Assembly (NCBI GenBank): GCA_028554645.1
Contig: JAQOOI010000042.1
Span: forward strand, 83,754 to 147,753
Reading direction: 5' to 3'
DNA length: 64,000 nucleotides
Source of the DNA: Omphalotus guepiniiformis
Taxonomy: Eukaryota > Basidiomycota > Agaricomycetes > Agaricales > Omphalotaceae
Shown here: positions 1-64,000 of the stretch, piece by piece
Numbering within the stretch: position 1 is the stretch's first letter
How the letters are laid out: each line of letters begins with the position of its first letter
Notes under the pieces: generated by a model
Seen by the model: only the letters and a program-made list of their open reading frames with translations
Told to the model about the DNA's origin: nothing
Database searches by the model: none
Program-made: the position numbers and the translations under genes

Positions 1-2
1 CT

Positions 3-581
3 AGATTTGAAGAGAATCAAGCTACCTTGATCTCTCAAGTTCAAAAAGTTCTTGCAGAAACATTAGGTGGTAACAATGGTATGAATATACCACACATGCA
101 ATCTATTGCTATGGGTCAGAACCGTGGTAATAGATATGCAAACCCACAAGGACCTACAGAATATTCTTGTTATTTCTGTGGTGAGAAAGGGCATATTGCT
201 ACAAATTGTCCTCACCAGAAATCACAGTTTGAGAAGGGATATTTAGTTAGGAATGCAAGAGGAATGATAGTCATGAAAGATGGACAAGTTGCTCCATCTG
301 GTGATATGAATTCTTCTAGAAAGGACAAAATTGAAGCTATTGCTAAACAAAAAGGTTGGGATAAGGAAGTTGGCAAAAATGCCTTCATCTTTGCAGAAGA
401 AAGTGACATGGGATATAATATGCCTAGTGGACCTTCTGAATCTCAACATAATAGTTTTGATATGTCAGTCTTTACCAACACCTTGTTGAAGATTTCAGAA
501 AGATTGGACAGAATTGAAAATCAGGATAAAAGCCAGACTTCAAATGGTCAGGCTTCTTACTTGAGCCAGTCGGGAAACTAA
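3..581 (+). CDS. gag: Gag, C-terminal part (nucleocapsid), outer element; 5' partial
   Basis: This is the nucleocapsid end of Gag, the structural protein that packages the element RNA. The frame is open from base 3, so the start lies outside the window. A CCHC zinc knuckle (C-X2-C-X4-H-X4-C, CYFCGEKGHIATNC) lies near bases 165-215 and is followed by the same block as in the inner element's Gag, including a KDKIEAIAKQKGWD-like segment. It ends at TAA 579-581, eight bases before the ATG of the protease frame. The last sense codons form a -1 slippery heptamer. No internal stops are seen. The family is clear; the missing N-terminus cannot be judged. Confidence 0.88.
   Translation, partial: RFEENQATLISQVQKVLAETLGGNNGMNIPHMQSIAMGQNRGNRYANPQGPTEYSCYFCGEKGHIATNCPHQKSQFEKGYLVRNARGMIVMKDGQVAPSGDMNSSRKDKIEAIAKQKGWDKEVGKNAFIFAEESDMGYNMPSGPSESQHNSFDMSVFTNTLLKISERLDRIENQDKSQTSNGQASYLSQSGN
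572..578 (+). promoter_or_regulatory. Putative -1 ribosomal frameshift site, gag to protease (G GGA AAC)
   Basis: In the gag frame the end reads TCG GGA AAC TAA, so the heptamer G_GGA_AAC has the X_XXY_YYZ form and sits directly before the stop codon. Slipping one base back enters the protease frame with no intervening stop. The inner element has G_AAA_AAC at the equivalent place (11170-11176). An alternative is termination-reinitiation at the ATG eight bases after the stop, a spacing also conserved in both elements. Confidence 0.6.
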
Positions 582-589
582 GTGTTCCG

Positions 590-1984
590 ATGATGGGATC
601 TAGTACTAGAAATATGTACAGTACCACAAAGAAGGTCCCTGAGGATAAACAAAGAGTTGGTATTAAAAAGAGAATGGAAGTAGAAATTATAAGGCCTAAA
701 GGATTTGATAAAAGGTTGTATGTACCTCCACCCTTGAGAATGGAGGAGTTAGAGAAAGAAACCAAGGATAATGAAGAGGCTTTACTAAGAGATCAAGAGG
801 ATATAATGGATCCTTCTATAAAGGATATGGTAATTCAACCAGGTCAAAAAGAGATTAATGTTGAACCTGCTAAAGAAAGGCCATTTGATAGAGTGGAACC
901 ATTACAAAGAGATCCTATTCCTAGTAACCAAGCTTTGAACAAAGTTAGAAATGAAGTGGTGGAAAAAGCTAGAAATGTTCAGAAAGAAAGTAATAAAGAG
1001 AATGCTATAGTCTATAAAGAAACAGCTAGAAGGATTGGAGATTTTAGACATGCCTCTACTTTATCTAAACCAGGTTTAGAAGAGGAAATGGCAGAAAAGA
1101 TTTTCAATATGGATATTACTGTTCCAGTTGGAGACCTTATGGCTGTATCTCCAGGCATTAGAGCTGTCATATTGAGAAAAGCTAGAAATAGAAGGGTTGT
1201 TGAGAGAGCAGAGAAGGCTTTCTTGCAGATAGAACCTAATCAGAATGATTTGAATCCTATTCAAATGGACTCTGAGGTGGAACCAATAAAGAAAGTAAAT
1301 GTTGAGGATATTTGGTCTTTAAAGGAGACTTTCATTACATTGACAAAAGATACTGGTGATTTGAAAGCTGGTACTATTGTTCACCAAGATGTAGTTGAGC
1401 AATTCCTTAGAGATCTAGGTCCTAACAAGAAAGATAAAGTTATACTGGTGGCTAGAGAATCAGAAGGACTTAGAGTAGTATTCCCAAAAATCAATAACTC
1501 TGATGAAACTGTGGAAGCTGTTCTAGATAGTGGTTCTCAGATCATATCAATGGATCAGATGGTAGCAATGGGACTTGGAATGTCATGGGATCCTGATGTA
1601 GTGATTCACATGCAAAGTGCAAATGGGAGTTTAAAGCCTACTAAGGGTATGGCTAGAAATGTACCTTTTGTGTTTGGGGGCTTAACAGTCTACTTGCAAG
1701 TTCATATTGTGGAAGAGGCTCCATATCAAGTTTTACTTGGTAGACCTTTTGATGTAAACACCCAAAGTATAATAAAGAACTTTGAGGATGGAGGTCAAGA
1801 GATAACCATAACTGATCTAAATTCTGGCTACAAGTGTACTATTGGAACCTATCTGAGGGGAAGAGGTGTTAGAATTGAACAGAAGAAAGAAGGATCTACT
1901 CTTAAAGAGATTTGTAGACCTCCACCTGTGGTACCTAAAGATGTACAAGAAGGAGTTGTAAATTTTCAGACCTCTATGATCTGA
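590..1984 (+). CDS. pro: Retropepsin-type aspartic protease with long N-terminal region, outer element
   Basis: A 464-codon frame encodes the aspartic protease that would process Gag and Pol. The catalytic motif is a DSG variant (VLDSGSQIISMD, about residues 311-322) rather than DTG. It is followed by a flap-like region and the closing LLGRPFD motif (about residues 380-386) typical of retropepsins. The first ~300 residues are lysine/glutamate-rich, contain no domain I recognise, and are conserved in layout in the inner element. The frame is -1 relative to gag, and the pol frame is -1 relative to it, so translation would need two frameshifts or reinitiation. No stop codons interrupt it. The ATG at 590 may be used for reinitiation, or the protein may be made only as a fusion. 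Confidence 0.85.
   Translation: MMGSSTRNMYSTTKKVPEDKQRVGIKKRMEVEIIRPKGFDKRLYVPPPLRMEELEKETKDNEEALLRDQEDIMDPSIKDMVIQPGQKEINVEPAKERPFDRVEPLQRDPIPSNQALNKVRNEVVEKARNVQKESNKENAIVYKETARRIGDFRHASTLSKPGLEEEMAEKIFNMDITVPVGDLMAVSPGIRAVILRKARNRRVVERAEKAFLQIEPNQNDLNPIQMDSEVEPIKKVNVEDIWSLKETFITLTKDTGDLKAGTIVHQDVVEQFLRDLGPNKKDKVILVARESEGLRVVFPKINNSDETVEAVLDSGSQIISMDQMVAMGLGMSWDPDVVIHMQSANGSLKPTKGMARNVPFVFGGLTVYLQVHIVEEAPYQVLLGRPFDVNTQSIIKNFEDGGQEITITDLNSGYKCTIGTYLRGRGVRIEQKKEGSTLKEICRPPPVVPKDVQEGVVNFQTSMI
1960..1966 (+). promoter_or_regulatory. Putative -1 ribosomal frameshift site, protease to pol (A AAT TTT)
   Basis: In the protease frame the sequence reads GTA AAT TTT CAG, giving the canonical heptamer A_AAU_UUU inside the protease/pol overlap, 18 bases before the protease TGA. 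A -1 slip leads directly into pol. The inner element has the identical heptamer at 12558-12564 in the same place, although the surrounding sequence has diverged. No downstream pseudoknot was modelled. Confidence 0.7.
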
Positions 1985-4836
1985 TTGGCCCTCAGGGAGA
2001 GGTAGCTCTAAGAGTTGGCCTGAAAGAAAATGGTGAATTGTTTGTGGATGGGTATAAACTACCTGATGAAGATGGAACTTTTAAGAAAGAAGAATTGGCA
2101 GAAACTTTTGTATTTGCTGCTAAAGAGTATGTGGAAAAAGATAAAGAAGCTGCAGAAGTGCTAGATGCTTATATGAACTCTACTACTATAAAGAGTAGGG
2201 GAAAAGACAAGCAAGTGTTCTGTAGTTGGAGAGAAGAGTTGAAAGAAAAGAAGGATGCTATGTTTCAAGAGGAAAATTCTTGTACCATAGAAAAAGAGAA
2301 AAATAATAAAGAGTTTGTAGATGTGTATAGAAAGTACAAATCTGTAAAGGATAAAGTTAGACCGGTTAAAGCTACTTTACCGGCTGAGTTTCGTGTAGAA
2401 AGGAATATTTTTGGTGATCCGTTAGCAGAAATGCTGGAATTATCTCCAAATCCACCTGAGTTCACACCGGGTGAAAGATACAATGAAGCAAGAAAGAATA
2501 TCATAGACAAAAATCATGATGAGGGCTTTTTATGGCCAGAAGAAATGAAGTTAGTTCATCATTTGATGAAACAACAGGAAAAAGCTTTTGCTTGGGAACC
2601 TGCAGAAGGAGGAAACTTTAGAACAGATTTCTTTCCACCTGTGAAATTTCCAGTCTTACCACATGTACCTTGGGTTGAAAGAAACATTCCAATACCACCT
2701 GGTATATTTGATGATGTGTGTAAAATTATAAAGGCAAAAATTGATTCTGGGGTTTATAAACCTTCAAGTTCTTCTTACAGATCAAAATGGTTTTGTGTTT
2801 TAAAGAAAGATGGAAAAAGTTTGAGACTGGTGCATAGTCTGGAACCATTGAATAAAGTTACTATACAACATTCAGAGATTCCACCAGCTACTGCAGATGT
2901 TGCTAGAAACTTTGCAGGAAGAGCATGTCTAGGAACACTGGACATCTTTGTTGGATATGATGAAAGGTTGATAGATGATGATTCTAGAGACTTAACCACC
3001 TTCCAAACACCATTTGGGCCACATAGACTAGTAAAACTGCCTATGGGTTGGACTAACTCAGTACCTATCTTTCATGATGATGTTACTTTCATTCTAAGAG
3101 ATGAAATTCCACATGTGACTATACCTTATGTTGATGATGTACCTGTAAGGGGTCCAGCAACAAGATATGAGTTACCAGATGGCAGATATGAAACTATTCC
3201 TCAAAACAATGGTATAAGGAGATTTGTATGGGAACATATGCAGAATATGAATAGAGTGATACAAAGAATGAAATATGTTGGTGGTACATTTTCTGGTACA
3301 AAGGCATTCATTTGTGTAAAAGAAGGCATGGTTGTTGGTCACCGTTGTTTATATGAGGGTCAAGCACCTTCTAATAAGATAGCAGAAGTGGTTACTACAT
3401 GGCAAAGATTTGACTCTAAGACAGATGTCAGGGCTTTCTTGGGTACTACTGGCCAACTTAGACAATTTATAAAGGACTATGCTAAAATTGCTGCACCTTT
3501 GCAATATTTGACCAGAAATGTTCCATTTGAGATGAAGGCTGAACAATGGGATTCTGTAGTAGCTCTTAAGGAAGCTATCAGAGTTGCACCTTGTTTAAGA
3601 CCTATAGACTATATGTCAGAAAATGGGATTACACTTGCTGTAGATACTTCTTGGATGGCAGTTGGATATTATATATACCAAACTGACCCAGAAGATCCTA
3701 AGAAGAAGTACTTTAACTACTTTGGTTCAATTACATTGAATGAAAGGGAAGCAAGGTTTTCTCAACCAAAGAGAGAGCTGTATGGTCTGAAATTAGCTTT
3801 AGAAGCTTCTTATTACTTGATTTATGGGTGTAGGAATTTGACTGTGGAAACAGATGCTAGCTATATAAAGGGCATGTTGGATCATCCCAGTTCAGGCCCT
3901 AATGCAACTATAAACAGGTGGATAGAGGATATAAGGAAATATCAGTTTACATTGGTACATGTTAAGGGAACTTTACATGGACCGGATGGTCTATCTAGAA
4001 GGGGTCCTGGAGGTATAACAACTGAAAGACCACCTGTAAATGAGGAAGACTATGTAGATGAAGATAATGGAGAACCATTACAGTTTAGAATGCAAAATGA
4101 AGAAGATGATATACCACTAGACTTTGAGTCTTTCAGAGATAAAATAGACAATAGAGGTGGCTATCTTTTTGAAATGGCAAGCTCTGAAAATGAATTTGAA
4201 GATGATTTGCAAGAATGCATAGAAGAAGAAAAGATTGCAGAATGTTATAGGATTAGAATTTTAGAAGCTCATGGAATGGTGAAGAGTGCTTTTGCTCAAA
4301 CTTTAGTAATTCCACCAGGAGATCCAGAGTGGAGTAATTCTCATCCTTATAGTGAGGTACATAGAAGGGATGAAGGAAAGAAAATGGATGATCTTCTACC
4401 TTTAATAAAGGATTGGCATCAAGACAAGAACTCAGCTGTTATTAAAAGTTTGAATAAAACTGAAAAGAGATCTTTTCTAAGACAAGCTGTTAAGTTCTTT
4501 GTTGATAAAGATGGTAAAATGTATAGAAGGAATGAAGAACTAGATGGTCAACATAAGTTGGTTGTATCTAAGGAAAAGAGAATGTACATGATGCATGCTG
4601 CACATGACAATTTGGGTCATAAAGGGATGTTTGCAACTAAAGCTGTCATAGACAAGAGATTTAAAGACTTGGTCAAAAATACAGATTATATTTTTGATGC
4701 CATACCCAATCTTAGGCTTGAAGGGGACGATTCTGATGAAGAAGACAGTGATTCGGATCTTGGAGACAACTTAGAAGACAATGAGGAACCAGATTGGGAC
4801 GAAGGTGTCAAAACCAGGTCAAAAAGACAGACGTGA
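1966..4836 (+). CDS. pol: Pol with reverse transcriptase and RNase H, integrase deleted in frame (outer element)
   Basis: The RT domain holds LPMGWTNSVP and the catalytic YVDDVPV box (around 3127-3150). RNase H follows with the VDTSWMAVG and ETDAS aspartates (about 3640 and 3850). The protein then reaches the start of the integrase zinc domain (HDNLGHKGMFATK, about 4607), but after KRF the frame jumps to the acidic C-terminal tail (DYIFDAIPNLRL...EEPDWD). In the inner element the same two points are about 1.1 kb apart and enclose the rest of the HHCC finger, the DDE core and the C-terminal domain. The join keeps the frame and the tail. There is no ATG near the start; the pol frame overlaps the end of protease, so a -1 frameshift at 1960-1966 is the likely entry. 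RT and RNase H look intact, but integration would need another element's integrase. Confidence 0.9.
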   Translation, partial: SDLYDLIGPQGEVALRVGLKENGELFVDGYKLPDEDGTFKKEELAETFVFAAKEYVEKDKEAAEVLDAYMNSTTIKSRGKDKQVFCSWREELKEKKDAMFQEENSCTIEKEKNNKEFVDVYRKYKSVKDKVRPVKATLPAEFRVERNIFGDPLAEMLELSPNPPEFTPGERYNEARKNIIDKNHDEGFLWPEEMKLVHHLMKQQEKAFAWEPAEGGNFRTDFFPPVKFPVLPHVPWVERNIPIPPGIFDDVCKIIKAKIDSGVYKPSSSSYRSKWFCVLKKDGKSLRLVHSLEPLNKVTIQHSEIPPATADVARNFAGRACLGTLDIFVGYDERLIDDDSRDLTTFQTPFGPHRLVKLPMGWTNSVPIFHDDVTFILRDEIPHVTIPYVDDVPVRGPATRYELPDGRYETIPQNNGIRRFVWEHMQNMNRVIQRMKYVGGTFSGTKAFICVKEGMVVGHRCLYEGQAPSNKIAEVVTTWQRFDSKTDVRAFLGTTGQLRQFIKDYAKIAAPLQYLTRNVPFEMKAEQWDSVVALKEAIRVAPCLRPIDYMSENGITLAVDTSWMAVGYYIYQTDPEDPKKKYFNYFGSITLNEREARFSQPKRELYGLKLALEASYYLIYGCRNLTVETDASYIKGMLDHPSSGPNATINRWIEDIRKYQFTLVHVKGTLHGPDGLSRRGPGGITTERPPVNEEDYVDEDNGEPLQFRMQNEEDDIPLDFESFRDKIDNRGGYLFEMASSENEFEDDLQECIEEEKIAECYRIRILEAHGMVKSAFAQTLVIPPGDPEWSNSHPYSEVHRRDEGKKMDDLLPLIKDWHQDKNSAVIKSLNKTEKRSFLRQAVKFFVDKDGKMYRRNEELDGQHKLVVSKEKRMYMMHAAHDNLGHKGMFATKAVIDKRFKDLVKNTDYIFDAIPNLRLEGDDSDEEDSDSDLGDNLEDNEEPDWDEGVKTRSKRQT

Positions 4837-4995
4837 ACTCAAAGTTGTAACTAGTATTCTTCATTACAAAGCTATCTAGTCACTACATGACTCTGAGTAT
4901 GCACATAATGTATAGTAAGGACAGTGTTTAGGTATATATATAATATATGCCGGACATTTAAAAAGAACGTTGTAAATAAAGTGGTACCAGGGGAA

Positions 4996-6313
4996 CTACT
5001 CGTCAGTGGTCATGTCGGTGGTAGAGGTAGAATCTACTGAGTCCATAGAGTCATCTCCATCCACATTGGAACTACCTTTAATGGACTTCTTCTTAATAAC
5101 TAAGGAAAGATTGTCTGCTAGCTTCTGCATGTCACGATAACGAGCACCGTTGGTTTGAACAATGTGTGCGAGAGTAGAACACTCGGTACGGAGGCAATTG
5201 TGTATGGCCTTAAGAGATTCGAGCGTGAGCTGGTCGTAATCGTAGTATGGAACAAACGCGAGTGTCTTAAGAACACTGGTGTGAGCCATATCACGTAGGG
5301 CCTTCTCAACTATAAAGAATAATGTCAGAATGTATATTGAATACTATTAAGTGTGTACTTACAGTCAGTTTCTTCACTAAGGTTTGAAACAGCTGTTTCC
5401 AACTTAAGTCGTTTTTGGCCGGATGTCGCAAAGCCCTTCGAAATGTAGTGGTTAGCCTTCCTGTACGCGCCAGAGGATTGATCCAATCCAGGAACTGCTG
5501 AGTATGGCATGCTTACAACGGCGTGTTGGTTCACGATAAGTTCTGCCTTACGGAACTAGTAACGAATTAATATATGTCCGGTTGAAAATAATGAGTGACT
5601 TACAGTAAGATTCTTGATAGCACTAGCTTCTTTAGCGCTGCTAGAGCCCTTGGTACCATCAGTCATCTGTAAGAACAATGTGTACAAAATGTTAGTACAA
5701 AGTATTAATTACCGGGTGGAAATTACTTACAAGTGCTTCACCGACAGTTTTGTCGAGAGGAGGGGTAATAATGACTTCAACATTGTCGTCGTCGTCACAA
5801 ACAGCCTTTGACTTGGGGGTTTCCTTGCCCTGGAATAAAGTTAGATAATGAATATAAGTCTGGTACATATTCGTACCTTGCGTTTCCGATTGTTACCTTC
5901 TTCTTTAGCCTTAGCGACTGCTTCAGCAGCAGCAGCAGCATTCTTGAGACGTTCTTGAACCATACGGTCAATGTGTTTCTGAAGTCCAGCTACAGAACGA
6001 AGAGGCGACATTTGAGGACAAGCTGCCATAACCGCCTGCAGGGCAGTGACGTTGTCTTCAAACTTCTTGAAGAGTTCGTTGTCGGCAGCTGTAGTAGCCA
6101 TATCGAGGGGTTTAACCTTAAACTCGAATTATTATTAAACGCTGGACGATTATTAAAAATGTAATAACGTACCAAGAAGTCACAAAGCGTCTTAGCGAAT
6201 TGGAACATCTCTCCATCGGGAACGTTACGAGCACGAGCACGATCAAAGGTGCCACGACGAAGTTCCAGCAAAGCAAGCCAGTCTTCTTTGATGAAAGAGG
6301 GAGTAGGGGCCAT
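4996..6313 (-). CDS. Antisense gene A of the outer element (spliced, unknown, nuclear-type)
   Basis: I do not recognise a named family. The gene lies between pol and the 3' LTR on the opposite strand and converges on pol. The ATG at 6313 starts MAPTPSFIKEDW; the TAG is at 4996-4998. Several short GT-AG introns are needed, for example after CDFL near 6173. The product has a helical, leucine-rich N-terminal ~130 residues, an alanine-rich coiled segment, a basic NRKRKG patch suggesting nuclear localisation, an acidic CDDDDNVEVI stretch, and a C-terminal block beginning near NLSEETD. The inner element's gene A has the same order of features and the matching NLSEET block, so the two are homologous and coding capacity has been kept. 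The exon borders are partly inferred. Confidence 0.68.
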
Positions 6314-7006
6314 TGAGAAAGTAAGAGCTTGTGATAACGAGTTATAGAACGAATGAATGTTGGTTCGATGCAATTTACGATCCTTACATTTGTTCTTTTA
6401 TAGCTGAAAAATGTATTGTACCTGGCTGAAAACTTTTGAGGTCGAAAAATTATCTTCAAATTCTCTTAGGGGTATAATGTTCAGCGGGGGCGCTGAAATT
6501 TTTGGTTTGGGGGAGAGGGTGACAAGTTGCAGAAAAATTATGAATATAATTATTATCCGGTGTATAATCGTCCCCCAAATTAAAAGAAACATAAAAGAAT
6601 AGAAGGAAAAACGAAGTAAAAAGAATGTAATATTGAATGTTGTGGTCATTTCTTAATATGGAATTTAAGCGCTGAGCGTTTATCTTTGATTTTGAATTTC
6701 AGCCGGACTTCAGAAAGTCAGCTGCAACTTCGATTTCTTAGAATCTTAAGGTTTGAATTCACTCATAATAAGCAAAAGAAAGCACAATGACAATGATATT
6801 TTAGTACCCTAAGTGTCTACAAGCAAGAGGTAGAACTTAAACTTAGGTACAAACAGCGGTATGGTAAAGATAATGTTCGTATAAAGTGTTCGTTCCGACG
6901 AGTGGCGACCTACAACGAAATAAGACCGTCAAGAAAAGCAGAGATAAACGCGTTCAAAAGAAGGAGCTGGGGTGAATAGAATGAACAGAAAGTGTAAGTC
7001 CAGTGC
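6314..7006. other. Spacer between antisense genes A and B, outer element, with internal polypurine tract
   Basis: No gene is seen. This AT-rich spacer is the expected promoter side of gene A and the 3' side of gene B. At 6504-6517 it contains GGTTTGGGGGAGAG, nearly the same as the polypurine tract beside the 3' LTR (25936-25948). The inner element has the same arrangement in its own A/B spacer. Confidence 0.6.
6504..6517 (+). other. Internal polypurine-tract-like site, outer element
   Basis: The TTTGGGGGAGA core is shared with the terminal polypurine tract at 25936-25948 and with both tracts of the inner element. A Ty3/Gypsy element needs only one tract before its 3' LTR, so this would be a second plus-strand priming site or a relic of module duplication. 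Confidence 0.55.
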
Positions 7007-7284
7007 CTAAGCTTCTGGACTTACCTCCTGCGATTCCCCAACTCCTGCACTTTGATTTGCAGTTTCTCTAGCCTTGTCTAAAAACGCGGGGTCTACGGCT
7101 ATCGGTTCGCCTTGGTCGTTGGTGCTGATTGCGCTACGAAGCCGAAAGTCGTCGACTTGCCACCCGAGAGCCGCAGCTAACAATTCCATCTGGCCTTTAT
7201 TTGCTAAGAATTCCGCATCCGGCTCGAGAGAACGAAGAACGCTGCAAGCATCTACACACGATTCGCGAAGACGCTGTTGTTCGG
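7007..7284 (-). pseudogene. Antisense gene B of outer element, 3' half (cut off by inner element)
   Basis: This is the C-terminal part of gene B. It reads in one open frame from the insertion junction (EQQRLRESC...) through MELLAAALGWQVDD to a TAG at 7007-7009. It matches the C-terminal block of the inner element's gene B (RQAHIKASC... and LLCTALGWDVN). The 5' half lies at 23740-25382. Removing the inner element and one 4-bp target copy joins IQT to EQQ in frame, so the gene was open when the insertion happened. No terminator or start replaces the lost half. Confidence 0.78.
7281..7284. repeat. Target site duplication of the inner element, left copy (TCGG)
   Basis: TCGG directly precedes the 5' LTR. 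The right copy after the 3' LTR (23736-23739) is TTGG, which differs by a single C-to-T change at a CpG. The coding frame across the repaired site supports a 4-bp duplication. Confidence 0.65.
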
Positions 7285-9087
7285 TGTCGCGACTAAAAGC
7301 GGTCTAGGCTTGAAATCATGCAGATTGAGAAAGATTTTGGTTGTTCAAACATTGGAAACTGAACAATGAGAACTAGAGTTCACCCAGACTGCTAGTTGAA
7401 ACATGAGAACACACTCAGTTACTCAAGCCTGAGTGTAGAGTTAGCTATAGTACATGATATGGTACCTAGCAACTGTGACCAATGGGATCATGGAGAGAGA
7501 TACTAGTTTTGCCTCTCACTTGATATTGGAGTACCAATGTTCCATGCTAAGTTGAGTTGGTCAGACCCACCCTCTAAAGACTAGAGACTCTCATGAGTGT
7601 TGTTTGATTGTAATCCAAGGGAATGATGGAAGTTACAATTCAATCTGAGAAACATCTAAGTCCACTGGACTATCTAACTCCAGCTGGTCTTGCTAACTCA
7701 GGTTGGCTGTAAAGACTGAATGCTGAGAGTGCAGACAAGCTTGTATTGCTCTGACCAGAGAAATATGTTGTACATTTGGTACTATGCTTAGAATGGTGTT
7801 ACAACTTGTGAACCACCATTGTCTGTAGGCTGAAGAGGAAAAATCCTCTAAGTCATTTCTGAAGAATGGAGTTAGATGCTCAAGTTATCTTACCACGGAA
7901 CTAGATGTTGATTCTGGAGTATCCCTCTGAAATGTAACATCTAACTGAGTGATACCCTGAACCCAGACACCCAAATAGGGAAGAAGAAACGATTATTGGG
8001 ACATAATACTGTCCATAGCTTGTTGCTAGAACCAGCTAAAAGGAGAAGTACCTCCTGGAGACAAATCAGATGCAAGATCTGGCCAGATAGACACCTGTGC
8101 TACTGTACAGCTTGTGGATGATAGTAACAACGGAGTAGGGTCTAGATGACCTCTGAAACGAAGAAATAACCACTGGATATGCTAGGAACCTCACCAGCAT
8201 CCCCCAGTTAGGAAAATCAAAAGAGTTGCAAATTTCAAAATCATAAAAGATATTGTCATATGGCACCATTCTGGACTGATATTGCGTGCTGTACACCCTG
8301 GTTAGATACCCTGGACTTGATTGCCAAGCCACTATATGGACAAAGCGATTTATATAACAATTTTTATACCCAAGATACCTATACATGACAGTATCTAACT
8401 GAAAAATACCTACAAAAATACCAAAAAAGACACCAATCCCTGCTCAATTAGTCTTTCTGTTATCTATTCTATTTACTCTGCTCAGATTCCCTTACATTTT
8501 CGAGATTTACTATATTTATTCTCTGACCTGTATATAAGAACTACCTACTTGTAGATATTTTTCCTTAAGTTAGGACTGCCTAGGCTCACTACCAAAGCAG
8601 AACTTCTTCTAGACGAAATTTGCCTGGCTCTTAGGAGTTCAGTTATAGAGAAATATACCAGTTGTGCAAACTTCTGTAAAGTCCCTTGTGGCAAACCTTG
8701 AGAGAGATACTGAAACTGTTGCTGTCCCTGCTGTTCTGTCTGTGCTGTTCTGCCTGCTGAAACTGTTGCTGCTACTGTTCTGATTGATACTGTCACTGTT
8801 TGGACCATTGGATCGAGTTGCCCACTCTGATTATTGCCCTGAACCATCCCCCTGAACCCCTGAGAAACTAGTTGCCCTCAGTCTTGAACCTGTGTTTTTG
8901 AGTTACCCTGTCACTTATACCCTGTTCAGAGCGGACTGCAGACACTTGCTAGCTCAGTATTGAGTTCGATTGTCGAGTTTAACTGTGCGGAACCTTTGAC
9001 AACGCCAGCCACACCTCCACAAACCCCCTAGAATTGAGTTAGAGGTTGTTTCTTGAGACTCCCTCTCAGTCTAATTCTTGCACATTA
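7285..9087 (+). repeat. 5' LTR of the inner element (1803 bp)
   Basis: The stretch is directly repeated at 21936-23735. It begins TGTCGC, and the shared sequence runs to TTGCACATTA(T). Differences from the 3' copy that I noticed are 7291 (G/A), 7523 (A/G), 8968 (G/A) and a 3-bp indel near 7731. It carries a TATA-type box at 8531 and two exact copies of the dispersed 9-mer (8301, 8391). Short ORFs within it, repeated identically in the other LTR, are not genes. The exact 3' edge could be a few bases earlier (…CACA). Confidence 0.93.
8531..8538 (+). promoter_or_regulatory. TATA-box candidate in 5' LTR
   Basis: TATATAAG lies about 555 bp before the LTR end and would set a U3/R border shortly downstream, producing the genomic RNA. 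The same octamer is at 23179-23186 in the 3' LTR. Confidence 0.5.
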
Positions 9088-9089
9088 TC

Positions 9090-9108
9090 TGGAGCCCACC
9101 GCGAGGGG
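9090..9108 (+). other. Candidate primer-binding site of the inner element
   Basis: TGGAGCCCACCGCGAGGGG begins two bases after the LTR. It starts with TGG, the complement of a tRNA 3' CCA. Which tRNA it matches cannot be decided here; complementarity to a tRNA from the same genome would confirm it. Confidence 0.5.
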
Positions 9109-9599
9109 TGGCTTTAGACTTGATATTTGAACCCTTCTGTGCTATTTGCACGCGTCTGGAATCTATCTGGACTACTCCCCTGCTGGAACTTTGTTCTGTT
9201 CTGCAGTTAGCAACTACATCTTTATAGAAGTTGTTGCAAGAAAAACATAGCTATATACTTCGAGTTTGCTTTGTCAAAATTAGCAGCTCAAGGAAAAGCA
9301 CCCACCCTAGACAAACTAGAAATTCTGTGAGAGCTGGAACAGAAGAGTTACCTCTGAACCAGTTACCCAGAAGGAAAAGTTCAAAAGGAAAGGAGAAAGA
9401 AGTGTCACCTGAACCTGAATCTAGTCCACTTTCGTCTCTATCATCCCTTAGTTCTATTCCTGAAAGGAATCTTCCAGAGTTTGCTGAACTTTCAGCTAGA
9501 TACAAGAAAAATAAGAGGAAATTTCTTAATAGCCCTCAATTCTTTTCCTTGACTCATAAGAGAATACCTGTGAGGATTGTAAAAGATAAAAGAAACAAC

Positions 9600-11179
9600 A
9601 TGTCTACCACTGGTGAACAAGCTAATCCTGGAGAAGGTACTCAAGGGCAAGGTCCTACCGAGAATCTAACTCCACGGAGCAAGATACTATCCTTGGGAAT
9701 TGCACCTGACATTCAGATACCTGCCCCAGCAATCCTAGAGTTGCAAAATGAGAAATTACCGAAAGTTTTGAAGCATGCACCCATATTTGACAAGAGACAT
9801 CCATCTGAATTAGTTGCATGGTTGGCAGAGTTAGAGAATATCTTTGTCTCCACTGGAACTAAGACTGATGCTGCAAAGGTCATGTTGGCTCTCAGATATA
9901 TGGAGTTCCATACTAAAGCAGAGTTTCAACGGCTTGAAGCAGTCAGAAATTTAGATTGGCTTGCATTTAAGGAGGCTTTGATGAAAACTTTCCTGAATCT
10001 GCAGACAGAGGTCTGGGATCAAGACAAAAGCTTTATGCTATTGTAGAAGAATATAAACTCATTGTGCTTGGTGCTATTCAGAAACTGATGGCATTTAAGA
10101 GAGAGTATGAGATTGAATATGAGAAACTGTCCTCTGGTGCTACACCTGTAGTATCTAACTCAGAAGCTGTTGCTGGTTTCTTGAGTGCATTGGATGAACC
10201 TTTCAGAAGAAAGCTTCTGGACCGTCTGGAAAACAAAGTAATCAATGGCCACATACATGTTCAGAGAGAAGATGATCCTTTTACTCTGAAAGATGTCATG
10301 TCTGAGGCTGAGAAGCTCTGTTCTGTAAAAAGAGCAGGTGGTTATAACTTTGGTTTATTCATGAATGGTCCTAGCATAGCTGAGGGTTACTCCAGAGCGC
10401 TTCCAACACCTGAACAGAGTGCTACTAGGAAATTGTATGATCCATACCAAGTAGCAACTACTGTGAAGGCAGAACCAGACCAATGGGCAATGAAGTTGTC
10501 TGCTACAGTGGATAGTCACCAGAATCAGTTTAATCAGATCAGACAAGCTCAGGAATCGAATTTGGCAGCTCTTGCAAAGCTCTCAGAGACAGTTGCTAAC
10601 TTGGCAAAAATGACCCAAGTAACATCTAGCTCCATGAGAATGAACATGAATGCTCCAATTCAAAATTCTGGGTCTGGGATGAATTCTAATGGACACAATG
10701 GTGCTCCTAGGTCGTCTCAGGTCTCCTCTGTTCATAACAATTCTCACTCTGACTCTAATTGCTACATGTGTGATGAACCTGGACATAGATCTGTGGACTG
10801 TCCCCATCAACTTAGATTTATCAGGTTGGGGTGGATGACCAAAAACAGTGCTGGTAAATGGGCATTAAAAGATGGAGTGTATTGGCCAAGAGCTGATCCT
10901 TCAGATACTCGGTCTAAGAAAGATAAGATTGAGGAAATTGCCAGAAGACATGGTTGGGACCAATCTCCCACTCATGTTGACCAGAATCTGTATGCTTTTG
11001 AAGAAGAGGATACTGCTGCAATGGCAGGCCCTTCTCAAAACAGTTCACTAGATGCTATAAACAGTCTTGTTGCGCAGTTCAGTCATGTTTGTACTACACT
11101 ACAGAATTTAGCTCCAGTTGCTAACTCGGAGAAAAAGCAGATTCTGAAGAGAGATAGTACCTCTGAGTCGAAAAACTAG
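9600..11179 (+). CDS. gag: Gag of inner element, with apparent one-base frameshift
   Basis: The first ATG of the open frame is at 9600 (MSTTGEQANPG). A capsid-like helical region follows (HPSELVAWLAELENIF). The frame stops at 10046, but the other frame continues the family sequence as PESADRGLG...KLYAIVEEYK from about 9990, so one base (probably a T in the run near 9989) seems to be missing. The nucleocapsid has a CCHC knuckle, C-X2-C-X4-H-X4-C (CYMCDEPGHRSVDC), near 10762. TAG is at 11177-11179. Codons before 9600 are open but lack ATG and are probably leader. The frameshift may be a homopolymer sequencing error, as the rest of the element is intact. Confidence 0.82.
11170..11176 (+). promoter_or_regulatory. 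Putative -1 frameshift site, gag to protease (G AAA AAC)
   Basis: The gag frame ends TCG AAA AAC TAG, so the heptamer G_AAA_AAC abuts the stop, at the place equivalent to G_GGA_AAC in the outer element. The -1 frame runs into the protease ATG at 11188. The first base breaks the strict X_XX rule, but AAA_AAC is the efficient part of known sites. Confidence 0.55.
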
Positions 11180-11187
11180 AGGTTCCA

Positions 11188-12585
11188 ATGAAGGAGTTTG
11201 GTGTAGAAGATGTATTTTCACAACATCCTTCTCACAGAGCAAGTCAAACTCCTGAGGATTTTAATCTTGCAAAGAGAAAGAAAATGGAAGTCTTGTTACC
11301 CACCTTGAAACCATCTGAAAAGGAGAAATACAGACCCCCGGCCATGAGAAAAGAACAAGTCCATTTTGAGCTACCTGTTGAATCTGACACTGAGGAGCCT
11401 GAGTCTCCCTCTGACATGGAGTTCGATACTGCACGGAGAGTATCTAACCGACCATTTGACAATATAAAGGCAATTGATAGGCCACCTATACCAAAGGGAG
11501 CGCCTGTAGGGAGCCAACATAAGTCAAAGGAAGGTGATATTACTCAGTCTAGAACTAGAGAAGGAATGAATAGTGACACAAAGAATGCTATTGTTTATAC
11601 AAAGCCTTTGCGCAAATCTGAGCCTGATTTCAAGCTTAGAAACTCATTGTTCAAACCTGGTCTTGCTGAAGAAATAGCAGACAAAATCTTTAGGTCTGAG
11701 ATAGATATTAGTAGTGGTGATCTCATTGCTATATCTCCTGCACTACAGAAAATCATGCAGAGAAAGTTGAAGAACAGTAGAGTGTATAAACGGCCTATAA
11801 AGGCATTTGTTCAAGAGGTTAGGGATGAAGATGATCCTGAGTATGGTACTCAACTTGAGGAAGATGTTACTCTGTCTAAGGCAACCTATATGGTTAATGT
11901 TGATGATATGGCCTATGAGAAGGAAGATGTGTTTATTATCTTAGATGAAGACACAGATGACCTTAAGAAAGGTTCAGTGGTTCACAAGGATGTTGTGGAT
12001 CAATATCAACGAGATATTCCTTCAGAAGAAAGGGATAAGATCATTATAGTAGCCAGTCAGACTGACAGTCTAAAGGCAATCTATCTGATAAACTACTCTG
12101 ACCAGCAAATTGAGACAGTCATTGACAGTGGCTCTCAAATTGTATCAATGGACACTAGAGTTGCAATTGGTTTAGGCCTGAGATGGGACCCTGCTACAGT
12201 AATCCATATGCAAAGTGCAAATGGGCAACTACAAGCAACAAGGGGACTAGCTAGGAATGTACCATTTACCTTTGGGGAGATTACAATCTATATGCAGATA
12301 CATGTAATAGATAAAGTGCCTTATGATGTTCTCTTGGGGAGACCATTTGATGTGTTGACAAGCAGTGTAATTAGGAACTTTGAGACTGGAGAGCAAGAAA
12401 TCACTATCACAGATCCAAACAGCGGAATGAAGTGTACAATGGGCACATATGATAGAGGTCATGGAGTAAAGGTCAAACCTGTACCCGGTGAACCGAAACT
12501 TGTCCCAGAAACACAAAAATCTTCGAGTATCCCACTCAAGCCTGAGGGGGAGACTCAAAATTTTCATCAGACCTTAATGAACTGA
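11188..12585 (+). CDS. pro: Retropepsin-type aspartic protease with long N-terminal region, inner element
   Basis: This 465-codon frame is a co-linear homologue of the protease at 590-1984. The active site is a DSG variant (VIDSGSQIVSMD, about residues 312-323) and the LLGRPFD motif lies near residues 381-387. The N-terminal 300 residues are charged, with the shared pieces AIVYTKPLRK and LFKPGLAEEIADKIF also present in the outer copy. Its ATG is eight bases after the gag stop, the same spacing as in the outer element. The end overlaps pol at the A_AAU_UUU heptamer. Expected role: maturation of Gag and Gag-Pro-Pol. Confidence 0.86.
   Translation: MKEFGVEDVFSQHPSHRASQTPEDFNLAKRKKMEVLLPTLKPSEKEKYRPPAMRKEQVHFELPVESDTEEPESPSDMEFDTARRVSNRPFDNIKAIDRPPIPKGAPVGSQHKSKEGDITQSRTREGMNSDTKNAIVYTKPLRKSEPDFKLRNSLFKPGLAEEIADKIFRSEIDISSGDLIAISPALQKIMQRKLKNSRVYKRPIKAFVQEVRDEDDPEYGTQLEEDVTLSKATYMVNVDDMAYEKEDVFIILDEDTDDLKKGSVVHKDVVDQYQRDIPSEERDKIIIVASQTDSLKAIYLINYSDQQIETVIDSGSQIVSMDTRVAIGLGLRWDPATVIHMQSANGQLQATRGLARNVPFTFGEITIYMQIHVIDKVPYDVLLGRPFDVLTSSVIRNFETGEQEITITDPNSGMKCTMGTYDRGHGVKVKPVPGEPKLVPETQKSSSIPLKPEGETQNFHQTLMN
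12558..12564 (+). promoter_or_regulatory. Putative -1 ribosomal frameshift site, protease to pol (A AAT TTT)
   Basis: The protease frame reads CAA AAT TTT CAT, giving canonical A_AAU_UUU. It is identical in heptamer and position to 1960-1966 in the outer element, 18 bases before the protease TGA. The pol frame has no ATG near its start. Confidence 0.7.
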
Positions 12586-15500
12586 TAGAAGATCAGGGAG
12601 AGGTTGCTGTTTGTATTGAGATAGATGATGATGGAAATGCTACCATTGCTGGATTTAAGCTGCCAGATGCGAAATTGTTCTCAGAACCTGAAAAGGCTGA
12701 AGCATTTGTGTTTGCAGCAGAATCCACCATAAGAGAAAAAGATAAAGGTGCTGCAGATACGGTTAGATCATATCTAAATCATTCTGTAGACTCTGAAAAG
12801 AAGCAGGTGTACTGTACCTGGCGTGAAAATCAAACTTTGGATGAAAATCTGGAGTTAGATACTCCACCAGCGCCTGTATACAATGAGGAACCAGTATCTA
12901 AGCGTCAACAAAAGAGGATTGATAAGTGTAAATCTGTTAAAGAAAAGCACAAACAATCGCCTTTTAGACCTAGATGGAGCAGAAATGCTAATGGAAACAA
13001 GTTTGCTGAGTTAGTAACTGTATTGGCTTCAAGAAAGTACAAACCAGTTGCTGTAAAAGTTAAACCTGTTAAAGCTACATTGCCTGCAGAGTTCCGAATT
13101 GAGAGAAAAATCCTAGGAAATCCGTTAAAGGATATGCCTGAGCTACCTACTCATCCACCAGAGTTCACTCCTGGGGAGAGGTATACTCAAGAAAGAAAAG
13201 AAATTATAGACAAGAATCATAATGAAGGTTTCTTATGGCCTGAAGAAATGAAGCTTGTACATCATCTCATGAAAGTCCAAGAGAAATCATTTGCATGGGA
13301 AGCATCTGAAGGTGGGACTTTTAATACAGAGTTCTTTCCGCCAGTGAAGTTTCCAGTATTGCCTCACACACCTTGGGTGGAAAGGAATATTCCTATACCT
13401 CCAGGGATCTATGATCAAGTGTGTAAGATGATCAAGGACAAGATAGATGCTGGTGTATATGAGCCTTCTAGTTCATCCTATAGATCTAAATGGTTCTGTG
13501 TCTTAAAGAAAGATGGAAAAAGCTTAAGATTAGTACACAGTTTGGAACCACTCAATAAAGTGACTATCCAACATTCAGGAATTCCTCCTGCAACTGCAGA
13601 TATAGCTAGAAGCTTTTCTGGAAGAGCATGTTTGGGATTGCTGGATATCTTTGTTGGCTATGATGAGAGACTGGTTGATGAAAGTTCAAGAGATCTTACA
13701 ACCTTCCAGACACCTTTTGGCCCACATAGATTAGTGAAGTTACCTATGGGTTGGACAAACTCTGTTCCTATCTATCATGATGATGTTACATATATCTTCA
13801 GAGATGAAATTCCACATGTAACTAAACCTTACATTGATGATGTACCAGTAAAAGGTCCAGCTACTTGTTATGAAACTCCAGATGGAGGATATGAGACTAT
13901 ACCTGAGAATTCTGGCATCAGAAGGTTTGTGTGGGAGCATCTACAGAATATGAACAGAATTGTACAGAGGATGAAACATGCTGGTGGTACTTTTGCTGGT
14001 ACCAAAGCTTTTATCTGTGTAGCTGAAGGTGATGTTGTTGGACATCATGTCAGTTATGAAGGAGAAAAACCAGTTGAACGGCTAGCTGAGGTTGTTCTGA
14101 CTTGTGATGCATCAAAATGGTCTGAAAAGAAAGATATCCGGTCATTTTTGGGCACTGCTGGTCAGATGAGAATGTTCATAAAGGATTATGCTAAGAAAGC
14201 TAGACCTTTAACAATCTTAACTGGAGATGTACCGTTTCAAATGGGTCCTGCAGAGTTAGAAGCTGTAGAAATGATTAAAGATGGGATTAGGAATGCTCCA
14301 GCACTCCGTCCTATTGACTATGGTTTAAGTTCTGGAATCACCCTTTCAGTAGATACTTCATGGATGGCAGTTGGTTTTCAATTGTACCAAACAGATCCTC
14401 TGGATCCTAAGAAGAAATACTACAATTGGATGGGTTCTATTACTTTAAATGAGAGAGAAGCAAGGTTTTCCCAACCTAAGAGAGAACTTTATGGCTTGAT
14501 GTTGGCCTTACAACAAACATACTACCAGACATATGGATGTAGGGAACTTACTGTGGAAACAGATGCAAGCTGCATTAAAGGCATGCTTGACAAACCCAGT
14601 AGTGGTCCCAATGCAACTATAAACAGGTGGATTGAAGAAATAAGGAAGTTTCACTTCACTTTAGTACACATCAAAGGTACTGAACACAAAGGACCTGATG
14701 GTTTATCAAGACCCCCTAGGGGCACCATACCAACTGAAAGAGCTGCGTCTAGAGATCCTGATTCATTTATTGATGAAGATGACGGTCTACCAGTGAAATT
14801 CAGGATGGGAGATGGTGAAACTGAGTCACCCTTTGAGTTTGAGTCCTTTAAAGATGAAATAGATACTAGAGGAGGTTATTTGCAGGATGTTGCTAAGTCA
14901 ATTGATGACTTTGAAGACGATTTGCAAGAAGCCATTGAAGAAGAATGCCATCTGAATTCCATTAGAGCATTGTTGCTAACTCAATACCGAGTATCTAACT
15001 CGGTGTTGCAGTTTGCTCAAACTCTTGTTGTGCCTGAAGGAGGTACTGAATGGACACATGAGCACCCTTACCGGGAAGATCATAGATCTGCATCTACAAA
15101 AGAGCTGGATGATCAACTTGAATTAATTAGAGACTGGTATCTGCACGGAAACCAGTATCTAACTCAATTGAGTGGGACACTCCAGAAAAAGTTCTTATCC
15201 AGAGCTATAAAGTTCTTTGTAGACAGAGATGGTCGTCTCTATAGGAGAAATGATGATACAGGAGGCCAGCATAGACTGGTTGTGCCTAAAGAGAAAAGGA
15301 TGTACATGATGCATGCTGCTCATGATCATCTGGGACATAAAGGAATGTTTGCAACAAAAGCCCTTATAGAAAAGCGTTTTTGGTGGCCAGACTTGAATGG
15401 TGATGTCAATTGGTTTGTCAAATCCTGCCAAGTCTGCCAGAACCGCAAAATGGACTTGTTGAAAATTCCTCCCACTCTTACCCACACTCCCTCTCTGTTT

Positions 15501-16640
15501 CAGAAGATTCATGTTGATGTTTTCAAAGTATCACCTGCAAGCAATGGTTGCAAAGATGTTGTACATGGCAGATGTGCACTATCATCTTGGTCTGAAGGAA
15601 GAGCCTTAAGATCTGACAATGCTAGGTCATTGGGAGAATGGTTCTTTGATGATATTATATGCAGATGGGGTTGTCCTGATGAAGTTGTAACTGATAATGC
15701 ACCCCAAATGCGAGCTATGCTTAAATGGCTAGAAGAGAAATATGGAATTAAAGGGATTAACATATCTCCTTACAATTCACAAGCCAATGGCAAGATTGAG
15801 AGAGCCCACTTTGACATTAGAACTGCCCTTGCAAAAGCTACAGGGGGAGATCTAAAAAGATGGTGGTGGTTTCTCAAGCATGTCTTCTGGGCAGATAGAA
15901 TTACAGCTAGAAAGGGACTTGGATGTTCACCATACTTCCTTGTTACTGGTGCTGAACCTATTTTACCCTTAGATATTGTTGAGTCCACTTGGTTGGTAAA
16001 ACTACCAGATAGAATTCTGACATATGAGGAACTTATTGGCTACAGAGCTCAAGCTCTAGCTAAACATAGAACCCATGTTCAAGAAATGATATCCAGGGTA
16101 GATACTACCAAGAGGGATACTTTAAGACAATATGAAGAAGAATACAGAAATGTTATCAGAGACTTTGATTTCAAACCTGGTACTTTAGTACAAGTCAGAA
16201 ATACACAAGTTGAGAAGAACTTGGACAGGAAAATGTATCCTAGATACTTGGGACCCATGATTGTAATAAGGAGAACCAAAGGGGGATCCTACATTGTGGC
16301 CCAAATGGATGGTACTGTACTCAGAGAAAAGGTTGCTGCCTTCAGAGTACTGCCCCATGTTGCTAGATATGAACCAATTAAACTGCCTGAGAACATTCAT
16401 GAACTTATAGACTTGACTAGTGAACAGCTAGAAGCCATGGTTAATGAAAACATGGAGTTAGATAGTGAACTTGAAAGGGATTATATCTTTGACAGTATTC
16501 CTCAGTTGAGAATTCCTGTTGATGATGAAGACTTAGAAGAGTTCACTGATGAAGAAGCTGCATCTGACAATGATGTAGATGAAGAAGAGCCTGATTGGGA
16601 TGCTCCAATGCAGACCAGGGCTCGCTCTTCAAAGAGATAG
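12564..16640 (+). CDS. pol: Pol polyprotein (reverse transcriptase, RNase H, integrase), inner element, intact
   Basis: One uninterrupted frame of about 1358 codons. RT has LPMGWTNSVP and the catalytic YIDDVPV box near 13830-13850. RNase H carries VDTSWMAVG and VETDAS. Integrase has the HHCC finger (HDHLGHKG ... CQVCQ, about 15326-15440), then the catalytic triad in IHVDVF, VTDNAP and NSQANGKIERAH. The C-terminal tail is very acidic and ends EEPDWDAPMQTRARS; no chromodomain is evident. The substrate-binding RT motif reads TLDIFVGYDERL instead of the usual LDL-SGYHQ, and the upstream box is LVHSLEPLNKVT, which marks a distinct lineage. Entry is by -1 frameshift from the protease. It copies element RNA to DNA and inserts it, and could supply integrase in trans to the outer family. 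Confidence 0.95.
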   Translation, partial: SSDLNELIEDQGEVAVCIEIDDDGNATIAGFKLPDAKLFSEPEKAEAFVFAAESTIREKDKGAADTVRSYLNHSVDSEKKQVYCTWRENQTLDENLELDTPPAPVYNEEPVSKRQQKRIDKCKSVKEKHKQSPFRPRWSRNANGNKFAELVTVLASRKYKPVAVKVKPVKATLPAEFRIERKILGNPLKDMPELPTHPPEFTPGERYTQERKEIIDKNHNEGFLWPEEMKLVHHLMKVQEKSFAWEASEGGTFNTEFFPPVKFPVLPHTPWVERNIPIPPGIYDQVCKMIKDKIDAGVYEPSSSSYRSKWFCVLKKDGKSLRLVHSLEPLNKVTIQHSGIPPATADIARSFSGRACLGLLDIFVGYDERLVDESSRDLTTFQTPFGPHRLVKLPMGWTNSVPIYHDDVTYIFRDEIPHVTKPYIDDVPVKGPATCYETPDGGYETIPENSGIRRFVWEHLQNMNRIVQRMKHAGGTFAGTKAFICVAEGDVVGHHVSYEGEKPVERLAEVVLTCDASKWSEKKDIRSFLGTAGQMRMFIKDYAKKARPLTILTGDVPFQMGPAELEAVEMIKDGIRNAPALRPIDYGLSSGITLSVDTSWMAVGFQLYQTDPLDPKKKYYNWMGSITLNEREARFSQPKRELYGLMLALQQTYYQTYGCRELTVETDASCIKGMLDKPSSGPNATINRWIEEIRKFHFTLVHIKGTEHKGPDGLSRPPRGTIPTERAASRDPDSFIDEDDGLPVKFRMGDGETESPFEFESFKDEIDTRGGYLQDVAKSIDDFEDDLQEAIEEECHLNSIRALLLTQYRVSNSVLQFAQTLVVPEGGTEWTHEHPYREDHRSASTKELDDQLELIRDWYLHGNQYLTQLSGTLQKKFLSRAIKFFVDRDGRLYRRNDDTGGQHRLVVPKEKRMYMMHAAHDHLGHKGMFATKALIEKRFWWPDLNGDVNWFVKSCQVCQNRKMDLLKIPPTLTHTPSLFQKIHVDVFKVSPASNGCKDVVHGRCALSSWSEGRALRSDNARSLGEWFFDDIICRWGCPDEVVTDNAPQMRAMLKWLEEKYGIKGINISPYNSQANGKIERAHFDIRTALAKATGGDLKRWWWFLKHVFWADRITARKGLGCSPYFLVTGAEPILPLDIVESTWLVKLPDRILTYEELIGYRAQALAKHRTHVQEMISRVDTTKRDTLRQYEEEYRNVIRDFDFKPGTLVQVRNTQVEKNLDRKMYPRYLGPMIVIRRTKGGSYIVAQMDGTVLREKVAAFRVLPHVARYEPIKLPENIHELIDLTSEQLEAMVNENMELDSELERDYIFDSIPQLRIPVDDEDLEEFTDEEAASDNDVDEEEPDWDAPMQTRARSSKR

Positions 16641-16855
16641 AAAGATAAAACACACTGTATTTGAAAAAGTAGCTAGTTAGATACTCGAGAGAGACTATCT
16701 AGCTCAATGAAAAATAAATAAAAGTGTAAAAAGTAGTTCTAAACTACTAAGATGAATGAAAAAGGATGTTCTAAATACTCGAGGATGTCCTATGTGATGT
16801 ACCAGTGACGTGTATACTACCTATACATTGAAACTAAGGTGCTAAAAAGTAACAT

Positions 16856-18258
16856 CTAGTTCAGTGTTAAGTCTGCAGGAGGAAATTCATGAAATGGAGC
16901 TGGGTCTGAAGCTACTGCTGGACCTGCCTGCAAGGGATCCTGAGAAGCACGATTGGCCTTCTCTTTTGCCTTCCTGAGCTGCTCCAACTTGGAATATTCC
17001 TGGTAGGCAAACCTGTACTGAGAATGGTGATACTGGATAGCATGTTGGTGAACACTGAGTTCAGTCCTCAGAAAGTTGGAAATAGAGTGAAGGACTTCTG
17101 GAGAGAAGTGGTCAAGGTCCATGAACGGAAATAAAGCCGTAATGCGATTAACTATCTCTTCTCCACTCTCCCTGAGTTTGCGCTCATCTGTAAAGCATAG
17201 AGTTAGATACTCGACGCGGTACCAGATTGAGTTAGATACTCACACTCTGTCTCTTCACTAAGGTTGACAAAGGGCTTCTCAATGCGAGGCTTCTTCTGAC
17301 TACCAGCCTTGGGAGTTTCTGGGACAGTCTCAGGCTATAGGAGCAGTAAACAGTCAGTCATGCTGTACTTATCAACTCAGAGTAAAAATAACCCTTACCA
17401 CTTTGGACTGAATTGGGTTGGCCTATATGGTCCAAAAGACGTTCAAAGTAAGTAAAAGAGATGAAATAATAAGGCTGAGAAAGGATACCTACCACTGGAG
17501 TAGTAGGTACTACTTTGTCCTTAGCAGTCTTAGCAGCTGCACTAGGGGTGTTGGTAACCTTGCCTGATTCCTTGCTGTCCTTCTTGGGAGCATGGATGGA
17601 CGCAGAAAGTCCCAGGGCTGGTCCATCAGCCATCTGAAAAATGAAAGGAAATGAAAATTAGAAATTATTCAGGCCACTATGGAGTTAGATACTCAACAGT
17701 AACGTCTCCATCGCCTGTAATAACTTCGATTTCCTCATCCTCATCATTGTCGTCATCAACAAGCTCAGGGGTTTTCGCTGGCTGCACGGAAACATGCAGT
17801 TAGTGACTCCAGGTGACGAGGATACTCGAGAAAAATGCTTACTTTGCGCTTTCTGGGTGGAAGATCCCTCTCCCTGCGCTTAACCAAGTCCTCCCTGAAG
17901 ATCTTGATATGAGCAAAAGTGTCAGGCTCAGGAATGCTTGAATATTTCTTGAGGGTGTCAGACACCAAGGAAACACCTTTGTCATATAGACCAAAGGCTT
18001 CTTCGGACTTGGCAACTGCAAAAGCAGGAAGGGACTTCTTCTATAACAGAGAGACGCAGAGTTAGATACTGGAACATGGCGGGCATCGAGTTAGATGTTA
18101 CTCACCAGATGACTAGCTAGGGCAGTGACCAACATGCCCAATAGCTCGGTATCGACGTCCTTGGCCTCCATAGCTCCAGTAGCACGAGAAATATAACGTT
18201 GAGTAGTTGCTACCCACTCAGGGCGCTCAGGCCAACCTTTGGGACCTTTTGGGGGCAT
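16856..18258 (-). CDS. Antisense gene A of the inner element (spliced, unknown, nuclear-type)
   Basis: ATG at 18258 (MPPKGPKGWPERPEW); TAG at 16856-16858. At least five short introns are needed. The product begins with a helical domain (ELLGMLVTALASHL), followed by a basic LPPRKRK patch (candidate nuclear signal), an acidic stretch (DDDNDEDEEIEVI), a lysine/alanine-rich linker, and the C-terminal PFVNLSEETE block with a helical tail. This order and the NLSEET block match gene A of the outer element, so the gene has been kept through family divergence. Introns in an antisense gene imply it is transcribed on its own from a promoter in the A/B spacer and is spliced out only from minus-strand RNA, leaving the genomic RNA intact. 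Four exact dispersed 9-mers (17202, 17231, 17684, 18061) lie inside its span. Function unknown. Confidence 0.7.
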
Positions 18259-19089
18259 AGTAATGAAGTATGAGAAGTATAAGAATTGGGAAGGATGTAA
18301 AAGGGTAGAACCAAGTATCTTATGGTGCTGAATCGTCGTCAACGATTTGGGGAGCCCTTTATACTAGTTCTATACCTAACTTCTCGATTTGGACATTGAA
18401 AAACCTTGGACCAGGTTACTAAGTCAAAATTTCTTGACTAGGCCTGCCCATGCAATTCAACGGGGACATTGAAATTTATTTTGCTTTGGGGGAGAGAGTA
18501 AAAACAAGTTAACAATGACTCTAGAGCGAAATTTTTGATTTTTCAAAGATTAAGATCTAGAGATCTGGAACAGCTTTGACCGTTTGAGGGCTTAGCCGGC
18601 TTAAGATTGCCGAGTTCAACTCTGTCTTCACGCGGAAACCTTGGGCAAAATAAATCTTGACTTATCCATAATAAATAAAGATACTTACAGAATTTTATTT
18701 GAATATAACCTGTAATCATGGAGTCTCCCTCTGAAGCTCGACTTAGATACTGTATCTGGAGAGGGATACTCGGACTTTTATAACATTTCAACTTAAAGTT
18801 CACACTTAAAGAAGAAAACAAGATAAATGAAATATATTTGAGCTCTAGAAGCTCATTGTTATGACTATGGAAGACACTCTACATGTACTACTATCTGAAT
18901 AGAATACAGTGAGTGTCTGAAATACAAGATATATATATAAGGGCAACTCAGTGTGTTAAACACTTGAGTCACCCCGCACGAGATGCAAACAGTTTACTGA
19001 TAAAGAAACGACCAGTCCAACGCTGCGTAGGAATCACCGTAATGCTGAGGAAGATATGCTAGAAGGGCTGGAGGAACCTCGTGTGCGAG
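18259..19089. other. Spacer between antisense genes A and B, inner element
   Basis: No gene is seen in about 830 bp. This is the likely promoter region of gene A and the 3' region of gene B. It contains an internal polypurine-tract-like site (18484-18496) and a degenerate cluster of the dispersed motif near 18742 (TTAGATACTGTATCTGG). Confidence 0.55.
18484..18496 (+). other. Internal polypurine-tract-like site, inner element
   Basis: CTTTGGGGGAGAG, in the context GAAATTTATTTTGCTTTGGGGGAGAG, is nearly identical to the terminal tract at 21923-21935 and to the outer element's internal site at 6504. The position between genes A and B is conserved. Confidence 0.58.
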
Positions 19090-21635
19090 TCACTCTGAAG
19101 GGATATAATCCTCTTCAGGTAGTGGACTGCTCGCGGGAGCGAGAACCTTCTCAGTGTCCAATTCGTCCGCATCATCCTCGACTTCGGAACCGTTGTGAGA
19201 AGCACCAGTCGCTGGACGCGGCTCTTCGGTGTTCTTAGCAATAGATTCGGCTCGAAATGTAGAGGGATGAGATGGGCCAGCCTCGGCTTTATCCTCCTCG
19301 GGATCGACTACGATGAAGTTGCCGGCGCTGTTCTTCGAGATGTAACTGGCACGAGACACGATGTTGACGTCCCAACCAAGCGCGGTACAGAGAAGTCGCA
19401 TCTGCTCGTCAGTGTATTCGAAGGACGGGTCACCAGTCTTAAGCTGATGGAGTACGAGTCGAGGATCCCTGCACGATGCCTTGATATGCGCCTGACGATC
19501 GATGATTCCAGCGTGAAGTTGTTCCATGGCCTGCATCTGCGCGACAACCCCTTCCTGCATCTTCTCGTAGGAGTCGATAAGAAGTTGGAGTTGACCCGCC
19601 TCTTGTGCAATGACTAGATAAACGAGAAATTCAGTTAGAAATTGAATTGAAACCAAGAAAAATGAGAATAACTCACCAGCGCTACTACTACGAGCTAAGG
19701 TGTATGAAAGGCAGCGCATCTGATCGGTACCTTCGAGGCTGTATGTCCAACTGCACGCATGATTGTCCTTGGCGCAGGTACTACATCTCCAGTCAAACGA
19801 GTTCTCCTTGATTTGAGGGCGACACTTGCGACCGTCGGAATGGGTACTGCCGACGCAAGCTGCGCAGATGGAATCACCGAAGAACTGCAAAAAGTATCAG
19901 CTAAAAGATGCTGCAATAAGAAAAATGAGATACTTACGCGGGTCGAACGAGCGATTAATAGAAACGAGCTGTTGAAGTGTAACGGGACGACCGTAAGGCC
20001 ACCCGAAGACAGTACGGTCTAGACAAATCGTTAGTTCTAAAAACTATAAGTTAAGAAAACGAAATGACGTACCAGGAACGTCGGTATATTCCTCCTTGTT
20101 CCGGTGTTGAAAGGTGCGACCATCGACACGCTGGATAAAGCAAGGAAAGGTTAGTAGACCATACTGAGAAATGAAAAAGAAGACCTACTTGAAGATTAGG
20201 GGGTTCGTCATGAACGCCGGGAGCCTTCAGCACGGATGTAGTTGAGAAACCTGCGCGATTCGGCCAAAGGGAAGCAGAAAGGTCGACTTTGGACTCCTTG
20301 GCACCCTTCGACCCCTCATTCTTCTTTTTGGGCTTGTCTTCCTCATCCTCTACTTCCTCCTCGTCGCTGGATTCAGGGAGAGTCGTCTTGGTCGAAGTAG
20401 AAGCGGCCTTGGACCGAGTTTGACGCGCCGGCAGTTCCTCCACAGGTTCCTCCACGTGAATAGATTGAGTCTTCGGGCGAGGCTTCACCGTTTGCTTACC
20501 CTTGCCCTGTAAAGCCCATGAGAAATGAATACACCTAAGAAAGAGAAAATGAAACTCACCTTAGAAGATTTGGGAGCCTCAGGCTTCTTGGTCAATGAGG
20601 TCCGGGTTTTCTTTCTTGGAGGCTCGGAATCAGGAACCTCCGCGTTGTCGTCATCAGAGTCATCGGTGAAAACGGCAGAGTCCTCGGAATCCAGAGATTT
20701 GCGTTTCGACTAGAAAAATGAACAAGTCAGGAGGGATCCACTGCGAGAAATTCAAAAACTTACCACAGATCGACCCGGCATCGGTGTCAGGGCAGGTTTA
20801 GGTTTTGTCTTTGTAGCCGGAGCTGTCTTCTTGGTGGAACGAGTGGATTTGGCAGCGGAAGCAATGGGTTCGATAGGAGAAAGGCGGATCTCGTCATCTT
20901 CTTCGTCGTCTTCGTGGTCTTCGAGCTGAGGGCCTAGGAGAGACTTGGGAAAAGGCGGTAAAGGCTCCCAGAGATTCCGCAGCTAAAAGAGAAATGAGAC
21001 TTTGAATGTCAAAAGAAATAGACCCCTGAACTAGAAACTCACTGTAAACTTCTTGTGCAAATCGTCATACCGAGCCCTGGAAGGACACCAAGGTGGCAGG
21101 ACGAAAGTCCCCGGCCTCTGTTGATGCAACCAGAGCGCGAGGTTCGAAGCGGCAAGGAAGGTTCCAGTGAAGTAGTCGGGCAAATGGGTCTCGTTCTTCT
21201 GACAACGATTAAAAACCAACGCAACGTGAGCCTATACAGCGTAAACACGCGTTAGTAAAGGCATAAATAAGAAATGAAAATAAAACCTACAAGAGCGAAT
21301 TTTGCCTCCTCAAAAGTAGCGGACATCAGTTTGAGCCGGAGACCTGCACCATAATGTTCAAATGATTGGTCGCGGAGTCGACGATCGAAGTCCCCAAGCT
21401 TAGAGCAGACGGTGGAAAGGGCCTGGTAGTTGTTGGCCTGCATAGTGTGTACACGCTAAGTAGGAAGTGAGAAAAGAGAAGGAAAGGGAGACTCCATGGA
21501 ACGGGGATCTCAACTATATATGACACGACCGAAACGGTCCGTGAGAGAAAGAAGAATGAGTTGACTCACGAACTCAATGGAGGCATCGCTTCCTAGAGAA
21601 ATGGAGTTAGCAAGTTCCCTAGAAAAGTCGTCCAT
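19090..21635 (-). CDS. Antisense gene B of the inner element (spliced, six-cysteine zinc-type motif)
   Basis: ATG at 21635 (MDDFSRELANS); exon 1 joins through a GTGAGT...TTAG intron to the exon with MQANNYQALS. TGA at 19090-19092. At least seven exons, roughly 640 residues. In order: a helical N-terminus; a disordered, strongly charged middle with PPRKKTR (nuclear-type signal) and several acidic runs (DSDDDNAEV, SSDEEEVEDEEDK); a cysteine motif C-X2-C-X10-C-X12-C-X2-C-X6-C (about 19750-19875); a glutamine-rich helical segment (YEKMQEGVVAQMQAM); and a C-terminal block around LLCTALGWDVN. The cysteine motif and the C-terminal block recur in the outer gene B. The layout suggests a nuclear DNA- or chromatin-binding factor; the function is not shown. 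I do not recognise a named family. Confidence 0.72.
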
Positions 21636-21922
21636 AGGGAGACTCAGTGAGATGTGAAGAACGAAAGGGGTCTTCCATATTTGGCTGAACTTTGACGGAT
21701 GCAGACATCGGGTTTCTCCAAATTGAGCATTGCCGAGGCATGCCGAGTGAAAAACGTACTGATCGGTCTTTCAATCGAGAAGTCTGCCTAACGGCAGTTC
21801 ACTGTGACAAGGTGTCAACGTGATAGTAAAGCAATTGACTTGACTTCTGTGACTAACTACCTGGAAAAGTAGTATCTAACTCGATATTGGCCATCATGGA
21901 CGATCGAGGTCGATCTTATTTT

Positions 21923-21935
21923 ACTTTGGGGGAGA
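21923..21935 (+). other. Polypurine tract of the inner element
   Basis: ACTTTGGGGGAGA lies immediately before the 3' LTR (TGTCGC), the position required to prime plus-strand DNA synthesis. Confidence 0.85.
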
Positions 21936-23735
21936 TGTCGCAACTAAAAGCGGTCTAGGCTTGAAATCATGCAGATTGAGAAAGATTTTGGTTGTTCAAA
22001 CATTGGAAACTGAACAATGAGAACTAGAGTTCACCCAGACTGCTAGTTGAAACATGAGAACACACTCAGTTACTCAAGCCTGAGTGTAGAGTTAGCTATA
22101 GTACATGATATGGTACCTAGCAACTGTGACCAATGGGATCATGGAGAGAGATACTAGTTTTGCCTCTCACTTGGTATTGGAGTACCAATGTTCCATGCTA
22201 AGTTGAGTTGGTCAGACCCACCCTCTAAAGACTAGAGACTCTCATGAGTGTTGTTTGATTGTAATCCAAGGGAATGATGGAAGTTACAATTCAATCTGAG
22301 AAACATCTAAGTCCACTGGACTATCTAACTCCAGCTGGTCTTGCTAACTCAGGTTGGCTGTAAAGACTGAATGCTGAGAGTGACAAGCTTGTATTGCTCT
22401 GACCAGAGAAATATGTTGTACATTTGGTACTATGCTTAGAATGGTGTTACAACTTGTGAACCACCATTGTCTGTAGGCTGAAGAGGAAAAATCCTCTAAG
22501 TCATTTCTGAAGAATGGAGTTAGATGCTCAAGTTATCTTACCACGGAACTAGATGTTGATTCTGGAGTATCCCTCTGAAATGTAACATCTAACTGAGTGA
22601 TACCCTGAACCCAGACACCCAAATAGGGAAGAAGAAACGATTATTGGGACATAATACTGTCCATAGCTTGTTGCTAGAACCAGCTAAAAGGAGAAGTACC
22701 TCCTGGAGACAAATCAGATGCAAGATCTGGCCAGATAGACACCTGTGCTACTGTACAGCTTGTGGATGATAGTAACAACGGAGTAGGGTCTAGATGACCT
22801 CTGAAACGAAGAAATAACCACTGGATATGCTAGGAACCTCACCAGCATCCCCCAGTTAGGAAAATCAAAAGAGTTGCAAATTTCAAAATCATAAAAGATA
22901 TTGTCATATGGCACCATTCTGGACTGATATTGCGTGCTGTACACCCTGGTTAGATACCCTGGACTTGATTGCCAAGCCACTATATGGACAAAGCGATTTA
23001 TATAACAATTTTTATACCCAAGATACCTATACATGACAGTATCTAACTGAAAAATACCTACAAAAATACCAAAAAAGACACCAATCCCTGCTCAATTAGT
23101 CTTTCTGTTATCTATTCTATTTACTCTGCTCAGATTCCCTTACATTTTCGAGATTTACTATATTTATTCTCTGACCTGTATATAAGAACTACCTACTTGT
23201 AGATATTTTTCCTTAAGTTAGGACTGCCTAGGCTCACTACCAAAGCAGAACTTCTTCTAGACGAAATTTGCCTGGCTCTTAGGAGTTCAGTTATAGAGAA
23301 ATATACCAGTTGTGCAAACTTCTGTAAAGTCCCTTGTGGCAAACCTTGAGAGAGATACTGAAACTGTTGCTGTCCCTGCTGTTCTGTCTGTGCTGTTCTG
23401 CCTGCTGAAACTGTTGCTGCTACTGTTCTGATTGATACTGTCACTGTTTGGACCATTGGATCGAGTTGCCCACTCTGATTATTGCCCTGAACCATCCCCC
23501 TGAACCCCTGAGAAACTAGTTGCCCTCAGTCTTGAACCTGTGTTTTTGAGTTACCCTGTCACTTATACCCTGTTCAGAGCGGACTGCAGACACTTGCTAG
23601 CTCAGTATTGAGTTCAATTGTCGAGTTTAACTGTGCGGAACCTTTGACAACGCCAGCCACACCTCCACAAACCCCCTAGAATTGAGTTAGAGGTTGTTTC
23701 TTGAGACTCCCTCTCAGTCTAATTCTTGCACATTA
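21936..23735 (+). repeat. 3' LTR of the inner element (1800 bp)
   Basis: A direct repeat of 7285-9087 with the few differences listed there. It carries the TATA-type octamer (23179) and two exact dispersed 9-mers (22949, 23039). It is followed by TTGG and then the resumed gene B of the outer element. Confidence 0.93.
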
Positions 23736-23739
23736 TTGG
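23736..23739. repeat. Target site duplication of inner element, right copy (TTGG)
   Basis: Counterpart of TCGG at 7281-7284 with one C-to-T difference. Confidence 0.55.
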
Positions 23740-25382
23740 TTTGAATCAATGAACTCAAACGTTTGGCGGACTCGCGAGTTTGATTTGATTGTCGAACGAG
23801 GTTGTCGAACTCAGCGTGAAGTTGTAGTAAATTCGAAATGTGTGTGTTGATCGCTAATAAAACGAAATTAGAAGGAATGAAAAAGACTAAAAATGGACTA
23901 CGTACCAGCAGGGTGTTGACGTCCTTCCTGGAAAGCAAGGTCGCGCACCTTTGTGATACCATCGAGCGAATATTGAAAGGAACAAGGTCGTTTCCATTTC
24001 TCGCAGACGCTACATTTGTTGTCCTCTCCGCGCCATACACATGGCTGACTGAGATTGCCGGCTAGGCATCCAGCGCAGATGGGGTTCAAGCTGTAACCTT
24101 GGAGAGACCGATTGACGGTGACGAGGTCCTTGAACTTGTGTCGTAGGCCGGTAGGATCAACGAAATTGAAGGGGATCATAGCTGCGGAGGTGGCGAGGCG
24201 TGAATCTCTGATAAAGGATTTCTTGCTGCCGGTTGGCTAAAGAAAACAGTTAAGAAACAAAAAGAATAAAGATATAATGTGGAACTTACTGCATTGGTAG
24301 CGTATGTAATTTCGTAGGGGTTGGCAGTAACAGTTTCGACTACCTCGTCGTCTTCGCCAGCGCTAACCTCAACCGTTTTCTAGAAATGGGATTAGTTAGT
24401 AAACATAATGTTAATAAAAGGATTGGATAAAGAGACCTACCTCGGGTTTGACCTTTTTGGGACGACCTCGACCACGTGAAGCACCAGAACGAGTCGATGT
24501 AGGAATCGAAGTCGTCGACCGAGTTTGAATCTGCGACCGAAGTGCTGGGGAAGGAACACGCTTCACCTTTTTCTTTGGCGGAGACTCCAACTCGTCCTCT
24601 TCCTCTTCTTCGTCGTCCAAATCGTCATCGTCGTCAGAAGATTCTTCAACGGGAGGCGACTCTTTGAGTTTTTTTGGAGAAGCTTTGGACGGAAGTTCAG
24701 GAAGCGCCGAGACATTGAATTCCGGAAGGGAGGAGAAGTCAAAGGAGTTCCCGCTTTGAAAACGATAGGATTCAACGGGAGGGAGTTGACGAGATAAAGG
24801 AAAAGGCTGAAAAAGAGTCGTAAGTAACGATACAAAAAGAAGGATATGAGAAAAACAAACCTTGAACTTGAGCGCTTTCAGCTCACAAAGCATTGCCTTG
24901 GGAATTACCATCGGTTCGAGAGTTTCGAAGTCAGAAAGGCCGGTATCTTGTAGACGCCAAGCTAGACGAGAGATTGACCACCAAAAACATCTTGCATAGT
25001 AGGGAAAATCGTCGTCAGAAGTCCAGTCTTCATAGAATGTGTGCTAGAAAGTAATAAAGACCTTAGTAAGGGAATGATTTGAATAAAACATAATGAATCT
25101 TACCCAGGTGGTATAAGCGTTATCCAAGGGCATGATTAGATGAGCAACTCGGAAGCTAGGATTGTCGTCTTTTTCGAAGAGGCGAATACAAACCTCTGAG
25201 ACATGGCGCTGGATCGCAACCATAGCCTCTTGGAGCGCGATGTGCTGCACACAAGGAAGAGAAACCGATGAAAAGATGGGGGGGGCTTTCTTACGAGGAG
25301 CTATAGTGGACGTCCCGGCGGAAGTCGTTCACCCAGAGTCGCGTTTCTTCTTGTTACCTGAGCCGTCTTTCTTGGGAGCCAT
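23740..25382 (-). pseudogene. Antisense gene B of outer element, 5' half (six-cysteine motif, AT-hook)
   Basis: Starts at ATG 25382 (MAPKKDGSGNKKKRDSG) and runs through several exons to IQT at the inner-element junction; the 3' half is at 7007-7284. The product has a basic N-terminus, a globular helical region (HIALQEAMVAIQRHV...), an acidic run (SSDDDDDLDDEEEEE), PPKKKVKRV as a nuclear-type signal, an AT-hook RGRGRPKK (near 24460), then C-X2-C-X8-C-X8-C-X2-C-X6-C (about 23990-24085). The cysteine order equals that of the inner gene B. The AT-hook indicates minor-groove DNA binding, a property known for that motif. Broken by insertion; apart from that I see no stop codon within the proposed exons. 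An additional upstream exon is possible. Confidence 0.75.
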
Positions 25383-25948
25383 TGGAGCAAACGAAGTAGG
25401 GAGAGAATACAACCAACAAAGAAGAAGGATAGAACGATTGAAAGCAGTAGAATGAAGGTCAGAAGGGAGAGCACCAAGTTCCTGCTCGTTCTGTAAATTC
25501 TGAGAGTCGGAGGGATAGGAATCATATGAAGAAAGAAAAAACGAAGTTGAACCCATATATAATGAAGTGACGAACGTGAAAAGCAAAAAGATGTGAATAA
25601 AAAGATATGACAATGTATACGGTAATAATGACTCACCTATGATGGGAAACAGATCGTGTTGAGGGCCGATATTCCAGAAAAACTTTAAAATGAGCGAGTT
25701 AGGAAAACACACTTCTGAGTTCGTGAGGCCAAAGCTGTTTGTATTCAGTTCTGGCAGTTCGGCAAAAAGTCACATGATCATGCCATAGTGGCTTTCGATC
25801 CGGTGTTTGAATAATGGAATATTGACCGGATGAATAATGTTGAAGGAAAATTTTATTGAACTCTTAACAACTGCTGTACTATAACATAAAGTCAGTAGAT
25901 TGGCTGAAGAATTGACCGGGGACGGTCAAGATTTTAGTTTGGGGGAGA
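25383..25948. other. Promoter-side spacer of gene B and polypurine tract, outer element
   Basis: No gene is supported. The polypurine tract AGTTTGGGGGAGA (25936-25948) abuts the 3' LTR. Three CCGG sites lie close together (25800, 25826, 25916), continuing into the LTR. Confidence 0.6.
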
Positions 25949-27328
25949 TGATGCGCTGATTTTCGGCACCTGCATTAAAAGCCAGGTGATTAATCATTTT
26001 AGGCATTTGCAGTGAGGGGTATAGAGGGTTGAAAGGTGCCCGCCTTGTCAATCAAAATGTGTTGTGATTTGAGTAATAAAGCATGTTCTATTACCTACGG
26101 TACAACATGTGTATCAAGGTTCTAGGCTAGTCAGTACAGTTGTGATGTAGAGAATTGTTCAATAGCCATCCACTGTTGAATCAGACTCACCCAATCTCGT
26201 AACGAGAACTCTGACATCACAACATCAATTGCATCATATAACTATTAGGGGAACATCTTCCTCCGGTCAATAAAGATTAAGAACCCGGTGGAAACTAAAA
26301 ATGGATGGAATGCGAAATAGAGTCGAAATAATGGATCTAGAATAGTTTTGGGGTATTTACTCCTTAATTAATTGCCAGGAACAAAAAGTTGATCGAGGAA
26401 ATTTGCTTTGATTAATTGTCCGGTGAAAATTGCTTGACAAGAAACCGGTTAGGAGGTGTAAAAACTCGATCAGTAAAATTTCTCGGAATACTACTGAATT
26501 GAAGGAGTTCCTTTAACGAAACAATGTGATACTTTGAGGGGTATAATTTCTATCAGGTGATTAATCCTATGGAACCCGGATGCCCGAGAAATGTCAAGGA
26601 AATCCGTAAAAATGAAATAAAGGGGCTGAATATTGTCTACAATAAAAATAATGGAATTAAAACGCATTTTTGAGGTTTGCCTCCTAAAATAGATCTATAA
26701 CAAGTAATAATGGACATACTTGACGCAGATACTTACAACCTACATACACGGATATAGGTATATATATAAAACAGGACAGTTTGGCTATAATTTCCGTTTT
26801 TATTAATTTTGGACTGGCAGTATGTATAAAAGGGCAGTAACCTGGAGAGAGAAAATCCAGGAGAGTACCATAGAGTCACAGGGTCACTGGGGATCGTCTT
26901 TATAACGTGAATTGTGCCTGTGAAGGGAAATCCTACCAAAAACATAAAGTTGCCCTGGTCTGTTAATAGTCTGGTGTTTATTGTGATATTGTATAAAGAT
27001 CATTGTTGGTTGAATTGAACTGGTTGTGTTATTGGAATTGGTTGTTTGATCTTGTGGTCAATTGATTGTGATTGTGCAGTGAACACCTGTCTTGTTCAAA
27101 ATCATCTTGTGCTACTTTTTTGCCTTAGTGCATTTTAAAAGCTCAACTATAAAGTTCTTGTGATAAAGATATAAAGTTCTAATAAAGAAGCCATAAGTTT
27201 GGTCGTGCGGAACCTTCGACAACGCCCCCTCAGACTCGCACCTTGCGAGTGACTTGGTTGTTTTGGTTGTTTTTGGGTTTTTGTTCATTAGCCCTTTAGC
27301 AGTTCATTTCCCCGTTTCATTCTCATCA
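25949..27328 (+). repeat. 3' LTR of the outer element (1380 bp)
   Basis: Starts TGATG right after the polypurine tract and ends CATCA, so the ends are perfect 5-bp inverted repeats. A second copy in inverse orientation (28193-29454) fixes both edges. A TATA-type box, TATAAAAG, is at 26825-26832. Relative to the solo copy it has about 118 extra bases between roughly 26660 and 26780. The next four bases are ACGG; the matching left target copy would lie before the window. Confidence 0.9.
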
Positions 27329-27543
27329 ACGGTGATTTGTTAAAGTTACGCGTTAGTTCGTTTGAGTGGTGTGTAGCATAGAGTTTATCTGTGCCACGTC
27401 GGTTTTGACTGTGTCTCCGAGCTCCTCTTACAACAACCTTATTCGCTTCACAGAGTTTGTTGGTCCCCCAAAACCCCACGAACTTAAAAGTCTTTGTGTG
27501 TTGTGTGTGTGTTTTGAGTGCTTGATAGATTCATTCGAGTTAG

Positions 27544-30500
27544 TTAGCACTTCTTCTCATTCATACCCCATACCAAGCACATCAGCGAGCCGTCATCTCG
27601 TCGAAGTGACACCTCAACCCCCCAGTTATTTCCCTCCTTTGGTGTAAACTTGGGCATTTTCCAAGCAGAAAGTGCATCCTCCGCTCGTTTCAAGTGAGTG
27701 GTGGCATTATCAAAAATAAAGACATGATCTTCATCAGGATAGTCGTGGGTCAAGATATCTGTGGCCTTCTTTGCCTGCTCAAGAATATTGTTGTTTTCAA
27801 AATAACTATCTTGATTTTTTCCTGGTCGGAAGATTACATGGGTGGATTCCTTCCCATCTTTTGACCGTAACCAGCCATAATCTGCCAAGACGGTATCGGC
27901 AACCATCAATGACACCCCTTCACCTTTCGCATGTGGGGACGGAGAGTCACCTTCTGCAACCCACTGGGATGTACACCGGTCATGTGCATAGAAAATGGAT
28001 TCATCATGACACCACACAACAGTGTGGCGGTGACCCTGAAGTGTCTCGTCAACTGACTCTTCCACATTGTCTTGCATCCAAGACCTCATCTGCCCCTCAA
28101 TCTGGTACCAAGCGGGAAGGAAAGTTTTCTGGCAGTATGTAACCACATCAATCTGCTCGTGACCATCCACATATTGACTATGATAATCCCGATGATGTGA
28201 ATGAAACAGGGAAATGAACTGCTAAAGGGCTAATGAACAAAAACCCAAAAACAACCAAAACAACCAAGTCACTCAAAAGGTGCGAGTCTGAGGGGGCGTT
28301 GTCAGAGGTTTTGCACGACCAAACTTATGGCTTCTCTATTAGAACTTTATATCTTTATCACAAGAACTTTATAGTTGAGCTTTTAAAATGCACTAAGGCA
28401 AAAAGTAGCACAAGCAGGTTTTGAACAAGACAGGTGTTCACTGCACAATCACAATCAATTGACCACAAGATCAAACAACCAATTCCAATAACACAACCAG
28501 TTCAATTCAACCAACAATGATCTTTATACAATATCACAATAAACACCAGACTATTAACAGACCAGGGCAACTTTATGTTTTTGGTAGGATTTCCCTTCAC
28601 AGGCACAATTCACTTTATAAAGACAATCCCCAGTGACCCTGTGACTCCATGGTACTCTCCTGGTTTTCTCTCTCCAAGTTACTGCCCTTTTATACATACT
28701 GCCAGTCCAAAATTAATAAAAACGGAAATTATAGCTAAATAATTCTATTATTTTTATTGTGAGCAATATTCAGCCCCTTTATTTCATTTTTACAGATTTC
28801 CTTGACATTTTCTCGGACATCCAGGTTCCATAGGGTTAATCACCTGATAGAAATCATACCCCTCAAAGTATCACATTGTTTCGTCAAAGGAACTCCTTCA
28901 ATTCAGTAGTATTCCGAGAAATTTTACTGATCAAGTTTTTACACCTCCTAACCGGTTTCTTGTCAAGCAATTTTCACCGGACAATTAATCGAAGCAAATT
29001 TCCTTGATCAACTTTTGTTCCTGGCAATTAATTAAGGAGTAAATACCCCAGAACTATTCTAGATCCATTATTTCGACTCTATTTCGTGTTCCATCCATTT
29101 TTAGTTTCCGCCAGGTTTTTTTTTAATCTTTATTGACCGGAGGAAGATGTTCCCCTAATAGTTATATGATGCAATTGGCGTTGTGATGTCAGAGTTCTCG
29201 TTACGAGATTGGGTGAGTCTGATTCAACAGTGGATGGTCATTGAACAATTCTCTATGTCACAACTATACTGACTAGCCTAGAACCTTGATACACATGTTG
29301 TACCGTAGGTAATAGAACATGCTTTAATACTCAATTCACAACACATTTTGATTGACAAGGCAGGTACCTTTCAACCCTCTATATCCCTTACTGCAAATGC
29401 CTAAAGTGATTAATCACCTGGCTTTTAATGCAGGTGCCGAAAATCAGTGCATCACCGAACCCAGCAATATTTGAGTTCTTCATCCATCCATCACTTTGCT
29501 GTTGCAAGCGAGATAGTACTATCCAGCCCATACTTCTCCTGAATGTCATTGCGGTTCATGAACGTCACAATGTCTAGTGCCTTCACATATTTCCCAATAC
29601 TTTGCAGATGTTCCTGCAGCTCCTGTTTCAGCTCAGGATGGGTTTTGAGCAATGATTTGGCCCAGGAACCAAATGGGTTGGCGGGAACTTTTTGGGACAA
29701 AACAAACTTCTTAGCACAATCTTGAAGTCTGCATGAATGGCCATAGCGTGAGTGTACCTTCGTGTATTTGCCTCCCTTCTTCTTCTTAAGAGCAATAGAT
29801 GCTTGGACCGAAGAGGTTGTCCACTCCCCATATGTTGACGAGCCATGCGCAGTATATAGATTGAGCATTGTCTCGATCTCTTCAAGGTGATTTTGGCTCC
29901 ATCCATTCATTTTTACAGCCCTGACTCGTTTATGTGATCTGCTTATAGGAGGACGCAGAATGACGCCAAGAAATTCAAGAGCTTCCAGTGCAGCATTGAC
30001 TGTGGGAGGTTTTCGGTGCTTCCAAGGAGTTATCTGTTCCCGGTTAATGGGTTTCTCCTCCAATAAAGCATCAAGCGCAACCATATAAGATGTGCTGTCT
30101 ACGCTTGCAGAACACTCATCAACTGAGTTAGCTGCTGAATCCGAGCTTGGAGTACCATAGAAGTCTAAGAACACTCCATCATGATACCACTCTGATGACT
30201 CGGCATCAGATTCTGGGATCAACATGGGGGTATTTCTGGAAGAGGAAGCTGATTATATTTGGATTTGGTGAGTGAGGCCTGAAAGTCAGCTGATCGGGTG
30301 ATGGAATAGACATCAAAGCGCGTCTCGGAGATTCAGAATTGTTGCGTGAATCAGGTGCGTGATGGGTGGATATAGTATCAGAACTACTTGCATCAGGGAT
30401 ATTCTGATTGACATGTGTGTATTAGTGATTCTGAGTAGATATATGACATGTAAGCGCACCTCTTTATCCGACCTGTTCCTTCCACCTCTCTGCCACTTTC

Positions 30501-30600
30501 TACCAAGCTTTTTGGCAGCAGTGCATGCCGTATTGAGTATAGCCCACTCAACAACTTTTAGGTTCAAATTATGAAGGTTTTTGCGACCTCGTAATGGCAT
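27544..30600 (-). pseudogene. DDE-superfamily transposase-like gene, interrupted by a solo LTR, nonsense-mutated and truncated
   Basis: Starts at ATG 30600 (MPLRGRKNLHNLN) with an intron at about 30404-30459; a second intron or frameshift lies before 30226. The N-terminal part ends in the helix-turn-helix-like block KYGLDSTISLATAK, then a TGA (29491-29493) where family members usually have a basic residue, then WMDEELKYCWVR up to the LTR. After the LTR the frame resumes RDYHSQYVDGHEQ. The catalytic domain shows HDESIFYAHDR and HVFIFDNATTHLK, the first two acidic residues of a DDE fold, plus the block ADTVLADYGWL typical of basidiomycete copies. Similarity ends after NNWGVEV, before the third acidic residue; the outer element's LTR lies ~215 bp beyond. 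Clearly non-functional. Confidence 0.8.
28193..29454 (-). repeat. Solo LTR of the outer-element family, inverse orientation (1262 bp)
   Basis: On the minus strand it runs from TGATGCACTG to CATCA and matches the LTR at 25949-27328 with scattered substitutions and a 118-bp deletion. It is flanked by the 4-bp duplication CCGA (28189-28192 and 29455-29458; TCGG in LTR orientation). No internal sequence is present, so it arose by recombination between two LTRs. Excising it with one target copy restores the transposase frame exactly (CWVR-DYHSQY). Confidence 0.92.
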
Positions 30601-31239
30601 TTCTGACACGCTTTCTGACGTGCTTTGAGACGTGTCGGGGGGAAAATTGCGCGTTTTGAGCTTATTTGGTTAATGGCACTGAGATTTCAACCTAAATCAA
30701 AATTCGGCTCCCACAGATTTCTTAATAATTACATTTAGGACACATCTGCGGAAACAGATTTCTTGATTTGGGATTACTACGAGTGCCATTAAAGAAATAC
30801 TTGAAGTAACGCTTTTGTCACGGATGGTCATGTGACGTGTGCGCATCGTCCATGAGCCCTACCTTATGTTACGAATCCTAACGAAGTGGATTCGTTGTTC
30901 TTGGACGGTTTTGGAGCTCGAATTACTACCATAAAAGGGTTATTCACCCCTAACCCTACCACTTTTTCTGGTTGCTCATGTTTGTGCACCTCGCCCCATT
31001 GTTCGATACGTACGTTGTCGCTTATTTGGCCAAGAAATTGCATTGTTCTCTCTCGCTGGCGAGAGCAGGTTGCGAATATACAGCTATTTCATACTCTATC
31101 TAACTTCCTTCACCGTCCCTGTCGCTCTCCACAGTGGTGAATTGTGTCGCTTGCAGTGAGTTACGCTGGACAACGCGGTGAGGGCAAGCTTCTCTGTTTG
31201 TTTCTCTGTTAGTGCAGATCTCGTTGTAAGTGTTTCAAC
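30601..31239. other. No gene recognised
   Basis: About 640 bp between the transposase start and the next minus-strand gene. Only short, unconvincing frames on both strands; GC content rises here, leaving the AT-rich retroelement zone. Confidence 0.5.
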
Positions 31240-32458
31240 CTACTCTCTGAAATATTTGTACAGCTTGCGCCCGTCCCTCCCGTCGCAGCTCGCCGGGTAC
31301 TGTCCGCGTGCTTCGCTTTCGCGGACTGCGAAAAACGTCACCCGCCAGTGGATCTCTCGGGAACACGGTCTTCTCTCGCAAATCGACGCTGCCAAGGGCC
31401 CCCACTCAAAGCTATACAACCTGTAATTGTACCGCGGCTCACACCAGTTCACGTTCACGGGAAGTGTCACCCGGTTCTCTGTACGTAGGTCTTCCCTGTT
31501 CTCTGGCCCCAGCCCCGAGTGAATGAGTGCCTCCTTCACAGCTTTCCAAATGTCATTGTCCTTCTTCACAATCAGCGGTATCAGGAATGCCATTGCATGG
31601 TTTTGAAGGAATACCAGAACGTTGAGTCGCTTTTCATTTTCCTATTGCGCTGTAAGCTCCTTTGTGTACCCGCAGAAGAATGTCTCTCACCTCTGCCTCC
31701 TTCCTCAGCCCACGCACATGCACCCTCATTGCTTCCTCAATCCGCCTTGCCCGCTCTTTTGGGCTTAGGATCTCTGCCATTATCGAATCGAGGTTCGGTA
31801 CTATACATTCGATCAGCCATATAACTTCCCAGAATATATATCCCTCACTGCTGCTTTGAGGATGCCAGTGCCCACAAGCCATCCTATCTCGCTGTGAGTC
31901 GACTGCCATATGTCTTTACCATCGCTACTCACTCGCGTATGATTTCTCGTATAGCGTCTTTTTCCTCCTGCTCTGCGTCTACCACCTCGAGTTGATGGTT
32001 GAAAACCACTGCAATTGTCGCTCCTGCCCAGTACGTCGTGAAGTCATCTCTGTCGCATTTCCCTGGATAACACGGTGGTAGCGCTATTCCACTGTCGTTC
32101 GAGCTGAACATTATCACTGTTTTGATGCTTCCGTCGCCGGCCGTGTATGTTTTCGTAGCTGTCGTCGTGAGCGGCAGCTTTGTATACGGGTTCTCACCCA
32201 CCGCTCTCTTGACCATGGTGCATGTGTCCTCAACGTCAACGGGGGGTTTCATCAGCAGGGGCACGACAAACACGAAGTTCCAGTGTGGTTCCATGTACAA
32301 AACCTTTTTGATGCTCGTTCCTTCTCCCTGCCAGCGCTCCGTTAGCTCGGTCTGCTGCTTACATTCTTCCACGTACCTCCGTTGCTTGTTCCACCACCTT
32401 TTCGTGACCGATCGTCAACAGCTCTCTGCGAACTCGTACCATCCCGTTCAAGTCCATG
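31240..32458 (-). CDS. Hypothetical multi-exon gene or gene remnant, minus strand
   Basis: Not recognised. A possible start is ATG 32458 (MDLNGMVRVRREL). The longest open part (31929-32372) encodes RWQGEGTSIKKVLYMEPHWN, a core with FVFVVPLLMKPP, and TIAVVFNHQLEVVDAEQEE; further exons at 31634-31909 (KERARRIEEAMRVHV) and 31240-31593 continue on the same strand. Near 32370 the first exon does not join the next without a frame change, so a small intron, an error or decay must be invoked. No domain is evident. The position beside the similar gene at 32750-33955 and next to the Helitron suggests element-associated or captured DNA. Confidence 0.4.
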
Positions 32459-32749
32459 TTGTCGTGGTTCAGATGGGTACTGCTTTGCTTTCGTTCACTT
32501 CTTTTATCTTACTTCCCCGCCTCCTACATCTGCTTTCCCGAATTTAGGTATCATACCTCCTCGCCATGCATTCGTTTCTTTCCCAGGGTTCTGTGCTTCT
32601 CGCCACTTTCCATGCTTCTCTCTAAACACCGTCTGACTTTCTCATTGCTTAGCTCAATGTAGCGTGTTTTCTTTGTATGCACGACACTACTGCAATGTAA
32701 TCTATTGTGAAAACTTAAATATATTTTTTTTACGTGCTGCGGATGCTGT

Positions 32750-33955
32750 CTAACACTCGGAAGACCCTCCACTTCCCTCGCTAAGACTGAGTTTTGTCAG
32801 TTTCTTTCGGGCATGTTGTACATCGTCGTCTTCGAAACAAGCAGTTCGTTTCACTGTCGCCTTCCGCCTTGCCTCGTTTGCTCCCGCCATGGTTCGATTT
32901 TTGAGTGCTTGCTGCGAATAATCAGCGCTTCTCGTCTCGGTCGCTGCTGCCTCGTCACTTACCTGTGCAAAACTTCCATTCAGCAGGGTGATACTGCGCA
33001 GCAGCAGCAGCACCTTGCTGCTGGACCCCTTCGCCGGCACCGCAATCATAGAAAATCCCACTTCAACTATGTCCCCTACAATGAGTCGTTGAGGACTCAT
33101 TGGAATAGTGCTGAGCGCCAATCGTTAGTGAATGCGTGATTTCTCAGCTTCAAAATTCTCACCTTCGTTTCCCGTCCTCCACCACACTCTCCCTGTAAAG
33201 TACCTTGTTGTCCTCCGTGTGAACAAACTGCGTGTTCTCTTCGTTGACTTTTGCGATTGCGCCGTTCTTGTCGGTGAGCAGGTTGACATCGGCTGGGGCC
33301 GCGTCTGGCGCATCTCGGCGCGACGTGAAGTATCTATTTGAGAATTCGAGTGTGGCGTCCCCAGGTTGTCGCGGCAATTCGAGCACTGCCTCCTCTTCAA
33401 GTTGCCGGTACATCAACGTGAATAGTTCCACTACGCTATCGATGTCGGTGTTGTATTCTTCAATCCCGAGTCCGGTGACTGTGATAGATTGCCTGAGGTG
33501 TCTCAGCTCTTTCCCTCCCGTGCTGCATCCCTGGTTAGTTCTGTCTCTGTTCTATGACACGACGTACTCACACTTGTCCCAGCCGCAGCGGCGGTAGATC
33601 CTTTTTCTGTAGCACGCCCACAATGAAAACGGTCACTTCCTTGTCACCACCGTGGTTCGGCCCATCGTCCCGCCACATCATCCTCCAACACCTCGGCTCC
33701 TGGAATTGGGTCACTTCAACCTGGCTCTCCCAATTCGCTTGCTGTTGTCATGGGTGAGTTGTGTCTTCACTAGCCTGCAATCGTGCTGCTCACCTTCACC
33801 ATTGTCGCGATCTGGGTTCTTTTCTCTTCCTCACTGCTTTTCAGCTCTCAAATCTGCGTCAACGCCACCTCTGCCACGCTCGTATGTTATCTGAGTGCCT
33901 TACGGAATGTGTGTGTTCACTTACTTGCTTGTTCGCGGTCGTAGAACTGATCCAT
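32750..33955 (-). CDS. Conserved-looking hypothetical protein, minus strand, multi-exon
   Basis: A start at ATG 33955 (MDQFYDREQAS, donor GTAAGT) is plausible. Well-supported exons encode NWESQVEVTQFQEPRCW...DGPNHGGDKEVTVFIVGVL (about 33600-33740), a segment ending ELFTLMYRQLEEEAVLELP (to 33431), VEDGKRR joined through an intron to IVGDIVEVGFSMIAVPAKG, and, after another intron (GTAAGT...TCGCAG), a basic tail to TAG at 32750. The VGDIVEVGFS...LLLLRSITLL block resembles proteins I recall as highly repeated in mushroom genomes; that is memory, not a search. It has no known catalytic motif. The exon between 33770 and 33900 is unresolved. Confidence 0.5.
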
Positions 33956-34367
33956 GGTGCTGTTTGTCTTTGAACTAGATCCTGCCACCCTTCTCTTACT
34001 TATGTCCAATTTCACCTCCTCCGTTTCTTCTTCTCTCCTGGCCGTGCCTTCGCTTCGCGAAATTCCGATTGTATGTTGCATTGGCTAGTGTCATTTATCG
34101 CAGATGCGGTACGTCCTTTTATGGTTATGATAAATAGCGGATCCTGGATCTCAATTCTTATTGCTTCTAGTTGTCCGTTCGCCGTGTTTTAACTTCTGCT
34201 GCCTTTTTGTCGAGCTACCTCTTACGTTTTCGTACTTCTCCGTCCTTCGTTCTTTCGACCTATTTTTTCGCCAATGTCCTCCGTCTTTTAACTTCCTTAA
34301 CCGCTGTTTTTTCCCTCTGTTTTCTCCCCGTCCTCGTCTCTTGCACCTGCTCTTGCAGTTGAATCCG
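33956..34367. other. Divergent intergenic region, no feature seen
   Basis: About 410 bp between the minus-strand gene and the plus-strand Ser/Pro-rich gene; pyrimidine-rich on the plus strand, as is common upstream of fungal starts. No convincing TATA box. Confidence 0.4.
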
Positions 34368-36969
34368 ATGTCTGGTACAAGACGTTCTTCGCGCAAACCT
34401 GCTGCATCCCGACGCACAGTTGCAGCTCGAGGTTCCCGAAAAAAGGTCTCGTCTGATTCCGCCGCCAGCTCCGTACCCGCCGTTCCTTCTCCACAGTCAG
34501 AGGCGCAGCCTGTCTTCGATGTGTCTTCTTCCTCTCCCACCAAACGTGCGGTGTCAGCGTGAGTGCCACTTTCTCTTGTTTACTCTGTCTCCATTAACTC
34601 TTCGTGCAGCCCATCTTCGCCTTCACCTTCCACGCCTAAAAAGCCTCGCGCTAGCGCGAACTCACCTCCTGCGTCGTCGACTGCAGTGCCCACCCCAGCT
34701 GTACCGCCTGCAAGTGATAAGTCAGGCTTCTCCCTTTTTACTACTTCCGTTCTTCCTGACTTGCTGCTTTCCAGCATTGCCTCCTCCCCTCTTCTCCCTT
34801 CGTCTGTCTCAACTTGCGGTTCCCCTCTGTCTGACGTGTCTTCCGTGTCCGCAGCGTAAGTGTTTTCCTCTCTTTCCCTCTTTCGCCGCTGACACTATTT
34901 TCCCACCTCCTCTAACCCCTGCTGCGTACACCCGCTTTTTGTCCCTTTTCTGCTGCCAGCGATGTCTCCGTGGATACCAGCCGTCCTGTCGCAGCTCCCA
35001 TTCTGCCCGCTGCTTCTGCTGACTCCGCTCCCCCCCCTGCTGCTCTACCCGCCACTGCGTCAGTTCCGTTTTTGTGGGTCGTTGTCCGTCTAGCTAACAT
35101 TCTCACGTCAGATCGGCCGAAGACGACGACGACCGTTATTTCGACCACGTTGAAGACTTTTCTTTCCTTGCCGATATCCCGGTAATTCCTGGCTTGGAGT
35201 ATGTTTTCTCCTCCTCTTAAACAAGCCTTATTGACCGTTGCTTTTTTGTGCTTAGCTGTCCCCTCGATGCCTCGTGCGCTACACCTCCCATTGGCCCTGC
35301 TGCTTTAGACAACTCTGCAGAATTGGGTGCCGATGTCTTGGGGAGTCCCGTTGCCCTGTCTGCCGATGCATCCACCACATCTCGACCTGTTACTACTTCT
35401 CTCACTGCACCCTCCACTGGATCCGACACTAGCCTTGCGTGCGTACTCTCTTCAATCACCCCTTCTGATGTGCTAGCTAACACAGCATGCCTTTCAGGCC
35501 TGCCGTCGTTTCTCCCTTGTCACTGGCTCAACCTGTCACTCCGTCTACTCCCGTGACTTCCGGCGGGAAGGCATTGCGCTTGGCTGCCATCATCTCGGCG
35601 TTGGAACCCTCCCCTGCGTATGTCTTGTCGTTCTCTTTGCGACGTGTTCTGACTCGGGTCTGTTAGTTCTGCTGTGTCGTCTTCTGCTTCCTCTACTACT
35701 TCAGCCAGATCTGGTTCTACGACGCCCACCCCTGCCCCGCGCAAAGGCACTCTTGTGCAGGCTACGTTCCCTGCTGCTCCTCACGCTTGCGCTGCCCCTA
35801 TTTTCGACACCTCCCTTGTCGCAGAAGGGTGTCTAGTGCCGCTCTTGATGGATGACAAGCTTAAATCTACCTACGCCTCTGTACTTAATCTCCCGTGAGC
35901 TTTTTCCTCTGTGTGAATCACCTGTCCTTCATCTGACTTGCTCCATCTAGCCCAGTCACTCTCTTTGTCCTTTCGGTGACTGACCGTCCAAGCACTGGCG
36001 AGTGGTGTACTTATTCTACGGTATCCAGCGCGCTTTCCTCGGATGCTCAGAGGTGCGTCCTCGCCCTGTATTCCTGAACGTTCGTCTCCGTTTAATGGGC
36101 TTTAGGTCGGTCTTTCGATGTGTGACATTTGTTGAAAACGGGGTGTTCATCAACCCGTCCCGTGCCAATCCACGCAATGTCAGGGTTATGTCTGGTCCGA
36201 ATGCTGTTGCCCGAAATACCTTTCACCAGCGGCGTGACTTCCTTGGTTTGAACGCTCTTTTTCTCTCTCTAGCAGTGACATCCTCATGCAACATCGTGAC
36301 ACCCGCCACTTTACCCCTGCCCGATGGTGCTAGCTACATGGTTCGCAGATTTGCAGGGAGGCTTTTTCAACAAGAGGCGCAACGCTTGATGGCGTACTTT
36401 GGTTATGCCCATGGCTTTACTGAAGCTGCGTGCGACATCGCCGATGACGTGGTGTCCTTTACTACCATGGCCAGCCAGCCAGCATCCAAACTCCTGAAGG
36501 GTTCCAACAAGCGTGTGTATCTCTTTTTGCCTGTGATTGTCCCAGTCTCATTACCCTTCTAGTGTCTCCCAAGAAGAAAAACAAATGGTCAACTGCAGTT
36601 AACCGGAAAGCTGCTTTGCTGACTGCTTATCCCTCGGCTTTGGCTTTCAGCTCAGATGGTAATTTCTCGTTCCTCACTAATATATTATGTACTGATGCCG
36701 CTGGTTTGTAAGTCCCTATATATGACGGAAGACAGCGCGGCGCTCGTTCACCATTCCTGTTCAACACGTATGCCCTAGAGGAGTTGGCCATGCGTGATTT
36801 GCCTCTCTATGAAGATGGGCTTGCCGATCTACCCACAGACTCTGTGGTCTGCGTAGGATATACAGCGCAGTCGCTCTACCCACCGACTCCGCATTTCTTG
36901 GGCAAGTCGGTGACCCTGACTTTCAACCTGCAATTCTTGATCCTTCTTGATATTCCTCGTGTCGTGTAG
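34368..36969 (+). CDS. Ser/Pro/Thr-rich hypothetical gene, multi-exon
   Basis: Not recognised. ATG 34368 (MSGTRRSSRKPAASRR) begins a long low-complexity, probably disordered region rich in Ser, Pro, Ala and Thr spread over several short exons (34368-35900). A globular part follows: HQRRDFLGLNALFLSLAV and RRFAGRLFQQEAQRLMAYFG (about 36200-36410), then KKKNKWSTAVNRKAALLTAYP, IYDGRQRGARSPFLFNTYAL and VVCVGYTAQSLYP, ending LTFNLQFLILLDIPRVV and TAG at 36967. The exon joins are inferred from frame continuity only. It is followed closely by the dioxygenase gene on the same strand and the two could be one transcription unit. The function is unknown; association with the neighbouring mobile DNA is likely. 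Confidence 0.45.
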
Positions 36970-37613
36970 GTCTGCCGTGTTGTACGTACCTGGTTGAATA
37001 CATATCTTGTTTCTTGGTAGCTCTGTGAATGCGTCTGAGCCTTCGCGTGGTTTCTTTCGGTAGCGTCTAACTCACTTTTCTGTTTTCTGTATGTGCTCAT
37101 GTGACAAACATGTGACTTGACTTGGTGAAATGTTGAAGACAGGTTTGTTGATACTGTTTCAATCTAAAACACCCACCTTCACTCTGGCCGCCTACCGTAC
37201 GTTCAGGTTTATTTCTCCGACTGGCCGCTGTGTTGAGCTGTACGCGCGCCACGTTCTGATTGATTCGATTCCCGGATCTAGAGAACTCACGGCACACGCA
37301 CCTCAATGCGCTCCCTGGCTACATGCTGCTCTACGTTTCTGCCCCTCTGACTCCTCCCTCCTCACTGTAGAACCAACGCCATCTGCCACAGCCCGGCTGA
37401 CAATGCTAAAAATTAGTACGTGTTCACGCGTCGTTTCTACCCGCCACACCCCCTACCCACTCCTCCTACCCACCGCCGCGTTGAAGGGCACGCGTGCCAC
37501 TTTCTGGTTGATTCGACTCCCGGATCTAGAGAAGCAGTGGCACGCGTGTCTTGAGACATTGTCAGACACTTCGCATCACCTACCCCACACCACCCCTGCT
37601 GCAACACTGATAC
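36970..37613. repeat. Non-coding stretch with an imperfect ~45-bp duplication
   Basis: No gene is supported. A block around 37246-37290 containing TTGATTCGATTCCCGGATCT recurs near 37489-37535 as TTGATTCGACTCCCGGATCT, about 243 bp apart and in the same orientation. It may be intronic to a longer gene spanning the Ser/Pro-rich and dioxygenase parts. Confidence 0.45.
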
Positions 37614-39253
37614 ATGTATGCCGCTCAAAGTCCGTGCTCAGCGTTTGTCTTTCCAGGTCCTCCCCCCGTAAACGACAACAACTGCGCAAAGATTTCTGAT
37701 TTCCTCTTCCTGGACGCGCAGCCAGTTGAAATTGCCGCAGACATCGACCTTGACAAGCTCTTGGATGAGGCCCTCGAGCGCGAGCTGCAGGGCCCTGAAG
37801 ACGACCTCGAACAACCGACTGCGTGTCCATCTGCCGTTACGAACCCTATTGCCGATATGGCCCTCGAGCGTGAGTTGCAGGATCTTCAGAATGGCATTGA
37901 GCAACCGACTGCATCCACCTCTACCAACCCTGTTGCCCACGTTAAGCATCCAGATTCACACTTACCTGCCTCTACCCCTGCTGCTGGCCTCAAACGCCCC
38001 CCGTCCCCAGCTCCGCATGCACCGTCAAAGCGCCAAAGACACGGCAATGCAAAGCGACGTAGGCAACGCGAATCTGTGTACGAGTGTCGTGGCCACTTGG
38101 GGGGCCACAACTCTGCCGTGGCTGCAACTGAAGCGTCTGACCCGTCTCGCCCTATCCAGGCAGATATGTCATGCGAGGATCTCCCTTTTGCCGCTGGGTT
38201 CTATGTCGGGGTGGACTGCAAGCCTTACGGGAGGACGGTCAAGCGGAATAAGGAATACCTGGCGCGAAAGGGTTTCCGCTACGTCGAGTGGGAAGGCCAG
38301 TAAGTTCCCTCTATTCACTTCCTACATCTCCTCCAGGTTATTAACTCCAACTGCAGCCAGTCCATTCCCATTATCGATAGACGCCAGCGAGTGATCGTTG
38401 CTGCCGTGAAGAAGTGCACAGCCAAGGGCTACCAGCAAGCTTTGGACGAAGCGTTTGCTCTCATCGCTGACACGCAGAGAAACGTTAAGTTTGAAAAGGA
38501 GGAGAAGAAGCATCGACGTGGAGAATTTCCTGCTTTTGCATACGGCATATCTTTTGGCAAGGGTCAGCCGCATCCAATGCGTCTGAAGGGTGCGCGTGAT
38601 GATATGATGCAGGCTCTCCTACGTCGTCCCTGCTTTAGACGCCTGGCTGCCGCACAAAGTGGTGCGTATTGCTTTGCTTTCCAGATTTCAGTGAGCTTAC
38701 AACATGTCTAGCTGCATACGCCGCATGGTCTCCAAAAAATTACGAGTACTATCATCGACGCAACCGCGAATTGTATCAGCGACTTTCTGATCTGCAACCT
38801 AACTTCCCAAAAAGTGTATTCTCCTGCATCACTGTCAACTTCGGCCCGCAGGTTCAGACCCATGTACATATCGATTCGAAAAACACCGCTCATGGCATGT
38901 GCGCTGTGACGTCAGGTGGATCGTACAACCACAAGCTGGGAGGCCACTTAATCCTTTGGGATTTGAAAATTGTCTTGGAATTTCCACCTGGCTGCACTAT
39001 TCTACTTCCGTCTGCCCTTGTTCGTCACTCTAACCTCCCCGTTCAGCCTGGCGAGACTAGATATTCCTTCACGCAGTATACAGCCGGCGGTATTTGGCGT
39101 TGGTTGGACGCCGGGGGTAAAACCGACCGCTCCATCAAACTGAACGGCTCTGTTGACCAGATGAAAGAAGTTCTCGAAAGGAAGGCCAGTCGACGTGAAT
39201 GGGCCATGGCTATGTTCTCAACTCTTGAAGAAGTTCAACGACACGCACCCTGA
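37614..39253 (+). CDS. TET/JBP-like Fe(II)/2-oxoglutarate dioxygenase family protein
   Basis: Three exons (37614-38299, 38357-38661, 38712-39253) join in frame to about 510 residues. The start is uncertain: a splice acceptor at 37655 allows upstream exons. The N-terminus has two tandem copies of ALERELQ...EQPTA, then a basic nuclear-type region (PSKRQRHGNAKRRRQR). The C-terminal domain shows HVHIDSKN (HxD metal motif), HLILWDL, FPPGCTILLPSALVRHSN (distal His) and GETRYSFTQYTAGGIWRW (Arg that would bind 2-oxoglutarate). This order fits double-stranded beta-helix oxygenases, and the sequence resembles the family described as expanded TET/JBP genes of basidiomycetes, which oxidise 5-methylcytosine. 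The assignment is from memory of the family. All presumed catalytic residues are present. It lies beside a Helitron. Confidence 0.62.
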
Positions 39254-40057
39254 CTACATATGCCCCCTTGTGCTGCACTACTACATACATCTATCTACCT
39301 CCGTGTTCACTGTACTCGTAAATATGTGCTTATATAAATCTCCGATTCCGATACATCGCGTGTTTTTTCCTCTCGTTTTCGTTCTTTGCTCGTTCCTTTG
39401 CAGAGGCGCATACATTCACCTTGCCACCTTTCAAGCTCTGTCCTTTTGTGTTACATCCGCCTACGCCAGTCCTCTCTACATACTTCATTTCGCAAATTTC
39501 ACATCCGTGTACAAATGCAGTTGGCATGGTTTTCGTGTTTGTTTCCGTCCGACCTTTCCTTACATCGAACCATTCGCGTCAACAGAAGTCCGTCACTCAA
39601 TCCATCCTCTGCGACTCAGGTCCCCGTTAGCAGATGATGAACTCCAGACGACAGCCTTGAGAAACTTGATGCATCTCTTGCCGCTCGAACACTTATCCCT
39701 TTTGTATATGCAAGCACGCCTTACCTTGCTTTTTTCCTATCCTTTCGCTGCTGCAAGCCCTGCATTGACCTCGCCTTTGCCTGCTCGCTCCTCCTGTGGC
39801 CCCCTCGATGTGTGTTTTTTGTCAAACAGTGATCTTGAAAGGTGCGTCGCCTTGTTCTCGCTCAGTGCAATATTCATTCCTTCTAACCTCTTCCACTTGT
39901 AGTTCACAAACCTTTCCACCACCCTATCTCCCAGCCTGAAACCCTTGCCAGGGTTCTACAAACACCGTGCTCTACACATGGTGAGTCTTCGCTGGCTTCT
40001 CCTTTTTGTGATTATAACGTTTGTTGTCCAGGTGCTGGCTCTGTTACTGCGAGGTTC
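39254..40057. other. No gene recognised
   Basis: About 800 bp between the dioxygenase gene and the Helitron frame. Several overlapping short frames, all pyrimidine-rich and without recognisable motifs. It may hold the Helitron 5' end or leader, but no TC...hairpin end could be fixed. Confidence 0.4.
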
Positions 40058-43000
40058 ATGCCCACGCGCGTCCTTCACCTGGGACCCACCCACCCCGTTG
40101 AAGATGTGTCTTTGGAGAACGCCCTCTGTGTGGTTAATTCTGCACATGGATGCTACTCTGTACATACGGCGCTGTATTTATACGCAGTGTTACCTTCCGC
40201 ATCATCGAATGTGTTGTTACCTGCATCTCTGGATGTGTTCTCTGCGATTGACGCGTTGTCTGCGATTAACGTGTTCTCTGTGTCTGCCGACTCGTTCTTT
40301 TCCGTTCAGCTTCGCCCTGTTCGTCGCACCGCAATACATGTTTACCGTGAAATATTGTGTCTATCTGAGCTGCACCCCCATGAATTCTACATGGGTTTTG
40401 TATTTGCTTTGTCGTCTTTGTGCCGTTCGTACGTTAACTGTACGAACTTGCGCGTTCGAAAGATTTTGTTGCGTCGCCAACAAAGCCTGTCTGAGTGCCC
40501 TTACACCCCCGCTGTTTGGTGTAATGCGCGCATGTCGTTCGATGACTCTCTGGAGACAGAGTGTTTCATCGGGTTTCCCATGCCACCAGCGCCGTCTCTT
40601 GCTGGTCGAGCTGCTAGCTGTGATATGCAAAGTTATCAGCTTCTTTTTGACGAAGGTCTGCGATGCTGGTGCTCGCCTGCATCCACCTCTCTTTCTGTCC
40701 AGATAGGCGGCGGGCCCCGCGGCAACGCTCCCACTCCCGTCTACCAGCTCGAAACAGTTAACGAACTTTCCTTTCCACCACCTGTGTCCTCTACTAGCTG
40801 CTTTCATGTATTTGATGTCCTCGGTGGTGCGAGACGAGGGCGCAAGCCAAAGGTGATGAAGGCAAACAATAAAACGGTCAACAAAACAACCTCTTCAGAC
40901 TCTGACGGAGGTGCTGGGAAAAACGAGTCTTCTCTGCCCTCGACCCACCGCGATCCAGATCCTTTTCCTCCACCGCCGCTGTCTCAAGAGCTGGAGGATA
41001 AAATCATTCGAGGGTGGTGCACTGATCTTCACCCGTCTAAAATCGAAGAGGCTGGATGTGCCGTGTGCGGTCGTCTCACCTTACTTGTCCGCTTGTCTAA
41101 CCTGAGACACGTTAAACGATCTCTTCATATCTTGGAGGTCTCGGGTGTGACTCGCCTGCCTAGAACATCGCCTACTCAGGCGGTACATGAGATGAAAGGC
41201 CCTGTATTGGAACCTGGATGTAAATATATTTGTGATACTTGCCGTGAATCCATTCGCCGTGTTCAGGTCCCACGAATCTGTCTTGCAAATGGCCTGTGGA
41301 TAGGTGCCGTCCCCCCTGTTCTTGCAAAACTGCGCTACTTTGAACGCTTGCTAGTTGCGAGAGTACACCACTCTCGAAATTTTGTGAAGATCATGAACGG
41401 TCAGAAAAAGATGGTCGCAAATGTCATTTGCCATGCTACACCTATTCAGAAGATTTACGACCAGTTACCTCCTCCCCGAGAGGACATGGAAGACGTTATC
41501 GCTGTTCTGTTCAGCGGACCGTCGAAACCTACCTTGAAAGATTATCAGAGGACTCCACTCCTTGTTCGACACAGAGAGGTATCTGACGCTCTTCAGTGGC
41601 TCATTTGTAATAGCTCTGAATACGAGGACGTGAGGTACTCTCCCGAAAACCTTCTGGAATACCCTCAGGATATACCGGCAGTGGCTGTCGAGTATGTCAA
41701 GGGACACACCACGAAGGTGCCTGAAGGCGTCAGCGTTTTCGATGCAGGCGATGAAGACGGCACTGAAGAGGGCCAATGTCCGATCATAGTTCATGGCCTT
41801 GTCGGAAAAGACCTGGAAACGATGTCGGTGGATGCACTAAAAAGCCAGGCGATGGCGCACCTTGAAACTGGCGGTGCTTTTCTGCGAGTCTCCAACAATT
41901 CCTCCCCGGCGTCTTTATGGAACAATCCTGGTTTATACGCTCGTATGTTCCCTTGGCTCTTTCCGTATGGAGTAGGTTCACTTGGCTCAACGAGCCTTAG
42001 TTTTGAAGCTCATGCGAGCTACCTCCTTCACTATCACGACAAAAGATTCCAGACTGATCCTACGTTCATGCTTGTCGCGTTTAGCCACATGCAGATGAAA
42101 ACTGCCGCAACACAAGGCTGGCTTATGACAGAGAAGAAACAATTTACTCAGATATCTGAACGCATGATGAACCTTGATATTGGCACACTCAAAGCCCTGT
42201 CAACTCGTATGCGTAATGGCGAACATGTACAACCTGCTTCTGACTCTGAGCAGGCATGCTTCGATTTAATGAAGGACCTAGATCATGTTGCAGGCAAAGT
42301 TCCGGGCTCAATGACAAGCAAGAAGTACATGAGGAATGAAATATGGTCGTTGATAGCACACAAGGGTGCTCCCACATGGTACATCACGCTTGCAATCGCA
42401 GATGTCAGTAGTCCAATTTGTATGTATTACGCAGGCTCAAAGGAGAAGTTTACTCTAGAGATCCCTGACTGGAATGCACGTCGTCATCTCCTTGCTTCGA
42501 ATCCAGTCGCTGGTAGCACCTTCTTTCATCTTATGGTGACAATGTTCATAAAACACATCCTTGGTGTCGACTCGGACCATCCTGGTGTGTTCGGTGAGAC
42601 ATCTGCCTTTTACGGAACAGGCGAGCAGCAAGGGAGACTTACCTTGCATTTACATCTGATGCTGTGGATCATGAGTGCGCTCACGCCGCAGGAGATACGA
42701 GATCGCTTGCTTGATCCTGCCTCCGACTTCAAGCGCCGGTTGATAGCGTACCTCGAAAGTGTTCGAGTCGGGGAATTTGTAAACGGCACTAAGTCAGAAG
42801 TGTTTGAAAATGTGAACGAGGCTTCCGCTCACTCTGAATACAGCAACCCAATTGAAACACTCCCAATTCCACCCCCGCCTTCTTGCTCGTGCGCGGTACC
42901 AGGATGCTCGCGTTGTGCCGAATACGCTGATTGGCGCAGGCAATATACGTTCACCGTCGATGATATACTGTCGAAATCTAACTTGCATGACTGCACCAGA

Positions 43001-46000
43001 GGTCTCAACAAGGACGGAACCCCGAATAAGAAAAATTTTGCGACGTCCTGCCTTAACAATGTGTGGAAGAAATGTAAGGCACGTTTTCCTCGCGCAATTG
43101 TTCCCAGTTCATATGTGGAACAAGATAGTGGCATCGTGCACTTAAAGAAAACGGAGCCGTGGATGAACGACGTTTGTCCCCCGTTGAGTTATCTCTTTAG
43201 GTCAAATACAGACGTGACGTGCTTGTTGTCTGGGACTGCAATCAAAGCTGTTGTGATCTATGTCTCAGATTATATTACAAAATGTGGGTTGAAGACTCAC
43301 GTTGTATTTGATGTTATTCGGTCCGTCTTTGAGAACAACACGGAGATCCTGGACGGTCCCTTCAAAGCTACGGAGAAATCAAGAAGCCTAATGACGAAAA
43401 TCGTGAATTTGTTATCCACGAAACTTGAACTTGGTGCTCCCATGATTTCCCACTACCTTATGCAACGACCAGACCACTACACCGACCATCAATTTGTTCC
43501 TTTCTACTGGAAATCATTTGTGAGAGAAGCTCGCAGATTTTGGTATCCAGAAGAGAACGCGGCTGAAGACAAGGTTGTATTGGTGAAACAGCAAGGAAAG
43601 TTTATTGGCCTCTCTTCAGCGTACGACTATACCTGCCGTCCTGTTGATCATGAGCATTACTCCCTATATGATTGGGTCCGAAGGTTCTATCGCGAGAAGC
43701 GAGGAAAGCGGAGAAATGGAACAACTAAGACTGAGCACACGTTTACTGATGATGAAGAGGACGACACGTACCCCAGTCTTCCGCTCGACGGAGACGAAAA
43801 CTCGGTGTTGGAGACCTTTCTTGATAGAGCTTGCCTACATGGGAAAGACTCGGATATAAACCTCCCTCAGAGTAAGAACCCGGGCCGTGATATCCGTGAC
43901 TCCGAACGCGGTGCTTTATTCGCTACCAACCACCCTCTGTACAGCACGCATCATGTTGCGGAACGAAGAGACTGGAAACGCACTGTTCCCACCTTCCTAG
44001 GTGGTTCTCTACCTCGATCAGATCTTGGCGACAGGGAATATTACTGCTGTGCTATGTTGACGCTGTTTCGACCATGGAGGACAGGCGAAACTCTAAAGGG
44101 CCCCCAGGAGACTTGGCATCAGGCATTTCAAGGTTATACGTTCCACCCCGAGCACTTGCTTTACATGAAATATTTCAATATTCGATATGAATGCCTGGAT
44201 GCGAGAGACGATTTCCGTGCACAGCTCAAAGCTGCCACCGGGACCAGCGCATTAGTTGACTCTTGGGATGGACAGATGCTACAGGTGCTTCAGGCGTCAA
44301 ATGATGATTTCGTTGCCAACGACTCGGTCGACGACGCGACACTTGACGCAGAGACAGTCGTTCTGTTTGACCCTGCAACAGGCATCCGCTCTGGATCGAA
44401 GTATGCACAGATGCTGAATCAAAGGGCTGATGTTCGCAGGCTTTTGCATAGTATTGGTTGGTTGTCACAGTGTGCCTCCCCCGTGAACGGTATGTTCGAC
44501 TTACCTTCTGTCCCTGCCATGAGCGGTAACCAATGGGCTTTGCACACGAAGATGCTACGAGATCGTGAACTACAATCCCGGAGAATACCACCGCCACTTC
44601 CAGACGCTGGCAATAGCGATGGAGTTCAGACTGCTCACACATTGAAACCGAACAGGGTCGAGATATGTGACAGATCTTATTTCGAGAAGCTTGGGTGTGA
44701 GTTTGCAGATACTGGGTCTCTAATTACGAGTGTCGTTGATAGTTCTACTTTAAATGAAGAGCAGGAGCGCGCTTTCAGAATTGTAGCTAACCATTCGATT
44801 GGTGTATCACAGCAACCTCTACAGATGTACATTGGCGGTATGGGTGGCACTGGTAAATCAAGAGTATTGCACGCGTTGCTCGATTTTTTCGGTCGCAGGG
44901 AACAAAGGCACCGTATCGTTATCGTTGCACCCACTGGGAACGCCGCTGCTTTGCTCGGCGGTTCAACGTATCATTACTTGCTCGGAATCAATGCAAGGCA
45001 AGAAGAAGCCACCGCAACAACTCTCAATCAGGTTTATACACGCCTTGAAGGCGTCGATTATCTCTTTCTCGATGAAATTTCTATGCTATCAGCTGTTGAC
45101 ATGTACAAGATTAGTGAAAAGTTAGCAAGAGTCAAGGGTAAACCCGACGTTTCGTTCGGCGGGGTAAACATGATTGTCGCAGGTGATTTTGCTCAGCTAC
45201 CACCAGTGATTGGCGGAGAAAGTTCGTCACTGTATGGTCGGAAAATTGGTAGCATTCATACTTCGCTCAAGAACCAGCAAGCCGCCATAGGAAAGTCTTT
45301 GTGGCATCACTTCACCACGGTCGTTATACTTCGGCAGAACATGCGACTTAAGTCCTCTACTGAAAAGGATCTAAAGCTCAGAAAAGCATTGGATAACATG
45401 CGTTACAGAGCATGTACGCCAGAAGATATCACGTTCCTCGAAACACTTGTTTCTTCCAATCAACAGGGGAGAAATAATATCGGTGATCCCTGCTTCAGGA
45501 ATGCAGCTATCATCACTGCAGAGAATCTCCACAAAGACGAAATTAACAAGCAGGGATGCCTCCGTTTCGCACAAGACACTAATCAGGAACTTGTACATTT
45601 TTATTGCGAGGACTCTGTCACTGACAAGGATGACCTGCAGTCTTCCGGTAAGCGTAGGAAAGCTGCAAAGTACCACTTCATTAACGAAGGTCTCCAGCAG
45701 CTTCTATGGTCACTTCCGCCTGCGATGCACGAGAATCATTCCCCCGCAAAACTTTTGCTCTGCGTCGGCATGCCTGTGATCATTCGTCACAATGCTGCCA
45801 CTGAGCTCTCCATCACGAAAGGGCAAAGAGGAGTTGTGTACGGGTGGTCAGCCTCTGTTGGTCACTGGGGTCAGCAAGTTTTGGATGTCCTATTTGTATC
45901 ACTTACCAATCCTCCATCTCCTGTACAATTTGACGGACTCCCTCTCAACGTTGTACCACTCACGCGTCGCAAAGCGTCTGGATACGTGTATCTTCCTGAT

Positions 46001-46759
46001 GATACAAAGCTCTATATTAGTCGCGAGCAAGTCGATGTCTTGCCTGGATTTTCCATGACAACACATGCATCCCAAGGACAAAGTCTGACACCGAACGCAG
46101 TTGACCTCAACAACTGTCGCACTCACCAGGCGTTCTACACCGCCCTATCTAGAAGCACGTCGGCAGACGCAACTATCATACTCCGTGAGTTTAGCTCAAA
46201 AAACATCACGGGCGGTGCTAGCGGTGCACTTCGAAGGGAGTTCCGTGAGTTAGAGCTGCTTGACGAGATAAACAAGCTGAAGTACAACGGAAAGCTAAAC
46301 TCTTCAGTCACAGGTTCGCGCCGAAAAGATTTGGTCACTACCTTCAGAGCATGGAAAGGGTCGAGTTATGTTCCCAAAGACATTCATCCTGCAGTTAGGT
46401 GGAGTTCGCGAGATCCATACCTCCTTGACACAGAAGAGGACGAATTGTGGTCTATTGTCGACAAGAAAACCTTCAAAAGGTTGAAAGAAGTTATAGACTC
46501 GGCTCGCGACGGAGGAACGCCAGGAGCTACCGCTGCCACTGCAGTCCATTCAGGCGAGCTCCCATTCGGCACCGCACAATATGAAAGCGAGGCCACATGT
46601 ACCGATGCTGCGTACAAATGCAACAAGCGAAAGGCTGAAGATGAAGGGTACGAGCCTCCTTATGCGAAGAAGCAGAAACTAGCGTCCCTTTACGGGCTTG
46701 GCGGCCCACGAAAGCCGTCGTCATTGTCAAAGACAAAAGGCCACGTCTCGAGTACATGA
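40058..46759 (+). CDS. Helitron transposase: Rep endonuclease plus PIF1-like helicase
   Basis: A 2233-codon frame encoding a rolling-circle transposase. The first ~290 residues are unlike a protein domain and the true start may be nearer 40531 or downstream of unseen introns. A cysteine-rich domain follows (CAVCG ... CKYICDTC, about residues 335-410). The Rep nuclease has the HUH motif HLHLMLW (about 864-870) and the two-tyrosine motif YVSDYITK (1068-1075). The SF1B/PIF1 helicase begins about 1570 with Walker A GGMGGTGKS (1593-1601), Walker B FLDEIS, GDFAQLPPV and, near the end, THASQGQS and ALSRS. All catalytic motifs are present. Uninterrupted for 6.7 kb, so probably young. The frame continues after one TGA into a protease-like domain. 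Confidence 0.93.
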   Translation: MPTRVLHLGPTHPVEDVSLENALCVVNSAHGCYSVHTALYLYAVLPSASSNVLLPASLDVFSAIDALSAINVFSVSADSFFSVQLRPVRRTAIHVYREILCLSELHPHEFYMGFVFALSSLCRSYVNCTNLRVRKILLRRQQSLSECPYTPAVWCNARMSFDDSLETECFIGFPMPPAPSLAGRAASCDMQSYQLLFDEGLRCWCSPASTSLSVQIGGGPRGNAPTPVYQLETVNELSFPPPVSSTSCFHVFDVLGGARRGRKPKVMKANNKTVNKTTSSDSDGGAGKNESSLPSTHRDPDPFPPPPLSQELEDKIIRGWCTDLHPSKIEEAGCAVCGRLTLLVRLSNLRHVKRSLHILEVSGVTRLPRTSPTQAVHEMKGPVLEPGCKYICDTCRESIRRVQVPRICLANGLWIGAVPPVLAKLRYFERLLVARVHHSRNFVKIMNGQKKMVANVICHATPIQKIYDQLPPPREDMEDVIAVLFSGPSKPTLKDYQRTPLLVRHREVSDALQWLICNSSEYEDVRYSPENLLEYPQDIPAVAVEYVKGHTTKVPEGVSVFDAGDEDGTEEGQCPIIVHGLVGKDLETMSVDALKSQAMAHLETGGAFLRVSNNSSPASLWNNPGLYARMFPWLFPYGVGSLGSTSLSFEAHASYLLHYHDKRFQTDPTFMLVAFSHMQMKTAATQGWLMTEKKQFTQISERMMNLDIGTLKALSTRMRNGEHVQPASDSEQACFDLMKDLDHVAGKVPGSMTSKKYMRNEIWSLIAHKGAPTWYITLAIADVSSPICMYYAGSKEKFTLEIPDWNARRHLLASNPVAGSTFFHLMVTMFIKHILGVDSDHPGVFGETSAFYGTGEQQGRLTLHLHLMLWIMSALTPQEIRDRLLDPASDFKRRLIAYLESVRVGEFVNGTKSEVFENVNEASAHSEYSNPIETLPIPPPPSCSCAVPGCSRCAEYADWRRQYTFTVDDILSKSNLHDCTRGLNKDGTPNKKNFATSCLNNVWKKCKARFPRAIVPSSYVEQDSGIVHLKKTEPWMNDVCPPLSYLFRSNTDVTCLLSGTAIKAVVIYVSDYITKCGLKTHVVFDVIRSVFENNTEILDGPFKATEKSRSLMTKIVNLLSTKLELGAPMISHYLMQRPDHYTDHQFVPFYWKSFVREARRFWYPEENAAEDKVVLVKQQGKFIGLSSAYDYTCRPVDHEHYSLYDWVRRFYREKRGKRRNGTTKTEHTFTDDEEDDTYPSLPLDGDENSVLETFLDRACLHGKDSDINLPQSKNPGRDIRDSERGALFATNHPLYSTHHVAERRDWKRTVPTFLGGSLPRSDLGDREYYCCAMLTLFRPWRTGETLKGPQETWHQAFQGYTFHPEHLLYMKYFNIRYECLDARDDFRAQLKAATGTSALVDSWDGQMLQVLQASNDDFVANDSVDDATLDAETVVLFDPATGIRSGSKYAQMLNQRADVRRLLHSIGWLSQCASPVNGMFDLPSVPAMSGNQWALHTKMLRDRELQSRRIPPPLPDAGNSDGVQTAHTLKPNRVEICDRSYFEKLGCEFADTGSLITSVVDSSTLNEEQERAFRIVANHSIGVSQQPLQMYIGGMGGTGKSRVLHALLDFFGRREQRHRIVIVAPTGNAAALLGGSTYHYLLGINARQEEATATTLNQVYTRLEGVDYLFLDEISMLSAVDMYKISEKLARVKGKPDVSFGGVNMIVAGDFAQLPPVIGGESSSLYGRKIGSIHTSLKNQQAAIGKSLWHHFTTVVILRQNMRLKSSTEKDLKLRKALDNMRYRACTPEDITFLETLVSSNQQGRNNIGDPCFRNAAIITAENLHKDEINKQGCLRFAQDTNQELVHFYCEDSVTDKDDLQSSGKRRKAAKYHFINEGLQQLLWSLPPAMHENHSPAKLLLCVGMPVIIRHNAATELSITKGQRGVVYGWSASVGHWGQQVLDVLFVSLTNPPSPVQFDGLPLNVVPLTRRKASGYVYLPDDTKLYISREQVDVLPGFSMTTHASQGQSLTPNAVDLNNCRTHQAFYTALSRSTSADATIILREFSSKNITGGASGALRREFRELELLDEINKLKYNGKLNSSVTGSRRKDLVTTFRAWKGSSYVPKDIHPAVRWSSRDPYLLDTEEDELWSIVDKKTFKRLKEVIDSARDGGTPGATAATAVHSGELPFGTAQYESEATCTDAAYKCNKRKAEDEGYEPPYAKKQKLASLYGLGGPRKPSSLSKTKGHVSST

Positions 46760-47632
46760 TCTAACGCGTCGCGACGTCGACGCACAAGTAACGAGTCAAC
46801 TCGTACGGGCACTTCAGCCCACTCGTTACCGTTGGCCTTGGAGTGGTATCGCAACAGCTGCGCCTACGATGCTTTCCTGTGTATCCTTCACAACGTATGG
46901 AAGACGGACGTTGTACGTTGGCAGAGTTACTTCGGTGAGATGGGCCACACTGCGTTGGAAACTGTTGCCATTGGGTTTGGACGAATTTCCGACAACGAAA
47001 ACACCTTAAAAGACGTTCGAGAAAACCTGCGTCAGGAGCTCGCACAAGAGAGCCCGACTATCTTTGGGTATGGTAACCTCACCTCACTCACCGAGCTACT
47101 GCAACGGCTTCTGCGGTCATCCAAAGTCATTGTCCGCGCTAGCATAACATGTCCTTCGCTACACCTCTCGACGCAACCTTTACCCTCTGCTACGCGAGAT
47201 TCCTGTACCGCTGTGCTGGAGCACCGCGCGATTGATATTCCTTCGACAACAGCTTGGGTGACTGAACTTCCGCCTGAACGGACTGCGTGGAGGTGTGAAC
47301 GCTGTGGAGAGCGCTGTCAGTTTTCCTTTGCCATGGTTCACGTTCCCGAGTTGCTTGTCATGAACTTTGACCCTGTAACGAACATGTGCATTGACCGTGT
47401 CATTACGACAGAAATACACGGGGATGAGCAGATATTTTTCCTGTACGGCGTCATTTATTATGGGGATTACCACTATACAGCGCGGTTCATCACTGAAAGC
47501 AGACACACCTGGTTTTACGACGGACTTCAGAACGGGGGTAGGCCGACCTTCGAGACCTGGTCGGACGAGCTGGACATGACGTTATGTAGAGGACGAAGGG
47601 CAACAGCTGCAATTTATGTCAGAACTAGGTAG
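46760..47632 (+). CDS. Ubiquitin-specific-protease-like domain in frame with the Helitron protein, behind one TGA
   Basis: Reading frame 40058-46759 ends at TGA 46757-46759, but the same frame is open from 46760 to TAG at 47632, about 290 codons. It has a cysteine box (WYRNSCAYDAFLCILHNVW), a CERCGERCQF pair that could bind zinc, and a histidine box (GVIYYGDYHYTARF...WFYDG), the order of a USP/UCH-type cysteine protease. There is no ATG before the cysteine box, so it is not a separate gene by itself. The simplest reading is a C-terminal domain of the Helitron protein cut off by a nonsense mutation, or expressed by readthrough or splicing around the stop. Cysteine protease domains (OTU, Ulp1) fused to Helitron proteins are known elsewhere. 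Confidence 0.7.
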   Translation, partial: SNASRRRRTSNESTRTGTSAHSLPLALEWYRNSCAYDAFLCILHNVWKTDVVRWQSYFGEMGHTALETVAIGFGRISDNENTLKDVRENLRQELAQESPTIFGYGNLTSLTELLQRLLRSSKVIVRASITCPSLHLSTQPLPSATRDSCTAVLEHRAIDIPSTTAWVTELPPERTAWRCERCGERCQFSFAMVHVPELLVMNFDPVTNMCIDRVITTEIHGDEQIFFLYGVIYYGDYHYTARFITESRHTWFYDGLQNGGRPTFETWSDELDMTLCRGRRATAAIYVRTR

Positions 47633-47952
47633 AAGATAATTTACGCGGCTACCTTCGTCTCGAGGTTCTCATCCCCCGGCATGAGCTTTGTGTAGGCTTG
47701 TCTGGGTCCCATCCCTACAGCACGCGCTTCATCTCATTCATCGTAGACAGACATGGTGTAAGTCACGGGGGGTCTTCCAAGGGCGGGTCCATGAATTTCC
47801 TGCAACTAAAAGCAAGCACAAATATGACAGATTCAGAAATTGACAAAACATACATAGCCAACTTTCACGGAATTCACAATATTCACAGATATCACCTCCC
47901 CTTGTATAAGTAAGTACATTTCGTGCTTTCTCGCCATCTTTCCGCATCTGCC

Positions 47953-48393
47953 ATGTCGAAGAACCCGTTGACAGCTTTGAGCCTTGAACACCTAGTTACT
48001 CCTGCCGCGAATAATACGAGTCCTCGCGAGACAGAAAAAACGCCTGAGGCACGACACGCCACGTCGTCGACGTTGTTAACTTGGAATGAAATCGCATATG
48101 CATGCGTCGCCCACCTCATTCACGACCAGACGCCTGAAGCGAGACCAGACCCCGGAGAGAATTCTCTTCAGAGTCCTCGCGAGACGGAAAAAACGCATGA
48201 GCCAAAGCAGTCTTCTGGTCACACCGCGTCTTCGACGTCGTTAACTTGGAACGAAATCGCGTATACACGCCTCGCCCACCTCATTCTCGACCATACGTGC
48301 GAACCGAGAGCAAACCCCGGAGAGAATCCTATTCACAACGATGAGACGGAACGTCGAGTCGTGGGTGCTAGTAGCATATCTGAAACACGATAA
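47953..48393 (+). CDS. Small ORF with two 51-residue tandem repeats
   Basis: A 146-codon frame from ATG 47953 (MSKNPLTALSLEH) to TAA. Two units of 153 bp begin near 48018 and 48171; each encodes SPRETEKT...TLLTWNEIAYACVAHLIHDQ-like sequence ending PGEN. Both units keep the frame and the helical WNEIAY...AHLI segment, although bases differ, which hints at selection on protein. No known domain. It lies just downstream of the Helitron protein and before a decayed copy of its protease domain, so it may be Helitron cargo. Confidence 0.5.
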   Translation: MSKNPLTALSLEHLVTPAANNTSPRETEKTPEARHATSSTLLTWNEIAYACVAHLIHDQTPEARPDPGENSLQSPRETEKTHEPKQSSGHTASSTSLTWNEIAYTRLAHLILDHTCEPRANPGENPIHNDETERRVVGASSISETR

Positions 48394-48539
48394 AAGGTAA
48401 GTTGGTCTGTTTTTCAAGAATGCCCGCGAGGTGTGCTCACCAGAAATCACCAGAATTAGCTCTGTGAAAAGAGTTGCCCTACGGTAGATCAGTGTACTTT
48501 GATTTTCGAAGGCACTTACTCACTAACTTGCATAGTTTA

Positions 48540-48772
48540 CACGTCGCTTTCAGCAATTACGAGTTCGAGATGAAATGTAGAATTCGTTATTTCAATGGCC
48601 ATTTTTTCGCATTGTTGGTGACATCTGGTTCTACGACGGTGTAAGAGGGCCAGCGAACGTGAATTACAACGGTAGTCTTGATGTGCGTGGCTTGAATTTG
48701 CGTCAACAAGGTCAGACGTCTGCGTGCTCTGTCATATACGTGCGTTCTAGTACATGCGAGAGAACGTGAAGA
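48540..48772 (+). pseudogene. Decayed second copy of the Helitron-linked protease-like C-terminus
   Basis: One frame reads NYEFEMKCRIRYFNGHFFALLVTSG and, after a one-base shift, the next reads DIWFYDGVRGPANVNYNG...QTSACSVIYVRS. These align with the histidine box and end of the domain at 46832-47632 (YHYTARFI...WFYDGLQNGG...ATAAIYVRT). The cysteine box is not found upstream. Hence a truncated, frameshifted remnant of a related element. Confidence 0.55.
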
Positions 48773-49193
48773 AAGTATATCGTAAGCGTGACTTGTAACA
48801 GCGCAACAAGGGAACGAATTCGCGTTATGTCAGACGGGTAGGATTCGTACATGCCAGTCTTGGCCCATACCCTCAAGTTCAATCAGAGTGCATACAATGA
48901 TCATAACAGATTACATTTATCTTACAAAAATTTGACAAGGCCCAGAAGTGAGCAGAAGGGTGAAAAATATGTGATTGTTCACTTCCTTGCTCTGTACACA
49001 TTGTTAACACCCATAGTAGAATGAGTTCTATTGGCTGATCACAGACCGTAGTACCTGTACACTGTCCAATCAATAAGAATGTTAATGTAAAATAAGGGAG
49101 CTTTAAATTCCAGAAGTAGAGCAAGAACTGAGATATAACATCGAAATAGCGAGAATGACACAAAAACATTCTGTTCCTTTCTGTATGAAATGA
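48773..49193. other. Intergenic, nothing recognised
   Basis: About 420 AT-rich bases between the Helitron debris and the convergent SKT5-like gene. This is where the accessory region meets ordinary host genes. Confidence 0.5.
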
Positions 49194-51923
49194 TCACATT
49201 ATGACACAATCCTTGTCTTCTGCTTTAGCACCTACGAAACCCATCTCAGCAAACGTCTGGGGTCCCGCACCCTTCGATGGAGCTGGCGACGCTCCTGCTG
49301 TAGGGCCACCTACCCCAGTCCCACCGCTGACATTCACGCCGCCACTAGGCACCCTTCCCGCCGTGGGACGCGCACTCGCAGGTCTGGACGGGGTCCCACT
49401 GGGAATCGACGTCGACGGCGATGAAGAGCCAGATCCAGGATCGACCAATGTATATCGTTGTGCGTTCGCGTACTGCCTCTGCCCCTGTCCGTTCTGCCGA
49501 GGTAGAGGCTGATTCGCACCCAAAGGCGGCGACCCTTGCGGAGACGCTGTGATCGGCTGTAGTGTACGACCGGGGTTAGGCATAGAGGCGGAATGCTCGG
49601 TCCCCAGTCTATGTGCAGCGGGACCGGAACGGTGAGTTTCAAGAGTATTCTTCCTGATGAGTTCGACAACCTGTTTGCTATCACGCCTCGGCCTACCTTG
49701 GCCTTGGTTGTAGGCAGACGGTGGTGCTCCTTGCTGCTGTTGCTGTTGCCAACCATCCCTCACTTTCTGTGCCTCGCTTCTCTGTTTCGCCTGTGTCCTT
49801 GAGCGGACGAGCTTATTCTCAGTAATTGTATCGTGCTCCTGTCGAGAAAGAGCCTGCGGTGAAGGCTGAGAGAGGGCAGAAAGACGCTCGGCTGCATCAT
49901 TATTACCGTGATCACGGGCCTGAGGAGTTATAGATTGAGTTATGGTTCATTGTTAGAAGGATGTGATCAGGCACGCAGATCCAGCTCGTGATGGCACAAA
50001 ACGGGCTACGGGCTGACTACACCGTGCTTCACGTAAAGAGCTCACCTTCGTATACCAGCCAACCGCCTCGCCCACATCCTTCTTTCCTCCAATACCAACT
50101 TCACAGTAATATCCCATGGCAAACTCTGCACTTGGCAGACCTTTACGTGCTGCCTTTTCTGCAAAGATGCGAGCAAGCTGTTCGTCTTTGTCAAAACCGC
50201 CAGCAGAAGGGTCAGGAGGCTCGCCTACGAAGAATGTCTATGAAAAATTTGGTCGCGAGCATGTCATCACACCTCGCCTGACGGTCCATTGACTCGACTC
50301 CCACACAAGAACCACTTGCTGAGGGCCATATCAGCTTCCGTCTCCCCCTGCTGGCTAGCGCGCGAGTACCACTCGACACTCATGAGCGCGTCGAACTCCC
50401 ATGGCGGGGTCGCGAACTCGTGACTACAAGAGCTTGTTAGCACGATTCACGTGCGACCCTACAAAACTTACGCATGGCCGAGTTTGTATTGTGCCGGCGC
50501 GAAATGCAGATACGCCGACTTTTCAAGATGCACTTTGGCCTCCTGCAAGATTCCGTTATTTCCAGGGAGGTGAGCTAAGTTTGGGGGTATAAGTTGGAGT
50601 TGAAAAAAGAGACTTGTATTAACAGTGACTTGGGTGAACTCTCCAAGCAAAAGAAGCGCGTAGACATAAGCAGGTTGAGGAGAATCGACAGAGGAAAGGA
50701 GAGCAGCACGATGGAGCAGGGGCAATGCGGTTTCTGGCGATGAGGAAAGAGAAAGCTGGCCTAGGAGGTGTGCCATACCCATTCGCTAAGAAACTTGGGT
50801 CAAACGTGAAACAGAGAACAGAACAACTTGAAACTGACATAGAGACAACTACCGACGCCAGCTCTAACACCGCGCTCGAAACACTCTTTGGCATGAGTGA
50901 TATCGCCAAAACCTTCATAATCTCTGCCTATGCGAAACCAGGCTTTACCATATCCGGCTCTAGCGGCTGCTTCGAAATCTCTGAACGCCTGCCGCGGGTT
51001 TTGCCTCACGTGCTCGGGGAAAGCACCCGAAGCGGTGAGAGCCGCGCGATGGTAAAGAGCTTCAGCTACGTGGGGTGGCAACGGCGTCCCAGACACTGGC
51101 TGGACAGATGATGCGATTGCCAACAAGATGGGCACAGCCACTTGAGCAAGTCGTAGCAGTTGTGGGTCGTGAATAGTGACAGGGCCATTCGGGAGATCGG
51201 AGGTGGGAGCGCCCGTGGCTGTTGCATGAGCTTTGTCGACGAGGAATAGAACATCGTGACACCACGCAACACGGAGAGCAGGATCATGATTTGGCTGCTG
51301 AATGGTGGGCATGGCCTGAGTGAGGGATGGAATTGTCGGAAGAGGAGCAGTAAGCGAACCAGACGACTGCGAGGGAGAAGGAACCAGATGATGAGGCGGA
51401 GGAGAAGTGTTAGGACGGTAAGATGCGGGGTTTGGGGAGCTGCTGAAAGACAAGTTGGACATGCTTTGGGTGAGAAAATCGGAAGATCCAGGGTGGGGCA
51501 ACGCGGGGGAGACAGACTGTGCTTGCCATGGACTCCAGTTTGGCGGCAGCGGTGAACCGATCGTTGAAGACGGCGGCGCTGGCGTTGGAAGTGTGAATCC
51601 AGGCGAATAGTTGATGCCACCTGGAAGTCCTGCAGGCACAGGGGACGGCCCTCTGAAAGATTGAGCGTAAACTTGTTCGTCGAGATTCCTTGCCATCTAA
51701 ACGACGAACTGTTTAGCTTTCACTGGGTGAATATGATTGAGTAGCTATGACACACGTTTTTCGGCAGCTCAGGATCGACTCTGTGTGGCCTCGGTGCAGC
51801 TAAAGGATCTTCAAAGTGAGGAGCACTTGACTCAATGGCAATACCTGGAGGCAAGGGAGGCAAAGGTGGTGGTGGAGGAGAAGAACGAGTAGCTACAGGT
51901 CGCGGTGGGATAGGCGGATTCAT
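49194..51923 (-). CDS. SKT5: Skt5/Chs4-type chitin synthase activator, Sel1-repeat protein with CaaX box
   Basis: Six exons join in frame (51923-51756, 51696-50839, 50785-50472, 50423-50273, 50237-50046, 49919-49194) to about 802 residues; all introns are GT-AG. A proline-rich disordered N-terminus (~240 residues) precedes Sel1-like helical repeats: EALYHRAALTASGAF, AGYGKAWFRIGRDYEGFGD, LEKSAYLHFAPAQYKLGHA, EKAARKGLPSAEFAMGYYCE, VGWYTKARDHGNNDAAERL. A Gln/Ser/Pro-rich tail ends CVIM, a CaaX farnesylation signal also known at the end of yeast Chs4. Known role: recruits and activates chitin synthase III at the plasma membrane and septum. Divergent from the Scm3-like gene. Exon 3 could hold one more short intron near 50600. 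Confidence 0.92.
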
Positions 51924-52417
51924 TTGGTGACAAGCTTAAGAAACTAATTCAACCCTTCCATTTATAGCAATTTGTCATGAACACATACACATAACCGTCA
52001 CGCCTCAAATGTCACACGCCATCGCCATTTCACTGCCCTTGTTTACTTACTCGCAACTGCGCCGCGTGTAGCTGCAATAGCCGTGTCCTTTTACGAGATA
52101 CAAAGGATGGTTTTAATAAGCTACGTAGCATCTACTAGCACTCGCTGAAGCCTGAGGTCTGAGGCCTTGAGGGACTGCAAATTTGTTTGGGCCGAGTTGA
52201 CCGTAAAAGTCCTGACGCGCCACACTCCTTTTATTCACTCATTTCGAATTCTTATTTAATAGATGAATATTTGAATAGCCATCTTGAGGCTGTATGGGAG
52301 GTTTCATTTTGAATCCCAATTTCATCTTATTTGTACACATTATTTCGGGAATATCTCTGTCACGTGGTTTGAGATACACCACTCAGAACTGCACCGCGAC
52401 TGTTGTGCTCTGAGTCT
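51924..52417. promoter_or_regulatory. Divergent promoter region between SKT5-like and Scm3-like genes
   Basis: 494 bp without an ORF, separating two divergently transcribed genes, so it must carry both promoters. No clear TATA box or named site was seen. Confidence 0.5.
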
Positions 52418-55303
52418 ATGGAACGCCAGACGACGGCGTCACGCTTTAAAGCTGCTCTCATTACTCCTTCCGCTTCTCCTCCATCGTCTGTAACATTTCC
52501 CTTTGTCCCGCATCATCCTCCTTCGCGTTCCAGCTCTCCAAACAAGTGGCCTCGTTCCTCGTCAACTCAGTCGTCCTTCTCGGGTAGCTCTACCCCCGGA
52601 CAAAGCAATGTCGCCCGTGAACTGGATGCATCTGCGCACAGACTCTTGGACTTTTGGTCCCACTTGGCAGACCGTTATTCTCGCAGAATTGATGAAGACG
52701 ATATCGTGGATATCTTTACCGGAAAAATCGTCAAAGACCGCGGGGTACTGAGAAGCATGGACAATAAACGGGAGTTTGGGCGGCTTGCTAAGTCGTATCC
52801 TTCAACATCTTCCTTGCCTACCAGTAATGAGGTTGAAGAAGGCAGACAGGGAGAAGAGGAGGAGGCGCAGAGCGAGGATGAACTAGATTCTTTTGCGCAC
52901 CTTTCCCGTGAAAAACGCGAACCATCTGAGGCTGAAGAAGATGATGAAACGTTCAACGAGGAATACGGCGTGTCTGAGGGCCTAGGAGTCCCCTCCCTCC
53001 CCGAGCTCCGCGCGCTCGATCCCACTGACGCAGCGGATGCCGCAGACCTGCAGGCTTTCTTAGAAGCCGAAAGAGTGCGAAAGGAGATGTGCGGAATTGA
53101 AGGTGATCTTGAAGAATATAGCAGTATTGATGATGCTGGATATTTGAGCGAGGGGGCCAGAACTGATGTGTCCTCTACACCTGGCTGGATTACAGAACCC
53201 TCGGACGAGGAGAATTTGGCTAGCGATGCTGAATCAAAGTTACCTGCTGAAGATTCCGAGTCTGACGACGAACTTGCTATTCGGGGATCTACCAGTGTGC
53301 CACTGGCTAAACATGATCCGGCAGAGGATGTCAATAATTCGGACGACATCCCATGGAGCTCTCGAACCAAACTTAAAACGTTTGTCGCATCAAAGAGACC
53401 CACGAGTTCAAGCGTCCCGCAGACTACGCTCACAAAGCAGCTGAAACCTCTCCCTAGGAGACCCTCTTCCTCAGTTCGTTCTGCCTCTGCGTTTGTCCGA
53501 CAGCTACACACTCCCCCTCACTCGCGTACCCCGGCACTGTCTCCCCTAGCAGTGACCAACAAAAGAAGGGACCAATATGTAGACTACACCGTGCCCATGT
53601 CGTCTTCCCGGTCCCCTTCTCCTCTACCACCGTCTCCCCCACCAGTTTCTAAGCCTTCCCATACCCGTTCTCGATCATACGGTGTGTCTGCAGGCAAAAC
53701 GTTAGTGAGAGCTACATGCTCTCCTTCGCCGCCGCTGCCACCGCCTACTCAAAAGGGCCAGGGTAAAGATACTCTCTCTGCTAAAGCTAAAGGCAAGCAA
53801 AGGGAGATTATCGAGCTGGATAGTGACTCAGAGAGCGATCCTCCTCCTCCTCCTCCTTTGACTAAACAGCGACGGACAAAAATTCTGGAATTCGACGGGA
53901 TAACTCTCCAGAAGCCGCCTACCAAATCAAAGAGGAAAAGAAAGGATTCTTCTTCTTCTGATGCCGATGCTGTAGGCGCGCCTACAGACTTCCCAGAAAA
54001 GGTATCTACAACGACCGACACGCAAAATGCCTCTCCCACGAAGAAAGGAAGAGTGGGTCCTTCAAGGCTTTCGACAGAGCGCCTGATGCGAAGCAGTTCA
54101 ACGAAGCCTTTCACCTCAGCACATGTGGTGCAAAGTGGTAAGTCTCAGACTTCATCTCTCACGAGTTCTCGAACTGTATTAAACGGCTCAGCAGATGATG
54201 ATGGAGATAGAAAACTACCAGATTCCTCTCCTTTACGGGCCTTCAGAAGCGTCGGTCCGCGCCATGTAGATGATAATGAGAGCGACCCACCAGATTCATC
54301 TCCTGTGCAACATCGTCAACGCCGTGAGCAGTCATACTTCGAGCCCGCCCTTCCTTTTGGGGTCCACTATCCTCCATATCAGCACCAACCGCCACCTCCA
54401 TCATATGGGCACCCTGCTGCTCTCGACCGCAATGCATCCCATCCATATACACCAATATTTGACCCCCGAGCTCAATACATCATATCAAATGCCATGCATC
54501 AGCTCTCAGCTCTGTTTTCTGGTTCTTGGGCGCCTCCACCTCCGCTGGACGTGCATAACCCACATCAACGCCCACATCAACGCTCACAATCACACTCTCG
54601 GTCGAATCCCCGCTCATCTTATCCACCTCCATTACCTCCAGCGATACCCTCATATCCAACTCAAGAGCATCATGACAATTATCCCTCTCCTCCGATTCCA
54701 TTACCACCACGATTCCGTTCTATGTCAGTTTCAACACATTCCACTCCGACACATCGATCCTTTCCACATCCTTACTCGTATGATCCCAATTTTTCCAGAG
54801 GGACCTTACCTCCCTCTTCCCCTGAGCCTGACTTTCAATCATCCTCTCCTCCTCACGGACGCAGCTCCCCTTTACCAAGTTCTTCACCTGGAACAAGTTC
54901 TTCTTTCATGCGCGCCAGTTCTCTGGTGAAGCGCAGTCGTTCCAGAGGCCGAAGAGTTTCTTTCAAGGAGGAAGTGAGTCATATCAGTGCCAACAGTGTA
55001 AATGGCCGCGTTTCCCGTGAAATCTCGGTCGAAGAATCCGAACATAGTGAGGCGGAGGTTACTGACCCAGTAAAGGATGCGGATTTACTGCCTCGGAGGG
55101 GCAGGGGCAGACCGAGGAAAGACGAGAAGTCCACGCATCAAAGAAATCATCCGGACGAAGGCGCTCGATTTGAGTCAGACTATCCGGCGGATAGAGGAAG
55201 GACCAATCGGCGAGGACAGACTCCCGGACCTTCTTCTGATGTCGGTTCTGTTCAGAGTGACAGCAAAGGCAAAAGAAAGGTTGTGCGGCCCCGTGCCACC
55301 TGA
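52418..55303 (+). CDS. Candidate Scm3/HJURP-like centromeric histone chaperone, with C-terminal AT-hook
   Basis: One intronless frame of 961 residues; the first ATG is at 52418 (MERQTTASRFKAAL). About residues 75-115 read LLDFWSHLADRYSRRIDEDDIVDIFTG-KIVKDRGVLRSM (hyphen added), which matches the pattern of the fungal Scm3 domain (a W/F helix, an acidic D-D-IVD turn, T-G-x-IV-x-D-x-G-x-LRS) that binds the centromeric H3 variant. The rest is disordered and rich in Ser, Pro, Asp and Glu, with NLS-like KSKRKRK and, near the end, an AT-hook RRGRGRPRKDE for minor-groove DNA binding. A tail with DNA-binding motifs is plausible for a centromere loading factor. The call rests on one motif recognised by eye; a generic chromatin protein is the alternative. 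Confidence 0.55.
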   Translation: MERQTTASRFKAALITPSASPPSSVTFPFVPHHPPSRSSSPNKWPRSSSTQSSFSGSSTPGQSNVARELDASAHRLLDFWSHLADRYSRRIDEDDIVDIFTGKIVKDRGVLRSMDNKREFGRLAKSYPSTSSLPTSNEVEEGRQGEEEEAQSEDELDSFAHLSREKREPSEAEEDDETFNEEYGVSEGLGVPSLPELRALDPTDAADAADLQAFLEAERVRKEMCGIEGDLEEYSSIDDAGYLSEGARTDVSSTPGWITEPSDEENLASDAESKLPAEDSESDDELAIRGSTSVPLAKHDPAEDVNNSDDIPWSSRTKLKTFVASKRPTSSSVPQTTLTKQLKPLPRRPSSSVRSASAFVRQLHTPPHSRTPALSPLAVTNKRRDQYVDYTVPMSSSRSPSPLPPSPPPVSKPSHTRSRSYGVSAGKTLVRATCSPSPPLPPPTQKGQGKDTLSAKAKGKQREIIELDSDSESDPPPPPPLTKQRRTKILEFDGITLQKPPTKSKRKRKDSSSSDADAVGAPTDFPEKVSTTTDTQNASPTKKGRVGPSRLSTERLMRSSSTKPFTSAHVVQSGKSQTSSLTSSRTVLNGSADDDGDRKLPDSSPLRAFRSVGPRHVDDNESDPPDSSPVQHRQRREQSYFEPALPFGVHYPPYQHQPPPPSYGHPAALDRNASHPYTPIFDPRAQYIISNAMHQLSALFSGSWAPPPPLDVHNPHQRPHQRSQSHSRSNPRSSYPPPLPPAIPSYPTQEHHDNYPSPPIPLPPRFRSMSVSTHSTPTHRSFPHPYSYDPNFSRGTLPPSSPEPDFQSSSPPHGRSSPLPSSSPGTSSSFMRASSLVKRSRSRGRRVSFKEEVSHISANSVNGRVSREISVEESEHSEAEVTDPVKDADLLPRRGRGRPRKDEKSTHQRNHPDEGARFESDYPADRGRTNRRGQTPGPSSDVGSVQSDSKGKRKVVRPRAT

Positions 55304-55969
55304 GTATGTTAGGACATTCTTTTTTTCTTAATGGTAGTTTGGTTGCAACGCACTTGCGTGCTTGCGTCTCAGGGATTTGTTGTCACCGCTTGATACTTGT
55401 TCTACTAGAACATCCAACTGTAATAGCATAATACACTCACATTGTATCGCTACTCAATGACGTTGATCTATGTATACTTTCTGCCCTGTACTTTACTACT
55501 TCGAAGTCCGAACCGCATATACTGGGACATGCCATGCCAATGGCCATTCTCAGAGTGTAAATCTTGAACTTGGAAGGTGTCTGCTGTCTGTATTTGGTCG
55601 TTCATCACCCTTGCTTTGGCATTCTGGTGTCCATATGACAACAAAAACACGCATATTCTGACAGTAAAATATTGAAGGAGTAGAGGTTTAGAGGTTCAAA
55701 CGTTTGATATCTAATATCAATCACGATCCGTTTTAGCGATTCTCGATAATCAATCCGCTTGCGAGGAAAAAAATCTTTGTTCCCGAACTTGCAGAGTTTC
55801 CTTTGACCAATGACCATGTTTATGCGCGGGTCTGTGCTCATGGCCTCATCCTCTTTCCAGCTTTTCTTATTTATCTTCATAGTTGGTCTACGCTTTCTGT
55901 TTCTATCCCGGACCGGGTATCATAGCACACCACTAGTCCGAGAATGATCAATTCAAGTACTTGACTCTC
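55304..55969. other. Intergenic, nothing recognised
   Basis: 666 bp between two plus-strand genes; terminator of the first and promoter of the second expected. No gene, repeat or RNA feature recognised. Confidence 0.5.
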
Positions 55970-58617
55970 ATGCCTATCGTCGACTCCTCAGAGTTCATAT
56001 CTGCCAAGTTTGACTACCTCATTGTGGGCGGTGGAAATTCTGGCTTGACGCTGGCTGCAAGGTGCGTATGGTTGACGTCAATTGAAGCCTACCAATCTTA
56101 TTTCGAGCGGACCTTTATTGACAGGCTATCTGAAGACCCCAATCTCGTAGTAGGCGTTATCGAGGCGGGGACACATGAAACGGACATTCCACAAATCAAT
56201 GTACCAGGTACGACTCTACGAGGTCGTTCGCGCCTGCATTGCGCCCGATGCATTCGGATAATTTTCTTGATTTTTGACCTGTAGGCTTGATGGGCAGTAC
56301 GATAACGAATCCCAAATACGACTGGACCTTTTATTCCGTTCCACAACGCCATGCGAGCAATAAACCTATGCTTCAGCCTCGTGGAAAGGGTCTTGGAGGA
56401 TCCACATTGGTAAGTATCTCCCGGTGCCCACTTCCACTCGACAGTATTGTACCTTTACCGTTGCCTCTCCCAGATTAACTTCTTGGGTCTTTCCCGTGCC
56501 AATAAGGACGAGTACGAGGCTATAGAGAGGCTCGGAAACCCAGGATGGAACTGGAAGTCCATGCTAAAGTATATGAAAAAGGTCTGCTTCCCCTGTTGAA
56601 AGCTATACAATTGCTAATTCAAAACGGGACAGAGCGAGAACACTATAATCACTCCTTCTGATCCACCGTTTCGCAATCTCAAGGAGTGCGAGGACTATCA
56701 GCGGGAGGTATACAATTGGAATGGCCGAGACGGTATGTCGGATCGCCTACATCCGTACCACCTACTTGCTATGATTGATTATACGCGTCAAAGGTCCCGT
56801 TTTCAAAACCTTCCCAACATTTCAAGGCGATGTACAGGCCAAGATATTCGACACATTCAAAGGACTCGGTATACCCTGGAACCCAGACGGTGTTAGACCG
56901 CTCTCCCTTCCTTCTAGCTGAAGTCTCGCATTTCTCATTTTGAGTTGCAACGAATTAGAACAATGGCTGCAACATTGGAGCAACAGATATCTTAAACTCC
57001 GTGGATCCTAGTACCATGACTCGCTCTTCTGCATATACGGCGTACTTCAAACCCAACGCTGAAAGAAGGAATTTGCTCATTTTGACGAATGCTCAAGTTG
57101 TCAAAGTTGGTGTCTCCTCCCATGATCTGTCTGATAATTGCTTGATGAGAGAACTAGATTCTACTTGAGCCAATGAATGGGTTTCAGAGAGCCATCGGCG
57201 TAGACTTTGTTGAATCTGACAAGGTCGGTCAAACCTTGACAGTGAAAAATGTGCAACACGATGTAATACTCTCTGCTGGTGAGCACGAATCACAGGTTGA
57301 ATTTTCGAGTAATAACGGTGGCACAAGGATCATTCCAAACTCCTCAAATTCTCGAGCTTTCAGGAATCGGTAACCCGGAGATTCTTGCTAGACTCGAGAT
57401 CGAGCTTGCTATTCCATTACCTGGAGTTGGGGAAAATCTTCGTAAGGACCGCTCTTATAAATTAATCTATCAACGTTGTCTTGATTCGTCAAGTGTTTAG
57501 AGGACCATGTCTGCGTTCGTACACTTGCGGAGCTAGATGAAGGTTGCGAAACCTTCGATATACTAAAGGAGCCTGGGCAAATGGAGCATCACGAGAAAAC
57601 TATAGTGAGACTCCACCTAATATTTCCACTTGTCAAGAGAACTCAACGGCAACAGCTTGGAACAGAAAGGTCATCTCACATCCATGTCATGTGTTGTCTA
57701 CACCTTCATTCCGTCGTCGCATCTCATGAGCTCGGAGGAGGCCAACGACTGGCAGACTCATGCAACGATCGAAGAAGGATCACCTCTATCACCTCTGTGC
57801 AGTGGCCTCAAGAAGCAATATAACATTCTCAGCAAATGGATCATTGATGAGAAGCAAGCACAGACAGAGTTCGTTTCCATACTTTGTCCAACAACAATCT
57901 TTAACTTACAATTAATATACAGAATCATCAATTATGCTGGACACCAAGGCGTCGGCGGTTGGACACCCGTTCCTGGAAAACGATACACAACATTCACAGC
58001 TGTCCTCATGCATCCCCTTAGTCGCGGGTCAGTACACATCGCCTCTAACGATCCACTCGCACCTCCTGCAATAGACCCAAACTACTTCGCGAACGAAGGC
58101 GATCTCGAGCTGCTCCTGAAAGCAGTAAAGTATATGTTGAATTTATACTCTGCTTCTCCATTGAGAGAGGTTATCAAGGAAGTGGTGGTACCTCCGACAG
58201 ACGTGATGGAGAGCGACTCGAAACTGAAAGAGTGGATTCGACAAGGTTGTTCTCACGTGTACCATCCTGTGGGGACTGCGGCAATGATGCCATACGAAGA
58301 TGGAGGGGTGGTTGATAGCATGCTGAAGGTGCATGGAACACAAAACTTGCGAGTTGTGAGTAACTTACAGCATCACTCAAGTCCATACTAAATGATTGCT
58401 CACAGGTGGATTGTTCTATTCTCCCGTTGGTAAGTCAGCTTCCCAAATTCGAGTGCATAAGTTGATAGGCATTTGACAGGAAATGGCTTGTCACACCCAA
58501 TCCCTCGCATATGCCATTGGTGAAAAGGTGAACTGCTACCGCAACCCCGGGTATTGACGATCTGATTGTTCCACGTAACAGGCAGCAGATATCATTAGAG
58601 CGGAACAATATGCCTAA
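55970..58617 (+). CDS. GMC-family FAD-dependent oxidoreductase
   Basis: Fifteen exons with GT-AG introns from ATG 55970 (MPIVDSSEFISAKFDYLI) to TAA 58615-58617; exon lengths sum to 1836 bp, an exact multiple of three (611 residues, normal for the family). FAD-binding GGGNSG with DYLIVGGGNSGLTLAARLSE at the N-terminus, second flavin motif GKGLGGSTLINFLG, GMC signature 2 ILSAGSFQTPQILELSGIG, and the catalytic region HPVGTAAM ending VVDCSILPLEMACHTQ. The active-site His in VYHPVG and a second His in CHTQ are present. Known chemistry: oxidation of alcohols, sugars or choline with FAD; in wood and litter fungi often H2O2 supply. No signal peptide is visible, so intracellular action is likely. The substrate cannot be told. 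The smallest exon is 24 bp. Confidence 0.93.
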
Positions 58618-59109
58618 GAGCTTCATGTCTCTCGTAAGTATACGTAGATGATGTGAAGTACTTCGGTCAACGTCTTCAGTACACTGATGGAGTTATTACA
58701 AATATTAATTTGTGTACGCTCGTGCAGGAAGGTCAGATACATCTTATGAAAGTGCAGCACGAACTCATACACAGTCCATCCTTCCGAGTGCTTACGGAGA
58801 TTTCACGAAGGATTGGTGTGATTTATGAGTGAAATGAGGAAGTCAGGCTCGGGTATAGGCAGACGCGCCTCGCGTGTCCATTCGACACATCAAGGCGCGT
58901 CTGGAACGGAGCAATGGTATGACATCTCGTCCGTTGACACAATATAGATTACTCTCCAGAAGGAACTGCTACGTAGTATACAAAACGTGTTGACGTGTCA
59001 TGAGAGCCAAAAATACACGGCGAAGCAATAAAGTGGCGCAGATACTAGCGGAGTACTGAGTTAGATTATCGAATTGTATCTTACGAGCAAACGTACCCAG
59101 TGCATCGAG
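58618..59109. other. Convergent intergenic region, nothing recognised
   Basis: 492 bp between the GMC gene (+) and the 216-residue gene (-); both 3' ends face it. Confidence 0.5.
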
Positions 59110-59760
59110 TTACCTCGGTTTCATCGCCTTGGACTTCTCCACCGCACACATGAAGGCCACAAGTGTATCAATTTCTTTCCCATTGACTGGAGGCATCTCG
59201 CGGAAATGTTGCTCGGCCACACCAGCGAGAACAACATGGAGCTCGTGCACGTCCGCGTAGATAGGCGTACGTCTTGGCAAATCCTCTTCCAACAAACGAG
59301 AGCTGCGCCTCCGTGACTGCACCTGCTGTTCTTTGAGGTCTCTACGAGGACGGTTGGCAGGTGTTGCTACTGGCTGTGGGGATGGTGCTCGGGATTGTTG
59401 ACGGTAAGAGTGAGAGAAGGTGTAAGTCGGTGGTGGGTCGTCAACGGTAATTGGAAGAGGTCTAATAGTTGGAATGAGGTCGAACTGGGAGAGATAGCGG
59501 TAGATGAGAGGCGTTGGCATTTTTACAAAGTCGACGAGAGATATCCTGTTCTCGCTTTCTGGTACTTTGTTCGACACCGGAGGTGGCACAGGATCGACCC
59601 TCTTTCTCTTCATTCTCGGCTCTCCTTCAGCCCTCTCTGTTGCCTGTCTTTTTGTGCCAGACGACGTAGAGAGAGGTGGACCAAGATACGAAGCATCGTC
59701 GTTCACCTTTTTTCGGTTCTGGTTTCGAGAACGCGATGAAGGCTGAGCAGAGGTCGACAT
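59110..59760 (-). CDS. Hypothetical small nuclear-type protein, possibly SAP30-like
   Basis: An intronless frame of 216 residues from ATG 59760 (MSTSAQPSSRSRNQNRKK) to TAA. The N-terminus is basic and disordered with PRMKRKRVD, a nuclear-type signal. A middle block (VDFVKMPTPLIYRYLSQFDL) resembles the short helix by which SAP30-type subunits bind Sin3 (pattern L-P/T-x-L-x-R-Y), followed by prolines. A basic RRRSSRLLEED segment and a helical C-terminus (LHVVLAGVAEQHFREM) follow. If the resemblance holds it would belong to a histone-deacetylase complex; this is weak, and a lineage-specific nuclear protein is equally possible. Shares a ~207-bp divergent promoter region with chorismate synthase. 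Confidence 0.6.
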   Translation of the reverse strand: MSTSAQPSSRSRNQNRKKVNDDASYLGPPLSTSSGTKRQATERAEGEPRMKRKRVDPVPPPVSNKVPESENRISLVDFVKMPTPLIYRYLSQFDLIPTIRPLPITVDDPPPTYTFSHSYRQQSRAPSPQPVATPANRPRRDLKEQQVQSRRRSSRLLEEDLPRRTPIYADVHELHVVLAGVAEQHFREMPPVNGKEIDTLVAFMCAVEKSKAMKPR

Positions 59761-59967
59761 AACTGGCGAAAAGAAAGAGAAAACTCGGAGATATAGGATA
59801 TCTGAAAGTCGTTCTCGGGATAAAGCAGATGAAAGTAAATTGAAGAAGATTACACAATCACTTCATTCTCCGAGTCACCTCACTTGAGGTCTTACCAAAC
59901 CCAGGCCCTGCTATTTACTTACACTTAAATACCTGGCTTCAAAAAAAGTCTCTCCCATTCTTTCCCC

Positions 59968-61465
59968 ATGTCTACCTACGGCCACCTTTTCCGCGTAACT
60001 ACCTTCGGTGAAAGCCACTGTGCTTCTGTGGGTGCCATTATCGACGGATGTCCCCCAGTGAGTCTCGTACATACTCTACACATTTCGGATTCTAACGATT
60101 GCCTTAGGGATTGAATCTCTCTCCAGAGGACATCCAGATCCAACTCAACAGACGGAGACCAGGTCAGAGCAACCTCACAACTCCCGTACGTATCGTGTCA
60201 AGTCTCCTAGGATCTCTATTCACCGCATATACTCAGAGAAACGAAAAAGATCGAGTTCATCTCCAATCGGGGTTAGAGCACGGTGTCACGCTCGGTACCC
60301 CCATCGCACTCCTGATTAAGAATGAGGACCAGCGACCGCATGATTATTCCGAGACCGATCTATACCCCGACCCAGTCACGCAGATTATACGTACCTCGAG
60401 AAGTACGGAGTAAAGGCTAGCTCAGGCGGTGGAAGAAGCAGTGCACGAGAAACCATCGGTTGAGGGGTTTTGAATCTTCATCTTCCCGGTCTAATCCTAG
60501 TTGGCTCACTTGCTTCCTCATCTCAGGTCGCGTCGCAGCAGGTGCCATAGCCGAAAAATACCTCAAGCTGGCGTACGGAATTGAGGTTGTAGCGTTCGTT
60601 TCTTCCGTAGGCAAAATTCACCTCCCTTCGTCTGTTGCACCACCTGCTGCCGGAGATGACGAGGAGACGGACGATGCACAAGACGCGTTAACGGAGGAGT
60701 TTAGACATCTGCTTTCGTCGGTGACGAGGGAACAGGTAGATTCACACCCAACGAGATGTCCGCATACGGAGACCGCCGATAAAATGACCCAGGTTTGTCT
60801 GTCTATTCAACTTCCGCAAAAGTTCCTATCTAACCCAATGTTTTTTTTCAGCGAATTATCCGCGCAAAAGAATCTTCAGATTCCATTGGAGGTACTGTCA
60901 CCTGTGTCATCCGCAACGTCCCCTCGGGTCTGGGTGAGCCTTGTTTCGACAAATTCGAAGCAACGCTCGCACACGCTATGTTATCGATTCCCGCTACGAA
61001 GGCATTCGAGATTGGTTCCGGTTTTCGCGGGACAGAGGTACCGGGAAGTAAACACAATGACGCCTTTGTCAAGCGCGAGGATGGTAAATTGGGCACGAAG
61101 ACGAACTGGAGTGGAGGAGTGCAAGGGGGAATAACGAATGGAGAGGATATCTATTTCAGGTTTGTGAACTCTTGAATCTCTTTCTTTCTGGTCAATCTTA
61201 ACGTATGTTGGTTAGAATTGGATTCAAATCTCCTGCGACCATCTCACAAGCGCAAGACACAGCTCAATACGACGGCACGCCAGGATCTCTAGCCGCACGA
61301 GGAAGACACGATCCATGCGTCGTACCCCGTGCGGTGCCTATTGTCGAGGCTATGGCCAGCATCGTCGTCATGGATCAACTGCTGATTCAGAACGCCCGCA
61401 AAACGGCAGCGGGATTGCTTCCCCCGATTACAACACTGCCGCCGACAATGGTGATGCCCAAGTAG
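59968..61465 (+). CDS. ARO2: Chorismate synthase, with an apparent one-base frameshift in exon 3
   Basis: Six exons (59968-60057, 60108-60185, 60237-60458, 60527-60792, 60852-61159, 61216-61465). Converts EPSP to chorismate, the last step of the shikimate pathway, using reduced FMN. Signatures: [38 protein letters not shown] and [18 protein letters not shown]. The sum is 1214 bp, one short of a multiple of three. In exon 3 the frame runs ...SETDLYP and must shift one base at the TACCCCGACCC run (60363-60373) to continue [14 protein letters not shown]. With that base the protein is about 404 residues, normal for the family. Because the gene is essential and everything else is perfect, a missing C in a homopolymer in the assembly is likelier than a real mutation. 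Terminal residues TMVMPK then TAG. Confidence 0.95.
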
Positions 61466-61730
61466 AGATCTACATACTCAAAATTAACAATAGAAGACGT
61501 GGTATTTGACTGACAAGTGACATTGGTTGCGACATGGGATATACGATTGCATGGATGTATGGTATACAATGTACATGTACATCATCTACATAATAAGAAT
61601 ACTCAAGAAAGCAATATGGCAAGATATTCACAATGGGTACAGGAACTTAAAAGTCCGAGTCCGAATCTTCTGCGTATCTGCAGCATAATATCGGCTCAAG
61701 TTGCCACCACCACCACTATACGCGAAAAGG

Positions 61731-62567
61731 TCAACGAGAAGGAGGATAAGACAACTGAAACCAACCCACATGGCGATTCAAAAGCCTCGCAGGCCATTTT
61801 CCAAACATCACGTCGATCTCATGGTTCAACCTCGCCTGGTACTGACTATCCGATTCCCATCTCGACCGGTCATCAGTAGAAGCTTGATGCTGCACGTATA
61901 AAGAACGAGCGCGAATAGCACGGTTTTGTCCATCTAACAAGGGTGTAGTCTCGTCGGCCGTCCTCGCATTGGAAGCGCAGACTATTACCATCTTCTTCCG
62001 AAGTTTTGCCTTTGCTTCTGCCCAGGCCCAGGCCCTTGCTGCTGCTGCTGCTGTTTCTGTCGCGAAACCAACAGCCGCACGCGCTGACCTAGGGGACCCC
62101 ACTTGGACGAGGCAGAAGGCGATTCGTCATCCCTGAACCGGATAGGAACAGATATAGATGATGAGGGGGAACTAGAGAGTGATTGGGAATGGGAATTGGA
62201 CGGGGGTGTATCTGGACGGTGTCGATGATGCTTGTGCAGCAGCCCAGACGTTGATGCGCACTCGAGAGCGGAAGCGTAATCGTGCGATTCGGAGAAAGAA
62301 GGTGATACTTCGTCGTTGGGATTGTCTCGAACGTCAATGACCTCTGTCGAGAGTGGTTCCAGGCTGGAAGCATCCAATTCTGAGATCGTGTATCCTGGTC
62401 GGTCTGACGAGGCTCATTTTTAATAAAGCAACACTGATTATCGCAAGACAATGATACGAACCTAATTCTCCTTTTCCCCCTTCCGAATCGTCATCTTCAC
62501 CGTCAGGCGCGTTCAAATCTGAATCTGGGACCGAGTCTGGTTCATTCGAATCGTTCAAATGATGCAT
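61731..62567 (-). CDS. Hypothetical acidic protein with DETTPLL motif
   Basis: Three exons (62567-62462, 62379-62089, 62017-61731) join in frame to 227 residues. Exon 1 is acidic (DGEDDDSEGG). Exon 2 is Ser/His/Pro-rich and ends WGPL. A 71-bp intron that contains the CAG/CTG-rich tract (which would otherwise read as polyglutamine and end in a stop) leads to exon 3: AKAKLRKKMVIVCASNARTA, then DETTPLL, an acidic dileucine-type sorting motif, and a conserved-looking end (YQARLNHEIDVMFGKW...GWFQLSYPPSR). No known family recognised; no signal peptide or membrane segment. The 3' end converges with chorismate synthase, 265 bp away. Confidence 0.62.
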
Positions 62568-64000
62568 GCTTCGACCCGGAAATTTATATCATTAGCACTG
62601 AGTTGAGAGGCTAATTTTTGTTCGCGCTGCCAGCGACGTACGAGCAATACGAAACTAAGTAGGATCCGGATCCATATAAAATTTTAAGTAATTGCCTTAC
62701 GTGCAACGGCGGGCGCTGTGGGTGCAAAGAGAACCTTGTTTAGGGTCACATGAATTGACACGATTGTCTGGCCACTACAGACGCCTGGACCTCGGAGTCG
62801 TGTTTTTTCTCAAAGACTTATTGAAGTATCCACTGAAAGGAAAAAGAACTTGGGTTTCAGTGCCCAGAACCTGCTGCCTGCATCGATGTTGATACACAGC
62901 CCAATTCTTGATAGAATTTACTCTTAAAGCAAGCGGAACATAGAAGACTCGGCGGCTTGTATTGTTCTCGGTGTTGACAACTTACACGGATGAGTACAGT
63001 TGCCACCGTTGAAGGTGCAGATGAAGATAGGGGTTTTTGAACGAGCACTGCTGGTCAAAATTGAACGACGCCCCGCTTCAACACAGCATTCAAAGCCGAG
63101 GTCTTATCATGATCTTAGATGGAGAAGAAATTTGATATTAATGCGCCACTGCGAACTTCGAAGGAGCAGTGAAATTGTTTAAATTGAAGGAGATGTTCCA
63201 TGTTTATATGTTGAGTATTCCACGTCTACTTGATGATGAACCTGCCCAGACCTAGCCCCCTTGAGATTGTGAGATTCATTAATGGGACAAGCATGGAGAT
63301 CTGAGAGTTGACTTGGAGGTGCCAATCGTGGGATGAACGTAAGAATTGTAAGGTCGAAAGTATGTAGTGTGGGAGGTGAACCGGCCCGTGTACCCTGCCG
63401 TTACGCAGGTGCCGGCTAACTTTGCTTCCACTTCTCACTGCTTCCAATGACAAGAAATTTGCCTGAAGACTTGCTTGAACGACCGCCTGCGCCCAGCAAA
63501 CTTTGACGCTCTCGTTTGTTATGTACAATATAGCCCAATCTACCATTCATATACTCATCATCTTCTCTAAAGGTCTCCGTGATCTACACCTGAGTTTCTC
63601 AAGCATAGCTGCTTCGGTTTTTCGAAGGTAGCAACCCCTTAGGCCTAGTTGCTCGCGTCATCTTGCATGTTCTCAGCGTTATTTATGCAGCAAACTCCAT
63701 TTCTCAGGTTCGCCCGTAAACCTTCGCCCTCTACAAATGTCAAACGGACTGAAGGCGTTCATGCTTTGGAATATGACTTCTAGCAAAGAATCACAAGCAT
63801 GAGTATTCGAATCCAATATTCAGGCGCCGGGTTGCTAGTTCCCCTTGCACGCCGTGTGCGCTCTTCTTCCACGTTCCCCGAATGTTCGGTCGTTCATGAG
63901 GTGAGATGAGCCTCAGATGACGCTCTTGGCCCTGGGGGGGGGTGACTAGATGATGCCTGAGCATTTTGTTGAATCTACCACGGAAGGTTTTTTGGATATA
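62568..64000. other. No gene recognised to the end of the window
   Basis: About 1.4 kb with only short frames on both strands (longest 106 codons at 63226-63546, minus, no motif). Contains a run of nine G at 63935-63943, a possible assembly weak spot. A gene may begin beyond the window. Confidence 0.45.

Follow-up and report, generated by a model that had tools for sequence, protein, structure and literature searches.

Multiple short sites for one protein are known from the TnpA sites of maize En/Spm and the Su(Hw) sites of Drosophila gypsy. The repressor of mycobacteriophage L5 acts at many stoperators, and in phages like L5 a single self-encoded protein reads short stoperator sites that are numerous, dispersed and different in wording from group to group. 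The dispersed words of three related families of LTR retrotransposons described here (F1, F2 and F3) resemble the stoperators in being specific to a group and, for the word of F1, in a bias of orientation, but L5 is a phage with a known repressor, whereas here the other words are unbiased and the reader protein is only a candidate. The sites of En/Spm and gypsy are clustered near the ends or in the leader, whereas the words of F1–F3 are family-specific and spread through coding sequence.

In the VANDAL elements of Arabidopsis, which are Mutator-like DNA transposons, VANC21, one of the VANC proteins that counter silencing by methylation, has an element-wide 9-base motif, YAGTATTAY, with sites in non-coding regions that arose in tandem repeats, and the targets of VANC6 carry a different motif, AGTTGTCC or AGTTGTAC (accessible text of PMC5735166). 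As compared to that text, the present system likewise has a short, element-wide motif that differs by family and an extra element gene beside the mobility genes, but F1–F3 are LTR retrotransposons in a fungus, and many of their sites are coding and scattered singly (PMC5735166). As judged from Pfam profiles, the candidate proteins A and B have no recognised relationship to VANC.

DNA transposons with a TET/JBP dioxygenase, found in basidiomycetes and other fungi, have been proposed to counter silencing by cytosine methylation (accessible part of PMC12730594). A similar role for an element gene is proposed below, although in those transposons, as far as described there, it is exerted by an enzyme and not by a DNA-binding tag reader (PMC12730594). 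Additional ORFs beyond gag-pol have been described for LTR retrotransposons of plants and rotifers, with antisense orientation often mentioned in the plant papers, and the accessible portions of these publications do not mention a dispersed family word (PMC7264820, PMC11963269, PMC5408684). A comparable dispersed self-identity code in a retrotransposon was not found in the literature searched.

The nine-base word of the inner element

The window, which is the whole 64 kb stretch of DNA that was analysed, contains an inner Ty3/Gypsy element of family F1 that is inserted in an element of family F4, as the F1 flanks match F4 (Table 1). The two direct LTRs of F1 are 99.6% identical, and profile matches above the cut-offs give the domain order zf-CCHC, Asp_protease_2, RT_RNaseH and Integrase_H2C2. 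The gag region is split in this copy, as compared to a single 637-codon frame in F2. The only candidate for a target-site duplication is an imperfect one of 4 bases, and the LTR ends are not fixed to the base. A search for pol relatives in viral and prokaryote contigs confirmed none.

Table 1 Features of the inner F1 element (positions in the window; sites are those of GTTAGATAC)
Feature	Position	Strand	Basis or remarks
Inner Ty3/Gypsy LTR retrotransposon, family F1	7285..23739	+	LTR pair, domains, flanks
5' LTR	7285..9092	+	Sites at 8301, 8391
gag	9231..11179	+	Two ORFs in F1 copy (9231-10046, 10064-11179); site at 10151 (VSN)
Protease ORF	11188..12585	+	Site at 11440 (VSN), present in F2 too
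RT-RNase H-integrase ORF	12675..16640	+	Sites at 12854 (LDT), 14991 (VSN), 15155 (YLT)
Site between pol and gene A	16676..16684	+	
Antisense gene A	16856..18258	-	Six modelled exons; relatives in F2, F3; sites at 17202 and 17231 (intron 5), 17684 (intron 3), 18061 (intron 1)
Antisense gene B	19090..21635	-	Many exons; junction of exons 8 and 9 out of phase in window copy
B exon with six-cysteine cluster C-X2-C-X10-C-X12-C-X2-C-X6-C	19681..19884	-	Alignment over F1-F4
Site between gene B start and 3' LTR	21872..21880	-	Exact in F1x, F2
3' LTR	21936..23739	+	Sites at 22949, 23039

An earlier note on this DNA had claimed at least 15 exact copies of the 9-mer GTTAGATAC in the inner element, on both strands and in LTRs, coding DNA and spacers. 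Indeed, 15 copies were counted in the window (8 plus, 7 minus), which cover all three types of region and all lie within F1 (8301-23047), against an expectation of 0.35 from dinucleotide shuffles, none of 100 of which reached 15. Four of these copies represent two LTR sites counted in both LTRs, which leaves 13 that are positionally independent. In the non-redundant F1 sequence (7285-21935), GTTAGATAC is the most over-represented 9-mer, with 13 copies versus 0.11 expected under an order-2 Markov model (Bonferroni-corrected P 5e-18), and a strand-specific order-3 model predicts 0.19 + 0.04 copies where 7 + 6 are observed. With GTTAGATAC masked, no further word of F1 rises above control level (best raw P 1e-7, as compared to 4e-8 in the Gypsy control C1). 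The coding copies fall, as claimed, in different frames (VSN, LDT and YLT), and their number, 5 against a mean of 0.22, was reached in none of 1000 synonymous-codon shuffles. Close pairs occur only in intron 5 of gene A in F1 and in the LTR of F2, and the other sites are scattered singly.

The wider consensus GAGTTAGATACTC is a fair description of the surroundings of GTTAGATAC, the core being preceded by G in 9 and A in 11 of the 13 sites and followed by T in 12 and C in 8. The inverted arms seen earlier are real, as the form GAGTNNNNNACTC is present 9 times in F1 and its reversed control 0 times, but the dimeric protein site to which they were likened is only suggested because the core TAGAT is not symmetric.

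The earlier note would be refuted by a 9-mer equally frequent genome-wide or absent from other copies of the family, and neither outcome was seen. Genome-wide, GTTAGATAC gives 1137 matches versus 312 for the reversed control, and the 13-mer GAGTTAGATACTC gives 327 versus 0. As to other copies, the older copy F1x has 13 sites of the 9-mer and the sister family F2 has 9. Among 100 of the 327 GAGTTAGATACTC matches that were listed, 66 lie within F1 or F2 intervals and 34 outside them; 13 of the latter were examined, and all proved to be F1/F2-related DNA. When F1 and F2 are aligned, 5 of 12 GTTAGATAC sites are exact, as compared to 1.92 expected from neighbouring 9-mers (P 0.027), so these sites are conserved better than local 9-mers; between F1 and F1x, 12 of 13 sites are kept versus 10.4 expected, which is not significant (P 0.23). 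Accumulation at the level of DNA, as proposed in the earlier note, is supported by this conservation between F1 and F2, by the codon shuffles, and by the presence of copies on both strands, in coding and non-coding DNA and between unrelated flanks.

The copies in the gene A region all read GTATCTAAC on the coding strand of A. This form contains the fungal branch point CTAAC and resembles the donor GTGAGTATCT, and the motif is present in introns 1, 3 and 5 of gene A, in the last one twice. A splicing role may add constraint on these copies, but it is highly improbable that the word as a whole is an RNA or splicing signal, since LTRs and open gag-pol frames also contain copies, on either strand, and a splice signal would not match the words of F3.

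Words of the related families

The related families F1, F2 and F3 differ in their dispersed words. F1 and F2 share GTTAGATAC (13 and 9 copies, with 0.1 expected in each), which has 0 copies in F3 and in F4. F2 is in addition rich in SCAGATK (65 versus 13.5 expected, as compared to 14 versus 11.5 in F1), and F3, which is not enriched in GTTAGATAC or SCAGATK, has words of its own, GGGTCTAG (13 versus 0.3 expected), GCTMGAS (47 versus 7.8) and TTCGNCG (34 versus 6.6). Strong enrichment of each word is thus limited to its own family. In F2 and F3 the degenerate words are the best of some 24,000-30,000 candidates from the same sequences, with P values that do not apply to a prior hypothesis. The enrichments hold for each strand taken separately in strand-specific models, and the family words are near expectation in the controls, which were three Gypsy elements of the ordinary kind and 33 kb of DNA from the host.

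In coding DNA, the counts of SCAGATK in F2 and of the three words in F3 were reached in 0 of 1000 synonymous-codon shuffles; the result for the two coding copies of GTTAGATAC in F2 is weaker (11 of 1000). F2 gained its SCAGATK tags at the expense of amino acids: inside the coding sites, 24 of the codon differences from F1 are nonsynonymous and 16 synonymous, as compared to 268 and 461 overall (Fisher P 0.0023).

For F4, the word search and the strand-specific models yielded no acceptable word. CTTTATW (31 versus 7.8 expected, 1 of 1000 codon shuffles) was rejected for being one-stranded (WATAAAG 30, CTTTATW 1), and GTTGTGAT (10 versus 0.58 expected) for consisting mostly of LTR duplicates. WATAAAG is probably a mutational or compositional by-product, and illustrates that composition can yield over-represented words. 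That GTTAGATAC has such an origin, or stems from duplication of one segment, is nevertheless the least credible explanation considered: 13 copies stand against 0.11 expected, neither the codon shuffles nor the order-3 models made for each strand yield them, and the unrelated flanks speak against a duplicated segment. For the words of F1–F3 in general, chance and composition are rejected on the basis of the order-2 and order-3 Markov models, the strand-specific models, the codon shuffles and the controls.

The distribution of the words over families also bears on what may read them. The borrowing of host sites by mobile elements has precedents, such as gypsy with Su(Hw), and a host transcription factor, insulator or centromere protein could read sites that the elements have collected. 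We consider this improbable, because three related families in one genome have different words, which would not be expected if all families relied on one shared host factor, and further because ordinary Gypsy elements have no such words and the sites are not confined to LTRs but extend into coding DNA. Dispersed family-specific sites could also label own copies as targets or non-targets, and so steer or forbid integration of the family. We consider this very unlikely; the F1 insertion in the window sits in an F4 element that has no GTTAGATAC.

Antisense genes and CpG content

Relatives of genes A and B are present in all four families, and the six-cysteine pattern of B is kept in each. Between F1 and F2, stretches of B show 42-53% identity versus 90.8% for pol, which makes B the less conserved. 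The window copy may not make intact B. By eye, the exon that follows the cysteine exon resembles a coil.

No Pfam family scores above the cut-off in A or B, and among 214 candidates from a large protein database there was no relative of B at E 0.001. In fungal Zn2Cys6 (GAL4-type) DNA-binding proteins the standard spacing is CX2CX6CX5-12CX2CX6-8C, and in B of F1 the second spacing is longer (X10). The Zn_clus match of B is weak and below curated level (E 0.34, in one of four family members only), and an AlcR chain among PDB sequences matches at E 1; with these values and no Pfam match above the cut-off, B is not established as a standard Zn2Cys6 protein.

The observed/expected ratio of CpG in gag-pol is 0.18 in F1, 0.20 in F2 and 0.13 in F4, accompanied by an excess of TpG, whereas gene B is normal (1.03-1.31). 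The body of gene B has no GTTAGATAC site in F1, and B bodies show little or no tag excess. Older copies decay with a CpG bias: in F3x and F2x, 22-37% of CpG changed versus 2-10% of other C contexts, with the younger copy taken as ancestral; under the opposite polarity, F1 and F2 show a smaller excess of CpG changes and F3 shows none. The A region of F4 is CpG-normal (1.05), so that a match between the CpG-poor domain and the tagged one is not general among the families.

The same data could be explained by self-repression or immunity, in which the family's own protein at dispersed sites turns the family off and limits its copy number. If tags attract silencing, one would expect what is seen in F1 and F2, where CpG is scarce in the stretches that carry tags (LTR, gag-pol and partly A) and normal in the untagged B. 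Two further points in favour are that most GTTAGATAC sites share one orientation with respect to transcription (9 of 10 in F1, P 0.02, and 6 of 6 in F2, with sites that are partly the same), and that F1, F1x and F2 all have an exact site close to where gene B starts. However, SCAGATK (30:22) and GGGTCTAG (5:5) have no orientation bias, the bias in gene A may come from branch-point use, and F3 is tagged yet only mildly CpG-depleted, so that we regard this explanation as unlikely, though less so than a host factor.

A putative self-recognition tag

The explanation that we favour, with a probability of somewhat under one half (about 0.47), is that an element-encoded DNA-binding protein, most likely B, reads the family tag and counters methylation-linked silencing. 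The structure of the elements and the statistics of the words are observations; binding of the tag by A or B and the anti-silencing effect we infer from the sequence. GTTAGATAC would be a family-specific tag of a long-lived Ty3/Gypsy lineage, and B, with its six-cysteine cluster and probable coil, possibly together with A, would bind the copies dispersed in LTRs, gag-pol and gene A and mark the DNA as belonging to its own family. This marking would most likely counter the silencing of the tagged stretch, so that methylated copies are still expressed and, because B stays on, could still yield progeny. Protein and sites would drift together, and sister families would end up with different words. 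In favour of this explanation are the restriction of each word to its family, the enrichment beyond codon constraint, the amino acid changes at the tags of F2, the conserved cysteines of a B that is less conserved than pol, and the CpG loss in older copies and in gag-pol beside a CpG-normal B. Against it are F4, where no acceptable word accompanies the CpG split and the relatives of A and B, and F3, where gag-pol is only mildly depleted (0.67) despite the F3 words. The CpG-normal A region of F4, the lack of a curated domain match in B and the possibly defective B of the window copy also count against it. Moreover, a protein whose only action was to prevent methylation should preserve CpG in the tagged stretch, not let it be lost.

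A broader proposal, which we put forward as a possibility and with less confidence, is that these families write a self-identity code in DNA over their own coding sequence, with own words for each family, read by a protein encoded on their own antisense strand, and with B itself nearly untagged and unmethylated. The words would be placed at tens of positions per family and be gained fast enough to alter amino acids, and the code would keep methylated copies productive while sister families in one genome avoid cross-control.

If the favoured explanation is true, fungal LTR retrotransposons acquired, independently and with proteins other than VANC, the kind of self-recognition through short dispersed words that VANC represents in a plant DNA transposon. 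It would also be a warning that retrotransposon coding sequence can bear a second code at the level of DNA. It would provide natural pairs of protein and word within one genome for studying how DNA-binding specificity changes, possibly also new programmable family-specific chromatin tools, and it would open a route to asking what lets retrotransposons that lack a demethylase persist under CpG methylation.

The element and its sister families

The inner Ty3/Gypsy element of the window (F1) codes for gag, protease and RT-RNase H-integrase frames, followed by about 5 kb with two antisense genes, A and B. Seven introns of B were identified in the window copy, in which gag consists of two frames; the pol frames of other F1 copies and of F2, by contrast, are long and open. 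Among the 120 of 1514 matches listed, the named relatives of pol are from mushrooms (Lentinula, Moniliophthora, Mycena and Armillaria), which makes an agaricomycete the probable host.

In an RT search for families, 90 of 404 candidates were scored, which gave 14 matches at 98–100% identity (F1), 36 at 96–97% (F2), two at 93%, 31 at 81–83% (F3) and seven at 77–78%, the last being six F4 copies and one that its DNA shows to be a decayed F3 copy. An F4 copy forms the outer element of the window (98.6% identity across 4662 bases). The comparison of families is limited by its use of one copy of each, with single older copies of F1, F2 and F3 (F1x, F2x and F3x) and, as controls, three Gypsy elements outside the F1–F4 set (C1–C3). 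The F4-type LTR at 25949–27332 is followed by an inverted F4-type copy at 28187–29457 (arms 94–97% complementary), either an F4 LTR that was rearranged or a second insertion of one. The two units of a 116-base direct repeat in host DNA are 84% identical.

Features of the window
Feature	Position	Strand	Remark
F1 element	7285–23739		LTRs 1.8 kb, 99.6% identical to each other
LTR position 587	7871
CpG-poor part of F1	9093–16640
Break between gag frames	10046–10064
Gene A	18258–16856	antisense	six exons (modelled)
Intron 1 of A	18105–18041	antisense
Intron 5 of A	17243–17188	antisense
CpG-normal part of F1	18901–21640
Gene B	~21635–19090	antisense	full model is the F2 version, 658 residues
Exon 8/9 junction of B	~19885–19925	antisense	out of phase
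F4-type LTR	25949–27332
F4-type LTR, inverted copy	28187–29457
Direct repeat in host DNA	48055–48170, 48220–48335

A dispersed motif and the vocabularies of the families

The earlier note had described a 9-mer, GTTAGATAC, repeated at least 15 times in the inner element, and all 15 exact copies in the window indeed lie inside F1. With one LTR counted these are 13 sites by position, against 0.11 expected, and no other 9-mer of F1 is as over-represented as GTTAGATAC. The sites are found in the LTR (two), gag (one), protease (one), pol (three), the pol–A spacer (one), the introns of A (four) and the stretch from B to the 3' LTR (one). Since the flanks are unrelated beyond about 13 bases, an origin of the copies from one duplicated segment could be ruled out. 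The genome count that had been proposed yielded 581 + 556 matches, against 163 + 149 for the reversed pattern, and for the wider 13-mer GAGTTAGATACTC the values were 174 + 153 and 0 (42.5 Mb). Of 100 listed GAGTTAGATACTC places, 66 are inside F1 or F2 intervals; of the remaining 34, the 13 whose DNA was read all proved F1/F2-related. The motif observation is real, and its interest increases on closer study.

At LTR position 587 the young F1 has GAGTTAGATGCTC and the older F1x has GAGTTAGATACTC, a difference that, judging from the sequences, is a loss or gain of a site within the family; an exact site mapping to the same stretch is also present in two solo LTRs (L003 and L006). The copies in introns 1 and 5 of A coincide in part with donor-like GTGAGTATCT and with branch-point-like CTAAC, which suggests that some copies may be used in splicing too.

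Observed/expected numbers of family words (Markov model; host, 33 kb)
Word	F1	F2	F3	F4	C1	C2	C3	Host
GTTAGATAC	13/0.1	9/0.1	0	0	0	0	0	0
SCAGATK	14/11.5	65/13.5	5/7.1	8/7.5	4/2.9	4/3.5	4/3.6	27/19.6
GGGTCTAG	1/0.4	1/0.3	13/0.3	0	0	0	0	0
GCTMGAS	3/4.8	7/3.6	47/7.8	5/2.9	5/3.4	0/0.9	0/0.9	14/14.7
TTCGNCG	1/1.3	6/1.5	34/6.6	5/2.1	3/4.6	3/3.1	1/2.4	18/18.1

Strong excesses occur solely in the word's own family, with mild excess elsewhere (e.g. TTCGNCG in F2), and the F1–F3 words are enriched on either strand taken alone under strand-specific order-2 and order-3 models. The second word of F2, which extends to about TSCAGATKSA, has AGAT in common with GTTAGATAC, and both may derive from a single binding specificity that has drifted. 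CTTTATW, the sole candidate for F4, was rejected because it is almost confined to one strand; in the F4 copy (L041–L042) one strand has 30 copies of WATAAAG and the opposite strand a single copy, a skew that is an RNA-level or compositional feature. In the somewhat shorter stretch counted for F3x (L047), as compared to F3 (L039), CpG-bearing words have decayed (TCGGCGA from 14 to 1, GCTCGAG from 21 to 6) and GGGTCTAG persists (10 vs 13).

Constraint at the DNA level

That the motif accumulates at the level of DNA, as had been proposed, is borne out by 1000 synonymous-codon shuffles of the gag, protease and pol frames, with gag of F1 represented by its second frame alone. None matched the coding counts of GTTAGATAC in F1 (5, mean 0.22), SCAGATK in F2 (36, mean 8.5) or GGGTCTAG (7, mean 0.39), GCTMGAS (26, mean 6.1) and TTCGNCG (13, mean 2.7) in F3; the two coding GTTAGATAC sites of F2 were matched by 11 of 1000. 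The 36 coding SCAGATK sites of F2 recur at 6 of 33 aligned positions in F1, 2 of 34 in F3 and 3 of 33 in F4. Codon differences between F1 and F2 are 16 synonymous to 24 nonsynonymous in these sites, vs 461 to 268 in all (P 0.0023), a test possibly biased by the sites having been picked as motifs in F2.

Twelve of the 13 F1 GTTAGATAC sites align to F2, five of them exactly vs 1.92 predicted from local 9-mers (P 0.027), with 12 mismatches vs 24.1 expected. Of the sites aligned with F2 as reference, both of those in the 5' part (P 0.052) and three of four in the A/B part (P 0.0012; 0.29 expected) are exact; these overlap the five counted from F1. Recurrence in other copies of the family held for F1x, where 12 of 13 sites are exact, but their conservation is not significantly better than that of local sequence (P 0.23).

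Tags are sparse in the body of B, which is called a trend because single tests vary from significant to non-significant, with the same direction in F1–F3. F1 has no site there; F2 has two SCAGATK sites, with 63 elsewhere (P 1.8e-4 when scaled to length, 0.06 against the Markov expectation); and F3 has no GGGTCTAG, five GCTMGAS (1.98 expected) and five TTCGNCG (2.82 expected).

Probable CpG methylation and the possible role of genes A and B

CpG observed/expected ratios
Region	F1	F2	F3	F4
gag-pol	0.18	0.20	0.67	0.13
LTR	0.22	0.26	0.94	0.79
A region	0.47	0.52	0.88	1.05
Gene B	1.03	1.07	1.15	1.31

The corresponding ratios are 0.89–1.02 in C1–C3 and 0.95 in host DNA. The split between gag-pol and B is sharp within the F1 element of the window, and likewise in the F2 and F4 copies. 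Deamination of methyl-CpG would leave an excess of TpG, and such an excess (1.25–1.40) is present in gag-pol of F1, F2 and F4. With the younger copy as reference for the older one, 22–37% of CpG has changed in F3x and F2x vs 2–10% for other C contexts, and 11% vs 1–2% in F1x. CpG depletion, TpG excess and CpG-biased decay together indicate that CpG methylation has probably acted on the lineage, and that gag-pol carried it for long and B did not.

Between F1 and F2, stretches of B are 42–53% identical vs 90.8% for pol, so B appears to evolve fast. By tblastn, relatives of B were found in F3 (some 160 residues at 25.5% identity) and F4 (two short stretches at 31–32%), and relatives of A in F3 (35–42%, three stretches) and F4 (36% over 58 residues, the sole match, in the copy of the window). 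Six cysteines of B are common to F1–F4, and the exon after this cluster is coil-like as judged by eye. Neither A nor B reached a curated domain family, and a search of PDB sequences with B gave non-significant matches to the DPF3 zinc fingers (E 0.14) and to the atypical Zn2Cys6 regulator AlcR (E 1).

Our preferred reading of the tag and CpG pattern is that the element encodes an anti-silencing protein, for which A and B are the candidates. A protein that draws silencing onto tagged DNA would fit as well, being compatible with the same CpG pattern. An anti-silencing role would resemble in outline the VANC system of plants, whose non-coding tandem repeats (PMC5735166) have no counterpart in the tagged fungal element; the resemblance is one of outline rather than of demonstrated homology or membership. 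Fungal transposons bearing TET/JBP are reported in PMC12730594. Searches of open-licence literature listings gave no family-specific motif dispersed along an LTR retrotransposon. An active lineage that has been methylated for long would need some route to expression, and an anti-silencing protein of its own would provide it.
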